Shown in pieces: positions 1-64,000 of a DNA stretch of 64,000 bases; position 1 is the first letter of the stretch, and each line of letters opens with the position of its first letter. Location of the stretch: positions 62,001 to 126,000 of the forward strand of contig NZ_BJXA01000018.1 in the NCBI RefSeq assembly GCF_007990755.1, read 5' to 3'. The translations under genes and the position numbers were made by a program. Below the pieces are notes generated by a model, which was given only the letters and a program-made list of their open reading frames with translations, did not search any database and was not told the origin of the DNA. Origin of the DNA: Nocardia ninae NBRC 108245. GTDB taxonomy: Bacteria > Actinomycetota > Actinomycetes > Mycobacteriales > Mycobacteriaceae.

Positions 1-1098
1 CGCCTGCGCCCGATTCGCCGATCGCGTCAGCGCGGTCGCCACCTCCTCGTCCGGTCCCGCGCTGGCCAGTGCGCGATGCCAGGCCACCCGGTCGGGGTCG
101 GTGACCGGGTCGCTCACCTGAGCGAGCGCACCATGGGCACGGCGCCGCTCCGCCGCGGTCGCGGCCTGGTACACCGCCGAGCGGGCCAGCGGATGAATGA
201 ACCGAACACGGGTGCCGAACTCGACCAGCGAAACGTCCTCGGCCGCAGCACCTTCGACACCCAAGAGCTTCGCCGCGGGCCACAGCAGACCGGGATCGCC
301 GACCGGCTCCGCGGCGGCCACGGTCAGCAGTAACCGCACCTCGGGCGACAACGTCGCGAGGCGGGCACGGAAGCTACGTTCGGCGGCGCGCGGCGCGGGC
401 AGATCGAATCCGCCGGCCATGCCTGCCAATCCCGCGGTCCGCGGCAGTTCCAGCAGGGCGAGCGGGTTGCCGCGCGCCTCGGCCAGGATGCGGTCGCGCA
501 CCCGCTCGTCCAGCGAGGCGGGTACCTCGCGCACCAGCAACGCGCGCGCCTCGGATTCGCTCAACCGCTCGACGTCGACCTGGGGTAGCTGCTCCAGCCC
601 GCCCACGTCTTCCCGCGCGGCGAACACCATCGCGACGCGTTCGGCGCCGATCCGGCGGGCCACGAACGCCAACGCGCGGGCCGAGGCATGGTCCAGCCAC
701 TGCGCGTCATCGATGAGGCACAGCAGCGGTCGATCGTTCTCGAGCAGCAGACCCAGTGCCGCCGCGCCGGCCAGGAACGGGTCCGGGGTGCCGGTGTCCA
801 GGCCGAACGCGATCCGCAGTGCGGTGCGGTGGGGTGCGGGCAGTGCGTCGAGGTGTTCCAGCACCGGGGCGCACAGTTGGTGCAGGGCCGAGTACGGCAG
901 TTCCGTCTCGAATTCGGCCCCGGACGCTCGCATGATCAGGAACCCGGATGAGGCCTGGGCGAGATGGTCGAGCAGCGCGCTCTTACCGATACCCGGCTCC
1001 CCCAGCAGCAGCAATGCCCCGCCACGGGACTCCCGCGCTTCTTGCAGGAGCGCGAGCAACCGCGCGGTTTCGTCGGATCGCCCGACCAGATAACTCAC
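1..1098 (-). CDS. LuxR-type large ATP-binding regulator (LAL/AAA_16), N-terminal part
   Basis: The reverse strand is open from a GTG at 1098 to the window edge, so the C-terminus is missing. An in-frame TAG lies five codons upstream of the GTG, which fixes the start. The protein begins VSYLVGRSDE, then has a Walker A loop GEPGIGKS (residues 33-40) and a Walker B-like LLCLIDDAQWLD around residue 130. This order and spacing are typical of the AAA_16 ATPase half of LAL regulators, which usually end in a LuxR helix-turn-helix that is not visible here. It is divergent from the carotenoid oxygenase with a 199-bp gap and could control it, but that is only inferred from position. Confidence 0.8.
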   Translation of the reverse strand, partial: MSYLVGRSDETARLLALLQEARESRGGALLLLGEPGIGKSALLDHLAQASSGFLIMRASGAEFETELPYSALHQLCAPVLEHLDALPAPHRTALRIAFGLDTGTPDPFLAGAAALGLLLENDRPLLCLIDDAQWLDHASARALAFVARRIGAERVAMVFAAREDVGGLEQLPQVDVERLSESEARALLVREVPASLDERVRDRILAEARGNPLALLELPRTAGLAGMAGGFDLPAPRAAERSFRARLATLSPEVRLLLTVAAAEPVGDPGLLWPAAKLLGVEGAAAEDVSLVEFGTRVRFIHPLARSAVYQAATAAERRRAHGALAQVSDPVTDPDRVAWHRALASAGPDEEVATALTRSANRAQA

Positions 1099-1297
1099 GA
1101 CTGCGCCTCGCTAGCGCTCGGCTCCGTCGCGCGCTCCCACACGCTGTGCCTTCGATTCACTGACGGACGCTCGCTCACGACCCGATCCTTCCGCGAATCG
1201 ACCTCCCATGCCAACCGCAGGCATAAGTACCGCCCACCTACGTATAGGCAGGAATCACCGACGCGAGCAAACCTTTCCCGCCACAAAACTGACAACC

Positions 1298-2638
1298 ATG
1301 CAAACGCGACCGCTGCCCTACCTCACCGGCCACTTCGCACCGACCGCCGAGGAGCACACCTCGTTCGATCTGACCGTGCACGGCACCCTGCCGCCGGAAC
1401 TGAACGGGCGCTACTTCCGCAACGGCCACAATCCCAAACCCGGTGTCACACCGACGCATTGGTTCCGCGGCGCGGGCATGCTGCACGGGATCCGGCTCAC
1501 GGGCGGCCGCGCCGAGTGGTACCGCAACCGCTGGGTGAAGACGCCCTACCTGGACGGTGTCCCGTTCACCGGTACCGAACTCGACGTCAGCGCCGCCGCG
1601 ACCAGCATCATCTTCCACGGCGGGCGCTACCTCGCATTGCAGGAGGCGAACCTGCCCTGGGAGGTCACCGGCGAGCTGGAGACGGTCGGCGTGCACGACT
1701 TCGGCGGCAAGCTGACCACCTCGATGACGGCCCATCCGAAGGTGGACCCGGCTACCGGCGAACTACATTTCTTCTCCTACAGCCCCTTTCCGCCCTACCT
1801 GATCTACTACGTGGCCGACGCTCGCGGCGAGATCATCCGGTCCACGCCGATCGCCGGTGCGGGCCCGGCGCTGATGCACGATTTCGCGATCACCCGCGAG
1901 CACGCAATCTTTCTCGGGTCCCCGGTCGTCTTCGACCACGCCGAACAGTCCGGTATCCCGTACCGCTGGCACGATCAGGTCCCGCTGCGCCTCGGCGTGC
2001 TGCCGCGGCAGACGCCCGGCGAGGTCGTCTGGTTCGACGTCGAGAGCGCAGGGGCGATCCTGCACGTCGCCAACTCCTACGTCGACGATCGCGGCCGAAT
2101 CATCTTGGAATGCCCGCGCTTCGACCGTGCAGCCTGGGAAACCTCATGGAAGTGGTGGGTCGGTGCGGCAGGCTACCCCGACACCCCCAACGTCGGTACG
2201 ACCTTCCATCGCTGGATCCTCGACCCGGCCACCCGCAAGGTCACCGAGGAGGCGCTCGACGATCTGGTGATCGAGTTCCCCGCCATCAACGACGACCACA
2301 CCGGAACACCCAACCGCTACAGCTACGCCGTCGCCTTCCCCGGCGCGGGACTCACCGGCTACCACACCGTCAAATTCGACACCCTGACCGGACAGCGCCA
2401 GTTGTTCGCGCACAGACCGGACCGCATGCCGGGCGAAGCCGTCTTCGTGCCGGCCGAGGGCGCCACCCGGGAGGACGACGGATACCTGCTCACCATCGTC
2501 AGCGACCTCGCCGCCGACGCGTCGCAACTGCTGGTGCTCGATGCCTCCGACCTCGCCAAGCCGCCGGTCGCCGCCGTCGACCTCCCGCAGCGGGTACCCG
2601 CGGGCATCCATGGGCACTGGATCCCGGACCAGGACTGA
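1298..2638 (+). CDS. carotenoid oxygenase (RPE65/CCD family)
   Basis: A 446-residue non-heme iron dioxygenase that would cleave a double bond in a carotenoid, apocarotenoid or stilbene. All four iron-binding histidines can be placed: H146 (in TAHPK), H194 (MHDFAIT), H256 (ILHVANSY) and H438 (IHGHW). The N-terminal NGRYFRNGHNP segment is also family-typical. Length is slightly below the usual 470-500. An upstream in-frame ATG at 1208 exists, but the extra residues look non-coding, so the ATG at 1298 is preferred. The SnoaL-like gene follows after 39 bp, so the two may be co-transcribed. Substrate cannot be told from sequence; no carotenoid synthesis gene is in the window. Confidence 0.93.
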   Translation: MQTRPLPYLTGHFAPTAEEHTSFDLTVHGTLPPELNGRYFRNGHNPKPGVTPTHWFRGAGMLHGIRLTGGRAEWYRNRWVKTPYLDGVPFTGTELDVSAAATSIIFHGGRYLALQEANLPWEVTGELETVGVHDFGGKLTTSMTAHPKVDPATGELHFFSYSPFPPYLIYYVADARGEIIRSTPIAGAGPALMHDFAITREHAIFLGSPVVFDHAEQSGIPYRWHDQVPLRLGVLPRQTPGEVVWFDVESAGAILHVANSYVDDRGRIILECPRFDRAAWETSWKWWVGAAGYPDTPNVGTTFHRWILDPATRKVTEEALDDLVIEFPAINDDHTGTPNRYSYAVAFPGAGLTGYHTVKFDTLTGQRQLFAHRPDRMPGEAVFVPAEGATREDDGYLLTIVSDLAADASQLLVLDASDLAKPPVAAVDLPQRVPAGIHGHWIPDQD

Positions 2639-2677
2639 ATCCCCTCGCCGGGACAGGACGATACGAAAGGCATTGCC

Positions 2678-3139
2678 GTGGAACAGGACACCCGCACCAC
2701 GACGACCATCGATGATCCGCCGCCCTACCGGGACCTGCTGGCGGGATGGATGTCCCTCTGGAACGGCGACTACGCCCTCGCCCAGCAGGTCGTCGCCCCG
2801 GACTTCCGCTTGCACGCCGCACTACTGGGCGGCGGCGACGGCAGTGCGGTCCACGGACCGGCGGGCCTGGTCGATTGGATCGCGCAGACCCGAGCCGCCT
2901 TCTCCGAACTCGTGTTCAGCGTCGAGGTCGGACCGGTTGTCGAGCGCGACCACCTCGCGCTCCGCTGGGTCGCCGTCGGCACCTATCACGCGGGATTTCC
3001 CGGCGCGACCGCTCCTTCGGGCACTGCAGTCCGGTTCACCGGGACGGACATCTTGCGCCTCGCACGGGATCGGATCGCCGAGTACTGGGTGAACTCCGAC
3101 ATGCACGTGCTGCTGGCAACCCTCGGCGTTCGACCCTAG
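2678..3139 (+). CDS. SnoaL-like / ester cyclase family protein
   Basis: A 153-residue single-domain protein with the NTF2/SnoaL alpha+beta cone pattern: an N-terminal helix (YRDLLAGWMSLWNGDYALAQ), a central basic strand region and the C-terminal DILRLARDRIAEYWVNSD signature common in SnoaL-like 'ester cyclase' proteins. Members bind small hydrophobic ligands; a few are polyketide cyclases, and most have no known reaction. The GTG start is preceded by a weak AAAGG. It sits between the carotenoid oxygenase and a small membrane protein, all on one strand, so it may act on the oxygenase product. That link is inference. Confidence 0.75.
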   Translation: MEQDTRTTTTIDDPPPYRDLLAGWMSLWNGDYALAQQVVAPDFRLHAALLGGGDGSAVHGPAGLVDWIAQTRAAFSELVFSVEVGPVVERDHLALRWVAVGTYHAGFPGATAPSGTAVRFTGTDILRLARDRIAEYWVNSDMHVLLATLGVRP

Positions 3140-3178
3140 CCACAACCGTTTGTCGGCCCATTCATCAAGGAGCAGACC

Positions 3179-3544
3179 ATGTTCACCAGCACACCCCGAC
3201 CCGACCTCGAAACGTATCCCGCCGCACGGCCCGTCCTCATCGCGGCGTGGGCCGTTCCCGTCCTCATCGTCGGTCAGTTCGCGATGGTGGCCATTGTTCC
3301 GGTCACCATCGTGCTCATCGGCACCCTCCGCGATGCCCGGCTCCGCCCGCTCCGCTGGTGGGCCGCCGCCCTCGCCGTGGCTTACGCTGTCCCACTGTCC
3401 ATCTGGGCCATCCGACCCGACCCGGCGCAGAGCCTCTCGAAGGACATCCACCCCCTGCTCGCCGCACTGGTCGTCGTCGCGGGCGGCGCGGTCGCCATCA
3501 GACACCACCTACTGCGCAGGCGCGCCCAGCAGACGGCCGAGTAA
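3179..3544 (+). CDS. small integral membrane protein, unknown function
   Basis: A 121-residue protein with about four hydrophobic segments (roughly residues 18-50 as two, 58-78 and 90-107) and a basic C-terminus (HHLLRRRAQQ). A good ribosome binding site (AAGGAG) lies 6 nt before the ATG. I do not recognise the family. It closes the short carotenoid oxygenase/SnoaL run and is followed within 20 bp by a strong hairpin. Confidence 0.65.
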   Translation: MFTSTPRPDLETYPAARPVLIAAWAVPVLIVGQFAMVAIVPVTIVLIGTLRDARLRPLRWWAAALAVAYAVPLSIWAIRPDPAQSLSKDIHPLLAALVVVAGGAVAIRHHLLRRRAQQTAE

Positions 3545-3564
3545 CCGGGTCCGAAAGCGACGCG

Positions 3565-3604
3565 GCAGCCGAACGAGTTTCAGCACTGAAACTCGTTCGG
3601 CTGC
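3565..3604 (+). terminator. strong terminator hairpin after the carotenoid oxygenase run
   Basis: A perfect 19-bp inverted repeat: arm 3565-3583 pairs with 3586-3604, separated by only two bases. It is followed by a short T-rich stretch (CTGTTTTGG). It starts 21 bp after the stop of the small membrane protein and separates that run from the encapsulin operon. Confidence 0.75.
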
Positions 3605-3845
3605 GACTGTTTTGGCTCACTGGCGCAACAGCGCCATATCCCCCATCCCGAATTCCAGCTGCCTGGACAAAACGACCCCAGTAAAGTCACAGCAACCAAT
3701 GCCGTTGCTGAACAATCGATTTCGGGTATCCAGATCGAAACTTCGGTGTAGCGTTTCCGGAATCGTCCTACGAGCTTCGGCAAAAGCTCGACCGACGATG
3801 AGGTGGCGGCTCGCCGATGTTTTAAGAGTTGGGCAGGGAATTACG

Positions 3846-5201
3846 ATGGCGGACAACGAAGTCGACCATTCAGCAGCAGCCCGGCAGTTGCCGGGAACCC
3901 GAATAACCGCCGATTCGCGACTGGCCTTGGACGGCGGAAATCCCATTCGCCGGACCCCCTGGCCGACCTACGATCGAGGCGCGGTCTGCGTCCACCCCGA
4001 TGACGAGGAAGCCGCACTACGCGCGATCCGCAGTCACCTCTACTTCCGCTACGACTATCGCCCGCCGCACGAAACCGAATGCGGCAAGTTCGAGGCGGAC
4101 CTGTGCCGCTATTTCGACTGCCGCCACGCCCTGGCGACCTCCAGCGGCACCACCGCGCTGGCCTTGGCCATCATGGCCGCGGGTATCGCGCCGGGCAGCC
4201 TGATCGCCTGTCCCGGTTTCACTTTCGCCGCCACCCCGAGCGCCATCATCCTGGCCGGCTGCACGCCCTTCCTCGTCGACGTCGACGAGAACCTGCACCT
4301 GGACGTGGCCGACCTGCGCAGCCGATGGACCCCGCAGGTCAAGGGCATCATGGTGGTGCACATGCGCGGCTTCGCCGGCGACATGGGCGCGCTGCTCCGT
4401 TTCGCCGACGACATGAACGTGCCGGTCTTCGAGGACGCGGTCCCCGCCCTCGGCGCGGAACTCGACGGCCGTAAACTCGGCACCTTCGGCCTGGCCGGCG
4501 CGTTCAGCACCCAATCGGACAAGTCGCTCAACAGCGGCGAGGGCGGCTTCCTGGTCACCGACGACAGCGCGCTGTTCGCCCGTGCCACCGTGCTTTCCGG
4601 CGCCTACGAGGGACGGCTGCGGCGGCACTTCCCCGACGGCGAGCCGCCCATCGCCACCGATCTGGACCTGCCGCTGCTCAGCTTCCGGATGGACGAGATC
4701 CGGGCCGCGCTGCTACGGGCGGAGCTAGGCAGGCTGCCGGTGCGCTTGGCCGCGTTCCGGCGCAACTACGACTATGTGGCCTCGGCATTGGCCGACGTCG
4801 CCGGGATTCGGATCCGCCGGCCGGTGGCGCCCGGCGCCTATCTCGGTGAGGCGTTCATCTTCCAGGTGCCGAACGGCCGCGCGCAGTGGTTCGCGCAAGC
4901 GCTGTGCCACGAGGGCATCGAGGCCCGCAACCTCGGTTCGGACTCCGACCGCAATATCCGTGCGTTCTGGAACTGGCGGTTCATGTTCACCGGGATGGAG
5001 ACCGCGGCCATCAAGGAGTTGCTGCCGAACGCGACACGCTATCTGCAGCGGGCAGTGGACATTCCGCTGTCCTCCACGTTGTCGCAGGCGGACTGTGACC
5101 ACTTGGTCGCCGCGGTGCGCAAAGTCGCGGATGCGCTGGCGGCCACCGAGACCCTCGACAACGAAGAAGGTTCCAGTTCCCCCTGGGCCGGCTGGCGATG
5201 A
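3846..5201 (+). CDS. DegT/DnrJ/EryC1/StrS-family aminotransferase
   Basis: A 451-residue PLP enzyme of the family that aminates keto-sugars or makes aminohydroxybenzoate-type precursors. The SSGTTALALA helix (PLP phosphate binding), the aspartate in VFEDAVPALGAE and the lysine K226 in QSDKSLNSGEGG mark an intact active site. The open frame extends far upstream, but the ATG at 3846 with AGGGA 8 nt upstream begins a normal family N-terminus. It is the first gene of a seven-gene operon and overlaps the MFS gene by 4 bp. The C-terminus carries a short polar tail ending in SSSPWAGWR, possibly disordered. The substrate (sugar or carbocycle) is unknown. Confidence 0.9.
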   Translation: MADNEVDHSAAARQLPGTRITADSRLALDGGNPIRRTPWPTYDRGAVCVHPDDEEAALRAIRSHLYFRYDYRPPHETECGKFEADLCRYFDCRHALATSSGTTALALAIMAAGIAPGSLIACPGFTFAATPSAIILAGCTPFLVDVDENLHLDVADLRSRWTPQVKGIMVVHMRGFAGDMGALLRFADDMNVPVFEDAVPALGAELDGRKLGTFGLAGAFSTQSDKSLNSGEGGFLVTDDSALFARATVLSGAYEGRLRRHFPDGEPPIATDLDLPLLSFRMDEIRAALLRAELGRLPVRLAAFRRNYDYVASALADVAGIRIRRPVAPGAYLGEAFIFQVPNGRAQWFAQALCHEGIEARNLGSDSDRNIRAFWNWRFMFTGMETAAIKELLPNATRYLQRAVDIPLSSTLSQADCDHLVAAVRKVADALAATETLDNEEGSSSPWAGWR

Positions 5202-6364
5202 CGGCTTCGTCCGATACCGGGGCGTTCCCCCGGCTGGCGCTTGCCGGAGTGTTCGGCGGGCTGTTCTGCGGCTACCTCGGCCTGGCCGCGGCGATTCCGG
5301 TGCTGCCCGGGCACGTCCGCGATGAGTTCGGCGCGGGTGATCTCGCGGTGGGCCTCGCGGTCACGTCCACCGCGCTCACCGCGCTGCTCACCCGTCCGAT
5401 CTTCGGCGGCCTGGCCGATCGGTACGGACACCGCAACGTCATGCAGTTCGGTGCGCTCGCCATCGCGGCGGGCGGCCTGCTGTACTTTCTGCCGCTCGGC
5501 CTGGTCGGACTGATCATGGTGCGCCTGCTGCTCGGCGTCGGTGAGGCCGCGCTGTTCACCGCGGGTGCGGTCTGGACCGTCACGCTCGCGCCGCACCACC
5601 GTCGTGGGCAGGTGATCGGGCTCTACGGCGTTGCCATGTGGGGCGGCATCTCGCTGGGCACCGCGCTCGGCGCGGCCATCCGGCACTTCGGCATCACCGC
5701 GGTGTGGAGCTTCTGCTCCGTCGCACCGCTCATCGGTCTCGTGCTGATCAGCATCGTCGCGCCGCAACCGCACGCCACGCCGACCAGCGGGCGCGGGCTG
5801 CTGCTGCGGCCCGCCGTGTTGCCCGGTCTCGGTCTCGCATTGGGGGCCGCGGGCTACGTCGGCCTGGCCGCGTTCGTCATCCACGGGCTGCAAGTGCGCG
5901 GAATCGACTCGGGCGTGGTCGTTTTGAGCACCTTCAGCGCGGTGTACGCGGGCACCCGTTTGTTCATCGGGCACCTACCGGACAAGTACGGACCGCGGCG
6001 GGTCGCTGCGTGGTGCGGCCTGGGCGAGGCGGCCGGGCTGCTGATCATCGCGTGGGCGCCGAATCTGCCGGTGGCGGTGCTCGGGGCCGTGGTGATGGGC
6101 GTCGGATTCTCGCTGCTGCACCCGTCGTTGGCGTTGATGGTCATGAACAACACCGACAGCGCCAAACAGGGGGCCGCGCTCGGCGCCTACACCTCGTTCT
6201 GGGATCTGGGGTTGTTCGTGTGGGGGCCGGTGACCGGCGCGATCGCCACCGGGTTCGGCTACCCGGCCGTCTTCGTGGTCGGCGCGGGCTGCGCGCTGGC
6301 GGCCTCGGCACTGGCCATGACGATCCGGCAAGCGGTGACCACGGAGAAGGCGGTCGACAGGTGA
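5198..6364 (+). CDS. MFS transporter, probable exporter of the encapsulin-cluster product
   Basis: A 388-residue membrane protein with about 12 hydrophobic segments. The loop 2/3 motif FGGLADRYGHRN and its repeat in the second half, GHLPDKYGPRR, are MFS hallmarks. The size matches 12-TM drug efflux or sugar-phosphate type carriers. ATG overlaps the aminotransferase stop (ATGA), and its own stop overlaps the GTG of the sulfotransferase, so it is translationally coupled on both sides. Export of the pathway product is an inference from this position. Confidence 0.88.
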   Translation: MTASSDTGAFPRLALAGVFGGLFCGYLGLAAAIPVLPGHVRDEFGAGDLAVGLAVTSTALTALLTRPIFGGLADRYGHRNVMQFGALAIAAGGLLYFLPLGLVGLIMVRLLLGVGEAALFTAGAVWTVTLAPHHRRGQVIGLYGVAMWGGISLGTALGAAIRHFGITAVWSFCSVAPLIGLVLISIVAPQPHATPTSGRGLLLRPAVLPGLGLALGAAGYVGLAAFVIHGLQVRGIDSGVVVLSTFSAVYAGTRLFIGHLPDKYGPRRVAAWCGLGEAAGLLIIAWAPNLPVAVLGAVVMGVGFSLLHPSLALMVMNNTDSAKQGAALGAYTSFWDLGLFVWGPVTGAIATGFGYPAVFVVGAGCALAASALAMTIRQAVTTEKAVDR

Positions 6365-7296
6365 CGAACACAGTGAAGGTCCTGTGCATTACCGGCTGGT
6401 GCCGCAACGGCAGCACCATTATCGGCAACATCCTCAATGAGATTCCGGGCTTCTTCCACGTCGGCGAGCTGCACTTCCTGTGGAAGAACGCGGCGGGTCG
6501 CGGGGTGAACGAGGAATGTGGCTGCGGGCGCAAACTGGTCGACTGCCCGTTCTGGTCGACCATTCTGCCGATCGGGCAACCGGCGGGCAGCACCCTGGTG
6601 GAGCACGCCGACGCCGTGATCCGGCGGCAACTCGGCAGCGTCCGGACCCGGCACACCTGGCGGGTGCTCGGTCGTGGACTGCACAACGAGCGGATCCGTG
6701 CGCATGCGGCGCTGATGACTCAGGTTTACCAAGCCATCGCGGAGCGCAGCGAGTCACGGGTGATCGTGGATACCACGAAGATTCCCGGTGAAGCGGCGTT
6801 GCTGGCACACCTCGACGGCATCACCCCGTACTACGTCCATCTGGTGCGTGACCCGCGTGCGGTGGCCCAATCCTGGAGCAGACCAAAGGATTACGTGTAC
6901 GCGATGGCGCCGGGTAAGAGCACCGGGTACTGGACCGGCTTCAATCTCGCCACGCACGCGATCACCCGGCGCTATCCGGAACGGTCCATGTTCCTGCGGT
7001 ACGAGGACTTCATCGCGGATCCGGCGGGCACGATCGACCGCCTGTTGCGGCTGTGTGCGACGGACCCCGCGCTCAACCCCGTCACCGATCGGACGGTCGA
7101 ATTGCATACCAATCACACGGTTACCGGGAACCCAGATCGTTTCAAGATCGGCGAAACCGTGGTGCGTCCGACCGACGACTCCTGGCGGCGCGGGCTGCCG
7201 AAGTCGGCCAGGCGAACGGTCGCGGCCCTGTCGTGGCCGCTGTCGCGCCGATACGGCTACGAATTCGGTGCCGTGGACTCGACGGGAAAGGGCTAG
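6361..7296 (+). CDS. PAPS-dependent sulfotransferase
   Basis: A 311-residue protein of the Sulfotransfer_1/_3 type. The 5'-phosphosulfate loop is GWCRNGST (residues 12-19) and the 3'-phosphate motif is VRDPRAVAQSW (from residue 162). A FLRYEDFIADP stretch near residue 215 is also typical. It would move a sulfo group from PAPS to a hydroxyl or amine of a small molecule. The N-terminal half has a cysteine-rich segment (CGCGRKLVDCPFW) seen in many bacterial members. It starts with GTG inside the MFS stop. Sulfotransferases are a recurring partner in clusters that carry natural-product encapsulins, as I recall from the encapsulin survey literature. Confidence 0.9.
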   Translation: MTNTVKVLCITGWCRNGSTIIGNILNEIPGFFHVGELHFLWKNAAGRGVNEECGCGRKLVDCPFWSTILPIGQPAGSTLVEHADAVIRRQLGSVRTRHTWRVLGRGLHNERIRAHAALMTQVYQAIAERSESRVIVDTTKIPGEAALLAHLDGITPYYVHLVRDPRAVAQSWSRPKDYVYAMAPGKSTGYWTGFNLATHAITRRYPERSMFLRYEDFIADPAGTIDRLLRLCATDPALNPVTDRTVELHTNHTVTGNPDRFKIGETVVRPTDDSWRRGLPKSARRTVAALSWPLSRRYGYEFGAVDSTGKG

Positions 7297-7300
7297 CCGC

Positions 7301-8128
7301 GTGGATCTGGGGCTGGAGAACAAGGTCGCGCTGGTGACGGGCGGATCCAGTGGGATCGGCTTGGCTATCGCGCGGGAATTGGCTGCCGAGGGTGCCCACG
7401 TCGCGATCGGGGCGCGCGACCCAGGACGGCTCGCGGCCGCCGAGCGTTCCGTAAAAGAGGTGGCGCGTGCTCGTGTGCATGTCACGAGCGTGGACATCAC
7501 CGACAGCGCGGCGACCCGCCGGTGGATCGATGAGGTTGCCGCCGAATTCGGCGGACTGCACATCGTCGTCATCAGTGGTGGCACGCCGCCGACCGGCCAC
7601 GCGACCGCCTTCGCGACAGCGGACTATCGGGCCGCGGTCGATGCGGTGCTGATCCCGGCGGTCGATGTGGCGCTGAGCGCGTTGCCTCATCTCCGGGACG
7701 CCGGTTGGGGCCGAATGCTTTTCGTGGCCTCGGAGACGGCGAGCGTCCCCATCAGCGGTCTGGCCATGTCCGGCGTCACCCGCACGGCCCTCGTTCGATT
7801 CGCCCAGTCGCTGGCCGCTGAGGTCGGCCGGGACGGCGTCACGGTCAATGTGCTCGCGCCCAGCGCAACTCGCACTCCCCTGCTGGAACGTGTTGTGGCG
7901 CAACGCTCTACCGAGGGACCGAGCGAAGCACAGTTCGAGGCGATGGGCAGGCACACGGCGGTGGGACGGATCGCCCGGCCGGCGGAAATGGCCGCCGTGG
8001 CCACCTTTCTGGTGAGCGCGCGGGCCTCCTACCTCACCGGCACCGTGCAGCTGGTCGATGGCGGTGCGAGCGTGCTCGGACCGTCCGCGGCCCATCTGCC
8101 CTGGCAGGCCAGCGCGAAACCGGAGTGA
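7301..8128 (+). CDS. SDR-family protein with degenerate Tyr/Lys active site
   Basis: A 275-residue classical-length short-chain dehydrogenase/reductase. The cofactor motif TGGSSGIG (residues 13-20) and the C-terminal YLTGTVQLVDGGA are intact. The catalytic serine S144 is present, but 13 residues later, where tyrosine is expected, there is S157, and four further on, where lysine is expected, R161. Such SxxxR variants form a known subgroup whose reaction is unclear; it may bind NAD(P) without normal oxidoreductase chemistry. The C-terminus extends past the usual SDR end by about 16 residues (ending LPWQASAKPE). GTG start, 4 bp after the sulfotransferase stop. Confidence 0.88.
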   Translation: MDLGLENKVALVTGGSSGIGLAIARELAAEGAHVAIGARDPGRLAAAERSVKEVARARVHVTSVDITDSAATRRWIDEVAAEFGGLHIVVISGGTPPTGHATAFATADYRAAVDAVLIPAVDVALSALPHLRDAGWGRMLFVASETASVPISGLAMSGVTRTALVRFAQSLAAEVGRDGVTVNVLAPSATRTPLLERVVAQRSTEGPSEAQFEAMGRHTAVGRIARPAEMAAVATFLVSARASYLTGTVQLVDGGASVLGPSAAHLPWQASAKPE

Positions 8129-8175
8129 CAGCACTGCTCTCGGCACCGTTGCCGATGACACGGAAGGAATCACAC

Positions 8176-9051
8176 ATGCTGAAGACCGAAGGCGTCAAAG
8201 AGACGCTGGCGCAGGTTGTCGCGGACCGGAAGAAGGAGCCTTCGCCGGGGCGGATGTTCGTCGAGGCCTGCGCGAAAGACGGCCTCGACGCCGCCGTCGA
8301 GTACGACGTGACCATCACCGACTCGCTGACCAGCTCGCGTCGCAAACCGCGCTACCCGGCGCGCAATATGCTCAAAGCCGTTGACCTGTCCCGTGATCCG
8401 CGCGAGTTCTACTGGCACGAGAGCGCACCTGGCGCGGCGGACACTCCCATCGAAGGTGCCGACGTGCGCCGCGAACTGGCCAGCCGGTTCCACAAGTCGC
8501 CGATCCCCGAACTGCTCACCACTACGGCCTGGGTGCAGGTGCCGCCGCAGCTGTGGGAGGACCCGGAGACGTTCGAATCCTTCATCAACTACCGGCTGAT
8601 CGTCCGGCTCTGCACCGCCGAGAACCACACGATCATCAGCGGCGAGGGCGGCCTGCTGAACATGCCGGGGATCGAACGGATGACCTCCCCCGGGCCGTTC
8701 GCCTCGACGATCCTGCGCGCCTGCAACGAGGTCGAGCAGATGGGTGGCACCGCCGACGGCATGATCATCAACCCGGTCGACTACTACCGCGCCATGGGTA
8801 CCGGAAGGCTGATGGACGATCTCGAGCAGAACGGCATGTTCATCGTGCGCACCCGCTTGGTCGAGCCCGGCACCGCCCTGGTGGGCGACTTCGGCCACGG
8901 CGCACAGCTTTTCGACGCCGGACGGTCGGTGATCCGCTTCGCCGAGCCGCCGCCGGGCACCTTCAGCGAACCCGGTGCCGCGGTCATGGCGGAGATCTAC
9001 GAGCGGGTCGTGGTGAACCTACCCACCAACTTCTTCGTCGTCACCGTGTAG
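8176..9051 (+). CDS. HK97-fold shell protein (encapsulin, natural-product type)
   Basis: A 291-residue protein whose second half follows the phage_capsid (HK97 major capsid) pattern: NHTIISGEGGLLNMPGI (residues ~154-170), then TADGMIINPVDYYRAM, LVEPGTALVGDFGHGAQLFD and the terminal ERVVVNLPTNFFVVTV. The start is the ATG with GGAAGGA 6 nt upstream. There is no portal, protease, terminase or tail gene, and both neighbours are biosynthetic enzymes in one operon. This argues for a nanocompartment shell rather than a prophage remnant. Encapsulins of this kind (Family 3) occur inside actinobacterial and myxobacterial biosynthetic clusters; their cargo is largely unproven. Which neighbour is enclosed here is unknown. 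Confidence 0.85.
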   Translation: MLKTEGVKETLAQVVADRKKEPSPGRMFVEACAKDGLDAAVEYDVTITDSLTSSRRKPRYPARNMLKAVDLSRDPREFYWHESAPGAADTPIEGADVRRELASRFHKSPIPELLTTTAWVQVPPQLWEDPETFESFINYRLIVRLCTAENHTIISGEGGLLNMPGIERMTSPGPFASTILRACNEVEQMGGTADGMIINPVDYYRAMGTGRLMDDLEQNGMFIVRTRLVEPGTALVGDFGHGAQLFDAGRSVIRFAEPPPGTFSEPGAAVMAEIYERVVVNLPTNFFVVTV

Positions 9052-9084
9052 GTCGGGTTCGTGGCGAGTGAGGGGGCGGCTCCC

Positions 9085-10359
9085 GTGCGCAGCGACCCTG
9101 ATGTGGTGGTTGTCGGCGGCGGGGTCGCCGGTTTGTTCTGTGCCTATCACCTGCGCCGGAGCGGGGCCTCGGTGACTGTTCTGGAGCGCGGGGCGCTCGG
9201 CGGGCCGCAGTCGTGTTCGTACGGGAACACCGGTTTCGTCGGCACCCACGGTGCCGCGCCGCTGGCCGAGCCCGGCATGCGGTCGCTGCGCACGCTCGGG
9301 ATGTTGAGTCCGGGTGCGGCGTTTTATGTCAAGCCGCGACTCGACGGTGAATTGCTGCGCTGGCTCGGGCATTTCGGCCGGGCCTGCTCGGCGACGGCTG
9401 CGGCGGCCGGTTTTCGGGCGCTGGTCGGGATGAAGAAGCGCAGCCTCGAGATACTGCTCGGACTGTGTGAATCATCCAGCATCGCTGCCACTTTCGAGTC
9501 GCCCGGCATAGTGCTGACTTACCGGACCGCAGAAGGGTTCGCGGCTGCGAGTCGATCGGTGGCACGGACCGTCGCGAGCGGAGTGCCGCTGCGGGTCCTC
9601 GGACCGGGGGAACTCGACGAGCTCGAGCCGAAGACCCGGTTCGCAATCCGTGGGGCGCTGTACAACCCGGAGGGGGCTTACCTGCGCGTACCGGAGTTCG
9701 TGATCGAATTCGGTCGGCTGCTGCGCGAGATGGGCGTCGAGATCTGCGAGCGCACCGACGTGCTCGGCTTCGAGGTCCAAGATCTGAAAGTCGCAGGGCT
9801 GCATACGAACCGCGGGGAACTTCGCCCCCGTGACGTGGTAATCGCGGCGGGTGCGTGGTCGACCGAGTGTGCTCGGCTGGCGGGGATCGGGCTGACGCTG
9901 CAACCGATCAAGGGTTACAGCGTCACCATGGACATGCCGCCGAGCGGTCCCAGCAGGCCGATATTGCTGAGTGAGGGCCGGGTGGCGATGGTTCCGCTGG
10001 GCAACCGGCTGCGCATCGGCGGCAGGCTCGAGCTCACCGGGATGAACAACGGCATCTCCGCCCGGCGTGTCCAAGGGATGCTGCGGGCCGTCCGCGAATA
10101 CCTGCCGGAGTTGGAAGAAACGCAGACCCGCGAAACCTGGAGCGGTTTGCGTCCGTGCACGCCGGACGGGCTGCCGCTGATCGGGCGCACCGGTCTGCGC
10201 AACCTCCTGGTCGCGGTCGGCTACGGCCATATCGGGATGGGGCTCGCGCCCGCCGGTGGCGAGTTCATCAGCCACATCCTGGCGGGCGAACAACCGATCA
10301 CCGATCCGGCCCCGCTGCGGCCGGATCGGTTCGGCAGCACCGAATCGACAAGGCGATAA
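9085..10359 (+). CDS. FAD-dependent oxidoreductase, D-amino acid/glycine oxidase (DadA/DAO) family
   Basis: About 424 residues. The N-terminal dinucleotide motif VVVGGGVAGLFCAYHLRRSG is followed by the DAO-family C-terminal signature SGLRPCTPDGLPLIG and VAVGYGHIGMGLAPAGG. It would oxidise an amine C-N bond, usually of a D-amino acid or N-substituted glycine. Two GTG starts are possible, 9061 and 9085; the second has GAGGGGG about 8 nt upstream and begins at the usual distance from the Rossmann motif. It lies 33 bp after the shell gene and is followed at once by the racemase-family gene, a pairing that suggests amino acid chemistry. Confidence 0.87.
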   Translation: MRSDPDVVVVGGGVAGLFCAYHLRRSGASVTVLERGALGGPQSCSYGNTGFVGTHGAAPLAEPGMRSLRTLGMLSPGAAFYVKPRLDGELLRWLGHFGRACSATAAAAGFRALVGMKKRSLEILLGLCESSSIAATFESPGIVLTYRTAEGFAAASRSVARTVASGVPLRVLGPGELDELEPKTRFAIRGALYNPEGAYLRVPEFVIEFGRLLREMGVEICERTDVLGFEVQDLKVAGLHTNRGELRPRDVVIAAGAWSTECARLAGIGLTLQPIKGYSVTMDMPPSGPSRPILLSEGRVAMVPLGNRLRIGGRLELTGMNNGISARRVQGMLRAVREYLPELEETQTRETWSGLRPCTPDGLPLIGRTGLRNLLVAVGYGHIGMGLAPAGGEFISHILAGEQPITDPAPLRPDRFGSTESTRR

Positions 10360-10361
10360 CA

Positions 10362-11078
10362 GTGGCCGAAAATACTAAGGGCGAGCACGCAATCGGCGTC
10401 CTCTGCCTGGACACCGCGTTCACCAAGATCCCGGGGCATATCCGCAATCCGACGACCTTCGACTTCCCGGTCGTCTACCAGGTGGTGCAGGGCGCGACAC
10501 CGCAGCGGATGGTGACCGAGGCCGATCCGACACTGCTGGAGCCGTTCATCATCGCCGCGAAGGAGCTCGAATCCCGTGGCGTGGCGGCGATTACCAGCGG
10601 ATGCGGTTTCCTCGTCATCTTCCAGCAGCAGCTGGCCGATGCCGTGGGGATCCCGCTGTACAGTTCCAGCCTCATCCAGCTACCGATGGTGCACCGCATG
10701 CTCAGCGCGAATCGCAGAGCCGGCCTGCTCGTTGCCAAGAAGGAATCGCTCACCCGGCGTCATCTGGCGGCGATCGGCGGTGAATCGATACCCATTTGCG
10801 TCGCCGGGATGGATGCCCAGCCGGAGTTTCGCGAGGTCATCCTGGAGGGACGCCGCACCCGACTCGACGCCGAGCGCCTCGGAAACGAGGTACTCACCGA
10901 GATCGAACAACTGGCCTCAGCCAACCCCGACATGGGCGCACTCGTCATCGAATGCACCGACCTGGCCCCCTACAGCCACGCCATCCAAGACCGCCTCGGC
11001 CTCCCCGTCTTCGACATCGTCACCCTCACCGAGATGGTGCATCGAAGCCTCAGCCACCGGCCGTTTCCCCGGAAATAG
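10362..11078 (+). CDS. aspartate/glutamate/hydantoin racemase-family protein
   Basis: A 238-residue protein with two cysteines in the places used by cofactor-independent racemases: ITSGCGFLV (about residue 84) and VIECTDLAPYS (about residue 195). The spacing and the paired half-domains fit the Asp/Glu racemase superfamily, which also includes maleate isomerase and arylmalonate decarboxylase. It would move a proton at the alpha carbon of an acidic or N-carbamoyl amino acid. GTG at 10362 follows the oxidase stop by 2 bp. It is the last gene of the encapsulin operon. The exact reaction cannot be fixed from sequence. Confidence 0.85.
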   Translation: MAENTKGEHAIGVLCLDTAFTKIPGHIRNPTTFDFPVVYQVVQGATPQRMVTEADPTLLEPFIIAAKELESRGVAAITSGCGFLVIFQQQLADAVGIPLYSSSLIQLPMVHRMLSANRRAGLLVAKKESLTRRHLAAIGGESIPICVAGMDAQPEFREVILEGRRTRLDAERLGNEVLTEIEQLASANPDMGALVIECTDLAPYSHAIQDRLGLPVFDIVTLTEMVHRSLSHRPFPRK

Positions 11079-11118
11079 GCGTCGTCGCAGGCTGCGGCAG
11101 GTCGGTAATCTCTGTCCG

Positions 11119-11856
11119 GTGACCGACGCTACCGACCTGATGCGGATGTATCTGGCCGATCCAGACCAGCCTTTCCCGCCTGTCGAGCTCGCCGATCCGT
11201 CCGGACTGGTCGCTTTCGGCGGGGACCTGTCGCCAGAGCGGCTGTTGAGCGCCTATTCCGCAGGAATCTTCCCCTGGTACAACCCCGGCGAAACGATCCA
11301 CTGGTACTGCCCGGACCCGCGCAGCATCCTCGTGCCGACCGATCTGCGGGTGAGTAAGTCCTATCGCCGATCCGTCGCCAACACCGACTACGCGGTAACC
11401 ATGGATCGCGCCTTCGCCGAGGTGATGTCGAATTGCGCCGCACCGCGGGACAAGGAGACCGGAACCTGGATCGGCCCCGACATGCAGGCCGCCTACCAGC
11501 GACTGCACCACCTCGGTCACGCGCACTCGGTCGAGGTATGGCGCAACGGCGACCTGGTCGGCGGCCTCTACGGCGTCGCATGCGGCCACTCCTTCGCCGG
11601 CGAGTCCATGTTCTCCCGCGCCCGCGACACCTCCAAGATCGCGCTGTATTGGCTCTGCACCCAACTGGCCGCCTGGAACTTCCCCCTCATCGACTGTCAG
11701 GTCAGCTCCACCCACCTCACGTCCCTCGGCGCCATCGACCTCCCCCGCGCGGACTACCTGCACCTACACACCCAGGCAGCCGCCCGCCCCGCCCTCCCCG
11801 GCCCTTGGCAATTCGAAATCTCAGTCCCCAATTCCCCCAACCACCTACCGGCGTGA
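11119..11856 (+). CDS. aat: leucyl/phenylalanyl-tRNA--protein transferase
   Basis: A 245-residue enzyme that adds Leu or Phe from aminoacyl-tRNA to the N-terminus of proteins with basic N-termini, marking them for ClpAP/ClpS degradation (N-degron pathway, cytosol). Diagnostic stretches are FPPVELADPSGLVAFGGDLS, YSAGIFPWYNPGE, WYCPDPRSIL, GLYGVACGHSFAGESMFSR and LIDCQVSSTHLTSLGA. Length is normal. GTG start at 11119. It lies 40 bp after the racemase gene but is a housekeeping gene and probably not part of that pathway. Confidence 0.95.
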   Translation: MTDATDLMRMYLADPDQPFPPVELADPSGLVAFGGDLSPERLLSAYSAGIFPWYNPGETIHWYCPDPRSILVPTDLRVSKSYRRSVANTDYAVTMDRAFAEVMSNCAAPRDKETGTWIGPDMQAAYQRLHHLGHAHSVEVWRNGDLVGGLYGVACGHSFAGESMFSRARDTSKIALYWLCTQLAAWNFPLIDCQVSSTHLTSLGAIDLPRADYLHLHTQAAARPALPGPWQFEISVPNSPNHLPA

Positions 11857-12005
11857 ACGTTCATCGGGCTCGCGCCCGAATCAGCTGGCGGGCAGGTCTT
11901 CCCAACGCACGGTACTGCCGAACCGGCGGTAATGGGAGGGCGGACTCCCACACCGAGGGGTATTGCTCAGTGGGGCTTGGATAGCCAGGCGCCTGACTCG
12001 CTCGG

Positions 12006-12200
12006 TCAGCGGAAAGCTTTGCGCCACAGCAGAATCACAGCGCTGACGGCGATCAGGATCAGGTAGCCGACCAGCCGAGCCCAGTCCGGGAGGTCGAGAT
12101 AGTTCAGTACGAACCAGCTCCTCGAGCCCCCCGCGAGATTGTTGATCAGCCCGCCGACGCCCTGAATGAGCAGGAGCAAACCCAATGTTTCGAGCATCAT
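12006..12200 (-). CDS. small two-helix membrane protein
   Basis: A 64-residue protein starting MMLETLGLLLLIQGVGG, with a hydrophobic N-terminal helix and a second one (LVGYLILIAVSAVILLW) before a basic end. The start is chosen by the AAGGGAG just upstream; a longer open frame exists but is unlikely. Function unknown. It is divergent from a TetR gene, and a perfect palindrome sits between them, so it is probably the regulator's target, perhaps a helper of stress or drug resistance (inference). Confidence 0.65.
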   Translation of the reverse strand: MMLETLGLLLLIQGVGGLINNLAGGSRSWFVLNYLDLPDWARLVGYLILIAVSAVILLWRKAFR

Positions 12201-12211
12201 TTCTCCCTTAT

Positions 12212-12227
12212 CAATACGAACGTATTG
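12212..12227. promoter_or_regulatory. palindromic operator between small membrane gene and TetR gene
   Basis: CAATACGAACGTATTG has 7-bp perfect arms around AA. It lies 11 bp upstream of the minus-strand ATG. A second half-site, CAATACG, occurs at 12272-12278, just upstream of the TetR gene's ribosome binding site. The arrangement suits autoregulation plus control of the divergent gene. Confidence 0.6.
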
Positions 12228-12301
12228 CTTTGATGCCGCAAGGCTAGCTGTGGCCTTGACTAGAGTCAAACCAATACGATCGATCTGGAAAGGCGGTGGC
12301 G

Positions 12302-12955
12302 GTGGGCGGCAAGGGTGCGGCAGTGCGCGGTGTGGGTACCGCGTACGACGAGCGACGGCAGTCAATTCTGGAGGCGGTGTTCACGATCGTGGATACCGAA
12401 GGGGTCGAAAGGATGAGCATCCGGAACGTCGCCCAGCAGGCCGGCGTCTCCATCGGCCGAGTCCAGCATTACTTTCCCACCAAGGACGATCTGCTCGCGG
12501 CAGCGTTCACCAGCATCACCGAGGCCGGCGGCAACCGAGTTCGAGAGCGAGTCGCGGCAGCGGGCACCGACGACCCGATCGCGGTGCTGCGCGCGATACT
12601 TGCCGAGACCATCCCGCGAACAGCCGCCGACCGCCGACTGTTCCGAATCATGCAGGCATTCGAGACACACGCACTGCCGCGCCCGAGTCTCGCCGTCCAG
12701 GTGACTGAGGGCTACGGCGGGCTGATCGACCTGATCGCACTTCTTCTGGGCCGCACGGTCGCAACCGATCTCGACGTTGCAGCGGCCGCACGCGAACTCC
12801 TCGCGCTGTCCACGGGCCTTGCCGGACTGACCCTGACCGGCAACATCACTGCGGATCAAGCCGAACACATAGTTTTCGCTCGGCTGGACTCATTTGTGAA
12901 CGGGTGTCGAGGATCTGACTGTGCGCTCAGCCCGCTGAGACGAGATCTTCTGTGA
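12302..12955 (+). CDS. TetR-family transcriptional regulator
   Basis: A 217-residue protein. The N-terminal helix-turn-helix is clear: RRQSILEAVFTIVDTEGVERMSIRNVAQQAG then VSIGRVQHYFPTKDDLL. The C-terminal ligand domain is helical and of the TetR_C_6 look. Two GTG starts, 12296 and 12302, are in frame; GGAAAGG sits 8 nt before the second, which is preferred. It is expected to bind the palindrome at 12212-12227 and repress the divergent small membrane gene and itself. Confidence 0.88.
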   Translation: MGGKGAAVRGVGTAYDERRQSILEAVFTIVDTEGVERMSIRNVAQQAGVSIGRVQHYFPTKDDLLAAAFTSITEAGGNRVRERVAAAGTDDPIAVLRAILAETIPRTAADRRLFRIMQAFETHALPRPSLAVQVTEGYGGLIDLIALLLGRTVATDLDVAAAARELLALSTGLAGLTLTGNITADQAEHIVFARLDSFVNGCRGSDCALSPLRRDLL

Positions 12956-13075
12956 CGCACGAATATTAACGACCACGGGGTGGTGGTACCGAGTGAGTTC
13001 ACTCTCAGTGACCACGTGGGAATGCCCTGAGAATCTAGGCTCGATGATGAAGGTCCCAATGGAGGGAGCTCAAAG

Positions 13076-13501
13076 ATGGGATCAGCATCCGCCACACCAG
13101 CGGCGACGGCACGGCCTGTGGTGATATTCGACGGCGACTGTGCATTCTGCACCTCCAGCGTCGATTTCATCCGCGCTCGCATAAGACCGGACGTCGATTT
13201 CGCTCCGTGGCAACGACTCGACCTGGCGGCCCTGGGACTCACCGAACACCAGGCCGAGAAAGCGGTCCAGTGGATCGACGGCGCCGAGAACCGCGCCTCC
13301 GGGGCGCGCGCCTTCGGGCTGCTGCTGCGGCGTGCCTCTCGCCCTTGGCGAGCAGTGGGCACGCTCATGCTGATCCCGCCGATCAACTGGCTCGCCGACG
13401 CGCTCTACCGCCTCGTTGCCGATAACCGGCATCGTCTGCCCGGGGGCACACCCGCATGCACCTTTCCCGCCCCGAACCACGATCAGGGACATACCGCATA
13501 G
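13076..13501 (+). CDS. DCC-family (DUF393) thiol-disulfide oxidoreductase-like protein
   Basis: A 141-residue protein with the family-defining VVIFDGDCAFCTSSVDF near residue 17 (DxxCxxC) and later RASGARAFGLLL and PPINWLADALYRLVADNRH. The family is predicted to have a thioredoxin-like fold; no reaction is established. A GGAGGGAG lies upstream of the ATG. It stands alone between the TetR gene and an unrelated membrane protein. Confidence 0.85.
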   Translation: MGSASATPAATARPVVIFDGDCAFCTSSVDFIRARIRPDVDFAPWQRLDLAALGLTEHQAEKAVQWIDGAENRASGARAFGLLLRRASRPWRAVGTLMLIPPINWLADALYRLVADNRHRLPGGTPACTFPAPNHDQGHTA

Positions 13502-13622
13502 GTGTGGAGCGCGCTGAGTAGCGGGTTTGCCAGGATCTTTCGGGGCTCGTAGACGGCAGACAGACACTGATAGGCTGGCGGCCCGCCTCCGAACGCGAGG
13601 AGCTCGGACACAGATTACGCGA

Positions 13623-14288
13623 GTGGATAATTCGTTGGCCGAGAAGATGTTCGAAGAGAAGCCACCCGTATCGGGTACGTGCGAGAGCAGGGCGGATCAG
13701 ACGCCGAGCCGAGTACGGCTCGGCGGGATGCTTGCCATCCCTGCGCTATTTGCCGCAGCGATCGCGACATGGTTCATTGCCGGGCCCGACGGCGGTTTGG
13801 CAGTCCGCTTCTACCGACTCGACGCCATCCCCCTCATGGCGGCCCCGATATTCTGGACGATCGCCGTGGTGCTCTGCTTCGCGTGCGACCCTAGGCTGTC
13901 TCGGTACCGCAAGTGGATGTGGAGAACGTTTGTTGCCGTCGTGACGCTGGTGGCGATACCGCTATGGATGTACACGGCATTCATAGCAGCCTGGTCCGGC
14001 GATGACGGCGACGTCGAGGACATCGTGCTGAGCCCCGACGGCCGCCACGAAGCGGTCGTGGTGCCCTACTACGACTTCGACTCCGGCTGCCGCGTATGGC
14101 TTCGAGAGCGCGGCGGGCTGTTCAGCAGGCAGGCACTGGTGTGGGTCGAGTACGAGGGGCCCTGCCCCGCACAAATATTCTTCACAGGTGACAGCACGAT
14201 CAGCGTCACCGAATTGCGCGATGGGAAGACCCTGACGACGACCTTCGACCCCGACCGAACCTCCGTCGCTGCCGTGCTGTACTCGTAG
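13623..14288 (+). CDS. membrane-anchored protein, paralogue of the 28745-29443 gene
   Basis: About 221 residues with three hydrophobic segments, then a soluble C-terminal domain. I do not know the family. Its C-terminal part, with LSPDGRHEAVVVP, WLRERGGLFSRQALVW, IFFTGDSTISV and TTTFDPDR, matches the gene at 28745-29443 in the same order, and both have a pair of cysteines around the LRERGGLFSR motif. The start is uncertain: GTG 13623 is used, ATG 13647 is also possible, and a longer frame from 13527 looks unlikely. No operon partner. Confidence 0.7.
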   Translation: MDNSLAEKMFEEKPPVSGTCESRADQTPSRVRLGGMLAIPALFAAAIATWFIAGPDGGLAVRFYRLDAIPLMAAPIFWTIAVVLCFACDPRLSRYRKWMWRTFVAVVTLVAIPLWMYTAFIAAWSGDDGDVEDIVLSPDGRHEAVVVPYYDFDSGCRVWLRERGGLFSRQALVWVEYEGPCPAQIFFTGDSTISVTELRDGKTLTTTFDPDRTSVAAVLYS

Positions 14289-14527
14289 CGAAGCTGCTCG
14301 TTCTCGATCCACAATCGCCGCCCCGCCACGGGACCCGGCCGGACCGTTGGGGCGCGGCACGAGATGTCTTGCGTCAAGGTCCTCCGCGGGTGGTTGAATT
14401 GTCGGCCGGGCTGGAATCTGGGCCGCACGAATCCCCGGTAATGGGGCGTGGCGTAATCACCAGTACCGGTGCGTTTTTGGTCCTCACCGATGCGCTTCGT
14501 CCGCCCTTCGCGGTGACGGGCGGAGCG

Positions 14528-16105
14528 TCACAGACTGCATCGGGCCTGTGCCGCAAGGGACTTCAGGTCGACGAGGTAGTCGGCGACGATATCGTCGACG
14601 CACTTGTTGGTGCCGTCGACTGCGATGGTGTGCTGCTTACCGTCGACGGTGAGCAGGCTGCCGCCCAGGGTGTCGGCAAGGCGCACGCCGCCGTCGTACG
14701 GCGTGGTCGGATCACCGGTGATCGAGATGGTCAGCGTGTCCGGTAGTCCGCTGATGCCGGTGGCGTACGGGTAGTCCAAATCCGGTGCGGCCGACCAGGA
14801 TTCGCAGGCGTCCCGCGCCCCCTCGGTGCCGAGTCCGGCATCGGTGAACGGCGCCACCTCCTGGACTCTGCGCTTGAGTTCGGCTTCCTCTTCCGGCGTG
14901 TTGCGCTGCTCGTCCATGCAATTGATCGCGAAGTTCGCTTCGGAAAAGTTCGGGTAGACGCCGTCGGGTCCTCGTCCGCTGAACACGTCACTGATCCGCA
15001 GCAGCGTCTCCGGCGATCCGTCGCGAAGTTCGCCGATCCCCTTGGTGATGATCGGCCACACCCTCGAGTCGAACAGGCCCGCTGTCACCGCGCCGTAGGC
15101 GGCGTCGAAATCCATGCGTCGACCGTTGGCCGTCACGATCGGCTTGTCGATCAATGGTCGCGCGATGCCGTGGAAGACCTCGACGGCCCGGCTCGGGTCG
15201 GTTCCGAGCGCACAGTCCGGCGTCGATGCGCAGGCGACCGCCATGTCGTCGAAAGCTCGTTGGAACTGCCGGAATTGAGCCACCCGGCGTTCGGCCGTGC
15301 CCAGATGCGGGTCGATGCCGCCGTCGAGCACCATCGCCCCGACCTTGGCCGGGAACATCTCGGCGTACACCGCGCCCAGTCTGGTGCCGTAACTGCGCCC
15401 CAGGAAGGTGAGCCGGTCGTCACCGAGTACCGCGCGAAGAATGTCCATGTCGCGGGCCGCGCTGCGGGTTCCGACGCCGGCGAGGACGTCGTCACCACCG
15501 GAGCGCCGCGAGCACTGTTCCACGATCGTCCGGGTCTCCTCTTCGGTCCAGGATCCGGAACCGGTCAAGACGGTCGTAGTGCCCTGTCCCGCATCGATTT
15601 CCGCGTCCGTGAAGCAGTCGATCGCCGGGGCCGACGCCGCCACCCCGCGTGGATCGAAACCGACCAGGTCGAAGTTCTCGGTCACTGGGCTCTTGCTCAG
15701 CGACCCGGCCGCAAGCGCAGCCATCCCCATGCCCGCTCCCCCGGGGCCACCGGGATTGAGCACCAACGACCCGATGGGTTTGCCCCTGGCGGGCGCCTTC
15801 AAGAGCGCGATCGATGCCGTCTTCCCTGCGGGATCGTCATAGTCGAGTGGCACCTTCATACGCGCGCACTGAAACCCGGGATCGAGGGTGAAGGTGTCCC
15901 GGTCGGCGGAGGTCGTCGCATATCCCTCGCACGCCTCGAAGTTCAGGGTCTGATCGTAGAACCGTTGCAGCTCGGTCGACGGCTCCGGCTCCGGGCTTCG
16001 TGCGCCCGGGGCCGTGGAACCGGAATCGCACGCGCCGAGAGCCACGATCATCATCGACGCCACCGCCACCGCGGCAGCCGCGCGCTTTCGTCGTGATTTG
16101 AACAT
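14528..16105 (-). CDS. secreted alpha/beta hydrolase lipoprotein, TAP-like (tripeptidyl aminopeptidase family)
   Basis: A 525-residue exported hydrolase. A basic N-terminus and hydrophobic stretch end in LGAC (residues 22-25), a lipobox, so it is probably attached to the outer face of the membrane. The oxyanion region LVLNPGGPGGAGM and the nucleophile elbow GRSYG with S238 are those of the SlpD/SlpE/tripeptidyl aminopeptidase group, and a TAP-like C-terminal domain (AAPDLDYPYATGI onward) is present. It could be a peptidase or an esterase. It lies 62 bp after the MerR gene on the same strand and is probably under its control. Confidence 0.88.
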   Translation of the reverse strand: MFKSRRKRAAAAVAVASMMIVALGACDSGSTAPGARSPEPEPSTELQRFYDQTLNFEACEGYATTSADRDTFTLDPGFQCARMKVPLDYDDPAGKTASIALLKAPARGKPIGSLVLNPGGPGGAGMGMAALAAGSLSKSPVTENFDLVGFDPRGVAASAPAIDCFTDAEIDAGQGTTTVLTGSGSWTEEETRTIVEQCSRRSGGDDVLAGVGTRSAARDMDILRAVLGDDRLTFLGRSYGTRLGAVYAEMFPAKVGAMVLDGGIDPHLGTAERRVAQFRQFQRAFDDMAVACASTPDCALGTDPSRAVEVFHGIARPLIDKPIVTANGRRMDFDAAYGAVTAGLFDSRVWPIITKGIGELRDGSPETLLRISDVFSGRGPDGVYPNFSEANFAINCMDEQRNTPEEEAELKRRVQEVAPFTDAGLGTEGARDACESWSAAPDLDYPYATGISGLPDTLTISITGDPTTPYDGGVRLADTLGGSLLTVDGKQHTIAVDGTNKCVDDIVADYLVDLKSLAAQARCSL

Positions 16106-16167
16106 GGGTGTGGAACTCCAATCGGGAAAGTCGAGGTGAATCTTGGGAAGGGTCCGTCGGGTTGGCG

Positions 16168-16878
16168 TCAGTCGCGCAGGCCGAGACCCACGCGGCGCAG
16201 GACGTCGAGCTGAGCGGGGTTGTAGAGCTCGAACATCACCTCCCGCACGTCCCGCACCGTGCGTGGGCCGCGGGCGGTGAGTGCCGCGGACACACCGGGG
16301 TGCTTCTCCGTCAGTGCCGCGACTTCCGGAATCATGCGGCGAGCGATGTCGGCTCGGGTCGATTCGTCGGCGTCGGCGGGCAATTCGTCGAAGTCCGTTC
16401 CGGCGGGCGTTGCGGGAGTTCGAAGTATTTCGCTGTACGCGGCGAGGGCGGGCGGGTCGAGCACTCCGCTCAGGTAGGTTGCGAAAGACCGGTCGGCGTC
16501 GGTCAACTTACCGTCTCGACTCGCCAGGGCGATGTCGTGTGGCAGGTCCGGCCGGGCGGAATGCCGCAGGATCGAACCCAATTCGATCCGCGCCCGCTGC
16601 AAGCGTTCGATCGTCGCCGCCAGTTCGGCATCCAGCGCGCGCAGGGAGTGTTCGGGATGATCGATCTCGTCGCCCATGGCCGCGACCTGAGCCAGCGAGA
16701 ATCCGAGGGCCGTCAGCCGCTTGATCTGCAACACCCGGAGCAGATGCGCGATGCCATATTGCTTGTACCCATTGGAGGCCCTGACCGGCTGTTCGAGGAC
16801 ACCGATGTCGTGGTAGTACCGCACCGCCTTCACCGTCGCGCCCGCGAGTTCAGCGAGTTCGCGAGTGCTCCATCCCAT
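16168..16878 (-). CDS. MerR-family transcriptional regulator
   Basis: A 236-residue protein. The N-terminal winged helix is clear: MGWSTRELAELAGATVKAVR, YYHDIGVL, then RLTALGFSLAQVAAM. A long C-terminal part without a cysteine pattern points to an organic-ligand sensor (TipA/BmrR-like) rather than a metal sensor. The ATG at 16878 has GGGAG upstream; a longer frame from 16947 would run through the promoter described below. It likely activates itself and the downstream lipoprotein hydrolase. Confidence 0.9.
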   Translation of the reverse strand: MGWSTRELAELAGATVKAVRYYHDIGVLEQPVRASNGYKQYGIAHLLRVLQIKRLTALGFSLAQVAAMGDEIDHPEHSLRALDAELAATIERLQRARIELGSILRHSARPDLPHDIALASRDGKLTDADRSFATYLSGVLDPPALAAYSEILRTPATPAGTDFDELPADADESTRADIARRMIPEVAALTEKHPGVSAALTARGPRTVRDVREVMFELYNPAQLDVLRRVGLGLRD

Positions 16879-16916
16879 GTCGTCTCCCGTGCCTCGTGCC
16901 CGTCGCTGTGGAGCAC

Positions 16917-16947
16917 ATTCTGAACCGTGCCCTCGGGGCAGAGTCAA
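16917..16947 (-). promoter_or_regulatory. MerR-type promoter with 19-bp spacer and central dyad
   Basis: On the minus strand a -35 TTGACT (16947-16942) and a -10 CAGAAT (16922-16917) are separated by exactly 19 bp. The spacer contains the dyad TGCCC-3-GGGCA (16928-16940). An overlong spacer with an internal dyad is the classic MerR activation architecture. The ATG lies about 38 bp downstream of the -10. Confidence 0.7.
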
Positions 16948-17186
16948 CCTATGCGCGAAGGCATCGACGCTGCACGCATCTCGAACAGCAGCTGTTCACG
17001 GCGCGCACCCAGATGCCGCAACCGACCCCAGGTTTCATCGACCGGCTCGGGTGCATAGCACCGCAGTTGCGCGGTCAACTGTCCCAGCACTCGCCACCGA
17101 TGGCCAGCCGGCTCACCCGCCACCGTCACCCCGGCGAACCCGGCCCCCGCAGCACGAGTCGCGGCCCAATCCAGAGCCACACCCAT
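16944..17186 (-). CDS. possible small hypothetical protein
   Basis: An 80-residue reading starting MGVALDWAATRAAGAGFAGV and ending in AASMPSRIG. Amino-acid composition is protein-like (WRVLGQLTAQLRCYAPEPV) and GC at third positions is high. It lies 43 bp downstream of the SMI1/KNR4 gene on the same strand, so it could be its partner. No family recognised. Its end touches the MerR promoter. Confidence 0.35.
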   Translation of the reverse strand: MGVALDWAATRAAGAGFAGVTVAGEPAGHRWRVLGQLTAQLRCYAPEPVDETWGRLRHLGARREQLLFEMRAASMPSRIG

Positions 17187-17229
17187 ATCCCAGGCTCCAG
17201 GGCTCGTTCGATGGGTTCTCGGGGAGGGT

Positions 17230-17853
17230 TCACTCGTCCCAGTCCCAGTCCAAGTAGATCTTCCCGGTGAGGTTCGACTCCCGCAGGCAGGGGGTCTGGT
17301 CGTGAAAGGGGGTGCGGGTGTCGAGGGAATGAGTGAGGGCGTCGAAGAATTCGAGCAGCGTGTCGGCCCACAGGGTGCCTTCGAAAGCGCCCGAGCCGAT
17401 ACCCAATTCGATGACGTGACCGTAGGTCGGTCCGGGGCGGTGCTCGACGAACAAGATACCGGCGTCGATGGAGTGAGCGATCGGAACCCATTGGTGGGCA
17501 TGGCCGTAGAGGGTCTCCTCGGGAATTCCCATTGCTCGATTCTCGGTGCTGAAGGTGGTTCGCCACTCGTGACCGGCGAGGATCTGGGCGATCGGGTCGA
17601 GCATGTAGCCCATCGGCAGGAAGTCGGCGCCTTCGACGGTGTTCCCGTCGACATACGCGGTGCCGTTGTGATGTTCGAGCAGTGCCCGGACGTCGGGGTG
17701 CAGCGCGAAACCCTGGACAGCTTCCAGGTGCGCGATCTGTTCGGCGGTAGCGCCGGGTTGCAGGGTCGCGGCGGAGGCGGGCGAGTGCACGCGGAGGTGA
17801 TGGAGAAAACGAGCCCATACCTGGGCGAAGGTGTCCGGAGCGGGGTGCGGCAT
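17230..17853 (-). CDS. SMI1/KNR4 (SUKH) family protein
   Basis: A 207-residue protein with the SUKH-type order: GATAEQIAHLEAVQGFALHPDVRALLEHHNG near the N-terminus, ADFLPMGYMLDP in the middle, and a W..I....DAGILFVEH region later. In bacteria, SUKH proteins are often immunity proteins against contact-dependent or polymorphic toxins, or serve unknown roles. No toxin gene with a recognisable domain lies nearby, so it may be an orphan. The acidic C-terminus (YLDWDWDE) is typical of immunity proteins but not diagnostic. Confidence 0.78.
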   Translation of the reverse strand: MPHPAPDTFAQVWARFLHHLRVHSPASAATLQPGATAEQIAHLEAVQGFALHPDVRALLEHHNGTAYVDGNTVEGADFLPMGYMLDPIAQILAGHEWRTTFSTENRAMGIPEETLYGHAHQWVPIAHSIDAGILFVEHRPGPTYGHVIELGIGSGAFEGTLWADTLLEFFDALTHSLDTRTPFHDQTPCLRESNLTGKIYLDWDWDE

Positions 17854-18205
17854 GCGGTGACCATAACGACCGGTACTGACACCGCCCCGGTGGGCAATGT
17901 TGCCAAGGCCCCTGCTCGCACGCCTGTGTGGCGTTCAACCTGTGCTGGCGGCTATGTCCTCGTCTACGTGTTGGTCTGGCGTCGCCAAAGACGTGTCCTT
18001 ATCGGCGTCAGGTGTTCAGGATTGCATTCGCCAGGCTGACCTCAGTCAGGGCGAGTGAGCGGTACTAGCCGCTGAGCGCGCAGTCGGTGAACGCACAAAA
18101 TGCCGAGGGCCCGCGCTCGGTCGACCATGACCGACACTCGGCCCGACCGCCGACGAACGTCCGGATTCGTCGAGTGGCGTGTCTACCTCACGAAGGAACA
18201 ATTGG
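17854..18205. other. gene-free stretch
   Basis: 352 bp between the SUKH gene start and the stop of the small acidic protein. The open frames here have poor codon bias and run antisense. No clear promoter, repeat or RNA was seen. Confidence 0.4.
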
Positions 18206-18490
18206 CTAGTACTGGTATGTAAAGTAGCCCGACGTCCATTCGTCCTTGTCGACTTCGTACCTGGCGATGTGAAAACACTCGGGTTCGTCCCGGAAACCCG
18301 GGAGGGTCTTCGCTTCGCGAATTCGTTCCTGCGCGCGCTGCCCGGTTGAGTAGACACCCAAGAGTTTGATGTCGTCTCCCTCTTCGTCATCCCAGTCGAG
18401 GTCTCCGTCAGCGTCGACGTGTCGTGCCGGAGACCCGTCCAGGGGCAGTGCATGACGGATGTGCCGCAGCAGATAGACGTCCACGTTGAC
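18206..18490 (-). CDS. small acidic protein (DUF7336-like)
   Basis: A 94-residue protein starting VNVDVYLLRHIRHALPLDG (GTG at 18490). The stretch DIKLLGVYSTGQRAQERIR, then LPGFRDEPECFHIARYEVDKDEWTSGY, resembles a widespread small bacterial family (DUF7336) of unknown role, often found near SUKH or similar genes. A longer frame to 18634 is open but its N-terminus looks non-coding. It is upstream of, and on the same strand as, the SUKH gene. Confidence 0.75.
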   Translation of the reverse strand, partial: VNVDVYLLRHIRHALPLDGSPARHVDADGDLDWDDEEGDDIKLLGVYSTGQRAQERIREAKTLPGFRDEPECFHIARYEVDKDEWTSGYFTYQY

Positions 18491-18800
18491 GAAGCCTATA
18501 CCTGCACGTCTATCACACCGATCTTCTGCTCCGGCCTCCGCCCAAGCTGGCTTCGGTTTGAGCGAGTGAGCTAAGTAGCCGTATACCGCACGTTGGTCAG
18601 TCAACCAGAACCATTGGCGGACAGGGCTTTTCAACGCGCGGTAATGGCACCATTACCGCGCACTGGCGGCGCGGTCGCACGATACAAGCGTGGGTAGTCG
18701 CCGCCGCGATCGGCTCTTCGGCTATATCGCGTGCTACGTGCGCTGCGATGACGAATTCCGAGTCCGACTCGTCGGGGTGTGGTACGCCGGGACGCAGGAG
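18491..18800. other. gene-free stretch
   Basis: 310 bp upstream of the small acidic protein. The open frames look like antisense or chance readings; nothing supportable was seen. Confidence 0.4.
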
Positions 18801-19436
18801 TCAAGGGGCTATCGCTGGTGTGGTTGAGTCGCCACCGGAGTCGCGTGAGACGGGAGGTGTGCTGCGTATCGCCTCCAACGCGATGTCGCGGCGCGTCCGG
18901 TCACGCAACTGCCGGTCCTCGATGCTGTTGACCATCTGCACGGTGAGCGCGTACTGACGCGCCGCACTCGCGCGATATCCGCCTGTCAACGACAAACCTC
19001 CCAGGGTGCTACCGGCCAGCGCGGTATAGATGGCGGTTGCTTCACTGGTCAGACCGCTGGCGCCGAGTACCACTGCTGCAATGAACGTCAATAACGCCGC
19101 CGCTGCCAGCAGCTGCGAAAGCAGCAAGGTGCGACGCAAGTCCCGGGTGGCGATGACACCGAGTTCGGTGGCTGCGGCCTGCACCGTGGCGGCGACCACC
19201 GGAACCGCCGCCGCCGCGATGACCGCGAGTTCGACATTGTCGTCGCTGCCACTGGATGCGGCGACAGCTAGCAACACTGCGGTAGCAGACATCACTATCC
19301 CCCTCGAATCCCGTTGTATGTCGGTAAGACTCGTTCGCATCCTGCCACTCAGGAGCTGTGGCTCGGAGGTGATTGCGCGAGCCGGTATCCCCCACACCGC
19401 CGCCGCGATACTGGTCGCGACCGCGGTAACCGCCAC
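18801..19436 (-). CDS. integral membrane protein, unknown function
   Basis: About 211 residues with four or five alanine-rich hydrophobic segments (for example VELAVIAAAAVPVVAATVQA and LLLSQLLAAAALLTFIAAVV) and a polar C-terminal tail with RQLRDRTRRDIALEAIRS. The frame is open to 19649, but the N-terminal residues beyond 19436 look non-coding; GTG 19436 or ATG 19340 are the likely starts. No family recognised and no partner. Confidence 0.55.
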   Translation of the reverse strand: MAVTAVATSIAAAVWGIPARAITSEPQLLSGRMRTSLTDIQRDSRGIVMSATAVLLAVAASSGSDDNVELAVIAAAAVPVVAATVQAAATELGVIATRDLRRTLLLSQLLAAAALLTFIAAVVLGASGLTSEATAIYTALAGSTLGGLSLTGGYRASAARQYALTVQMVNSIEDRQLRDRTRRDIALEAIRSTPPVSRDSGGDSTTPAIAP

Positions 19437-19801
19437 GCTGCGCGGCGCGGTCTCGATATCGAGGATTATGTGCAGTGGACTCTGAGGCCCGGAAAGGGTA
19501 ACGAGGTGAATGTCGCAGGGGCGTGAGGTCCGTGCGGGCGGCATTTGGTCACGATGCCACCGTGTGCGAACTTTTGGCACCGGATGCGGCGGTTTAGTCG
19601 TGAGCGGGAGGAGGGGGTCTCTGACCCTCGAAGACATGTCGGTGGCCATGTGGTTCGTGAGTTGCCCGAACAGGGTGTGAAAGTTCGTGTCCTCGAACGC
19701 GGTCGACGACGAAGCAGACGATCAGCCCGATCCGATTGCGGCCTATCACGCCGATTCGTTGAGTGGGCCACCGATCACGCGAAAGACTGTGCCTGACCGA
19801 G
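19437..19801. other. gene-free stretch
   Basis: 365 bp between the membrane protein start and the stop of the TetR gene. It may contain the promoter of the membrane protein. No coding or structural signal was seen. Confidence 0.35.
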
Positions 19802-20401
19802 CTATTCGACTTCGCGTCGTAGCGAGTCGATCATGCCGAGGGCGATCTGGCCAGCTTCGCGGCGCACCTGTTCGTCGGCCGATTCGGCGAGGCTCCAAGC
19901 CAATTCGGTGAGCAGTCCGTAGATGGCGCGGACGATCAGGTGCGGCGATCGGGGGCGTAAGACGCCCGCCCGGATCAGCTCGTCGACCAGGTCGCCGATC
20001 AGGCCGACCATGTGGCGCTCGTCGAGCTCACGCCAGCGGTCCCAGCCCAGGGCGACCGGGCCTTGCTGCAGCACGATGCGCTGGTAGGCCACGTCGGTGC
20101 ATTCGTCGAGGAAGACGTTCAAGGCCCGGACGGTAGTGTCCCACGGGTCGCCCGGCGTACCGAGTGCCTTCGTCAACCGCTCGGTCAGCTCCTGTTCGAC
20201 CTGCTCGAAGACTGCCTCGAACAACCCTTGCTTGCCGTTGAAGTGGTGATATACGGCGCCGCGGGTCAGGCGGGCGGCCCCCGCGATCTCGTCGGCGGAC
20301 AGTTCCGAGTACCGCCGTTCCATGAACAGCCGACGCCCCGCCTCCAACAGCGCGGATCGGGTGGCTTCGGCGTATTCCGCACGTCGTCCCTTGACAGTCA
20401 C
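19802..20401 (-). CDS. TetR-family transcriptional regulator
   Basis: A 199-residue protein with a textbook N-terminal helix-turn-helix: ALLEAGRRLFMERRYSELSADEIAGAARLTRG then AVYHHFNGKQGLFEAVF. The C-terminal domain is helical and ends in GMIDSLRREVE. GTG 20401 is chosen because it begins at the usual distance before the motif; the longer frame to 20695 overlaps the divergent amine oxidase. It faces that gene across about 55 bp holding a palindrome and probably represses it. Confidence 0.92.
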   Translation of the reverse strand: MTVKGRRAEYAEATRSALLEAGRRLFMERRYSELSADEIAGAARLTRGAVYHHFNGKQGLFEAVFEQVEQELTERLTKALGTPGDPWDTTVRALNVFLDECTDVAYQRIVLQQGPVALGWDRWRELDERHMVGLIGDLVDELIRAGVLRPRSPHLIVRAIYGLLTELAWSLAESADEQVRREAGQIALGMIDSLRREVE

Positions 20402-20421
20402 AACAACAAGACTACATTCAC

Positions 20422-20434
20422 ATACATCATGTAT
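20422..20434. promoter_or_regulatory. palindromic operator between TetR and amine oxidase genes
   Basis: ATACAT-C-ATGTAT, 6-bp perfect arms with a one-base centre, in the short divergent spacer. Its AT-rich character stands out from the surroundings. It is a likely TetR binding site. Confidence 0.55.
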
Positions 20435-20456
20435 CTGAGATGTTAGGTGTATGCGA

Positions 20457-21812
20457 ATGTCGGATCGCAAAGATGTGATCGTCGTGGGGGCCGGGGCGGC
20501 CGGGCTGACGGCTGCCCGCACGCTCGCGGCGGCCGGGCTCGACGTCGTGGTGCTGGAGGCTCGGGAACGGGTCGGCGGTCGCACTTGCAATGTCGAAATA
20601 CCGGGCAGTGCCTCGTCTGTCGAAGTCGGCGGCATGTGGGTCGGACCCGGACAGGATCGGGTGCTGGCATTGCTGACCGAACTGGAGTTCGCCACCTATC
20701 CGACCTACGACCACGGCCTGAAGATCGGCGAATTCGGCGGCCGCGTCACCCGCTACCCGGGGCGGATACCTCGACTGAATCCGTTGGTACTGGCCGATAT
20801 CGGGGTCACCCAGCTGCGCCTGGATCGCGCGGCCCGGCGAATACCCTTGCAGGCACCGTGGACGGCGCCCCAGGCTGGAGAACTCGATGCGCAGACCTTC
20901 GACACCTGGTTGCGCAAGCACTCGCACACCGAGACCGGACGCGCCTTTTTCCGGCTGATCACCCAGGCGGTCTGGTGCGCCGAACCGGAGGACATGTCGG
21001 CACTGTGGGCGCAGTTCTACATCCATTCGGGCGGCGGCCTCGACTCGTTGATCAACACGACCGGCGGCGCGCAGCAGGACCGGGTCGTCGGCGGCACCCA
21101 GCGGCTGTCGATCGCGATGGCCGAGGAATTGGGCGACCGGGTCGTCCTCGGCGCCGCGGTGACACAAATCGACTGGAGCGACAACAAGATTCGGGTCCGG
21201 GCCGGGCGGCGGCAATGGTGCGGGCGGCACGCGATCATCGCGGTCCCACCGCCGCTGGTGAACCGAATCCGGTTCACGCCGGACCTGCCCGCCGAACGCG
21301 CCCAACTGCTGCAACGCCTCCCAATGGGCTGGACGATCAAGGTCAACGCGGTCTATGACGAGCCGTTCTGGCGCGCGAAAGGTCTATCCGGACAAGCCAA
21401 TAGCGACCGGCGCCCGCTCGGTACAGTCTTCGACGCCGGTCCACCCGGCGGCGACCCCGCGGTCCTGGTCGGCTTCCTCGAAGCCACCCATGCCCAAGCC
21501 GCCGCTCGCCTGGCACCGAAGGAACGCCGCGCCGCGGTACTCGACGACCTGGCAGCCTATTTCGGCCCCATGGCACGCAATCCGGTCCACTACATCGAAC
21601 AGGACTGGGCCGCCGAATCTTTCAGCCGCGGCTGCTACGGCGCCTTCGCCACCCCCTCGACCTTGACGCGCTTCGGACCGGAGTTACGCCGCCCGACCGG
21701 CTCAATGCACTGGGCCGGCACCGAAACAGCGACCCGCTGGGCCGGATACATCGACGGCGCAATCGAATCCGGTCAACGCGCGGCCCGCGAAATTCTCGCC
21801 ACCACCCGCTGA
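20457..21812 (+). CDS. flavin amine oxidase (monoamine oxidase family)
   Basis: A 451-residue FAD enzyme. The N-terminus DVIVVGAGAAGLTAARTLAAAG, then LEARERVGGRT and VEVGGMWVGPGQ, are amine-oxidase landmarks. The C-terminal FAD region is MHWAGTETATRWAGYIDGAIESGQRAA. It oxidises a primary or secondary amine to an imine with release of H2O2. ATG 20457 is preferred to 20451 because AGGTG is 7 nt upstream. It is followed 14 bp later by a gamma-glutamyltransferase-like gene, suggesting a small amine or gamma-glutamyl-amine catabolic unit controlled by the divergent TetR. Confidence 0.92.
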   Translation: MSDRKDVIVVGAGAAGLTAARTLAAAGLDVVVLEARERVGGRTCNVEIPGSASSVEVGGMWVGPGQDRVLALLTELEFATYPTYDHGLKIGEFGGRVTRYPGRIPRLNPLVLADIGVTQLRLDRAARRIPLQAPWTAPQAGELDAQTFDTWLRKHSHTETGRAFFRLITQAVWCAEPEDMSALWAQFYIHSGGGLDSLINTTGGAQQDRVVGGTQRLSIAMAEELGDRVVLGAAVTQIDWSDNKIRVRAGRRQWCGRHAIIAVPPPLVNRIRFTPDLPAERAQLLQRLPMGWTIKVNAVYDEPFWRAKGLSGQANSDRRPLGTVFDAGPPGGDPAVLVGFLEATHAQAAARLAPKERRAAVLDDLAAYFGPMARNPVHYIEQDWAAESFSRGCYGAFATPSTLTRFGPELRRPTGSMHWAGTETATRWAGYIDGAIESGQRAAREILATTR

Positions 21813-21826
21813 AGGGACTCCCACCA

Positions 21827-23614
21827 ATGACCAGCTTCACCACACGTCCCACCCTGCAGGGCACCTTCGGCATGGTCTCGTCCACGCACTGGCTCGCCTC
21901 GGCGGCCGCGATGGCGATCCTCGAGGACGGCGGCAACGCCTTCGACGCGGCGGTAGCTGCGGGCTTCACCCTGCATGTGGTCGAGCCGCACCTGAACGGC
22001 CCGGCGGGAGAGGTGCCGATCATCCTCGCAGCGGCGGGACAGCCCCCGCAGGTGCTGTGCGGGCAAGGTCCAGCACCCACGGGCGCGACGATCAAGCATT
22101 ACACCGGCCTGGGCCTGGCGTTGGTGCCCGGAACCGGGCCGTTGGCCGCGGCGGTACCCGGCGCCTTCGACGCCTGGATGCTGCTGTTACACAACCACGG
22201 CACCAAGCGGCTGGCCGAGGTGCTGGCACACGCCATCCGGTACGCCGAGCATGGACACCCTGTGCTCGAGGATGTCTCGGTCACCGTGTCCTGGATGCGG
22301 GATATCTTCGAGACCGAGTGGACTACTTCGGCCTCGGTGTATCTACCGGACGGAAATCCGCCTGCCCCCGGGCAATTGCTGAAGAACCCGGTATTGGCCC
22401 GGACCTGGCGGCGGCTGATCACCGAAGCCGAGGCTGCGAGCGCGGACCGCGACACGCAGATCGACATCGCCAGGCGCGCATGGCGCGAGGGGTTCATCGC
22501 CGAAGCGCTTGCCTCCGCAGCGGCGCAGCCCACGATGGACACCTCGGGCGAGCGCCACGCCGGCACTTTGACCGGCGACGATCTGGCGAATTACGCTGCG
22601 ACATACGAGGCTCCGGCCACATACACCTGGAACGGCTGGACCATCGCGAAGCCCGGCCTGTGGAGCCAGGGGCCGGTATTTCTGCAACAGCTTGCCTTGC
22701 TACCAGAACGACTGGACCACGGAACGGCCGATTACTACCACGCGCTGATCGAGGGATCGAAACTCGCGATGGCGGATCGGGAGGCCTGGTACGGGGAGGG
22801 CTCCGAGATCAGCCTGGAGGCATTGCTGTCGCCGGTGTACAACGCGGAACGGCGTGCCTTGATCGGCCCGGAGGCGTCCTATCTGCTGCGGCCCGGCAGC
22901 CCGGGCGGTCGATCGCCGCGGGTGAGTAGCCATGTTCATTCCGCTGCGCCGCACGATGTTTCGGTCAGCATCGGGGAACCTACCGTGGCAGTTACCGGCG
23001 CCACCCGCGGCGACACCTGCCATCTCGACATCGTGGATCGCTGGGGCAACATGGTTGCCGCCACGCCCAGCGGAGGCTGGCTGCAGTCGAATCCGGTCGT
23101 GCCCGAATTGGGTTTCCCGCTCGGCACCCGGTTGCAGATGGCGTGGCTGGAGCCGGGACTCCCGAATTCCCTTGCGCCGGGCCGCCGCCCACGCACCACG
23201 CTCAGCCCCACCCTCGCATTACGTGACGGCGAGCCCATCCTGGCGTTCGGCACTCCGGGTGGTGACCAGCAGGATCAGTGGAGCTTGCACTTCTTCCTGG
23301 AACTGGTATCGCGTGGCGACGCAAAGGGTTGTGGCCACCTGGATCTCCAGGGGGCGATCGACGCACCGAACTGGCACCAGGACAGCTTTCCCGGCTCGTT
23401 CTATCCGCGTTCGATGAATCCCGGTGGTGTAACCATGGAGTCGCGCGTCGACCCGGGCGTTCGAGCCGAGCTGCTCCGGCGCGGTCATCGGATCACCGTG
23501 GGCGACCCCTGGTCGGAGGGACGCATCTGCGCCGTCGCCCGCGACCCCGAGACGGGCGTGCTGTCGGCGGCGGCCAATCCACGCGGAATGCAGGGCTACG
23601 CCGCCGGACGCTGA
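21827..23614 (+). CDS. gamma-glutamyltransferase family protein (Ntn hydrolase)
   Basis: A 595-residue protein of the GGT family, self-processing at a threonine. T397 in GDTCHLDIVDRWGNMVAATPSGG is the expected new N-terminus of the small subunit. The N-terminal LASAAAMAILEDGGNAFDAAVAAGF and later PRTTLSPTLALRDGEPILAFGTPGGD are family marks. There is no signal peptide, so it is likely cytosolic, as in many actinobacterial homologues. It may hydrolyse gamma-glutamyl bonds of glutamylated amines, which fits the amine oxidase next door (inference). Confidence 0.9.
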   Translation: MTSFTTRPTLQGTFGMVSSTHWLASAAAMAILEDGGNAFDAAVAAGFTLHVVEPHLNGPAGEVPIILAAAGQPPQVLCGQGPAPTGATIKHYTGLGLALVPGTGPLAAAVPGAFDAWMLLLHNHGTKRLAEVLAHAIRYAEHGHPVLEDVSVTVSWMRDIFETEWTTSASVYLPDGNPPAPGQLLKNPVLARTWRRLITEAEAASADRDTQIDIARRAWREGFIAEALASAAAQPTMDTSGERHAGTLTGDDLANYAATYEAPATYTWNGWTIAKPGLWSQGPVFLQQLALLPERLDHGTADYYHALIEGSKLAMADREAWYGEGSEISLEALLSPVYNAERRALIGPEASYLLRPGSPGGRSPRVSSHVHSAAPHDVSVSIGEPTVAVTGATRGDTCHLDIVDRWGNMVAATPSGGWLQSNPVVPELGFPLGTRLQMAWLEPGLPNSLAPGRRPRTTLSPTLALRDGEPILAFGTPGGDQQDQWSLHFFLELVSRGDAKGCGHLDLQGAIDAPNWHQDSFPGSFYPRSMNPGGVTMESRVDPGVRAELLRRGHRITVGDPWSEGRICAVARDPETGVLSAAANPRGMQGYAAGR

Positions 23615-23660
23615 AAGACCGAACCGCTTGTTTCTCAACCCATTACATGAGAGGTGTTCC

Positions 23661-24812
23661 ATGAAGTTCCCCATGCGGTGCATGGTCGTCGCGATGCTGG
23701 TCGCCGGATGTTCGGTAACAACCACCGGGATATCGACGGCGGTGCCGTCGAACGACCCTGGATCCGTCGTGTCGTCCCGGCAGCTGGACGGCGCCGAGCT
23801 GATTCCCGCGTCGGGCAAGGGTTTCCGGCTCGTCTACCGGACCACCGGCCAGAACGGTGAGCCTCAGGTCAGCGGCGGAAACGTTTATCTTCCCACCGGG
23901 ACGCCGCCGCCCGGTGGTTGGCGGGTGGTGTCGTGGGCGCACGGCACAAGCGGCATGGCGCAAGGGTGCGCGCCCAACCTGATGGGCGGGGTTGCGGATG
24001 ACCACGACGAGACACCGCAGATGTCTTCGCTCTTGGCCCAGGGTTACGCGGTGGCGGCCACAGATTACATCGGGCTGGGCGCATCAGGGCAGTACGAATA
24101 CTTGGCCGGGCGCGCCGAAGGGCATGCGGTGCTCGACATTGTCCGGGCCGGTCGAGCCCTCGCCCCCGAACTGTCGGATTCGTATGCGCTGGCCGGGCAT
24201 TCCATCGGCGGGCACGCGGCACTGCTCGCGGCGCACCTGTCGTCGAGCTACGCCCCGGAACTCGACCTGCGCGGAACCGCTGCCTTCGCTCCGACAAGTA
24301 ATTACGAAGATCTGATCACCCTGCTCTCCGGACCCGACCTGGCCGCGCCGCTGCCCGCCGGACTGCAGGTCCGCGTCTTGATGATCATGGCGGGCCTCCA
24401 GCACGCACGTCCGGAGCTGGCGGCCACCGATCACCTGAGCGAGCGTGGAAAGCAGGTGCTCGCCCTCGCGGCCGCCGGCGAAGGATGCCTGGAGTCGGCG
24501 ACTACCGCCGTCAAGGGCCGCCCCGTCGGTGAACTATTCAGCAAACCCCTGACCGATCCGGCGGTGACCGCCGCACTCCGGGACTACATGGGTGCACCCA
24601 CCACCGGCTATCACCGCCCACTGCTGCTCCTACAGGGCGGCGCCGACACGGTGCAGCCGATGCCGACGACGGTGCTACTTCAGCAACAACTCCAGCAGGG
24701 CGGTGTCGACAGCCGACTGCAGTTCTACCCATCGGCCACTCACTTCACGCTCCTGCCGCACGCCCGTGCCGACGTGTCCGCGTTCCTGGCTGAAGTCTTG
24801 CCGAGTCGCTGA
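23661..24812 (+). CDS. secretory lipase-family lipoprotein (alpha/beta hydrolase)
   Basis: A 383-residue exported hydrolase. The signal MKFPMRCMVVAMLVAGCS ends in a lipobox (VAGC), so it is probably membrane-tethered outside. The nucleophile is S181 in GHSIGG, preceded by VVSWAHGTSGMAQGC (oxyanion hole) and ATDYIGLG. The catalytic Asp and His are likely in LLLQGGADTVQP and PSATHFTLL. It acts on esters. ATG 23661 has GAGAGG nearby. It follows the GGT gene by 46 bp, perhaps in the same transcript. Confidence 0.87.
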   Translation: MKFPMRCMVVAMLVAGCSVTTTGISTAVPSNDPGSVVSSRQLDGAELIPASGKGFRLVYRTTGQNGEPQVSGGNVYLPTGTPPPGGWRVVSWAHGTSGMAQGCAPNLMGGVADDHDETPQMSSLLAQGYAVAATDYIGLGASGQYEYLAGRAEGHAVLDIVRAGRALAPELSDSYALAGHSIGGHAALLAAHLSSSYAPELDLRGTAAFAPTSNYEDLITLLSGPDLAAPLPAGLQVRVLMIMAGLQHARPELAATDHLSERGKQVLALAAAGEGCLESATTAVKGRPVGELFSKPLTDPAVTAALRDYMGAPTTGYHRPLLLLQGGADTVQPMPTTVLLQQQLQQGGVDSRLQFYPSATHFTLLPHARADVSAFLAEVLPSR

Positions 24813-25605
24813 TCAGGGCGGGGAGGCCTACTTCCCCGCTGGCCGAAGGTATCTCGTTCCTTGGCGTAGGTCACGGCATATCGCGCCGTTCGGATCGACC
24901 TCTCGCGAGTGGCACATGGTGGAGGGCTCACTCGCCCGTTGCCGCAACCATGTGCCACTCCGCGAGTACGCGAGGATCAGCGGATGAGGTCCGCTGCGCC
25001 GGGATTCCATGAAGCACGCTAGCTCCGTGGCAGCGGTTCTCCCGAGGTCCGGACCTCGCCGATGAGTCGGCCGTTTCCGGGCAGCATCCGTCCGGAACGC
25101 CCACTGGCTTCAGTCGACGAGAGTGCGCGCTCGTAGCTCAAACGCGTGCACCCTCTCTATTGATCCGAGCGGACACCTCGAACATGTGCGATGACGTCCG
25201 GTTGGCCGAGCTCGCCCTGGTTGATTCGGCCTTTGCCTCGGATCACGCGGTCGGCGGCCAGTCTTTTGCGCAGTGGGTGGGGTGCCGCTACCCAGACGGT
25301 GAAATACTGTCTACTGCCCCACGTCTGGTGATCCCGCCCGAGCCGCTTCGACGCCGCGAGCAGTTAGCGACCCTGCCGAACCGCGGAGCGCGGCCATGAG
25401 TTCGGGCTCATCCGCTCGTCTCGGCGGTCCGGTGTGCTTTTGTACGGCGCTGCTGGCTACCTTGCACGCACCGAAGGGGAAGCGCTGAGTGCGGCCGGGA
25501 TGCTTACACTCACGCGGTGTCGAATGTGTTCTGGGCAAGCGCCGCCATCAGCACGGCTCTCGCCGTGCTCATCGCGGCACGACTACCTTCTCGCGGTCGG
25601 CAGCA
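24813..25605. other. gene-free stretch of about 0.8 kb
   Basis: No convincing gene. The open frames, including an 80-codon one at 25160-25399, lack the codon bias of real genes here. A short hairpin (7-bp stem 24818-24824 with 24833-24839) could end the lipase transcript. A much larger inverted repeat follows (listed separately). This stretch may also hold the AraC gene's promoter. Confidence 0.45.
24902..24966. repeat. long imperfect hairpin
   Basis: Left arm 24902-24920 pairs with 24947-24966: 13 bp perfect (AGTGGCACATGGT with ACCATGTGCCACT), then a single bulged C, then 6 more pairs (CTCGCG with CGCGAG). The loop is 26 nt. No T run follows. It could be a bidirectional terminator, a processed RNA element or a dispersed repeat. 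Confidence 0.6.
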
Positions 25606-26352
25606 ATGACGGTGAGCGTGCCGAGGTGGCTCGGCGGTGTGGTGTTCACCCCTGGACTGATGGCGTTCACCGGTGAAATCGGGGACACCGCAGCACATTC
25701 CCACGCTGCGGTGCAGTTCCTGCTCGTCACCACCGGTGAGCTGACGCTGACCGACTCCACCGGGCACACGATCTCCGCCCAGCAGGCGATCATTCCTCCG
25801 GGGATTCGCCACGAAGTCCGCGCCGCCCCCACCACTACCGGCTTCTTCGCTTACCTCGATTCGGCCAGCATCACCGGCCGCGCTGCTCTGGCTCGCCTCC
25901 ATGGACTACCCCCTGACCAGGTGTCGAGTTGGATCACCGCTGCGACCCCGCGAGCCACTCCTACAGTGCCACTGCCCGACTCGGCATCGCATGTTCCACG
26001 GCGGTCCTCGCATCCAGTGGTGACCCGAGCGCTGCGGGTGGCGGCCGCGGCGACGAGCGGTCCGCCGCCGCTGGGCGAGCTCGCCGCCGCCGTCGCGATG
26101 TCACCGAGCCGCCTATCGCATCTGTTCTCCGCCGAAGTCGGGCTGCCCTACGCCGCATGGCGGCGCTGGACCCGCCTGCAACTAGCCATCGGCACCGTCC
26201 GCGCAGGCGGATCGCTGACCGAAGCCGCGCACGCCGCCGGTTTCACCGACAGCGCGCATCTGACAAACACCTGCCGCGACCTGTTCGGCATCACCCCTAC
26301 CGAAGCCCTAATCGCAACCGGCTGGCGACCCCGCACGCCTCAGTCCAGCTGA
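25606..26352 (+). CDS. AraC-family transcriptional regulator
   Basis: A 248-residue protein. The N-terminal half is cupin-like (AAVQFLLVTTGELTLTDSTGH, IIPPGIRHEV), for ligand sensing. The C-terminal HTH_18 has LGELAAAVAMSPSRLSHLF then TEAAHAAGFTDSAHLTNTCRDLFGITP. ATG 25606 is used; a longer frame is open but looks non-coding. It lies 43 bp before the sterol desaturase gene and probably controls it. Confidence 0.9.
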   Translation: MTVSVPRWLGGVVFTPGLMAFTGEIGDTAAHSHAAVQFLLVTTGELTLTDSTGHTISAQQAIIPPGIRHEVRAAPTTTGFFAYLDSASITGRAALARLHGLPPDQVSSWITAATPRATPTVPLPDSASHVPRRSSHPVVTRALRVAAAATSGPPPLGELAAAVAMSPSRLSHLFSAEVGLPYAAWRRWTRLQLAIGTVRAGGSLTEAAHAAGFTDSAHLTNTCRDLFGITPTEALIATGWRPRTPQSS

Positions 26353-26395
26353 TTTCTACAAGCCACGAGCCCGGCCCGACGGCGACGCTGAACAC

Positions 26396-27340
26396 ATGTC
26401 CACGATCACCGCACCCCTTATCCGCTACGGCTTCGCGCCTGTGATGCTGATCGGCATCAACGGCGTAGGCATCGCCCTGGCAGCCGGCGGAGCCAACAAA
26501 GCCTGGCTGCTTGCTCTGCTCGTCACCGCCATCGCCTTGTCGTTCGCCGCCGAACGCTTACTGCCTTATCACGATGCCTGGAACACTCCGACCGGGGACG
26601 CCGGCCGCGACACCACCCACACCTTCGTCAACGAAACCCTCATCCTCGCCAGCGTCGCCGCGATTCCCGCCTTGGCCGCGCTGATCCCCGGCGACGGAAT
26701 CTGGCCCAGCAACTGGCCTTTCGTCGTCCAGGTGCTGATCGCGATCCTGGTCGCCGACCTCGGTATCACCCTGGCCCACTACGCCAGCCACAAGATCGGG
26801 GTCCTGTGGCGGTTCCACGCCGTGCACCACAGCATCACCCGCTTCTACGGCCTCAACGGCCTGATGAAACACCCCCTGCATCAAACCATCGAAATGACCG
26901 CAGGCGTCACCCCACTGTTGCTCATCGGCATTCCCGTCCCCGTCGCCGCCGCGTTGTCTCTCGCGGTCGCGGTGCAGTTGCTGCTGCAGCACTCCAACGC
27001 CGACTACCGTGTCGGCCCCTTCAAACACCTACTCGCCCTCAACGAAGGCCACCGCTTCCACCACCTCAAATGGGCGGGCATCGGCGACGTCAACTTCGGG
27101 CTGTTCACCCTCCTCTGGGACCACCTGCTACGCACCTACAGCTACGACCCCGCTCGCCGATTCAGTAGCGCCGACCTAGGCATGGCCGCCAAGCCCGACT
27201 ACCCCGTCAGCTACCTCGCCCAACTCGTCGAACCGTTCACCCACCACGGCGCCTGCCACTTCACCGACGCCACCACCGAAAGTTCTGCTGCCGCATCGGC
27301 GGCCGACCGTGACGCGGGCTCCGTCGCGCCCATCAGCTGA
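26396..27340 (+). CDS. sterol desaturase / fatty acid hydroxylase superfamily membrane protein
   Basis: A 314-residue integral membrane di-iron enzyme. The three histidine clusters are present: HYASH, HAVHHS and HRFHHL, plus an additional QHSNADY. Several hydrophobic segments surround them (residues 10-55, 75-95, 105-125, 165-190). It would hydroxylate or desaturate a lipid. It has no gene of sterol synthesis next to it; the substrate is unknown. It is co-directional with the AraC gene upstream. Confidence 0.9.
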   Translation: MSTITAPLIRYGFAPVMLIGINGVGIALAAGGANKAWLLALLVTAIALSFAAERLLPYHDAWNTPTGDAGRDTTHTFVNETLILASVAAIPALAALIPGDGIWPSNWPFVVQVLIAILVADLGITLAHYASHKIGVLWRFHAVHHSITRFYGLNGLMKHPLHQTIEMTAGVTPLLLIGIPVPVAAALSLAVAVQLLLQHSNADYRVGPFKHLLALNEGHRFHHLKWAGIGDVNFGLFTLLWDHLLRTYSYDPARRFSSADLGMAAKPDYPVSYLAQLVEPFTHHGACHFTDATTESSAAASAADRDAGSVAPIS

Positions 27341-27697
27341 ACTCGATTGCTTACGAACGCTGCGCACACGAGAGTGGCTTTCAGAACCGGAGCAAAATGT
27401 CGTTGCAGGTGCCCGCGGGCGAGGGCACCTGCGCTCGGCAGGCGGCACGGTTCGAGCTCGCCGCGGACGAGGGCCTGGTCGACAGCCCATTCGCCGAGAT
27501 TGCTTCCCTTCGTCATCGGCCCGGTGCAGGGGGGCCGGGCCCGCCGATCACGTTGCTTGGCCGATGAATTCGGGCGAGCGGCGTCGTCATCAGATGAGAA
27601 CAACGAACTGTTGTCGTTCCGCTGCGAGTGACGGACCGTGTGCCGGGCCATGAACCGCTCGCCGGATAGACAGCACTGAGCTGGGAGGTTTCCTCGA
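27341..27697. other. gene-free stretch with a terminator-like hairpin
   Basis: 357 bp with no convincing gene. An inverted repeat with 9-bp perfect arms (27405-27413 with 27424-27432, GCAGGTGCC/GGCACCTGC) and a 10-nt loop may end the desaturase transcript. The rest probably carries the next gene's promoter. Confidence 0.45.
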
Positions 27698-28336
27698 GTG
27701 TCGACCGTCATTTCTCGCGATGAGCTGTGGGCGATGGCTCACGCCGAACGTGCGGCGTTGGCCGATGATCTCGCCGATCTGGACGATGTGCGGTGGGCTC
27801 AGCAGTCGCTGTGCGGGCGTTGGACGGTAGCGGAAGTCCTCGCCCACCTCACTGCTGCGGCAAGTATCGGCCGCCTCCGCTGGCTGCTCAGCGTCTCGCG
27901 TGCCCGCTTCGACTTCGATGACCACAATGCCCGACGTCTGGCCGAGCACCGTGGCACAACTCCTGCGGAAACGCTGGAAAGATTCCGGAAGATCATCACC
28001 AGCACCACCTCTCCATTCGGTCCCACGACAGCCTGGCTCGGTGAGGTGATCGTCCACGCCCAAGACATTCGATATCCGTTGGGCCTGCCGCGTGAGCCCT
28101 CGATCGAGGCTGTCACCGAGGTCGCCCGGTTCTACGCGAGCCGAGACTTCACTGTTTCCAGCCACAGCTCGATCAAAGGTTTGCGCCTGGAGGCGACCGA
28201 CGGCCCCTTTGCTGCGGGAACCGGCGCTCTGGTCAGTGGAACAACCATCGCCTTGACCATGGCGATGGCTGGTAGAGCCACCTACTGCGAGGAGCTCACC
28301 GGACCTGGATTGCCCACCCTGCGCAGTCGTCTCTGA
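27698..28336 (+). CDS. maleylpyruvate isomerase-like DinB-fold protein (TIGR03083 type)
   Basis: A 212-residue protein with an actinobacterial DinB/MDMPI four-helix pattern: LADLDDVRWAQQSLCGRWTVAEVLAHL near residue 30 (a metal-binding histidine), then WLGEVIVHAQDIRYPLGLP in the middle (two more histidines). Such proteins use mycothiol or have unknown thiol-transfer roles. GTG start, with GGGAGG about 9 nt upstream. It stands alone. The presence of the family fits a mycothiol-producing organism. Confidence 0.85.
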   Translation: MSTVISRDELWAMAHAERAALADDLADLDDVRWAQQSLCGRWTVAEVLAHLTAAASIGRLRWLLSVSRARFDFDDHNARRLAEHRGTTPAETLERFRKIITSTTSPFGPTTAWLGEVIVHAQDIRYPLGLPREPSIEAVTEVARFYASRDFTVSSHSSIKGLRLEATDGPFAAGTGALVSGTTIALTMAMAGRATYCEELTGPGLPTLRSRL

Positions 28337-28744
28337 ACAGCGAGCGCCTTCCTTGCGTGTGCGGATCAGCCTCCCCAACGCGCCATGACGGCACTCGCCC
28401 TGGAAATCAGCGGACTCTGCGAGGCAGCGCGATCGGTGCGGTCATCGGCGGTTACGCCAACCACAGTCTGGTGCCCAGCCAGGAAACAGGTTGGATCAAT
28501 ACGCCTGTAGTCCAGTTCGCCGGGCGCGAGAGATCGGGCGATGGGTACGCCGCGCCCATTAATTCCTCTTGGCGGGCAAAAGTTTTCAAGACGTCGAGCA
28601 GTTCGGTCATATCGGTGTCCATCCGGGCGAGCCGCTCGACTGTCGTCGAGCGTCACATCGCCGATACCGCGCGCCATGGCGACCTCGGCTACCCCGAAAG
28701 GAGGCGTCGGCGTCTCGTGTCGGTCATGACGGCGGTGGCAAGAG
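28337..28744. other. gene-poor stretch between convergent genes
   Basis: 408 bp. The only coding-like reading is a 56-codon frame on the minus strand (listed next). No terminator hairpin was identified with confidence. Confidence 0.4.
28452..28622 (-). CDS. possible 56-residue protein or gene remnant
   Basis: A minus-strand reading starting MDTDMTELLDVLKTFARQEE and ending in SWLGTRLWLA, followed by TAA. The amino-acid order looks protein-like and an open frame of 11 codons precedes the ATG after a stop, but no good ribosome binding site is seen. It could be the tail of a decayed gene. Confidence 0.28.
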   Translation of the reverse strand: MDTDMTELLDVLKTFARQEELMGAAYPSPDLSRPANWTTGVLIQPVSWLGTRLWLA

Positions 28745-29443
28745 CTACGCTGGCTGCATCCGGTCGATGTCGAAGTGTGCCGTGATTTCCCGGCCGTAGT
28801 AGTCGATGATGCTGATCGTGTTGTTTCCCGTAAAGGACACACGCTTCGGACATGGCTGACTTTCCGGCGCCGTCCACACATCGATCTGCCTGCTGAACAG
28901 GCCGCTGCGCTCCCGCAGCTTGACGGTACAGATGGTGTCGATCATGGCGCTCACGTCGTGCGTGACGGCATCGTGGCGACCGTCCGAGCTCACCGCGACC
29001 ACCACGGGCTTGCTGTCGCTCGAACCCAAGGCCGCCCACAACATCATCAACGGAAGGACAGGCGTCATCGCAAGCGCCAGGACGCCGGCGGGCACCAGCC
29101 AATCCCGGATGCGTCGCCAACCCATCCTCGGTGCGAGGACAAGTACCACCGCCGTCACGATCCAGCACACCGGGGCAGCCCAGCCGGGGATCTCCTGGAA
29201 CCGATAGAAGCGGTCCGACAGGTAGATCGCAGGCACCGCCGCGAGGTCCACCACCAACAGCGCAGCGATCGCGAGCAGCCAGACGATCCGCCGTAGGCGC
29301 GGTCCTCCGCCCGTCGCTTGCCCACCTGGCGCGGGAATCGTCTCGTCAGTCGCCTGCTGCGTCAACGGTCGGCCTAACTCGCGTAATCGGTGTTCGGCTC
29401 CGGCAACCGAACTCGCCGTCAGCCTATCGACATCGCCTGCCAT
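28745..29443 (-). CDS. membrane-anchored protein, paralogue of the 13623-14288 gene
   Basis: 232 residues: a polar N-terminal stretch, three hydrophobic segments (IVWLLAIAALLVVDLAAVPA, APVCWIVTAVVLVLA, LVPAGVLALAMTPVLPLMML), then a soluble domain with SSDGRHDAVT, CTVKLRERSGLFSRQIDVW, CPKRVSFTGNNTISI and HFDIDRM. The same blocks in the same order appear in the gene at 13623. The family is unknown to me. The two conserved cysteines lie in the outer domain and may form a disulfide. Confidence 0.75.
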   Translation of the reverse strand: MAGDVDRLTASSVAGAEHRLRELGRPLTQQATDETIPAPGGQATGGGPRLRRIVWLLAIAALLVVDLAAVPAIYLSDRFYRFQEIPGWAAPVCWIVTAVVLVLAPRMGWRRIRDWLVPAGVLALAMTPVLPLMMLWAALGSSDSKPVVVAVSSDGRHDAVTHDVSAMIDTICTVKLRERSGLFSRQIDVWTAPESQPCPKRVSFTGNNTISIIDYYGREITAHFDIDRMQPA

Positions 29444-29489
29444 ACCCGATCTCGTTGAGCAGTCATCTGTTTCACGCTCAGCCTGTCGG

Positions 29490-29918
29490 TTAGTCGTCGG
29501 GGGAAGCGCGGCGGTTTCGTTTGGTGATGCCGCGCCGCTTTTTCGCGGCGATGCGACGTTCCTTTGCTCCGCGCGAGGGTTTGGTGGCGCGGCGAACCGG
29601 TGGTGGGGCGGCAGCAGCTTCGCGGAGGAGTGCGGCCAGGCGGTCGCGGGCGGCGGCGCGGTTCTGCAGCTGTGCGCGGTGCTCTGATGCGGTGATCGTG
29701 AGCACGCCGTTTACCAGACGGGGGGCCAGGCGGTCGAGCATGCGGGTGCGCAGCCGGTCCGGTATCGAGGGTGAGTTGGCGAGGTCGAACGATAGCTCTA
29801 CTCGGCTGTCTGTGGTGTTGACGTGCTGGCCGCCCGGGCCGGACGACCGGGAGAATCGCTCGTGTAGCTCGGATGCGGGGATCACCAGCAACCGAGTCAC
29901 GATCAGGTCCGCTGGCAC
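29490..29918 (-). CDS. arfB: alternative ribosome-rescue factor ArfB (YaeJ family)
   Basis: A 142-residue peptidyl-tRNA hydrolase that frees stalled ribosomes. The GGQ motif is at residues 29-31 (SSGPGGQHVNTTDSRVEL), as in release-factor domain I/ICT1/YaeJ proteins. The basic C-terminal tail (TKPSRGAKERRIAAKKRRG), which enters the mRNA channel, is present. GTG start at 29918. Length is normal for this group. Confidence 0.93.
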   Translation of the reverse strand: MPADLIVTRLLVIPASELHERFSRSSGPGGQHVNTTDSRVELSFDLANSPSIPDRLRTRMLDRLAPRLVNGVLTITASEHRAQLQNRAAARDRLAALLREAAAAPPPVRRATKPSRGAKERRIAAKKRRGITKRNRRASPDD

Positions 29919-29991
29919 GATCCGACGCCGCTCTTTCCGGTCCGCGAGTCGTCCAGACCGCGTCGGTTACTCGATGTCGTTCGGGCACTGG

Positions 29992-30921
29992 TCATTTCAC
30001 TGCTGGTAGCACTTCTAGGACTGCGGCGGTGACTTTTTCGAGGGTCGCTCGGTCGCGGCCGTTGATCGTCACGGCGGGCACGCTCGCGTAGTCGGAGTTG
30101 TCGGCAACCGGGTCGAAGGTCTGGCCGACGCGAATCCGATAGCTGCCATTGGCTTGGTTTGATGTCCAGTATGCGTGCTGCCCAGCGACTTCCACGCGCT
30201 CGTAGTTCTTGAACTCGCGGTCGGCCGAGTGGCCGTAGCCGACATAGATCGCGTCGCCGTCGAGTCTGAACCAGCAGCGATCGACCCATTCGGAATCGCT
30301 GCGGATCGCGTCCGGCAGCTTCGACAGTACGGCGCACGGATCCTTGCCGGTGACCGTTGTTCGTACCGTGTCCGGCGAATCACCCAGTCGCGGATGCCGT
30401 TTCCACTCGGCCAGCGCGACGGTGACGAGGGATTGTGCGGCCGGGCACGGCTCGGTTCCCGGCGGGATCGTGACCGTCAAAGACATGGATCCGCCGGTCG
30501 GCAACTGTGCGTATGCGGTGCAGGTGCGGGTCGACGCGCTCGCGACCTCCTCGGGCGAGCGAACATTGTTGTCCCCGAGCAGGTCCACGGTCATGTCGTC
30601 GATGGTGACGGTGGTGGCCTTGTCCATCCCGGTTTGATCGACCGCGCGCACCAGCCAATCCACTTCGGTTCCAGTGTTGCGATCGGTGCCGAATTTGGCT
30701 TTGCACCCGTACAACTGATCGGTGCCCACCGCCGTGACCGGGCCGAGTTTCGCAAGCTCCGCGCGCGGCAGCAGCGCGCAGATGTCGGTGGTGCGCAACC
30801 GCGCCAGCATCTCCGCCTCCGGCCCGGTCGCGGCCGGAGACTCCGGTGGGTTCGCGCCGTTCTCCTGGCAGGCAACCGCCGTCACCGTCAGTACCGCGAG
30901 CAGTGCCAACCGTCGAAACAT
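29992..30921 (-). CDS. Cys-rich lipoprotein (DUF3558-like)
   Basis: 309 residues. The N-terminal MFRRLALLAVLTVTAVAC has a lipobox with the lipidated cysteine at 18. Two similar halves follow, each opening with a DxCALL-type motif (TTDICALLPRAELAKLG and KDPCAVLSKLPDAIRSD) and each with a second cysteine (GCKAKF, DRCWFRLDG). This is the DUF3558-like pattern of actinomycete cell-envelope lipoproteins with unknown function. It lies upstream of, and on the same strand as, arfB with a 73-bp gap. Confidence 0.78.
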   Translation of the reverse strand: MFRRLALLAVLTVTAVACQENGANPPESPAATGPEAEMLARLRTTDICALLPRAELAKLGPVTAVGTDQLYGCKAKFGTDRNTGTEVDWLVRAVDQTGMDKATTVTIDDMTVDLLGDNNVRSPEEVASASTRTCTAYAQLPTGGSMSLTVTIPPGTEPCPAAQSLVTVALAEWKRHPRLGDSPDTVRTTVTGKDPCAVLSKLPDAIRSDSEWVDRCWFRLDGDAIYVGYGHSADREFKNYERVEVAGQHAYWTSNQANGSYRIRVGQTFDPVADNSDYASVPAVTINGRDRATLEKVTAAVLEVLPAVK

Positions 30922-31022
30922 CGCAATCCCCCAAGTCCTATGCCGTGCCCACCCTGCGCGTGACAGCGTCGATAACTTATCTCGAGGCGGGCAGCGGGTG
31001 TGGTGCCCGTCGGTCTCAGGCG

Positions 31023-31724
31023 CTACCAGGGAACGGTTTTGCCGTAGCGATCCAGGAACTGGAGGCCGGGGGCGCCGGACTGGGCTTCGAGGACGTCGAC
31101 CACTGAGGGGATGCTTTCCGCAGGAGTGAGCGGGGCGTCAGGGCCGCCGAGTTGAGTCTGATTGTGGCCGGGGTCGATCAGCAGCTTGGTGTGGTCGTCG
31201 GCAGCGTGACGGGTGGCGTAACTGCGCATCAATTGGTTGAGGGCGGCCTTGCTCGCCTTATAGAGCTCGTAACCGTCTTCGGTGTTCTGGGAGATGCTGC
31301 CCTGCTCGGAAGACATGATCGCGACGGTTCCGCCGGGGACGACAAGGTCGCGGAGGCTCTCGACGGCGCGCAGCGGGCTCAGGGCGTTGGTGACCATCAC
31401 TTCGGTGAACATGTCGGTCGGCACCTCGTGGATCGGGAGGTCGCCTCGGTCGATGGCGGCGTTGACGAACAGTAGATCGAGTTGGCGGCCGGTCAAGCGC
31501 TCACGTAGAGCGGCCAGCTGTTCAGGGCTCGTCATTTCCAATGACTCGACCGTCAGCTGACCGTTGGACGCATCAGCCTTCGCTTTCAGCTCACCTCCGC
31601 CCTGTCGGGTGGTGGCGACGACTTCCCACCCGCGCCGGACGAGTTCGTCGGCGAGGACGAGCCCCAACCCGCGCGACGCGCCGAGGACGAGGGCTTGACG
31701 GTTCGATGTGGCGGACACACGCAC
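31023..31724 (-). CDS. short-chain dehydrogenase/reductase
   Basis: A 233-residue SDR. It has the cofactor motif GASRGLG (residues 16-22), the NAA-type turn (LLFVNAAIDRG), the catalytic serine in IMSSEQGS and an intact YELYKASK. The substrate is unknown. It is divergent from a TetR gene across a spacer that holds a perfect 10-bp inverted repeat, so it is the likely target of that regulator. Confidence 0.9.
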   Translation of the reverse strand: MRVSATSNRQALVLGASRGLGLVLADELVRRGWEVVATTRQGGGELKAKADASNGQLTVESLEMTSPEQLAALRERLTGRQLDLLFVNAAIDRGDLPIHEVPTDMFTEVMVTNALSPLRAVESLRDLVVPGGTVAIMSSEQGSISQNTEDGYELYKASKAALNQLMRSYATRHAADDHTKLLIDPGHNQTQLGGPDAPLTPAESIPSVVDVLEAQSGAPGLQFLDRYGKTVPW

Positions 31725-31746
31725 TCCTTATGTGATGGAAAACTTA

Positions 31747-31772
31747 GTCTAGACGCGACGGTGCGTCTAGAC
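31747..31772. promoter_or_regulatory. strong palindromic operator between SDR and TetR genes
   Basis: GTCTAGACGC (31747-31756) and GCGTCTAGAC (31763-31772) form perfect 10-bp arms with a 6-bp spacer. It lies 22 bp upstream of the SDR ATG and 23 bp upstream of the TetR ATG. This is a likely dual-repression site. Confidence 0.75.
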
Positions 31773-31795
31773 AATGTCACAGCCGCGCGCTGGGT

Positions 31796-32407
31796 ATGGT
31801 GTCTCGCATGCCAGCCGCGAACCCTCAACCCCGCCGGGCACACTCCGGCCCTCGACGCGACGAGGTCGCGCGGCTGGCGGTACTGCACGCGACGGACGAT
31901 CTGCTGGTCGAGCACGGATTCGGCGCGCTGACCGTGGAGGCGATCGCGCGCCGGGCCGGCGTCGCCAAGCAAACGATCTACCGCTGGTGGCCTTCGAAGG
32001 TCGAGATCCTGCTCGACACCCTCATCGAGGACAGTGCCAAGAAGCTGACGGTCCCGACCGAGCCACCTACGGCGGAAACAATCCGCGGCTACCTGCACGA
32101 CTTCGTGCGATTCCTCACCCAGGACCCGGCAGGCAAGGTCCTGCTCGCACTGCTCGCCGAAGCACAGCACAATCCCGGCACAGCCGAGCGCTTCCACGAA
32201 CGCTATTTCGGCCCACGCCGGGCGCAGGAACGCGAGATGCTCACGCGCGCAACCGAAGCCGGTGCCATCTCCCCGAAGCTCGACCTCGACGCCACTATCG
32301 ACGCCCTCGTCGGGCCCCTCGTTTTCCGCGCGCTGACGGGCTCACCTATCCCCCAGGATCTGGTGGATGCCCTCTTCGAGGATGTACTCAGGCCTCGCGC
32401 CGGCTGA
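31796..32407 (+). CDS. TetR-family transcriptional regulator
   Basis: A 203-residue protein with VLHATDDLLVEHGFGALTVEAIARRAGVAKQTIYRWWPSKVEILLDTL at its N-terminus, a clear helix-turn-helix, and a TetR_C_11-like C-terminal domain. ATG 31796 or 31808. It probably binds the 31747-31772 palindrome to repress itself and the divergent SDR. Confidence 0.92.
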   Translation: MVSRMPAANPQPRRAHSGPRRDEVARLAVLHATDDLLVEHGFGALTVEAIARRAGVAKQTIYRWWPSKVEILLDTLIEDSAKKLTVPTEPPTAETIRGYLHDFVRFLTQDPAGKVLLALLAEAQHNPGTAERFHERYFGPRRAQEREMLTRATEAGAISPKLDLDATIDALVGPLVFRALTGSPIPQDLVDALFEDVLRPRAG

Positions 32408-32553
32408 CCGCCTGAAACCGCGCAAGCGGCACCCAGCATCACGCGCCCACACAGCGCTCCGTGAGCAACCGTTGATCTCCCGGTCATTCCACGAATCATG
32501 TCGGCAATACCCGCTGCCTACCGTCGGAGACAACCGATTGTGGGAGGCCTGAG

Positions 32554-33993
32554 TTGAGCACGCTGACGCGTAACCGTGACATCGAGAACTGGGATGCCGA
32601 AGATGTGGTGGCCTGGGAAGCCGGCGGTAAGGACGTAGCCAAGCGGAACCTGATCTGGTCTGTTTTCGCCGAGCATGTCGGCTTCTCGGTGTGGTCGATC
32701 TGGTCGGTGATGGTGCTGTTCATGCCGACCGAGACCTACGGCATCGATCCCGCGGGCAAGTTCTTTCTCGTCGCGGTGCCGACCCTGGTCGGCGCGATCC
32801 TGCGGATTCCGTACACCGTGGCCACCGCGAAGTTCGGCGGCCGCAACTGGACCATCTTCAGCGCGTTCCTGCTGCTGATCCCGACCCTGCTGACGCTGTA
32901 TTTCATCAACCAGCCGGGCACCTCGTACACGACGTTCCTGCTGGTGGCCGCTTTCGCCGGCTTCGGCGGCGGCAACTTCGCCTCGTCGATGACCAATATC
33001 AATGCGTTCTACCCGCAGCGGCTCAAGGGCTGGGCGCTCGGGCTCAACGCGGGCGGCGGCAATATCGGTGTTCCGGCGATCCAGCTGCTCGGCCTGCTGA
33101 TCATCGCCACCCTCGGCAACGGCTACGCGTCGCTGATCTGCGCGATCTATCTGGTCCTGGTGGCCCTCGCCGCGCTCGGCGCCGCCCTCTACATGGACAA
33201 CCTGCGCAACCAGAAAGCCGACCTCGCGGACATGGTCGCGGCGCTGAAGGTGCCGCAGTCCTGGGCGATCGCGTTCCTCTACATCGGCACGTTCGGCTCG
33301 TTCATCGGCTACAGCTTCGCCTTCGGGCAGGTGCTGCAGATCAGTTTCAAGGCCGGCGGCGACAGCGCGGCGCAGGCGGCACTGCACGCCGCGCAGATCG
33401 CGTTCATCGGACCGTTGCTCGGGTCGCTGGCCCGCCCGTACGGCGGCAAGTGGGCCGACCGGATCGGCGGCAGCAAGGTCACCATGTATGTCTTCGGCGC
33501 GATGATGGTGGCCGCGGTGGCCGTCGTGGTGGCGAGCACGCTGGGTGATCGCAACGGCGGCGTGCCGAGCGGCGCGGCGATGGTGACACTCATCGCAGGC
33601 TTCATCGCACTGTTCATTCTGTCCGGCATCGGCAACGGGTCCGTCACCAAGATCATCCCGTCGGTGTTCGACGCGAAGTCCAAGAGCCTCAACGTTTCTC
33701 GGGACGAGCAGGCCGCGTGGGCACGCAACACCTCCGGCGCGCTCATCGGTTTCGTAGGCGCGATCGGTGCGCTCGGCGGCGTCGGCATCAACCTGATGCT
33801 GCGCTCGTCCTACGCGTCCACCCAGTCGGCCACCACCGCGTTCTGGGTCTTCATGGGCTTCTATGTTGCCTGCGCCGTGGTGGTTTGGGCGGTCTTCCTG
33901 CGCAGGCCCAGCGACCGCACCGAGGCCGACGTGGTGGTCGAGGCGGAGACCTTCGTGCTGGAGGCCGAGGCCGCGGCGAGCAGCACCCGATGA
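32554..33993 (+). CDS. narK: NarK-type nitrate/nitrite transporter (MFS)
   Basis: 479 residues with about 12 membrane segments. GFGGGNFASSMTNINAFYPQRLKGWALGLNAGGGNIGV carries the NarK nitrate signature, and a second glycine-rich signature, NTSGALIGFVGAIGALGGVGIN, appears in the second half. It moves nitrate in and/or nitrite out across the inner membrane. The TTG start at 32554 has GGGAGG upstream; the frame has no better ATG nearby. ATG of nirD overlaps its stop. Confidence 0.93.
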   Translation: MSTLTRNRDIENWDAEDVVAWEAGGKDVAKRNLIWSVFAEHVGFSVWSIWSVMVLFMPTETYGIDPAGKFFLVAVPTLVGAILRIPYTVATAKFGGRNWTIFSAFLLLIPTLLTLYFINQPGTSYTTFLLVAAFAGFGGGNFASSMTNINAFYPQRLKGWALGLNAGGGNIGVPAIQLLGLLIIATLGNGYASLICAIYLVLVALAALGAALYMDNLRNQKADLADMVAALKVPQSWAIAFLYIGTFGSFIGYSFAFGQVLQISFKAGGDSAAQAALHAAQIAFIGPLLGSLARPYGGKWADRIGGSKVTMYVFGAMMVAAVAVVVASTLGDRNGGVPSGAAMVTLIAGFIALFILSGIGNGSVTKIIPSVFDAKSKSLNVSRDEQAAWARNTSGALIGFVGAIGALGGVGINLMLRSSYASTQSATTAFWVFMGFYVACAVVVWAVFLRRPSDRTEADVVVEAETFVLEAEAAASSTR

Positions 33994-34373
33994 CTGCCGT
34001 CGAAACCCTCGGCAGCGCTGCGACTCTCAGCGCCGGGTGGACCCGAGCATGCGGCATCGACCGGTTGATCCCCGGCCGCGGCGTAGCAGTGCTGCTGGGC
34101 AGCGGCGAGACCGCCGCCCAAGCGGCCCTGTTCCGCCTGTCGGACGACACCCTCGCCGCTGTCGGCAACATCGATCCCATCGGCCGCGCGGCCGTCATCT
34201 CCCGCGGGCTTGTCGGTGATCGCGACGGCACCCCTGTCGTCATTTCACCGCTACTCAAACAGGCGTACTCGCTGATCGACGGGCACTGCCTCGACGACGA
34301 CTCAGCCTGCCTGCCGGTATACCAAGTCCGCGTAGACAACTCCGTCGTCTCGGTCTCCAACAACCCCGCGTAG
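33990..34373 (+). CDS. nirD: nitrite reductase small subunit NirD (Rieske-like)
   Basis: A 127-residue protein with the NirD order: VAVLLGSGETAAQAALFRL, NIDPIGRAAVISRGLVGDR and PLLKQAYSLIDGHCLDDD, then VYQVRVDN. It has a Rieske-like fold, and like many NirD proteins lacks the CxH/CxxH ligands, so probably binds no cluster. The ATG overlaps the narK stop by 4 bp, so they are coupled. The large subunit NirB is not next to it, which is unusual. Confidence 0.88.
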   Translation: MTAVETLGSAATLSAGWTRACGIDRLIPGRGVAVLLGSGETAAQAALFRLSDDTLAAVGNIDPIGRAAVISRGLVGDRDGTPVVISPLLKQAYSLIDGHCLDDDSACLPVYQVRVDNSVVSVSNNPA

Positions 34374-34413
34374 ACCCGATCGCCACAGCGCACACCCTTT
34401 TCCTAACCTGGCT

Positions 34414-35934
34414 ATGGTGTGGGCCGTGATCGAACGCAAACGGGCTCGGCGGACCGTTGTGGTCGGGGTTGTCGTCGGCTTGGTGCTGGGGGCATACCTG
34501 GTGGTGAAGCCGCAGTCCTTGCGCTATGAGGCGTCGACGGAGGTACCGGAATGCGTGGATCGGCCCTGCGACGGGGATGACCCACGGACCGCAACCGGCA
34601 TCCGCCGGGCGAATCCGCAGGTTCGAGTGTGGGCGCGCACGATCACCTTGACCACCACAGGCACTGGTGCCTGGGCGAGCCTCGTGAACGGGCAGCCCGG
34701 CGATTCGGTGTGGCTCGATCGCACCGGCCGTAGCAGCCGAGACGACAGGCTGACGGCAACCATTGCCGTGGCTGCCACCGCCGGGGATACGCGGTTCCTC
34801 CGGTACGACGACGGGCTGTTGCGCGCTTGCGGGAAGGCCGGTGACCGGCCGGAGGTCCGCTGTACCCGATGGACCGAACAAGCCGACCCACCACCGGATC
34901 GGCGACTGCGGGCCGTCGACCGATTGCTGGACCGCTATGACCTCGAGACAGGGCTCTGGGAGAAAGACGCCAGTACCTGGCAGAGCGCCAACGCGCTTAC
35001 CGCTGTCATCGACTACGCGGCGCGCACCGATGACCTCCAGTACCTCGCCTATGTGGACGACATCTACCGGCACGGCGACGTTGCTCGAATAGGAGTTCCC
35101 AGACGGACCGGCTACAACGACGACGAATTATGGTGGGCGTTGGCATGGTTGCGTGCCTTCGACCTCACCCACAATCCGCGCTACCTCACGGCGGCGCAGG
35201 TCATTGTCGATGAACTCGATGATCAGCGCGCGTCGTACTGCGACGACGGGCTGACGTGGGCACGCGTGGGTGTCGATCCGGATCAGCGCCCGTGGACCCA
35301 GGTGAATGCGATAACCAACGCGTTGTATCTCACGGCGACCGCCCAACTGAGCACGCGGGTCCATCCCTCGAATCGCTCGTCGTATCTCGCTCGCGCGCAG
35401 ACGATGTGGGATTGGTTCACCACACGGGCGGGTCGCGTTTTGATGGACCGATCCGGATTGATCAACGACCACCTCGACCTCGCCCCGGACGGTGGCACTT
35501 GTGTACTTGCCGACGAGGGCACGCGATGGACCTACGTTCAAGGCGTGGTGATCGGCGGATTGGTGGCGCTGGGCCAGGCCACCGGACACAGCGATCTGTT
35601 CACCACGGCCGACACGATCGCGTCGGCGGTGACGCGCACAGGGTCACCGTTCATCCGGGACGGTGTTCTGGAAGAACCCAGCGCCACGGATTGCCCCGGC
35701 CCCCGGTGCCGGGATGCGGAAACCTTCAAGGGGGTGTTCGTCCGCAACTACCGGCAGCTGGTGGACAGCGGCCACTCCCGTTCCGCCACAAAGGAATTCC
35801 TGATCCGCCAAGCAGACTCGCTGCCCGCCGACACCGATGAGTTCGGTTTCCGATGGCAAGGTCCGCGTCGACCTGACGATCTTCCCAACTTCGCCACCCA
35901 AGCCGCAGCCGTGGACGCCCTCAACGCGATATGA
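34414..35934 (+). CDS. GH76-family glycoside hydrolase, membrane-anchored
   Basis: 506 residues. A basic start and a hydrophobic stretch (TVVVGVVVGLVLGAYLVVK) form a signal anchor; no clear cleavage site. The catalytic domain has GH76 marks: WQSANALTAVIDYA, then TGYNDDELWWALAWLRAFDLT with the paired aspartates, and WTQVNAITNALYLTATAQL. GH76 enzymes cut alpha-1,6-mannan, so a role in cell-envelope mannan turnover is likely. Starts at 34414 (ATG) or 34426 (GTG). It is 40 bp after nirD, but its role is unrelated. Confidence 0.83.
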   Translation: MVWAVIERKRARRTVVVGVVVGLVLGAYLVVKPQSLRYEASTEVPECVDRPCDGDDPRTATGIRRANPQVRVWARTITLTTTGTGAWASLVNGQPGDSVWLDRTGRSSRDDRLTATIAVAATAGDTRFLRYDDGLLRACGKAGDRPEVRCTRWTEQADPPPDRRLRAVDRLLDRYDLETGLWEKDASTWQSANALTAVIDYAARTDDLQYLAYVDDIYRHGDVARIGVPRRTGYNDDELWWALAWLRAFDLTHNPRYLTAAQVIVDELDDQRASYCDDGLTWARVGVDPDQRPWTQVNAITNALYLTATAQLSTRVHPSNRSSYLARAQTMWDWFTTRAGRVLMDRSGLINDHLDLAPDGGTCVLADEGTRWTYVQGVVIGGLVALGQATGHSDLFTTADTIASAVTRTGSPFIRDGVLEEPSATDCPGPRCRDAETFKGVFVRNYRQLVDSGHSRSATKEFLIRQADSLPADTDEFGFRWQGPRRPDDLPNFATQAAAVDALNAI

Positions 35935-36055
35935 GGCGTGCCCGGATCGGGGGAACTCGTTTCCGGCTGACCCGCGGAAATCCACCTGCTCGGGGGGTGT
36001 ACCCGGGGGTTCCCGAAACGCTAACCTTCCCGTCTAGGTGCAGTGAAGGGAAAAC

Positions 36056-37546
36056 ATGGCGTCGATGGATCAGGTGAGCGGGCAGGATCCGAACGTTCTC
36101 ATCGTCGGTACGGGGTTGGCCGGTGTGGGAATGGCGATCAAGCTGCTGGAGGCGGGCGAGCGGAATTTCGTCATCCTGGAGAAGGCCGACGGGGTCGGCG
36201 GCGTGTGGCGGGAAAATACTTATCCCGGTTGCGGTTGCGACATCATGTCGATGATGTATTCGTACTCGTTCGCGCCCAATACCGATTGGACGCGGATGTA
36301 TGCCCCGCAGCCGGAGATACTCGATTACATCCGGCGGGTGGTCAAGGATTACGAGCTCGAACCGTATATCCGATTCCAATCCGAGGCCGTGTCTTACGAA
36401 TTCGACGCCACCAGCGACCGGTGGGTGGTGCGCACCGCCGACGGTGACGAGTATCGGCCGCGCGCCGTGGTCGCCGCGCACGGCGCATTGCACGTCCCGA
36501 ATATTCCGGAGTTCAAGGGGCGCGACACCTTCAAGGGACCGGTGTTCCATTCCGCGCAGTGGGACCATTCGGTGGACCTGACCGGCAAACGAGTGGCGGT
36601 GATCGGCACCGGATCCAGCGGCGTTCAGCTGGTGCCCCAAATCGCCGACACCGCAGCGCATGTCGAGGTCTTCCAGCGCACCCCGCACTGGGTGCTACCG
36701 AAGCTGGACCGCCCGGTCAGCTCCCTGGAGCAGCGCCTGTTCAAGGCCTTCCCCGGCGCGATGAAGATCTACCGCAACGCCGCCTTCTGGCTGCACGAGG
36801 CGCCGGTGGCCGGCTACTTCCACCCCCGCTTGAACACACTGCTCAAATGGATGTCGTTGCACCAGCTGAAGAAGCAGGTGCCCGACCCGGAGCTGCGCGC
36901 GAAACTCACCCCGTCCTACACCTTCGGCTGCAAACGCATCCTGTTCTCCAGTGACTTCTATCCGGCATTACAACGCCCGGACGTCAGCCTGGTCACCGAG
37001 GGCATCGAGGAATTCACCGAAGCCGGAATCCGCACGGCCGACGGCGAACTGCACGAGGCCGACGTGGTCGTGCTCGGCACCGGCTTCGCCACCGGCAACC
37101 GCTGCGCCGACGAGCACATCGTCGGCCGGGACGGGCTCACCATTCAGCAGGCCTGGCGCGACGGCATGCAGGCCTACTACGGCATGACGGTGGCGGGTTT
37201 CCCGAACTTCTTCATGATCATGGGCCCCAATTCCGGTGGCGGCGCGCAATCCATCCTGTTCCTGATCGAATCCCAGGTGCGCTACATCGTGAAATGCCTG
37301 CGCATGATGGAGGACCGGGGCTCGACGCGGCTCGAGGTGCGTGGCGAGGTGCAGCACGAGTTCAACACCTGGCTGCACAGCAAACTCGACAAATCCGTGT
37401 GGGTGTCCGGCGGGTGCCACAGCTGGTTCCTCGATCACACCGGCCGCAATCGGCAGTCCTGGCCGGGCACCGGCACGAGTTACTGGCGCGCGACCCGGGA
37501 ACCCAAGGCCGACGCCTTCGAACTCTCCGGGTCCGGCCAGCGCTGA
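36056..37546 (+). CDS. Baeyer-Villiger-type flavin monooxygenase
   Basis: 496 residues. The first FAD motif is LIVGTGLAGVGMAIKLL, followed by WRENTYPGCGCDI; the NADPH motif is VAVIGTGSSGVQLVPQI. Between them sits FKGPVFHSAQWDH, the class B Baeyer-Villiger fingerprint (FxGxxxHxxxW). It inserts oxygen next to a ketone, giving an ester, using NADPH and O2. ATG 36056 has AAGGGA upstream. It stands alone with no hydrolase beside it; the substrate is unknown. Confidence 0.92.
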   Translation: MASMDQVSGQDPNVLIVGTGLAGVGMAIKLLEAGERNFVILEKADGVGGVWRENTYPGCGCDIMSMMYSYSFAPNTDWTRMYAPQPEILDYIRRVVKDYELEPYIRFQSEAVSYEFDATSDRWVVRTADGDEYRPRAVVAAHGALHVPNIPEFKGRDTFKGPVFHSAQWDHSVDLTGKRVAVIGTGSSGVQLVPQIADTAAHVEVFQRTPHWVLPKLDRPVSSLEQRLFKAFPGAMKIYRNAAFWLHEAPVAGYFHPRLNTLLKWMSLHQLKKQVPDPELRAKLTPSYTFGCKRILFSSDFYPALQRPDVSLVTEGIEEFTEAGIRTADGELHEADVVVLGTGFATGNRCADEHIVGRDGLTIQQAWRDGMQAYYGMTVAGFPNFFMIMGPNSGGGAQSILFLIESQVRYIVKCLRMMEDRGSTRLEVRGEVQHEFNTWLHSKLDKSVWVSGGCHSWFLDHTGRNRQSWPGTGTSYWRATREPKADAFELSGSGQR

Positions 37547-37587
37547 TCGTCGAGTCCTGCTGGCGCACAGGCTGATTCAGCCGTGCG

Positions 37588-38187
37588 TCACGGGACGTCG
37601 CGGGCATCCTTCAGCCGCCCGTAGACGGCGAGCAGCGGCGTGAACGGCAGCAGGTCGCCGAACCGATATTCGCTGCCGCGCACCAGACGGTCGGCCAGGT
37701 CCGGGCGCTGCTTCCGCAGATAGCGCCTGGCCTTCTCGGCATGGAACGGCAACGAGACGACCTTGATCCGCTCGACGTCCTCGAGGTAGGGAATCGCGAA
37801 AGCGATGTTCTCCCAAGTACTTCGACTCGACTCCTCCAGTACGAGTTCCCCGCGATACCCACGTGTTTCGGTCGCGTAGCGCGCCATCAGCGCCGCCTCC
37901 GTATGCGGACCTGCGCACGCCCCGCCACACAGCACCAGCCGAGTCCGGGTGGCGGCCGGATCGATGGACCGCAGCCCTGCCCGCACCCGCCACCGATTCA
38001 TCAGGTTGGCGCGCGTTCCGGCGTCGCGATACCCGAGCACGACCACGGCCTCGGCGTCACCCGCGACAGACCCGACCACCCTGCGCGTCGCACGCCAGTT
38101 CTCCCACTCACCCCACAGGATCGCCAGGACAAGACCGCTACCGATGCTGAGCCAGGTCCGTTTCCGCACGCGTTCACCCAAGCACAT
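37588..38187 (-). CDS. YdcF family (DUF218) membrane-anchored protein
   Basis: A 199-residue protein with a hydrophobic N-terminal anchor (TWLSIGSGLVLAILWG) and the DUF218 pattern: AVVVLGYRD, RTRLVLCGGAC, EAALMARYA, LVLEESSRSTWENIAFA and VVSLPFHAEKARRYL. The family is linked to envelope biogenesis and vancomycin sensitivity but has no settled enzyme activity. It is convergent with the BVMO gene. Confidence 0.88.
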   Translation of the reverse strand: MCLGERVRKRTWLSIGSGLVLAILWGEWENWRATRRVVGSVAGDAEAVVVLGYRDAGTRANLMNRWRVRAGLRSIDPAATRTRLVLCGGACAGPHTEAALMARYATETRGYRGELVLEESSRSTWENIAFAIPYLEDVERIKVVSLPFHAEKARRYLRKQRPDLADRLVRGSEYRFGDLLPFTPLLAVYGRLKDARDVP

Positions 38188-38331
38188 GCCCGCTCAGCGC
38201 GATCGGCGGCCACCCTCCGGGGGTGATTTCCGCACCCTGTGACGGCCGAGCTACCTCCCAGGGTGGCTTACGGCACGCCCGCGTGTGCCCGAACCTTAGT
38301 GGACAAGCCCTTCCACCAGAGAGATCAGCAC

Positions 38332-38859
38332 TTGACACACTCCCTCAGCCGCGCAGCAGCAGGACTGTTCTTCGGCACACTGACCGTGGTCGGCCTCGTC
38401 GCTGTTCCCGGCACCGCGACTGCCGCACAGCCCGACGACATCGTCACGATCCAGCAGGTGTCCAGCGGTCGCTATCTCGACGCGTGGAACGACGGCACTC
38501 ACGACTACAACGTCGTCACCCGCCCGAAGCAGGGCGACACCAGCCAGCAGTGGCGGATTCGCTGGGACGACAGCGGCACCGGAACCGGAACCGTGCAGCA
38601 GGTGAGCAGCAACCGCTACCTCGACGCGCACGAAATCGAGTCCCTGGACTACCGCTTGGTCACCCGCCCCGCCCAGAACAATCCCACGCAGGTGTGGCAC
38701 ATCCGGGCCCTCGGCGGCGGAAAGTACACGATGCAGCAGGCGTCCAACAATCGCTACGTGGACGCACACGAGTACGCCGAGAAGGACTTCGGCGTGGTGA
38801 GCCGTCCGGCGCAGCACAATCCGACCCAGCAGTTCGTGCTGGTCGTAATCGGTCACTGA
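38332..38859 (+). CDS. secreted beta-trefoil (ricin-like) protein
   Basis: 175 residues. The start TTG at 38332 follows AGAGAG and opens a signal peptide (LSRAAAGLFFGTLTVVGLVAVPGTATAA, cut before QPDD). The mature protein is three repeats, each with a QQVSS(G/N)RYLDA-like block, then an acidic turn and a (V)VTRPAQ(N)N-T-QxW block, i.e. a beta-trefoil. The Q/W pattern recalls ricin B but the sugar-binding residues were not verified. No catalytic domain. It could be a secreted lectin or adhesin. Confidence 0.75.
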   Translation: MTHSLSRAAAGLFFGTLTVVGLVAVPGTATAAQPDDIVTIQQVSSGRYLDAWNDGTHDYNVVTRPKQGDTSQQWRIRWDDSGTGTGTVQQVSSNRYLDAHEIESLDYRLVTRPAQNNPTQVWHIRALGGGKYTMQQASNNRYVDAHEYAEKDFGVVSRPAQHNPTQQFVLVVIGH

Positions 38860-38866
38860 GACCGAG

Positions 38867-38916
38867 AACGCCGCTGTGGCAACGCATCTCTTCGGATGCG
38901 AGGCCACAGCGGCGTT
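38867..38916. terminator. bidirectional terminator between trefoil gene and narI
   Basis: Outer stem AACGCCGCTGTGGC (38867-38880) pairs perfectly with GCCACAGCGGCGTT (38903-38916), and an inner stem (38883-38888 with 38895-38900) closes a TCTTCG loop. TTTC follows on the plus side. It sits between two convergent genes. Confidence 0.85.
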
Positions 38917-38939
38917 TCAGGTATGTCGCGGAACGTGGA

Positions 38940-39680
38940 TCAACGCCAGTGTTCCGGGGTGACAGGCGCGTCCCAGGCGCGGGCGTAGCGGCGGGTGTCG
39001 GGGGCGTTGGATTCCTTGCGACGGTAGACGATGTAAGGGCGCGTGAGGTAGCCGAGCGGTGCGCTGAACATATGGACCAGGCGGGTGTAGGGCCAGATGC
39101 CGATCAGGGTGAGCACGACCAGGCCGTGCGCCTGGAAGGTCCACGGTGTGCCGACCATCAGGCCGGGTTCCGGATTCGGCGTGAAAAGACTACGGAACCA
39201 AGGGGATACGGTTTCGCGATAGTTGTAGGTACCCCAGAGCAGGTTGCTCCCCCAGGTATTGAGCAGGCCGGTGATCAGAGCGGCGGCCAGCAGCGCATAC
39301 ATCAGTTTGTCGTTGGCGGTGGTGGCCTTGCGGACCGCGGGCACGGTGAACCGGCGATAGAGCAGGATGCCGACACCGGCCAGCACCGCCGCACCCGCCA
39401 CCGAACCCGCCGACACCGCGACCAGGTGGTAGGCGTGCTCGGAGATGCCGACCGCGGCGGTCCACGACGCCGGAATCAAGACGCCCATCACGTGACCGCC
39501 GATCACCCCGAGCATGCCGAAGTGGAACAGCGGACTGCCCAGGCGCAGCAGGCGGCTCTCGTAGACCTGGGAAGAGCGGGTGGTCCAACCGAATTGGTCG
39601 TTCCGGTACCGCCACAGGTGGCCGAGGACGAACGAGGTGAATGCCACGTACGGCAGGGTCAACCACAGGGTGCTGGTCAT
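38940..39680 (-). CDS. narI: respiratory nitrate reductase, gamma subunit (cytochrome b)
   Basis: 246 residues with five membrane segments. Heme-ligand histidines are seen in HFGMLGVIGGHVMGV and in the later FQAHGLVVLTLIG and RLVHMFSAP segments. It takes electrons from the quinol pool and passes them to NarH. Its ATG overlaps the narJ stop by 4 bp. It is last in narGHJI. Confidence 0.95.
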   Translation of the reverse strand: MTSTLWLTLPYVAFTSFVLGHLWRYRNDQFGWTTRSSQVYESRLLRLGSPLFHFGMLGVIGGHVMGVLIPASWTAAVGISEHAYHLVAVSAGSVAGAAVLAGVGILLYRRFTVPAVRKATTANDKLMYALLAAALITGLLNTWGSNLLWGTYNYRETVSPWFRSLFTPNPEPGLMVGTPWTFQAHGLVVLTLIGIWPYTRLVHMFSAPLGYLTRPYIVYRRKESNAPDTRRYARAWDAPVTPEHWR

Positions 39681-40357
39681 CGGCGGCCTTCTCCTTGCGC
39701 GAACATGGTGGGATCCATGGCAAACGGTTCGAGTCCCACTTCTTCCTCCGGTGGTCCCTGCGCGGCCAGCTCGGCGATGCGCCGCCGGTCCGCCGTGGTC
39801 GGCGGGGGCAGCGTGGCGACCACCGCCGCCAGCACGGCGGCGTAGGGTGACTTGTTGTCGGACAACGAGAGCCGGAGCAGTTCGATAACCGGCACGTGCT
39901 CGCCGAGCAACCGTTCACCGCCGATCGGGTCGACCGTCGCGGCGAACTCCAGCAGCACCGGCAGGTGATCGGGCAGCTCCTCGTCGCCGAGCTCGACACC
40001 CGCGTGCCGGTAGGCATGTTTGAACCGGAGCAGCGCCATCCCCCGCTTGCGGGTGTCGCCGTAGGCGTAGAAGGTCAGGTGCATGCTGGAGCGGCGGCGC
40101 ATGTCGAAGGTCTCGACGTAGCGCGTCGCCAGGTCCAGCGGTGCGCTTGCACCCAGGTGGGTGAGGAATTCGATCAGATGATTCCGCACCGGCTCCGGCA
40201 ATTCCGTTGCGGCACTGACGAGATCATCGGTCATCGCGAGGAGTTGCTCGCTCGGGTAGTCGAGCAGCAGCGCGGCGATCCGCCACACCACGCGCCGGTC
40301 GCGTTCGGCCATCGGCACGGCGGGCTCGGGCCTGCGGCGTACCTTCAGCAGCGACAT
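39677..40357 (-). CDS. narJ: nitrate reductase assembly chaperone NarJ
   Basis: A 226-residue protein of the NarJ/TorD family: WRIAALLLDYPSEQLLAMTDDL near the N-terminus and LATRYVETFDMRRRSSMHLTFYAYGDTRKRG in the middle (the conserved YVETFDM block). It helps insert the molybdenum cofactor into NarG. Lies 34 bp downstream of narH; overlaps narI. Confidence 0.95.
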   Translation of the reverse strand: MSLLKVRRRPEPAVPMAERDRRVVWRIAALLLDYPSEQLLAMTDDLVSAATELPEPVRNHLIEFLTHLGASAPLDLATRYVETFDMRRRSSMHLTFYAYGDTRKRGMALLRFKHAYRHAGVELGDEELPDHLPVLLEFAATVDPIGGERLLGEHVPVIELLRLSLSDNKSPYAAVLAAVVATLPPPTTADRRRIAELAAQGPPEEEVGLEPFAMDPTMFAQGEGRR

Positions 40358-40391
40358 GACGGACCCCCGTCGGGATTCGGGACGCGCGCGC

Positions 40392-42128
40392 TCATTGGGG
40401 TGCTCCGGTGGTCGTGGCTACGGGTGGCACGCCGTCGGGTACGGCACCGTTGCTGCCCTTGGCTGCCACACCGTTGTCGGACGCGCCGTTGCTTCCATTC
40501 GCGGCTACACCGTTGCCCGAAGCCTTGCCGTTGGCAGGCGAGGGCAGCAAGCCGTTGGTGCTCTGCCCATCCCAGTTGAGCAGGTTGACCCGGTTCGACT
40601 TCTCCTCCGGCGCAGCACCATTGGTGTCGGTCAGGTGGAACTTCTCCACCATGGTGTCGAACGCCGTCATCCCCGGCCCGCCGTCGTTGTCCAGGCTGCA
40701 CCCGGTGGCCAACGCGTCCAGCTGATGCGCCTCCGAACCCGCACCCGACGGAATCACGTACCGGTGTTCGTATTTCGCGATCGCCAGCAGCCGGTACATC
40801 GCTTCGATCTCCTCCGGCTCCAGCCGGACCGAGGGGGCGATCGCCGGATCCGGTTCCTCCCCCAGGTTCACCGACCGCATGAACGCCCGCATTCCGGCCA
40901 ACCGCTGCAACGCGGCCCGCACCGGTCCGACGTCACCCGCCGTGAACAGCTCCGCCAGATACTCCACCGGGATCCGCAGCGCGTCGATCGCGCCGAACAG
41001 GTTTCGTGCGTCCTCGCCGTCGTGGCCGGTCTCCGACAGCACGTCCACCACCGGCGACAGCGGCGGCACGTACCAGACCATCGGCATGGTGCGGTACTCC
41101 GGATGCAGCGGCAAGGCGATCTGGTAGTCGACGATCAGCTTGTAGATCGGCGAATCCTGTGCGGCCTGAATCCATTCCGGCGAGATACCGGCCCGCTCCG
41201 CCTCCGCGACCACCCGCGGGTCATGCGGGTTGAGGAACACGCCCAACTGCGACGGGTACAGGTCCTTGTCCTCGGTGACCGAGGCCGCCTCGAGGACCTT
41301 GTCGGCATCGTAGAGCATCACGCCGATGTAGCGCAGCCGGCCGACGCAGGTCTCCGAGCAGACCGTGGGGATGCCCACCTCCACCCGCGGGTAGCAGAAG
41401 GTGCACTTCTCCGCCTTGCCCGTCTTGTGGTTGAAGTAGATCTTCTTGTACGGGCAGCCGGTGACGCACTGGCGCCAGCCGCGGCACTTGTCCTGATCGA
41501 CGAGCACGATGCCGTCCTCGGCGCGTTTGTAGATCGCGCCGGACGGGCACGAGGCCGCGCACGACGGGTTCAGGCAGTGCTCGCAGATCCGCGGCAGGTA
41601 GAACATGAAGGTCTGCTCGAACTCCAGCTTCACCTGATCGGACAGCCGCGACAGCAACGGGTCCTTGCCCACCTGTTCCGGACCGGAGCCGAGGTCGTCG
41701 TCCCAGTTGGCGCCCCAGGTGATCTTGGTGTCCTCACCGGTGATCAGCGATTTCGGACGCGCGACCGGGGTGGTGTCCATCGCCGGGGACGACAGCAGGT
41801 TGTCGTAGTCGTAGCTCCACGGCTCGTAGTAGTCCGCCACCGTGGGCAGGTCCGGGTTGGCGAAGATGTTGAGCAGCCGCTTCATCCGGGAGCCGGACTT
41901 CAGGGTGAGCTTGCCCCTGCGGTTGAGCTGCCAGCCACCCTTCCACTTCTCCTGGTCCTGATACTGGCGCGGATACCCCTGTCCCGGACGGGTTTCCACA
42001 TTGTTGAACCACATGTACTCGGTGCCGCCGCGGTTGGTCCACGCCTGCTTGCAGGTGACGCTGCAGGTGTGACAGCCGATGCATTTGTCCAGGTTCATCA
42101 CCATGGCGAGCTGGGCCATGACGCGCAT
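40392..42128 (-). CDS. narH: respiratory nitrate reductase, beta subunit (4x Fe-S)
   Basis: 578 residues starting MRVMAQLAMVMNLDKCIGCH. Several cysteine groups bind Fe-S clusters: CIGCHTCSVTC, CEHCLNPSCAASCPSG, CRGWRQCVTGCPYKK and CTFCYPRVE. The CxxW arrangement of the last set matches a [3Fe-4S] site in NarH. It passes electrons from NarI to NarG. The C-terminal ~45 residues are a low-complexity Asn/Gly/Ala/Val tail with repeats of NGVAA(N/K)GSNGA, not usual for NarH. A 62-bp tandem duplication precedes the start. Confidence 0.95.
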   Translation of the reverse strand: MRVMAQLAMVMNLDKCIGCHTCSVTCKQAWTNRGGTEYMWFNNVETRPGQGYPRQYQDQEKWKGGWQLNRRGKLTLKSGSRMKRLLNIFANPDLPTVADYYEPWSYDYDNLLSSPAMDTTPVARPKSLITGEDTKITWGANWDDDLGSGPEQVGKDPLLSRLSDQVKLEFEQTFMFYLPRICEHCLNPSCAASCPSGAIYKRAEDGIVLVDQDKCRGWRQCVTGCPYKKIYFNHKTGKAEKCTFCYPRVEVGIPTVCSETCVGRLRYIGVMLYDADKVLEAASVTEDKDLYPSQLGVFLNPHDPRVVAEAERAGISPEWIQAAQDSPIYKLIVDYQIALPLHPEYRTMPMVWYVPPLSPVVDVLSETGHDGEDARNLFGAIDALRIPVEYLAELFTAGDVGPVRAALQRLAGMRAFMRSVNLGEEPDPAIAPSVRLEPEEIEAMYRLLAIAKYEHRYVIPSGAGSEAHQLDALATGCSLDNDGGPGMTAFDTMVEKFHLTDTNGAAPEEKSNRVNLLNWDGQSTNGLLPSPANGKASGNGVAANGSNGASDNGVAAKGSNGAVPDGVPPVATTTGAPQ

Positions 42129-42190
42129 GTCAGTACTCCACTTCCTGCGAGCGGCCATCGAACAGAGCGTCGGTACCTCGTCGGGCCATG

Positions 42191-42217
<27 letters not shown>
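42126..42217 (-). repeat. 62-bp tandem duplication at the narG/narH junction
   Basis: The 30-bp block beginning CATGTCAGTACTCCACTTCC appears at 42126-42155 and again at 42188-42217, spaced 62 bp. It is the narG 3' end (encoding RSQEVEY, stop) plus the following ATG. As a result there is a 19-codon minus-strand mini-ORF, MARRGTDALFDGRSQEVEY, between narG and narH, in which each stop is followed by CATG. Confidence 0.9.
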
Positions 42218-45928
<3,711 letters not shown>

Positions 45929-46254
45929 GACGCCCCCTTCGAGCTGTGAAAATCGGGCTGGTGCTCCGACTGTAAGGACGCGGGGACGTGCGTCCAAACA
46001 GATTCCTCACACCCCGCTGCGGCGCATTGTGCGCTGTGAGGCGGCGGCAATGTCGTGGTCATCGGAGGGCGGGCGCGCGTTATCTCCGGTAACAGCCCCA
46101 CCTGCGTGAAAACCCGGAATCCAGCGGAAATACCGCAAGGTACGGGTGTTTCGCCGCCGTTCCGGTGATCATTCGGAAACCGTGGGTTCTCCGGCGATTT
46201 ACATTTGTTAACACGTCGAGAGCCGGTATCGAGGACAGTAACTCGGGCTGGTGA
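45929..46254. other. upstream region of the narGHJI operon
   Basis: 326 bp without a gene, more AT-rich than its flanks, holding the nar promoter. A near-palindrome GTTATCTCCGGTAAC lies at 46079-46093 and GTTAAC occurs near 46208. Either could be a GlnR- or Nar/anaerobic-type regulator site, but neither matches a known box closely enough to name. Confidence 0.4.
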
Positions 46255-47280
46255 TCACCGCCGCGGCGTGCGTCCTTCGAGCAATCGTGCGGCACCGGCG
46301 CAGAGATTCTCGATCGCCGCGCCCACCGGTTCCACCCGGGCGACCATCCCGACGGCTTCCCCGGCATCGACCGGCGCGATCCGTGGGTCGTCCGCGGTCA
46401 TCGCGGCGGCGAGGGCCCGCTTGGCTTGCTCGTCGTCGGATAGGCGCTGTTCCCGCCCGGTCCATTGATTCGCGAACTCGTTGCGCAGCACCCTGGCGGG
46501 AAACCTTGTCGGCCAAGGCCATTCCATGCCGACGTCGAAGGCCCGCGTCAGCATCGTGTCGGTGCCCTCGGCGGCGACCATCGCCCGGCGCGCGCCATCG
46601 GCCAGCAACGACTCCGAACACGCGGCCAAACAGGTACCCACCCACGCTCCGGCGGCACCCGCGGCGAGCACGCCCGCGAGACTCGCCGACGAGCCGATAC
46701 CGCCCGCAGCCAGGACCGGGACCGATACCGCGCCGACCACCGCGTCCAGCAACGGCAGGGTCGCCATCTCCGGCGCACCGTGGCCGCCGCCCTCCGCGCC
46801 GCGCGCCACCACGACATCGATGCCCGCATCCTCAGCCCGACGCGCATCGTCGACGGTGTATATCTGTGTGGCCGTAAGTATTCCGGCCTCCCGTACCCGC
46901 TGCACCCAGGACAGGTCCTGACCGAAACTCACCGAGATCAACGCAGGCGCGGCCGCCATGGCGGCCGCGAGCAACTCCGGTTCCGCACCGACGACCCAAT
47001 CCACCACCCCGATCCCGAATGGACCGCGCACGTCTCCCAGCTCGCGCAACTCCCGCTCCAGCGCCCGCGCCGACCCGGCGCTCCCCATCCCGATCATCCC
47101 CAGCCCGCCCGCGGCCGTCACCGCCGCCGCGAATCGTCCACCCGCCACTCCCCCCATCGGCGCGTTCACCAACGGCACCCGCAGGCCCATTCCCCGCGAC
47201 CACTCCGTGGCCAACCCGTCGAACGCCCGCGCTCCATCCGCCGATGACGATTCCATTGCACCCGAGGTCATACCAACCAT
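46255..47280 (-). CDS. nitronate monooxygenase family (NPD) FMN protein
   Basis: A 341-residue TIM-barrel FMN enzyme. VPLVNAPMGGVAGGRFAAAV at the N-terminus, DVVVARGAEGGGHG in the middle and VPVLAAGGIGSSASLAGVLAAGA later are the family's FMN-binding blocks, with the catalytic His likely in GGGHG. It oxidises alkyl nitronates with O2, or may act in the FabK/enoyl-ACP reductase-like branch. ATG 47280 (AGGTG upstream) is preferred over 47319. It lies upstream of narG on the same strand but with a 326-bp gap. Confidence 0.88.
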   Translation of the reverse strand: MVGMTSGAMESSSADGARAFDGLATEWSRGMGLRVPLVNAPMGGVAGGRFAAAVTAAGGLGMIGMGSAGSARALERELRELGDVRGPFGIGVVDWVVGAEPELLAAAMAAAPALISVSFGQDLSWVQRVREAGILTATQIYTVDDARRAEDAGIDVVVARGAEGGGHGAPEMATLPLLDAVVGAVSVPVLAAGGIGSSASLAGVLAAGAAGAWVGTCLAACSESLLADGARRAMVAAEGTDTMLTRAFDVGMEWPWPTRFPARVLRNEFANQWTGREQRLSDDEQAKRALAAAMTADDPRIAPVDAGEAVGMVARVEPVGAAIENLCAGAARLLEGRTPRR

Positions 47281-47370
47281 CGCAGCACACCTGCCGAAGA
47301 GCGGCGGCACCGGACACAAAGTTCGGCCACCACCTGCTCGCCACGGGAGCAGAGGGTGGCCGCCGTGGCA

Positions 47371-47811
47371 CTATTCCGCGACGGCTCGCATCGCGAGATC
47401 CACACGGGCATAACAGGATATGTGATCGTACGCGTCGGTCAGGCTGAGTGCCCGCTGGGTCGGGCGGGTCGACGCTACGACGGCGAACCGGTGTAGGCGG
47501 CTGTCGGCGCGGGCGGCAGCGCGGATGAGCACGTCGACACCGGCGAAGCCGAGGAAGCCGACTTTGCTCATGTCCGCGACCACGGCCGACGCCTGTTGGC
47601 TGTCGTGCAGAGCCAGTTCCAGCAGCGGCGCGGTGGCCAGGTCCAGCTCGCCGACGATGGCGAGCACGCGGATGCCCCGCGGCGTGGTGTTGGCGCGGAT
47701 TCGAAGCTGTCCCTGCGAGTATTCGCTGATACTCGCCGGTGGGTGGTAATGCGAAAGTAGCCGTCGAGACATTCGAGGCTGGCGAGGGCTTAGCTGTTTC
47801 GTCATGCGCAA
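47371..47811 (-). CDS. STAS-domain protein (anti-sigma factor antagonist-like)
   Basis: 146 residues; the first 35 are not conserved and the start is uncertain. The STAS domain runs from about residue 36: IRVLAIVGELDLATAPLLELAL, then VVADMSKVGFLGFAGVDVLIRA. At the place of the phosphorylated serine in D-S-S-G/G-S-A-G there is GFAG, so it cannot be switched by serine phosphorylation in the usual way. No partner kinase is beside it. Confidence 0.82.
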   Translation of the reverse strand: MRMTKQLSPRQPRMSRRLLSHYHPPASISEYSQGQLRIRANTTPRGIRVLAIVGELDLATAPLLELALHDSQQASAVVADMSKVGFLGFAGVDVLIRAAARADSRLHRFAVVASTRPTQRALSLTDAYDHISCYARVDLAMRAVAE

Positions 47812-47994
47812 CGCTCCGGGTCAGCGCCGAACGGATGTGCCACCCAGCGTGATTCGGTGGCAGTCCGCGCCGGGCTCGGCCGCGTTGTCGCGAGCCGATC
47901 GAGGTGTGGGCCACCATCGGCTCGTGTCTGAACCTCCTGCAAAACTACCCGCGTCCGCGTGCGGGCACAACAGCGAACGGTGAGCATCCCCCGC

Positions 47995-48681
47995 TCAGCG
48001 GTTGCCCGGCACCACGATTCCGGTTTCGTAGGCCAGGACGACCAGTTGGGCGCGGTCGCGCACGGCCAGCTTGGTGAGCAGGCGTCCGACGTGAGTTTTG
48101 ACGGTGGCGACGCTGAGATGGAGGGTGCTCGCGATCTCGGCGTTGGACAGCCCCGCCGCGACGTGTTCGAAAACCTGGCGTTCGCGGTCGGTCAGCGCCG
48201 CCAAGACCTCCGGCGGCGCGGCCGGTGCCACGGGTTGGCGGGCGAACGTGCTGATCATCCGGCGGGTGACGCTCGGCGTCAGCAAGGCGTCACCGTTGGC
48301 GACCACCCGGATCGCGTGCAGAAGTTCTTCGGGCGGTGAGTCTTTGAGCAGGAAGCCGCTCGCGCCGCTGCGCAGCGCCTGGAAGACGTGCTCGTCCTGA
48401 TCGAAGGTGGTCACGATCAACACGTGCGGGCCCTGGGTCTCCCCCGCGGCGATATGCCGCATCGCCTCGAGACCGTCCATGATCGGCATTCGAATGTCCA
48501 TCAGGACGACATCGGGTCGCAGCTGACGAGTGAGCCGCACCGCCTCGCCGCCGTTGCCCGCCTCGCCGACGACGGTGAGATCCGCGGCGGAGTCGACCAG
48601 CACCCGGAACCCCGCACGGACCAGGGCTTCGTCGTCGGCGATCAGGACCCGGATCGCGTTGCCGGATTCGTCTTCAGACAT
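47995..48681 (-). CDS. two-component response regulator (NarL/LuxR type)
   Basis: 228 residues. The receiver domain starts VLIADDEALVRAG with the phosphorylated Asp in VVLMDIRMP and the K in LLKDSPP; the LuxR HTH is LTDREREVF-like (LTDRERQVFEHVAAGLSNAEIASTLHLSVATVKTHV). ATG 48681 overlaps the kinase stop by 8 bp. It acts with the kinase upstream. Confidence 0.95.
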   Translation of the reverse strand: MSEDESGNAIRVLIADDEALVRAGFRVLVDSAADLTVVGEAGNGGEAVRLTRQLRPDVVLMDIRMPIMDGLEAMRHIAAGETQGPHVLIVTTFDQDEHVFQALRSGASGFLLKDSPPEELLHAIRVVANGDALLTPSVTRRMISTFARQPVAPAAPPEVLAALTDRERQVFEHVAAGLSNAEIASTLHLSVATVKTHVGRLLTKLAVRDRAQLVVLAYETGIVVPGNR

Positions 48682-49912
48682 GGTCGTCCGTCTCGAGGGG
48701 GAAGCGCGCGGTGACGGCGAAGCCGCCCTCGGGTCGTGGCCCGGCGTCGAGACGGCCGCCGAACAGCGACACCCGCTCCTGCATCCCGACGAGCCCGAGA
48801 CCACTGCCTTCGCTGTCTACCGGCTGTCCGGCTGGGTGCGTCACCGGTCCATCATCGGCGATGGACACGGTCAGCTCGCGCGGCGCATGCCGGATCTCGA
48901 TCCGCGCGCGGTCGGTCTGCGCGTGCTTGACGACGTTCGTCAGGGCCTCCTGCACGATGCGGTAGACGGTTGTCTCCAACAAGGCTGGATAAGGGACGGG
49001 CGCACCGGCGACGTCGTACTCCACGGTCAGGCCGTTGTGGCGCAGCCCATCGACAAGCGTCGCTATCTCGGCGAGTCCCGGTTCCCCCGGCTCGTCCGGT
49101 GGCCCCGGCTCCCGGATCTGCGCCAGCACTCGCCGCAGTTCCCGCAACGCCGAGCGGCTGGCCGTCTCGATGGTGCTCAAGGCCTCCCGCGCCTCGCCCG
49201 GTTGTTGGTCGATCAGCAGGCGCGCGACCCCGGAACGGACGGCGACCATGCTCAAGGTGTGCGAGATCAGGTCGTGCACGTCGCGCGAGACCCGTAACCG
49301 CTCCTCGGCCCGGATCCGGCGCTCCTCTTCTTCGGCCTGCCGAAGTTGTTGCGCGGCAAGACTGTTCCGATAGTCGCGGCGGGTTCGCAGCATGTCACCG
49401 GCCAGCCAGGCGGGGATCGCGATGAACAGCTCGACGAAGTTCTGGTCCTGGTCGGGATGCAGCGGCGCGGCGACCATCGCGGTGATGTAGATCGCGGCAA
49501 GTGCCCCAATGGTGGCGAGCACTGACTCGCGCCGCGACCACCGGTCGGCCAGCGTGAGCACCGCGACACCGAAGGCGGGACCGGCATTGCTCACCCACGG
49601 CGTGAACCGCACGCCCAGTACCGCGGCGAGACACAGCACGACCGTCACCGCGACGAGCACCGCCAGCGGCCACCGGCGGCGGACGATCAGCGGAGCGACC
49701 AAGGCGGCACCGAGGGCGGCGATGGCGAGCGGCGACCCGTGCCCGCTGGTCGCACCGATCAGCACGGGCAGCGTGAACGCCGCGAAGCAGACCACGGCGA
49801 CAGCGACGTCGACTCCGTCGGGCCCGGGATCGCTGCGGTGCAGGCGTGCGGTGAGTCGCTGATGCCACGGCGCCGGTCGGGTGTCCGGGTGCGGCAGGGA
49901 GGTAATCGCCAT
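48674..49912 (-). CDS. sensor histidine kinase (HisKA_3)
   Basis: 412 residues. Five or six hydrophobic segments in the first ~180 residues form a membrane sensor. The phospho-acceptor is in RVSRDVHDLISHTLSMVAVRSG, and the ATP-binding end has SIADDGPV and SEGSGLGLVGMQERV. It phosphorylates the downstream response regulator. ATG 49912 is chosen; a longer frame from 50047 lies in the divergent promoter. The signal is unknown. Confidence 0.93.
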   Translation of the reverse strand: MAITSLPHPDTRPAPWHQRLTARLHRSDPGPDGVDVAVAVVCFAAFTLPVLIGATSGHGSPLAIAALGAALVAPLIVRRRWPLAVLVAVTVVLCLAAVLGVRFTPWVSNAGPAFGVAVLTLADRWSRRESVLATIGALAAIYITAMVAAPLHPDQDQNFVELFIAIPAWLAGDMLRTRRDYRNSLAAQQLRQAEEEERRIRAEERLRVSRDVHDLISHTLSMVAVRSGVARLLIDQQPGEAREALSTIETASRSALRELRRVLAQIREPGPPDEPGEPGLAEIATLVDGLRHNGLTVEYDVAGAPVPYPALLETTVYRIVQEALTNVVKHAQTDRARIEIRHAPRELTVSIADDGPVTHPAGQPVDSEGSGLGLVGMQERVSLFGGRLDAGPRPEGGFAVTARFPLETDDHV

Positions 49913-50076
49913 AGCGCTGACGTTATCCGGCGGACGCTGCGGAAACATCGCTCCGAGGTCGCCGGTTCGGGTCATCCGCAAGTCGCAGCGGGTCGGCGGC
50001 ATCCGCCCACGGTGGGTACCGAGTTCGCGGCTGGCGGCTGACGACAACGTGCAGGTCAGCGGTTCAGAGTTGGGGC

Positions 50077-50652
50077 ATGAACACTTACGACACCGAGCGC
50101 GTCGCCGACGGCCTCCGAATGCAGTTCTCGCGTCCGCTAGTCGCGATCGCCACCGCCTCCCTGGTCGCGGGCATCGTGTTCGGCGGCACGATTTACCTCA
50201 ACCGTTCCCCGGAACTCGCGACGCCCGTCGACGGCACGTCCGCGTGGTTGCCACACCTCGTGCTGTTCGCGCTGGCCGCCGTCGTCGGCACCGTCATCCT
50301 GCGCCGGCGCGGCGTTGAGGCAACGATCCAGCTGTTGCCCGCTCCGGTCGGCACCACTGCGGCGCGGCGGCTCGGGAACACGCTGCGTGCGATCCCGCGT
50401 CACCCAAGCGTTCTACTGCGCGTTCTGCTCGCCGTTCCGGCCATGGTCGTGCTGGTCTACTGCCCGTTCCGGATCGGTGTGCAGGTCCTTGCCGGCCTGG
50501 ACCCGAACTTCACCGTCAACGCCTGGGGCGGCCCGACCTATCTGGGTGCGATGGCCTGTCACTACCTCGATGCCGCGCTTCTGATTGCCGCCGCAGCCTA
50601 TCTGTTGAACAAGCTGCTGTTGCCCGCCACGCGGCCTGGCACGCACCGGTAG
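50077..50652 (+). CDS. integral membrane protein, unknown function
   Basis: 191 residues with about four hydrophobic segments (residues 20-40, 58-76, 108-130, 155-178). It is divergent from the histidine kinase with a 164-bp gap and may be that system's target. I do not recognise the family. Confidence 0.65.
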   Translation: MNTYDTERVADGLRMQFSRPLVAIATASLVAGIVFGGTIYLNRSPELATPVDGTSAWLPHLVLFALAAVVGTVILRRRGVEATIQLLPAPVGTTAARRLGNTLRAIPRHPSVLLRVLLAVPAMVVLVYCPFRIGVQVLAGLDPNFTVNAWGGPTYLGAMACHYLDAALLIAAAAYLLNKLLLPATRPGTHR

Positions 50653-50820
50653 CCGAGCCGTACTCAACGAACCGCACCCGGCGCTGCTCAGGATCAACGT
50701 TCGGCTGATGATCGGATTACGTCGACGGAAATAGACTCGCGGTCAGTGCCGGTGGAAGGTTTCGTCAGTGAACAGAGCAGATTCCGGTGGGAGCAGCGAC
50801 GGTTCGCCCGGGCAGTCCCC

Positions 50821-51945
50821 GTGAGCGCGCCGCGAGTGCTGATCGTCGGCGGCGGTATCGCGGGCCTCACCCTCGCGGCGGCGTTGCGGCGCAACGGAAT
50901 CGAACCGACGGTCGTGGAACGGGTCGCTAGGTACGGCGACGTCGGATATGTGATCACGCTGTGGCCGATGGGCCGACAGGTCATGGACCATCTCGAATTG
51001 AGCCGGCAGTTCGACCAGCGCACCGTGCCGATCAACACCTACTCGACGCATGTCGACGGCGGCCGCGCACTGCGAACCTTCGACTTCCGCGGGCGTCTCG
51101 GCGACGGTGTCCCGCGCGCGCTCAAACGGTCCGAACTGATCGAGTTGCTCGGATCCTATGGCGGAGGCACCGACGTCCGGATGGCACGCACCGTGGCCGC
51201 CATCGAGCAGGACGACCACCTCGTCGTCGTGACCTTCGATGACGGCGCGACCGCCGAATACGACGTGGTGGTCGGGGCCGACGGCATCGACTCGGGCATG
51301 CGCAGGCTCGTCGCGGGCGACGTGCCCATGCACCGCACCGGGTTGCGGCTGTGGACCTGGTGGACGTCGGGCGCCAGTATCGCCACGGACCAGTCGCACG
51401 AGTTCTGGGGCAAGGCACGGTATTTCGGCTACAACCCGACCACCGGGCCGGTCGGCTGCGCGGCAGCGCTCCCGGCATCGGGCGCCCCGGCGACCCCGAA
51501 GCAGCTCCGCGACCGCCTCGCCGACGTTGCGGGCCCGATGAATTGGATGATCGACGCACTCGCCGACATCGACGAGATCGGCGCCTTCGACCTCGACGAT
51601 CTGCGAATGCCACATTGGCAGTTCGGCCGGGTGGTGTTGCTCGGCGACGCGGCCGCCGCCTTCCTACCGACAGCGGGCGTCGGGGCGTCGATGGCGATGG
51701 AGTCGGCTCTCGTGCTCGCCGAAGAACTCTCGAAAGTAGACGCGGCAGGGGCAGCCGATGCATTGCGGCACTATGTGCAACGCCGCCGTACCCGGGTCGA
51801 CGCGGTGCAGAACCGGTCACGGTGGCTCATCCCGGTGATGCTGCGCCGCACCGGGTTCGGCACCGCGGTGCGCAACGTCCTACTGCGCGCGATGCCCGAG
51901 AACCTGGTCATCTCGGAGATCGCGCGCTGGAATCCGCAACCATGA
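50821..51945 (+). CDS. FAD-dependent monooxygenase (PHBH-like)
   Basis: About 374 residues. LIVGGGIAGLTLAAALRRNG is the FAD motif, DVVVGADGIDS the DG motif, and GRVVLLGDAAAAFLPTAGVGASMAMES the GD motif of class A flavin hydroxylases. It hydroxylates or epoxidises an organic substrate with NAD(P)H and O2. GTG 50821 is chosen because a paralogue at 55371 starts at the same point; GTG 50746 is also possible. It opens the second biosynthetic cluster. The ITLWP block near residue 45 is shared with that paralogue. Confidence 0.88.
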   Translation: MSAPRVLIVGGGIAGLTLAAALRRNGIEPTVVERVARYGDVGYVITLWPMGRQVMDHLELSRQFDQRTVPINTYSTHVDGGRALRTFDFRGRLGDGVPRALKRSELIELLGSYGGGTDVRMARTVAAIEQDDHLVVVTFDDGATAEYDVVVGADGIDSGMRRLVAGDVPMHRTGLRLWTWWTSGASIATDQSHEFWGKARYFGYNPTTGPVGCAAALPASGAPATPKQLRDRLADVAGPMNWMIDALADIDEIGAFDLDDLRMPHWQFGRVVLLGDAAAAFLPTAGVGASMAMESALVLAEELSKVDAAGAADALRHYVQRRRTRVDAVQNRSRWLIPVMLRRTGFGTAVRNVLLRAMPENLVISEIARWNPQP

Positions 51946-51947
51946 GC

Positions 51948-52874
51948 TCACGGTCCGACCTCCCCCGGATAACCGAAATACCGTACGGTCGGCGCCGACT
52001 CGCCCCGGCCGATGGATTTCGCCAGCACCCGGCTCGGCCCGACCTCGACCAGCCGCGCGCACCCTAAACGAGCGAGCGTCTGGATAACGTCGGTCCAGCG
52101 CACCGGCGCGGTGAGTTGCCGCTCGGCCAGGTCGCGCCACCGCGCGGCGGTATACAGTCCCGCGTCCACATTGGCGACCACCGCCGTGCCGGTCGCACGG
52201 AATTCGACGTTGTCCAAGGCCGCACGCAGTTGCGGTGCCGCAGTTGCCATGAGCGGGGTATGAAATGCCCCGTCGACGGCGATCCGCACGACCTTCAGCC
52301 GAGACTCCCGCGCTGCCCGCGCCACCGCCTCGACGCCGTCGACCGTGCCGGACACCACGACCTGCCGCGGGCCGTTCACGTTGGCCACCCAGACCTGCGC
52401 ACCTTCGGAACGCGCTGCGGCGGCGAACTCTTCGACGACCGCACCGCTCGCCCCGAGAATCGCCGCCATCGTCCCCGGCCGCTGCCCGGTGGCCGTCCGC
52501 ATCGCCGCACCACGCGCGGCGACCAACCGCGCACCGGCGCGCGCCGATATCGCCCCTGCCGCCACCAACGCCGTGTACTCCCCGAGACTGTGCCCGGCGC
52601 ACGCGTGCACCCGGCCGATCATGCGGTGCTCGATCAGATAGTCCATCGCCATCAAGGACATCGTGAAGATCGACAACTGCGCCGAATCGGTGCTCCGCAA
52701 ACGCTGTTCGCCCGTCCGCAATACCAGCTCGGCTATGTCGTAGCCGGTCCATTCGGACACTTCACCGACGATCCGCCACTGCGCCGTATCGCGCCACCGC
52801 TCGCCCATGGCGGGCCGCTGTGCGCCCTGGCCGGGAAAGATCACCGCACAGTCGGCGGACCGGGTATCGAGCAC
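51948..52874 (-). CDS. malonyl-CoA:ACP transacylase (FabD-like)
   Basis: A 308-residue acyltransferase. CAVIFPGQGAQ opens it; the nucleophile is S96 in GHSLGEY and the catalytic histidine is H205 in GAFHTPLM. QLTAPVRWTDVIQTL and ARLVEVGPSRVL follow. It loads malonate onto an acyl carrier protein, presumably the ACP at 59483 or one outside the window. GTG start at 52874. It is on the minus strand, divergent from the AfsA-like gene, the only cluster gene on this strand. Confidence 0.93.
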   Translation of the reverse strand: MLDTRSADCAVIFPGQGAQRPAMGERWRDTAQWRIVGEVSEWTGYDIAELVLRTGEQRLRSTDSAQLSIFTMSLMAMDYLIEHRMIGRVHACAGHSLGEYTALVAAGAISARAGARLVAARGAAMRTATGQRPGTMAAILGASGAVVEEFAAAARSEGAQVWVANVNGPRQVVVSGTVDGVEAVARAARESRLKVVRIAVDGAFHTPLMATAAPQLRAALDNVEFRATGTAVVANVDAGLYTAARWRDLAERQLTAPVRWTDVIQTLARLGCARLVEVGPSRVLAKSIGRGESAPTVRYFGYPGEVGP

Positions 52875-53049
52875 AGCCCGAGCGTATCGAGAACTGCGGC
52901 ACCGGTATTCGGTCAGACGTTGAGCTCGCCTCAGCGAACGCACGATGATCCGGGGCCGGTCACGTCGATACGCTCGCGGTAGCTCGAATCGCGAAGCCCG
53001 GTGTGCGACACCGGCCGCGGCACGGACAGCGCCTCGACGAGAGGAAACC
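52875..53049. promoter_or_regulatory. divergent promoter region with paired 12-bp inverted sites
   Basis: CGAGCGTATCGA (52879-52890) and its exact reverse complement TCGATACGCTCG (52965-52976) flank this divergent spacer. Seen from each gene's strand they are the same 12-mer. One arm lies just before the acyltransferase GTG and the other 73 bp before the AfsA-like gene. They are candidate sites for one regulator. Confidence 0.55.
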
Positions 53050-54063
53050 GTGGACGAAACAGCAGTGACCACCCGCCCCGCGCCGGAGGACACCCGAGCC
53101 GCCTTGGCGGCGTTGAGCTTCGAGCAGACGGTGCCGCGCGCCCTGGTGCATCGTGCCGCGGTGAACGAGGTGTTCCTCACCGACGGTGCGGCCATCGGCA
53201 AACGCGAATGGGCCGTCGCGGCCATGCTCCCCCGCAGTCACATGCTGTTCAACGACGGCGGCAACCCCGATTATCTGGACACGATCGCGATCATGGAGGT
53301 CACCCGGCAGGTGACCGAGTATGTGGCGCACCGTTTCGTCCATGTGCCGGACAACCAGTTCCTGGTCTTCCGCGACATGCGGATCGATGTGTTCGCGCCC
53401 GAGCGGTTGCGGGCCGGGCCCGCGCCGGCGCGCGTGCTGACCATCGTCAATGCGCGCACCTCCGAGCGGCTCGCGCAGCACCCGGTGAGCATCATCGTCG
53501 ACGGCCACGAGTGCGGGCGGGCCGGCGGGCGGTGGCTACCGTTGCCGCTGCACTACTACGAATACATTCGTGAGCGGGCGCGGCAGAAGACCCTGGCCCG
53601 CAGCCCGGAACCGGCGCGCCCGGTCGACCTGTCGGCGATGCTCGCACCGGAGCGCGTGGGCCGCGGACAGCCACGAAATATCCTCCTCGCCAACGGCATT
53701 GCGACCGAGGCCGGCACCATGACGTTCCTGCTCGTGGTCGACCAGGCCCATCCGGTGTTCTTCGACCATCCGATGGATCACGTTCCCGGCATGTTGATGC
53801 TCGAGGCGGCCAGACAGGCGAGCCTGGCGACGCTGTCCGAGCATCGGGGCACCGATCCGCGCCGGTGCCTGATCGCCGGCTGCGAAGTCGACTTCGGCAA
53901 TTTCTGTGAACCAGATCTGGTCGCCGGCTGCCGCGCCGAGATCGTCGGCTCCGGCGATCCGGGCCCGAGTCTGCGGCATCGGGTGCGCGTCACCTTCGAA
54001 CAGGCGGGAGAGTCGCTCGGCGACATCACCCTCGAGGTGCTCGACCAATCCGGCTCCGGCTGA
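53050..54063 (+). CDS. AfsA-family (gamma-butyrolactone synthase-like) protein
   Basis: A 337-residue protein with two hotdog-like AfsA repeats. FEQTVPRALVHRAAVNEVFLTDG opens the first; DTIAIMEVTRQVTEYVAHRF follows; the second repeat has HPVFFDHPMDHVPGMLMLEAARQAS. AfsA/ScbA proteins join a beta-ketoacyl chain to dihydroxyacetone phosphate on the way to signalling butyrolactones. It could do that here or use the same fold for another acyl transfer in the cluster. GTG 53050 has GAGAGGA upstream. No butyrolactone-receptor (ArpA-like) gene is adjacent. Confidence 0.85.
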   Translation: MDETAVTTRPAPEDTRAALAALSFEQTVPRALVHRAAVNEVFLTDGAAIGKREWAVAAMLPRSHMLFNDGGNPDYLDTIAIMEVTRQVTEYVAHRFVHVPDNQFLVFRDMRIDVFAPERLRAGPAPARVLTIVNARTSERLAQHPVSIIVDGHECGRAGGRWLPLPLHYYEYIRERARQKTLARSPEPARPVDLSAMLAPERVGRGQPRNILLANGIATEAGTMTFLLVVDQAHPVFFDHPMDHVPGMLMLEAARQASLATLSEHRGTDPRRCLIAGCEVDFGNFCEPDLVAGCRAEIVGSGDPGPSLRHRVRVTFEQAGESLGDITLEVLDQSGSG

Positions 54064-54075
54064 CGGGGGCGCCAG

Positions 54076-55383
54076 GTGAGGACACCGGAACGAATCGCGG
54101 TGGTGGGTGCCGGGGTCTCCGGTATCGCCGCCGCCCTGGCACTGCACCGTGCGGGCCGCACCGTCGAGATACTGGAACGCGCGGATCGGATCGGTGGCCG
54201 CCTCGGCTTCGCCGACCTGAACGGCGGCGAGGTGCTGCTCGGCGGCAAGAACATCGGGCGCAACTACTCGCGATTGCGGGCCATGCTCGACTCGCTCGGC
54301 GGCACCGGCTACGAGCCCTTCGGCATCAATACCTCGCGGCTGGTCGCGGGCAGGCTCGTCAGTCTGGACAGCGACAACCGGGCCGAGACGCTGCACGGCA
54401 TTCTGCGCATGTGCGACTGGCGGGATCTCGGCACCCTCGACGGCCTCGCCCGTAAAGTGCGGTCGGCGGACTCGGCCCGGTTCCTCGGCTCCGATCTCGC
54501 CAGGAAGCTCGGCCGCCACGACGATCGGCCACTGTCCGAGCATTTCGGCAAGCGCACCACCGCCAACTTCTTGCGGCCGATCACGGTCCGGATGAACGGC
54601 ACGGAGCCGGACGAGGCCTATTACGGCAACTTTCCCACCAATATGGGGATGCTGCTCGACAAGTTCGAGCAGCCGACGGTCGGGCTGTCCACCTTGCTGA
54701 CCCGTATCACCGCGTTCGTCGAAATCCATTTCCGCACAACGGTTACTCGCATCACGCAGGGCGATGACAGCGTAGTTCTCGACCTCGCCGACGCGGCCGG
54801 TCGGCCGAGACAAGCGCGGTATGACGCCGTCGTCGTCGGCACGCCCGCCTACGCCGCAGCACCGCTACTCGCACCGCTGTCCGACCTGCTGCACTCGGTG
54901 CGGTACTTCCCGGCCACCGTCGCGGTCGTGCGATACGTGCACGACGTCTTCGCCGCCGATGTCCGCGCCATCGCACTGGACGGCCAGCCGTGCAGCAACG
55001 CAGGGAGTTACGGCAGCGAAACGAGAAACATTGTCCGATACACCTTCTCGGGCAGATACGGCCGATTGACCGATCCCACCGAAACCGAGGTCTTGGACCT
55101 GGTCAGCGACGCCGAACAACAGCTGCGCACGCACCTCGGCACCGCGCGACAGCCGAGAACAGCAGCGGCGGTGCGTCATTGGCCGCAGGCCTACTGCGGC
55201 TACCTACCGCATTACAGCGACTTCCTGGACACGCTCACCGCGGCAGCCGCCGCATTCCCCCGTATCGCCCTGGCGGGTGACTATCTACTCGGCACCTCGC
55301 TCGAGGCCTGCTGCCGCTCCGGCGAACGTGCTGCCGCAGCACTGCTTTCGGTGCCGCAGGGAGCCCTTCGGTGCGAATCCTGA
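54076..55383 (+). CDS. FAD-dependent oxidoreductase (amine oxidase/protoporphyrinogen oxidase-like)
   Basis: 435 residues. The FAD motif is VVGAGVSGIAAALALHRAGR, followed by LERADRIGGRLGF; the C-terminal FAD region has FPRIALAGDYLLGTSLEACCRSGERAA. This is a two-domain amine-oxidase-like flavoprotein as used in desaturation or amine oxidation. GTG 54076 is 12 bp after the AfsA-like stop. The end overlaps the next gene by 13 bp. Confidence 0.85.
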   Translation: MRTPERIAVVGAGVSGIAAALALHRAGRTVEILERADRIGGRLGFADLNGGEVLLGGKNIGRNYSRLRAMLDSLGGTGYEPFGINTSRLVAGRLVSLDSDNRAETLHGILRMCDWRDLGTLDGLARKVRSADSARFLGSDLARKLGRHDDRPLSEHFGKRTTANFLRPITVRMNGTEPDEAYYGNFPTNMGMLLDKFEQPTVGLSTLLTRITAFVEIHFRTTVTRITQGDDSVVLDLADAAGRPRQARYDAVVVGTPAYAAAPLLAPLSDLLHSVRYFPATVAVVRYVHDVFAADVRAIALDGQPCSNAGSYGSETRNIVRYTFSGRYGRLTDPTETEVLDLVSDAEQQLRTHLGTARQPRTAAAVRHWPQAYCGYLPHYSDFLDTLTAAAAAFPRIALAGDYLLGTSLEACCRSGERAAAALLSVPQGALRCES

Positions 55384-56501
55384 TCGTCGGCGGCGGGATC
55401 GCCGGGCTCACCCTCGCGGCCCGGCTGCGCCAGCGCGGGCTGCGCCCCACCGTGATCGACACCATCAGCAGTTACGGCCGCGCCGGAACGGCGATCACGC
55501 TGTGGCCGACCGGCAGTCGCGTTCTGCACGGCCTCGGTCTGTGGAACTCCTTCATCGACACCAGCGTGCCGCTGTGGCGCTATGTCGTGCACGATCGGCA
55601 CGGCGAGGTCCTGCGCACCTTCGACCTGGAGCGCCTCGAGGCGCGCGACGGGTTGCCGCGCGTCACCCCGCGCGCCGAGCTGCTTGCCGTGCTCGAGTCG
55701 GCGAACGGCGGCACCCCCGTCGATCTGGAAACCGAGGTGCAGCGGATGCGCCAGATCGGGTCCACCGTGCGGGTCCGGTTCGACGACGGCAGAGAACGCG
55801 ATTTCGACCTGGTCGTCGGTGCGGACGGTCTGCGCTCGCGTACCAGGGCGCAAGCCGAACTCGACACCGCCGAACATCGGTTCGGCTGGCGGCTCTGGTG
55901 GTGGTGGGCGCAGCGCGGCGTCACCCCACCGGGCGAACTACACGAAACGTGGGGGCTGCGGCGGATCATGTCCGCGTACCCGACCCAGGATCGGGTCGCC
56001 TGCTTCGTGGCGATCGCCGGGTCGTTCGGCGGCGCGAACCCCTCGGCGGGCACCGGGGAGTGGCCACCGAGCGACCCGCGCCGCACCGACGAAGGCTGGA
56101 TTCTGCGCACCCTGCCCGACGCCGATCGGGTCGACTGGCTGGATCTGGTGGAAGTCACCGTCCCCCAATGGGTTCGGGGCCGGATCGTGTTGCTCGGCGA
56201 TGCTGCCGCCGGGCTGGTGCCGACCACGGGGATCGGCGCGTCGCTGGCGATGGAGTCGGCTGCGGTGCTCGATGACGAACTGGTTCGCGTCGACACCGCG
56301 CACATCGACATCGCCCTCACCCGGTTCGCCCGGCGGCGCATGCCCCGTGTCGACGCCGAACAGCACCGGGCCAGGGTGGTCGGCGAGTTCATGATGCTGC
56401 AATCGCCGATCGCCCGGCACTGCCGCGACCTGGGACTGCGCTACTTCCCGACACCGGTCATCTGCCGCGAGCTCGACCGCTGGAACAACATCCCGACCTG
56501 A
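55371..56501 (+). CDS. FAD-dependent monooxygenase, paralogue of the 50821 gene
   Basis: 376 residues. VRILIVGGGIAGLTLAARLRQRG at the N-terminus and DLVVGADGLRSR and GRIVLLGDAAAGLVPTTGIGASLAMES later are the three class A flavin-hydroxylase motifs. It shares the ITLWP block and a RWN-P-like end with the gene at 50821, so the two are duplicates within one pathway. GTG 55371 overlaps the previous gene by 13 bp. Confidence 0.9.
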   Translation: MRILIVGGGIAGLTLAARLRQRGLRPTVIDTISSYGRAGTAITLWPTGSRVLHGLGLWNSFIDTSVPLWRYVVHDRHGEVLRTFDLERLEARDGLPRVTPRAELLAVLESANGGTPVDLETEVQRMRQIGSTVRVRFDDGRERDFDLVVGADGLRSRTRAQAELDTAEHRFGWRLWWWWAQRGVTPPGELHETWGLRRIMSAYPTQDRVACFVAIAGSFGGANPSAGTGEWPPSDPRRTDEGWILRTLPDADRVDWLDLVEVTVPQWVRGRIVLLGDAAAGLVPTTGIGASLAMESAAVLDDELVRVDTAHIDIALTRFARRRMPRVDAEQHRARVVGEFMMLQSPIARHCRDLGLRYFPTPVICRELDRWNNIPT

Positions 56502-56526
56502 AACACATCAAGCCGAGGGAGCCCCC

Positions 56527-57150
56527 ATGACAACGACGCAGCTGGACGACATCTCCGGACTCTTCCGGTGCGAGACGGTTTCGCGCACCGACGCCACCGC
56601 GCAGTTGCTCGCGCTGACCAAACAGCTGCGCGGCCGCGCCGACGAGGACGTGTACACGGTGCATCAGCACGTCGACTGCCCGCCCGAGGTGCTCTACGAC
56701 TACCTGCTCGATATCCGCAGCGTCGAGGAATTCACCTACAGCATGCGCAATTTCCGGCCCGCCGGGACGGACGGCCGGTACGTGGGTGAGGACGCGACGG
56801 ACCCGGCCACCAAGATTCATCTGCGCATCCATGGCAATGCCGAGGTCGGGACCGTCGACTACGAATCGGCATTCGACCAGGGCGACGATCTGTGGATGGT
56901 GTTCTGCGGCCGCGTCCTGTCCGCCCGCCGGGTGCAGAACCGCGGCGGGGCACTGGTGTCGTGGACGATCTGGCGCCATCCGTACTACGCCAAGAACCCG
57001 TACCCGCACCTGTCACCACGGCGCGGCCGCGTGTGGCCCGGGTCGTTCTGGCCACTCTTCCACGCCTGCGACGTGCTGGAACTGCGTAATATGCAACAGA
57101 TTCTCGAACATCGCCTGCGGGTAGGTTCGGCACCCGTCGGCGGGCGGTGA
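56527..57150 (+). CDS. SRPBCC (START-like) cyclase/aromatase-like protein
   Basis: A 207-residue protein with the helix-grip pattern: VYTVHQHVDCPPEVLYDYLLDIRSVEEF (polyketide cyclase type), a middle beta region and a C-terminal helix LFHACDVLELRNMQQILEHRL. Family members direct ring closure in polyketides or just bind hydrophobic ligands. AGGGAG lies upstream of ATG. It lies between the second monooxygenase and the methyltransferase. Confidence 0.78.
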   Translation: MTTTQLDDISGLFRCETVSRTDATAQLLALTKQLRGRADEDVYTVHQHVDCPPEVLYDYLLDIRSVEEFTYSMRNFRPAGTDGRYVGEDATDPATKIHLRIHGNAEVGTVDYESAFDQGDDLWMVFCGRVLSARRVQNRGGALVSWTIWRHPYYAKNPYPHLSPRRGRVWPGSFWPLFHACDVLELRNMQQILEHRLRVGSAPVGGR

Positions 57151-57156
57151 GCCGGC

Positions 57157-57933
57157 ATGGCCGACGGCTACGGCACCGCAGCGGAGTTCTACGATATCGC
57201 CGGTCGCCCCTACTGGAAGCCGCGAACAAGCGCGTTGACGCAGGCGTTGGCCGCTGCGGCACAAACGAATTCGCCGATCGTGGATATCGGTGCGGGCACC
57301 GGGCTCGTGGTCGAAATCGTCGGCACCGCACTCACCGAAGTATCGATCCTCGCGATCGAACCCTCGCCCGCCATGCGCGCCGCGCTCGCCAGTCGAGTAC
57401 TGGCGAATCCGGCGCTTGCGCGGCGGGTGACCATCGAAGCGACCGCCCTCGCGGACACGACCCTGCCCGACCGGCTCGGTGGCGTGGTCGCGTGTGGCGT
57501 GCTCGGGTACTTCACGCCGGACGAGCGGCGACGGCTGTGGCGGTTGCTCGCCGACCGCCTCGCCCCGGACTGCTGCGCGGTGGTGGATGCCGCACCGTTT
57601 CCCGCGACCCGCGCGGTCCGGCCGATTCGGGTCGGTGTCGCGAGATTTGGTGCGCGACAGCATGAAATCTGGCTCGCCTCACGGCCGGTCGACGTCGAGG
57701 GACGGATCGAACTGACTACGACATGCCGGGTACTGCGGGACGGACAGACCATCCGGGAGTCGGTGAGCACCCAGCAGTGGTGGGCACTCGATATGCGAAC
57801 GATCGCCGCCGAGGCCACCGAGGCGGGACTGCGCTGCCGCCGCGCCGGATGGGACCTCGCGACCCTGTCCGCCGACCGGACAGCGCCTCTCGATGCTCAG
57901 CGGAGCGCCGCGGCGACCTCCATCAAGCGTTGA
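57157..57933 (+). CDS. SAM-dependent methyltransferase
   Basis: 258 residues. YGTAAEFYDIAGRPYWK begins it; the SAM motif is VDIGAGTGLVVEIVG (from residue 42), followed by an acidic IEPSPAMRA and GVVACGVLGYFTPDERRRLW. A class I methyltransferase for an O-, N- or C-site on the cluster product. ATG is 6 bp after the SRPBCC stop. Confidence 0.88.
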   Translation: MADGYGTAAEFYDIAGRPYWKPRTSALTQALAAAAQTNSPIVDIGAGTGLVVEIVGTALTEVSILAIEPSPAMRAALASRVLANPALARRVTIEATALADTTLPDRLGGVVACGVLGYFTPDERRRLWRLLADRLAPDCCAVVDAAPFPATRAVRPIRVGVARFGARQHEIWLASRPVDVEGRIELTTTCRVLRDGQTIRESVSTQQWWALDMRTIAAEATEAGLRCRRAGWDLATLSADRTAPLDAQRSAAATSIKR

Positions 57934-58060
57934 GACAGGAGTGACCATTCGGCCGAGGAAACAGGGCCGTACCCAAGGATATCGTCGTCTCAGACGGATC
58001 GGTTCTCTCGGAACATCTTCCACCCCGGTCAGCTTCCGCAGTGCCGACGCAAGGAGTATC

Positions 58061-59428
58061 ATGTCGAATCATATTGCGTCGGAGCCGGATTCGACCTTCT
58101 GGCACGGATTCACCAATATGCGCGGCTTCCGCAGGCGCGGCATCAGTATCGCCTCGGCCGACGGCGTGTGGGTGGTGGACACCGAAGGCAACAGGTACCT
58201 CAACGCATTCGGCGGACTGTGCAATCTGAGCCTCGGCGGCGCGCACCCGGAGATCATCGAGGCCATCCGCGAGCAGGCGGGCAAGCTGTTGTACTTCCCC
58301 ATCGAGCGCGCCACCCATCAGGCCGCCGACGAGTACGCCCGCCGCCTCGCCAGGGTGACCCCGGAGGGCATGAACACCGTCTTCTACGCGACCACCGGCT
58401 CCGAGGCCAACGAAACCATCATCAAGATGATGCGCCAGTACCAGCGGCTGCGTTTCGGCGAGGACACCACGAAACTCGGGGTGATCGCCCTGGACCGGGC
58501 TTACCACGGCGTCACCTACGGCGCGCTGAGCGCCACCGGCTCCGCATTCCGCCGGTTCCGGAAACAGTTCGAGCCACTGGTGCCGGGCTTCCACCACGCG
58601 CCGACGCCGTACGCGTATCGCTGCGAATCCGGTTGCGCCGGAACGTGCTCGCTCGCGTGCGCCGATGCCGTCGAGACGATGGTCGAGCGGCTGGGTGCCG
58701 CGAACATCGCCGGCGTGCTCGTCGAACCCGCGCTCGGCGTCGGCGGTGCCATCGTGCCGACCCGCGAGTATCACGAGCGGCTGCGCGAGATCTGCGACAG
58801 CAACGACATCCTGCTCGCCTACGACGAGGTGATCACCGGTTTCGGCAGGCTCGGCGAGTGGTTCGGCGCCGACTACTTCGGCGTGCGACCGGATTTCATG
58901 GCACTGTCCAAAGGCATCAACAGCGGCTACCTGCCGTTCGGCGCCGTCGTCGTGCACGACGGTGTGTATCGCGAATTCCTCTCGGCCGTAGACGGTTTCA
59001 TCGCCACCGGAAGCACGACGAACGGCAACCCGCTGTGTTGCGCGTCGGCGCTGGCCACCCTCGACATCATGGAGCGCGACGGCATCGTCGATCAGGTGCG
59101 CCAGACCGGCAAGTACCTGTTCGACAAGTTCGAGAATCTGCGTGAGCACGCGATCGTCGGCGACATTCGCGGCGCGGGACTGCTGATGGGCATCGAGCTC
59201 GTCAAGGATCGGGTGACCAAAGAGCCTATCCCGCAACAGCAATGGCAGGTGATCGAGGATCGGCTCGCGCTGAGCGGACTGATCATCGGCAGTCAGGGCG
59301 CGGAGGGTCTCGGCGGCACCATCGGCATCGTCCCGCCGCTCACCATCACCACCGAGGAGGTCGACGAGCTCTATCGACGCCTCGACGGCGTGCTCGCGCG
59401 CTATTCCCGCCTCACCGCCAAAGGCTGA
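58061..59428 (+). CDS. class III PLP-dependent aminotransferase
   Basis: A 455-residue omega-aminotransferase-type enzyme. YATTGSEANETIIKMMRQY binds PLP phosphate, LLAYDEVITGFGRLGEW is the aspartate block, and K284 in ALSKGINSGYLP forms the Schiff base. It transfers an amino group to a keto or aldehyde substrate, or makes an amine starter such as beta-alanine-like acids. AAGGAG lies 4 nt before ATG. The preceding 127 bp is the largest gap in this part of the cluster and may hold an internal promoter. Confidence 0.93.
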   Translation: MSNHIASEPDSTFWHGFTNMRGFRRRGISIASADGVWVVDTEGNRYLNAFGGLCNLSLGGAHPEIIEAIREQAGKLLYFPIERATHQAADEYARRLARVTPEGMNTVFYATTGSEANETIIKMMRQYQRLRFGEDTTKLGVIALDRAYHGVTYGALSATGSAFRRFRKQFEPLVPGFHHAPTPYAYRCESGCAGTCSLACADAVETMVERLGAANIAGVLVEPALGVGGAIVPTREYHERLREICDSNDILLAYDEVITGFGRLGEWFGADYFGVRPDFMALSKGINSGYLPFGAVVVHDGVYREFLSAVDGFIATGSTTNGNPLCCASALATLDIMERDGIVDQVRQTGKYLFDKFENLREHAIVGDIRGAGLLMGIELVKDRVTKEPIPQQQWQVIEDRLALSGLIIGSQGAEGLGGTIGIVPPLTITTEEVDELYRRLDGVLARYSRLTAKG

Positions 59429-59482
59429 ACCCGTTACCGCACAGAGCAACCCACCATGTACACCGATCCGAGGAGGAACGCC

Positions 59483-60148
59483 GTGGGATCCATGCTGAGT
59501 TCGGAGGAACTCTCCGATATCGTCCGGAGCGCGGTCGCGCTGGCACTCGCCGTCGAACCGGACGACGTGACATCGGACAAATTGCTGATCCCGGAGCTCG
59601 GCGCGGAGTCGATCGACTTCCTGGACATCACGTTTCGGCTCGAGCAATTCCTGCCCATCTCCGTACCGCGCGACGACCTCAACGAACAGGCCGAGGACGT
59701 GTTCGGCGCGGGCGCCGCGGTCGACACGCTGCGCAGGCTGACACCGTTGGGCGCCTACCTGGTCCGGGAACGGCTGCTCGGCGTCGACCTGAGCAAGGTC
59801 GAGCCCGGGATGCGGGTCGAGGACGTCGCCGCGCTCTGGACCGTGCGGACCTGGAGTGGGCTGTGCCAGCGGCTACTCGACACCATCCCGGAAAAGTGCC
59901 AGGTCTGTGGCGGCGGCCGAACCTTCGTGCGCAATGCGGACGGCGAGTTCCACGCCGAATGCGACAGTTGCGCAACCGAACTCACCGCGACACCCGGAGA
60001 CGAACTGAACCAGCAGTGGTTCGAGGAGATCCGGGAACTCGACGAGGTCGCGCGACTGGTCGAGCAGAGCCGCGCGCAAGCGGCGGAAGCGGAAGCCGCG
60101 ACCGTCCAGGCGAGCGCACCAGCACCGGCCAGCGCCGTCGCGGAGTGA
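59483..60148 (+). CDS. acyl carrier protein fused to a zinc ribbon
   Basis: A 221-residue protein. The N-terminal ACP carries S43 in LGAESIDFLDI, the phosphopantetheine site. After ~50 residues there is a second helical part (LRRLTPLGAYLVRERLL), then a CxxC...CxxC zinc ribbon: C139, C142, C160, C163. The C-terminus is Ala/Glu-rich. GTG 59483 has AGGAGG 6 nt upstream and is preferred over ATG 59456. It would carry the growing chain for the ketosynthases that follow; the ribbon's role is unknown. Confidence 0.85.
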   Translation: MGSMLSSEELSDIVRSAVALALAVEPDDVTSDKLLIPELGAESIDFLDITFRLEQFLPISVPRDDLNEQAEDVFGAGAAVDTLRRLTPLGAYLVRERLLGVDLSKVEPGMRVEDVAALWTVRTWSGLCQRLLDTIPEKCQVCGGGRTFVRNADGEFHAECDSCATELTATPGDELNQQWFEEIRELDEVARLVEQSRAQAAEAEAATVQASAPAPASAVAE

Positions 60149-60151
60149 CCG

Positions 60152-61480
60152 ATGTTCGGCGAGGCGCGGACGCGACGGGTGGTCATCACCGCGGCGGAGA
60201 TGGTGACGCCGCTCGGCTGGGATGCCGAGACGACCTTCCGCGGCTTCGTCGACGGTCGCTCCGGAGTTCGCACCATCGCCCGATTCGACGCTTCCGGCCT
60301 CGGCTCCCAGGTCGGGGCGGCGGTCGATGACGGGTTTCTCGCCGCAGCCGAGTCGGCCGGCTATCTGACCGGTGCCGAGGAGTTGTCGAGAACGGCACCG
60401 CGTGCGGTACAGCTCGGGCTGGCCGCGGGCACCGCCGCGAAACACCGGGCGGGGCTTACCGATACGCCCGCCGAGCGGTTCGGGGTGTGCGTCGGGACGT
60501 CCGGTCAGATGTACGACATCGACGCACTGGACGGCTTGCTGCGCAGCAGGGAATTCACGTCCGGCACCACGGATCCCGGGCGGGAGTTCATCGGCCTGCT
60601 GGCCGCGCAACGCCACAGCATGCGCAAGAACGCAGCGGCCGCCGCGCTGGCGCATGTCTGCGGCGCGGCCGGGCCGACCATGACGGTGTCGGCGACCTGC
60701 GCTTCGGGTACCCAGGCGATCGGCGAGGCCACGCTCTGGATCAGGGAGGGCGACGCCGACGCGGTGCTGGCGGGTGGCTGCGATTCGCTGCTCACCTTCC
60801 TCGGTATCTCGTCGTTCGATCTGCTCACCGCGCTGGCTACCCGGTTCAACCACCAGCCTGCCGCGGCAAGCAGGCCGTTCGACCGCAGGCGATGCGGCTT
60901 CGTGATGGGCGAGGGCGCCGCCTTCGTGATGCTGGAGGAGCTCGAGCACGCGCTGCGGCGCGGCGCCGAACCGCTGGCCGAGGTGGCGGGGTACGGCGCG
61001 TCCTGCGATGCCTACCGCATCACCGACAGCCCGCCGCACGGTGAGGGCGCCGTACTGGCGATGTCGGGCGCCCTCATCGACGGAGCACTCCGGGCCGAGG
61101 ACATCGACTACATCAGCGCGCACGGCACCTCGACACTGATCAACGATCGCGCCGAAACCCGGGCCGTGCACAAGGTTTTCGGCGACCGGGCCACCTCGAT
61201 TCCGATCAGCTCGCAGAAGTCGATGATCGGTCACTCGATCGCCGCCGCGGGCGCCATCGAATGCGTCACCTGCCTGCACGTGCTCCGTACCGGGCTGGTG
61301 CCGCCGACCATTAACTACGAATTCCCGGACCCGGACTGCGATCTGGACTATGTGCCGAATACCAGTCGCGCGCAGCAGGTTCGGGTCGCGATGAGCAACT
61401 CGTTCGGGTTCGGCGGACAGAACGCGAGCATCGTGCTGCGACAGTGGCCCGGCCGAGCGGACGGCAACGGTCATGGGTGA
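60152..61480 (+). CDS. beta-ketoacyl synthase (KSalpha-like)
   Basis: A 442-residue condensing enzyme with a full catalytic triad: C183 (SATCASGTQA), H324 (SAHGTSTLIND) and H361 (MIGHSIAAAG). It extends an ACP-bound chain with malonyl-ACP. It starts 3 bp after the ACP and overlaps the next KS-like gene by 8 bp, the usual arrangement of a KSalpha/KSbeta pair. Confidence 0.95.
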   Translation: MFGEARTRRVVITAAEMVTPLGWDAETTFRGFVDGRSGVRTIARFDASGLGSQVGAAVDDGFLAAAESAGYLTGAEELSRTAPRAVQLGLAAGTAAKHRAGLTDTPAERFGVCVGTSGQMYDIDALDGLLRSREFTSGTTDPGREFIGLLAAQRHSMRKNAAAAALAHVCGAAGPTMTVSATCASGTQAIGEATLWIREGDADAVLAGGCDSLLTFLGISSFDLLTALATRFNHQPAAASRPFDRRRCGFVMGEGAAFVMLEELEHALRRGAEPLAEVAGYGASCDAYRITDSPPHGEGAVLAMSGALIDGALRAEDIDYISAHGTSTLINDRAETRAVHKVFGDRATSIPISSQKSMIGHSIAAAGAIECVTCLHVLRTGLVPPTINYEFPDPDCDLDYVPNTSRAQQVRVAMSNSFGFGGQNASIVLRQWPGRADGNGHG

Positions 61481-62789
61481 ACGCGTGGTGGTCACCGGGG
61501 TCGGTGCGGTGTCGGCGCTCGGCAACGAGCCGCGCACCCAGTGGAACGCACTGCTACGCGGTGCATCCGGCGTCGGCGCGCTGCACGGTCTCGCCGAGGA
61601 CATCAACCTGGCCGAGAGCGCCGCCCGGCCGCTCGCCGCCGGGCGGGTGCACGGGATCGACCCGCGCGACTGGATCAGCGATCGCAAGGCCGCCCGCGCC
61701 ATGCGGCTGCACACGCACATGGCCTTCGCCGCGACCGGGCAGGCCATGACGTCGGCGAAGATCCATCGGGGCAACGTGGATGCCGACGCGACCGGAATCA
61801 CGCTCGGGATCGCCATGATCGACTACGACATCGCAGACCTGGAGCTCGCCGCGCGGCGCTCGCTGCACGATCCGATCGGCTTCGACATCGAACGGTTCTG
61901 CCGGACCGGCTGGCGCGCCATCTCCCCCATGGTCTCGATCGTGATGCTCAACAATGCCACGCTCTGCCAGATCGCCATGCAGTACGGACTGCACGGGCCG
62001 AACGCCTCGTTCAGCCCGTTCGGCGAGGCGGGCGGTCAGGCCATCGGTGCGGCGCTGCGCATGCTGCAAGAAGGCGACGCCCAGGTCATGCTCGCAGGCG
62101 GGGTCAGCCCACGCTTGAATCTCTCAGCCCTGCAACGCTTTCTCTACCTCGGCGTCGTCGCGGAGACCGCCGATCCGGCCGCCGGATCGTGCAAGCCGTT
62201 CGATCGGGACCGCACCGGTACCGTGCCCGGCGAGGGCGCCGCCGTGCTGGTGCTGGAGACGCTGACGCACGCCAGGGACCGGGGTGCGCACATTCTCGCC
62301 GAGGTGCTCGGCCATGGTGCTGCTGTGGGCGTGCCGCCAGGCGGAGAACCACACCCACCCCGCCAGGCCATCGAACAGTCGCTCGCCACCGCACTCGACG
62401 ATGCCGAGTTGACGCCGGACCGGCTCGCCGCTGTGTACGCCGACGCGCCAGGACTTCCGTCCGGCGATGCGGTGGAGGCGGCCGCGATCAGCGCGGTACT
62501 CGGCAGGCACGCCGCTGATATCCCCGTCACCTCCACCAAGGGAGCCACCGGCCATCTGCTGGCCGCCGCACTGCCGCTGCACAGCGTCTTCGCGGTGCAC
62601 AGCCTGGTCGAACGGTATCTGCCCGCGATCACCAATCTTCGTCATCCCGAACCGGATTCGGGCCTCGACCTGGTATGCGGCCGCCCGCGCCGAATCAGTA
62701 CCGGCGATGCCATCGCGTGTCTCGGCGCCGGGTTCCGCGGACAGAGCGAGTGCGTCGTCTTCGGTGCGTTCGAGGCGAAGGGGGCCTGA
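61473..62789 (+). CDS. KSbeta/chain-length-factor-like ketosynthase
   Basis: 438 residues of ketosynthase fold without the triad. The cysteine place is G184 (FSPFGEAGGQAIG), and where the first His should be there is Asp (YADAPGLPSGD). The second His region (GATGHLLAA) remains. This fits a chain-length factor that pairs with the KS at 60152. ATG overlaps the KS stop. Confidence 0.92.
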   Translation: MGERVVVTGVGAVSALGNEPRTQWNALLRGASGVGALHGLAEDINLAESAARPLAAGRVHGIDPRDWISDRKAARAMRLHTHMAFAATGQAMTSAKIHRGNVDADATGITLGIAMIDYDIADLELAARRSLHDPIGFDIERFCRTGWRAISPMVSIVMLNNATLCQIAMQYGLHGPNASFSPFGEAGGQAIGAALRMLQEGDAQVMLAGGVSPRLNLSALQRFLYLGVVAETADPAAGSCKPFDRDRTGTVPGEGAAVLVLETLTHARDRGAHILAEVLGHGAAVGVPPGGEPHPPRQAIEQSLATALDDAELTPDRLAAVYADAPGLPSGDAVEAAAISAVLGRHAADIPVTSTKGATGHLLAAALPLHSVFAVHSLVERYLPAITNLRHPEPDSGLDLVCGRPRRISTGDAIACLGAGFRGQSECVVFGAFEAKGA

Positions 62790-63276
62790 TGCGATTCCTG
62801 CTCTACGACCGCGTGCTCGAGGCGACCAAAGGCGAATCCATGATCGCGGTCAAACATGTGTCGCTCACCGAGGACCATCTAGGCGACGGCTATGCGGGCC
62901 GCAGGGTGCTCAGCGGTTCACTGCTGCTCGAGTCGATGGCCCAGGTCGCGGGCTGGCTGGTCCATTTCAGCGCCGACTTCACCGTGTCGGCCTTTTGTGC
63001 CTCATCGATCGGGCCGAGATCGTCGGCGAGCTGCCGCCGGGGCGCGCGATGCGGGTCGAGGCCCGCATGCTCGGCCTGAGTAAACGCTGGGCGCAGCTAA
63101 GCTGCACCGCATACGACGAGGGCGTGCTCGTGGCGCGGATCGCACGACTGAACTACGTGTTGCAGGACATCCACGACCCGGCCGAGGTGGCGGCCGAAGA
63201 AAACCGGTTCCGGTACTACTCCGGTTGGCCGCTCGACCGGATTCGTGCGGTACCGACCGAGCCGGTGACCCCGTGA
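62789..63276 (+). pseudogene. hotdog dehydratase-like (FabA/FabZ-type) gene with an apparent one-base frameshift
   Basis: The first part reads MRFLLYDRVLEATKGESMIA and on to GSLLLESMAQVAGWLV in one frame, then the family sequence continues in another frame as LIDRAEIVGELPPGRAMRVEARM and ends PTEPVTP. The switch is at TTTT (62993-62996): one more T, or a -1 slip there, joins them as ...VSAFLCLIDRAEI. Where FabZ has its catalytic His (GHFPG) this has GDGYAG. It could be a sequencing error, a real mutation, or programmed slippage. ATG overlaps the KSbeta stop. Confidence 0.75.
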
Positions 63277-64000
63277 ACCGGGTGGTGGTGACCGGGCTCG
63301 GCGCGGTGACTCCGATCGGGCTCGGCTACCGCCGATTCTGGGAGAACCTGGTCGCGGGCACCTCGGGTGAGGCACCGATCACACTGTTCGACGCGTCCGC
63401 GCTGCCGACCCGAATTGCCGCCGAGGTCAGCGATTTCGAGGTCCACGACTACTGGGACGGCCCCTTCCCCGTCGAACTGCGCGCCGACCGGCAGGCCCGC
63501 TTCGCCCTCGCGGCCTGCGCCATGGCACTGGCCGACAGCGGCCTGACCCAGGCGGGCGGACCGCCGGCGGCACGCTCCGCCGACCGGGTCGGCCTGGTGA
63601 TCGGCGCGGGACTCGGCCTCGTCCGAATGGCCGACATCGCCGGACATCTCGACGACGACGGCCGGTTCCGGCTGCCCACTCCCCTGGCCGACCGGTCGAC
63701 GATAGATCCGGTATCGCTGATCCGTGATCCCCAGGATTTGGTGATCGGGCTGCTGGCCGAGCGCCTCGGCATCACCGGGCCGACCACGGTGATCACCTCG
63801 GCCTGCGCGGCGGGCGCGCACGCCATCGGAACCGCGTTCCGGCTGCTCCGGCGTGGCGGTCTCGACGTAGTGCTCTGCGGCGCAATGGATTCCATGATCA
63901 ACCCGCTCGGCATGGCCGGTCTCGTCGCGCTCGGCGCACCGTCCACCGACAACCTGCCGGGCCGGACCGGTAGGCCTTTCGACGCCACCCGAACAGGTTT
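63273..64000 (+). CDS. third beta-ketoacyl synthase, N-terminal part
   Basis: The gene runs off the right edge; 242 residues are present. VVVTGLGAVTPIGLGYRRFWENLVAGTSG starts it, and an intact catalytic cysteine is in VITSACAAGAHAIGTA. The two catalytic histidines would lie outside the window. GTG 63273 overlaps the dehydratase-like stop. It could be a KAS III/II-type starter or a second elongating KS. Confidence 0.9.
   Translation, partial: MNRVVVTGLGAVTPIGLGYRRFWENLVAGTSGEAPITLFDASALPTRIAAEVSDFEVHDYWDGPFPVELRADRQARFALAACAMALADSGLTQAGGPPAARSADRVGLVIGAGLGLVRMADIAGHLDDDGRFRLPTPLADRSTIDPVSLIRDPQDLVIGLLAERLGITGPTTVITSACAAGAHAIGTAFRLLRRGGLDVVLCGAMDSMINPLGMAGLVALGAPSTDNLPGRTGRPFDATRTG

Follow-up and report, generated by a model that had tools for sequence, protein, structure and literature searches.

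Results

Gene content and layout of the operon

The window, which is the whole stretch of 64,000 nucleotides of Nocardia ninae NBRC 108245 analysed here, contains a run of seven genes, all on the + strand, between positions 3846 and 11078. The first encodes a DegT/DnrJ/EryC1-type PLP aminotransferase (AT, 3846..5201; Pfam PF01041, DegT_DnrJ_EryC1, 1.4e-57), followed by an MFS transporter (5198..6364; PF07690, MFS_1, 1.6e-43), a PAPS-dependent sulfotransferase (ST, 6361..7296; PF13469, Sulfotransfer_3, 6.8e-10) and an SDR-fold protein with a GTG start (SDR, 7301..8128; PF13561, adh_short_C2, 8.7e-39). The fifth gene (8176..9051; encap_f3, 1.2e-99) encodes a Family 3 encapsulin shell protein of 291 amino acids with an HK97 fold. 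Downstream of it lie an FAD-dependent oxidoreductase of the DadA/DAO type (DAO, 9061..10359; PF01266, DAO, 1.7e-66) and a protein of the Asp/Glu racemase superfamily (RAC, 10362..11078; PF01177, Asp_Glu_race, 7.8e-09). In gene order, the junctions are two overlaps of 4 bp each and gaps of 4, 47, 9 and 2 bp.

A first-pass annotation, made from the sequence, had described a seven-gene operon with junctions of 2-50 bp. The boundaries, checked on the sequence, lie at the positions it gave, and the spacing and the Pfam and NCBIfam names all agree with it. RAC scored 279.2 bits against NCBIfam NF005679 (cut-off 231), while DAO scored 236.5 bits against NF001933, under the cut-off of 383. The MFS protein is probably the exporter of the product, a direction of transport that we infer. 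The gene for the leucyl/phenylalanyl-tRNA transferase Aat (11119-11856) was considered as an eighth member and rejected, as no match to it was found within 9 kb of the shell gene in any of the 50 loci compared (three of them duplicates). Aat is present in a single copy in the genome (9.70 Mb, 204 contigs), and the shell gene likewise gave one match there.

Family and fold of the shell protein

The shell protein scored 332.8 bits against the curated Family 3 model NF041188 (cut-off 180), with residues 24-286 aligned to model positions 1-266, and the same search matched none of 14 control genomes. Its homology to HK97 was found both by profile search and by a structure model, in support of the capsid fold noted in the first-pass annotation. 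The assignment to Family 3 proposed there is likewise borne out by a score far above the cut-off, by the sulfotransferase and SDR partners and by the lack of matches in the 14 controls; sequence data could hardly make it firmer.

The class differs clearly from the classical Family 1 encapsulins such as Myxococcus EncA, whose shells belong to PF04454 (Linocin_M18): none of 29 shell members gave a PF04454 match at E<=0.1, the window shell is 10-11% identical to the two Family 1 chains compared, and no ferritin-like protein or peroxidase is found among the seven genes. Against PF05065 (Phage_capsid), an annotation given for some Family 3 members, 25 of the 29 members matched at E<=0.1, and the window shell itself scored 17.3 bits, below the cut-off of 24.2. 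A sequence search of the PDB with the shell gave only phage capsids among its matches, and no chain named Family 3 appeared among the 50 matches listed for a fold search with the shell model. Plasmid carriage was also considered, and rejected, with nine records of 22-23% identity.

Recurrence and co-inheritance of the cassette

For comparison, 30 loci from a scan of genome contigs were combined with 20 loci with long flanks from genome searches. After removal of three duplicates (L064=L002, L065=L005, L075=L027) and four loci with shells of other classes (L063, L080, L081, L082), 43 distinct loci of the same class were left. The cassette of AT, exporter, sulfotransferase, SDR, shell, DadA-like enzyme and racemase occurs repeatedly as a unit in loci from Nocardia, Micromonospora, Streptosporangium, Nonomuraea and Planomonospora. 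By hand count, ST and SDR are each present in 42 of the 43 loci, RAC in 41, AT and DAO in 40 and the MFS protein in 38. ST and, within this class, SDR are the most constant companions of the shell, by a narrow margin over RAC (42 vs 41, and 40, of 43).

The gaps in this pattern are few. Two loci are cut at contig ends, with AT beyond the end (L009, L025), and two have no MFS gene (L012, L028). L018 begins inside the operon and has RAC, with no DAO between it and the shell. MFS, DAO and RAC were not found in the flanks of L029 (a 9.9 kb contig) and L030 (10 kb on each side); in both of these AT is on the opposite strand, as it is in L016, from a MAG labelled Chloroflexi.

Counting the four loci of other shell classes as well, 46 of the 47 distinct loci have a sulfotransferase next to the shell. 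In each of those four it lies within 2 kb of the shell, as detected by similarity in L080, L081 and L082, by PF19798 in L063 and also by PF13469 in L081. At a threshold of E<=1e-12, the 9 kb around the shells of L063 and L081 gave no SDR match, and L080 has a single match of 31% identity, 8.4 kb from the shell.

Outside Nocardia, 28 of 29 loci contain a methyltransferase gene (MT; Methyltransf_11, 4.2e-21) between SDR and the shell, whereas none of the 14 Nocardia loci does. Clustering had suggested a second shell gene at this position in the relatives; Pfam identifies the protein as a methyltransferase. A search for MT elsewhere in the genome of N. ninae gave 22 matches, the best of 38% identity over a partial stretch, and no clear orthologue.

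The cassette is patchy in its distribution, a shell above the cut-off being present in 20 of 198 relatives and, among 396 genomes from the phylum, in two: the one that holds the window, and G131. At E<=1e-60, AT was found in 18 of the 198 relatives: 17 with a shell of the same class, and G093, in which the contig stops 20 bases past the sulfotransferase match and the shell detected is of another class. Across the phylum, AT was found at this threshold in 2 of 296 genomes, both with the shell. RAC occurs in the same 17 relatives as the same-class shell, with one further match of 36% in G121.

For the six partners, pairwise distances across 37 complete operons were correlated with the shell's (r 0.82-0.94; 0.35-0.89 for Nocardia-versus-other pairs alone), a correlation to which common descent would contribute. 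The locus nearest to that of the window is L002 of Nocardia suismassiliense, with 98% shell identity. In the 36 complete loci compared with the window, the protein closest to its window counterpart was the shell in 27, the MFS protein in 6 and AT in 3. Under the thresholds used, only two shell positions (13 and 181) are near-fixed and yet different between Nocardia and the others. Comparison with five Nocardia relatives gave dN/dS ratios of 0.05-0.25 for all seven genes (0.06-0.21 for the shell). Given its recurrence in 43 distinct same-class loci and these low ratios, the set is more than a chance association, and the single operon read from the window is inherited as a unit across the relatives.

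Encapsulin-type shells are virus-derived proteins, and the window shell is indeed homologous to phage capsids, with 27% identity over 95% of its length to major capsid proteins of Microbacterium phages. It might then be a remnant of a tailed-phage capsid, or one recently captured, that plays no role in the pathway. This reading is very improbable and already largely refuted by the co-inheritance and constraint of the shell (closest operon protein in 27 of 36 loci; dN/dS 0.06-0.21) and by its surroundings: no portal, terminase, protease or scaffold match was found among 49 window proteins. These 49 derive from 47 of the 62 open reading frames, two of them split; most of the 15 omitted are short or lie antisense to a longer frame. 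With PHROGs at E<=1e-5 they gave no phage structural family, although 10 of the 18 families matched carry no description. A best match to a tailed-phage capsid, with portal or terminase genes in the neighbourhood in close relatives, had been named at the outset as what would speak for a phage origin. The N-terminus also differs from that of HK97-type major capsid proteins, as it has too little room for a full delta (scaffold) domain. The sequence match to gp5 starts at residue 58, against position 130 of the precursor, and so leaves 57 residues ahead of it; the first residues paired in the fold alignment are 22 of the model and 76 of 8fqk, so that a remnant of the end of the delta domain is possible. 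Where HK97-type capsids belong to phages, this shell instead travels with metabolic enzymes. On sequence evidence, the shell can be placed in the Family 3 model, with an HK97 fold and inheritance with the six other genes as one unit.

Active sites of the operon enzymes

Positions that have active-site roles in these families are strictly kept: all 41 aligned AT sequences have the PLP-motif lysine, Lys226, and all 42 aligned RAC sequences have Cys81 and Cys198. AT also has an N-terminal extension of about 25 residues that is partly conserved inside each group. The nearest solved chain to ST is 4gox (4.2e-06), and the ST motif residues R15, S18, T19, R163 and S171, which presumably serve in PAPS binding or use, are present in 43 of 43 sequences. 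At the C-terminus of DAO, a loosely conserved P-x-x-x-RF stretch was seen by eye; like the AT extension, it is a further candidate signal beside the SDR tail described below.

In SDR, Ser144-Ser157-Arg161 replaces the Ser-Tyr-Lys triad of classical SDRs; in an alignment to sorbose reductase (3ai3), the Tyr and Lys fall at positions 157 and 161. S144 is found in 30 of 30 operon SDRs, and S157 and R161 in 43 of 43. With both Tyr and Lys replaced, it is doubtful whether the protein carries out an ordinary dehydrogenase reaction. The same residues were examined in eight control SDRs whose flanks (9.8-19.9 kb, in some cases truncated by the end of a contig) gave no encapsulin match; six of these SDRs carry Ser-Ser-Arg and two Ser-Gly-Arg. 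The odd active site reported in the first-pass annotation is therefore real, but it is a trait of the subfamily and not specific to the shell.

A C-terminal tail of SDR outside Nocardia

The non-Nocardia operon SDRs carry a C-terminal tail, which measures 20 residues after a DGG sequence in 26 of 28 proteins. The last four residues are [DN]T[YF][TAS] in 23 of the 28, the exceptions being L011, L016, L028, L030 and L079. All eight control SDRs outside encapsulin loci end 5-6 residues past DGG without a tail, as does the SDR of the other-class locus L082, which ends 5 residues past it. The terminal motif is found in none of 15 Nocardia SDRs, including that of the window. Among 12 representatives with core identity below 85%, drawn from the 26 proteins with a 20-residue tail, the ending is kept in 10, and the four residues that precede it are more variable. 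The last ten residues of ST, AT and MT showed no common motif among the representatives compared. Over its full length the tail is more variable than the SDR core (identity 0.61 vs 0.74), so it is the constant length and the final four residues that make the case for it.

Judged from these sequences, the tail is a candidate cargo tag or docking peptide outside Nocardia. A variable linker with a fixed end motif has the look of a short binding peptide, whose target may be the shell, MT or the partner subunit of SDR. Were the shell the target, [DN]-T-[YF]-[TAS] would be the cargo-loading peptide of this Family 3 class, and the first for the family; the SDR step would take place inside the shell, and Nocardia would have lost the tag together with MT and would load differently or reuse the shell. 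We consider this doubtful. The motif cannot be a loading signal in Nocardia, as none of its 15 SDRs carries it although the shell is kept and constrained there. Moreover, tail and MT nearly always occur together, so that docking to MT fits as well as loading does.

The tail could instead dock to the adjacent MT or form part of the active site of SDR itself, with the shell loaded by other means or unspecifically, and to this we give somewhat less than even odds. MT is present only in the non-Nocardia set (28 loci), while 14 Nocardia loci have neither MT nor the motif, and a length fixed at 20 residues in 26 of 28 proteins fits a defined intramolecular site. However, in L026 the tail ends in DTYT with no MT match within 9 kb, and in a monomer model of the Micromonospora SDR the tail is of low confidence (block means of 44-64 pLDDT), its end not being confidently packed.

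Discussion

Family 3 shells beside pairs of a sulfotransferase and an SDR were already described in 2021 (Andreas & Giessen, PMC8346489), in a paper that recognises six classes and whose section 9 proposes sequestration of reactive aldehyde or ketone intermediates for such pairs. Both this paper and PMC8229669 state that no cargo or structure was known for any Family 3 encapsulin as of 2021, and our search of later, mainly open-access journal papers found none.

The operon shares with the Family 3 systems set out there the curated shell family, the HK97 fold, the occurrence in Actinobacteria and the sulfotransferase and SDR pair beside the shell. It differs from the accounts given there in having no NRPS, PKS or amino-group carrier gene among its seven, and in that it adds a DegT aminotransferase, a DadA-like enzyme and an Asp/Glu-type racemase, which section 9 of PMC8346489 does not name. 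The operon thus extends a known kind, as the same logic is proposed in that source for SDR/sulfotransferase pairs. To call the pathway undescribed, as was done at first, was an overstatement given that the pairing has been known since 2021, while the exact seven-gene set is indeed not named in that section. What the present analysis adds is the seven-gene cassette as a recurring unit in five named genera, with MT added in most relatives outside Nocardia.

From its enzymes, we infer that the operon is biosynthetic. We hypothesize, with a probability of about 0.5, that it combines a Family 3 encapsulin with a short pathway whose product is a small amino-acid derivative, probably sulfated, and that SDR and ST are the most likely cargo, as no other genes accompany the shell more constantly. 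Shell protein subunits would self-assemble in large numbers into a hollow icosahedral particle enclosing the SDR/sulfotransferase pair. RAC, the flavin enzyme and AT would act on an amino acid or amino ketone to fix its stereochemistry and oxidation state, ST would move sulfate from PAPS onto an intermediate handled by the SDR-like protein, and the shell would retain a reactive carbonyl or a labile sulfated intermediate up to its completion. The MFS protein would export the product. Outside Nocardia, the C-terminal tail of SDR may serve for loading or docking; the Nocardia operons, which have neither the motif nor MT, would have to load by something else.

It is also conceivable that the cargo is the flavin enzyme, RAC or both, enclosed to retain imines, keto acids or H2O2, which was the emphasis of the first-pass annotation. 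DAO and RAC are directly downstream of the shell (gaps of 9 and 2 bp) and present in 40 and 41 of 43 same-class loci, and of all partners DAO has the distances most closely in step with those of the shell (r 0.94 overall, 0.89 when only Nocardia-versus-other pairs are used). However, both were missing from the flanks of two shells (L029, L030), which weakens the idea that the shell contains H2O2 from a flavin oxidase, and with L018, which has RAC without DAO, these loci disfavour DAO as the principal cargo. At a mean identity of 0.612, DAO is also the most divergent of the seven proteins, and inspection by eye of 15-16 termini per family gave no clear terminal motif, the loose DAO stretch excepted. 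Taken together, a flavin enzyme or racemase cargo is unlikely. DadA-type enzymes, moreover, usually pass their electrons to the respiratory chain rather than to O2, which is a further point against the retention of H2O2.

The operon type is widespread and conserved, and with seven genes and no megasynthase it is also compact, which makes it a small system in which the cargo, the product and the role of the shell can be tested. The contrast in the SDR tail between Nocardia and its relatives provides a concrete loading hypothesis with a natural control.

Conservation and genomic context of the shell operon

Comparison of the Family 3 encapsulin shell protein (window 8176-9051, forward strand) across genera revealed two positions that are nearly fixed differently in Nocardia and elsewhere: residue 13 is Q in Nocardia whereas it is E in other genera, and residue 181 is R in Nocardia whereas it is A or S in other genera. 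This split coincides with the absence from Nocardia of the motif [DN]T[YF][TAS] that ends the C-terminal tail of most operon short-chain dehydrogenase/reductase (SDR) proteins in other genera. The operon is also present in a metagenome-assembled genome labelled Chloroflexi (locus L016, shell 78% identical), reflecting either mis-binning or horizontal transfer. In a Nocardia relative (G027, locus L078), the shell gene (9637-10509) contains an in-frame TAG while the remaining operon genes are present; either the gene is broken or this is a sequencing error.

The genes flanking the operon were compared across the 50 loci containing a shell gene. A leucyl/phenylalanyl-tRNA protein transferase gene (window 11119-11856), single copy genome-wide, lies ~40 bp downstream of the racemase gene, and none of the 50 loci has a match to it close to the shell. 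Upstream, a carotenoid-cleavage-dioxygenase-like gene (window 1208-2638; NCBIfam NF052295, score below the cut-off) has a match close to the shell in just two of the 50 loci, L002 and L064, the latter a duplicate of the former. Elsewhere in the window, a second gene run (50746-62786) appears biosynthetic and encodes two FAD_binding_3 proteins, an AfsA-domain protein, a flavin amine oxidase, a methyltransferase, a class III aminotransferase and two beta-ketoacyl synthases.

Distant Family 3 shell genes (24% identity), each adjoining a sulfotransferase gene, are present in the Nocardia relatives G093 (L080, 9608-10531) and G042 (L081, 9559-10479). G042 contains both this class and the window-type shell, and G093 carries a portion of the window-type operon on a separate contig from its distant shell. 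A further shell gene (L082, 9610-10479; 35% identical) is accompanied by genes for a sulfotransferase, an SDR without the tail and a LysX/RimK-type ATP-grasp protein (6773-7624), the last being a feature shared with the amino-group-carrier clusters named in PMC8346489.
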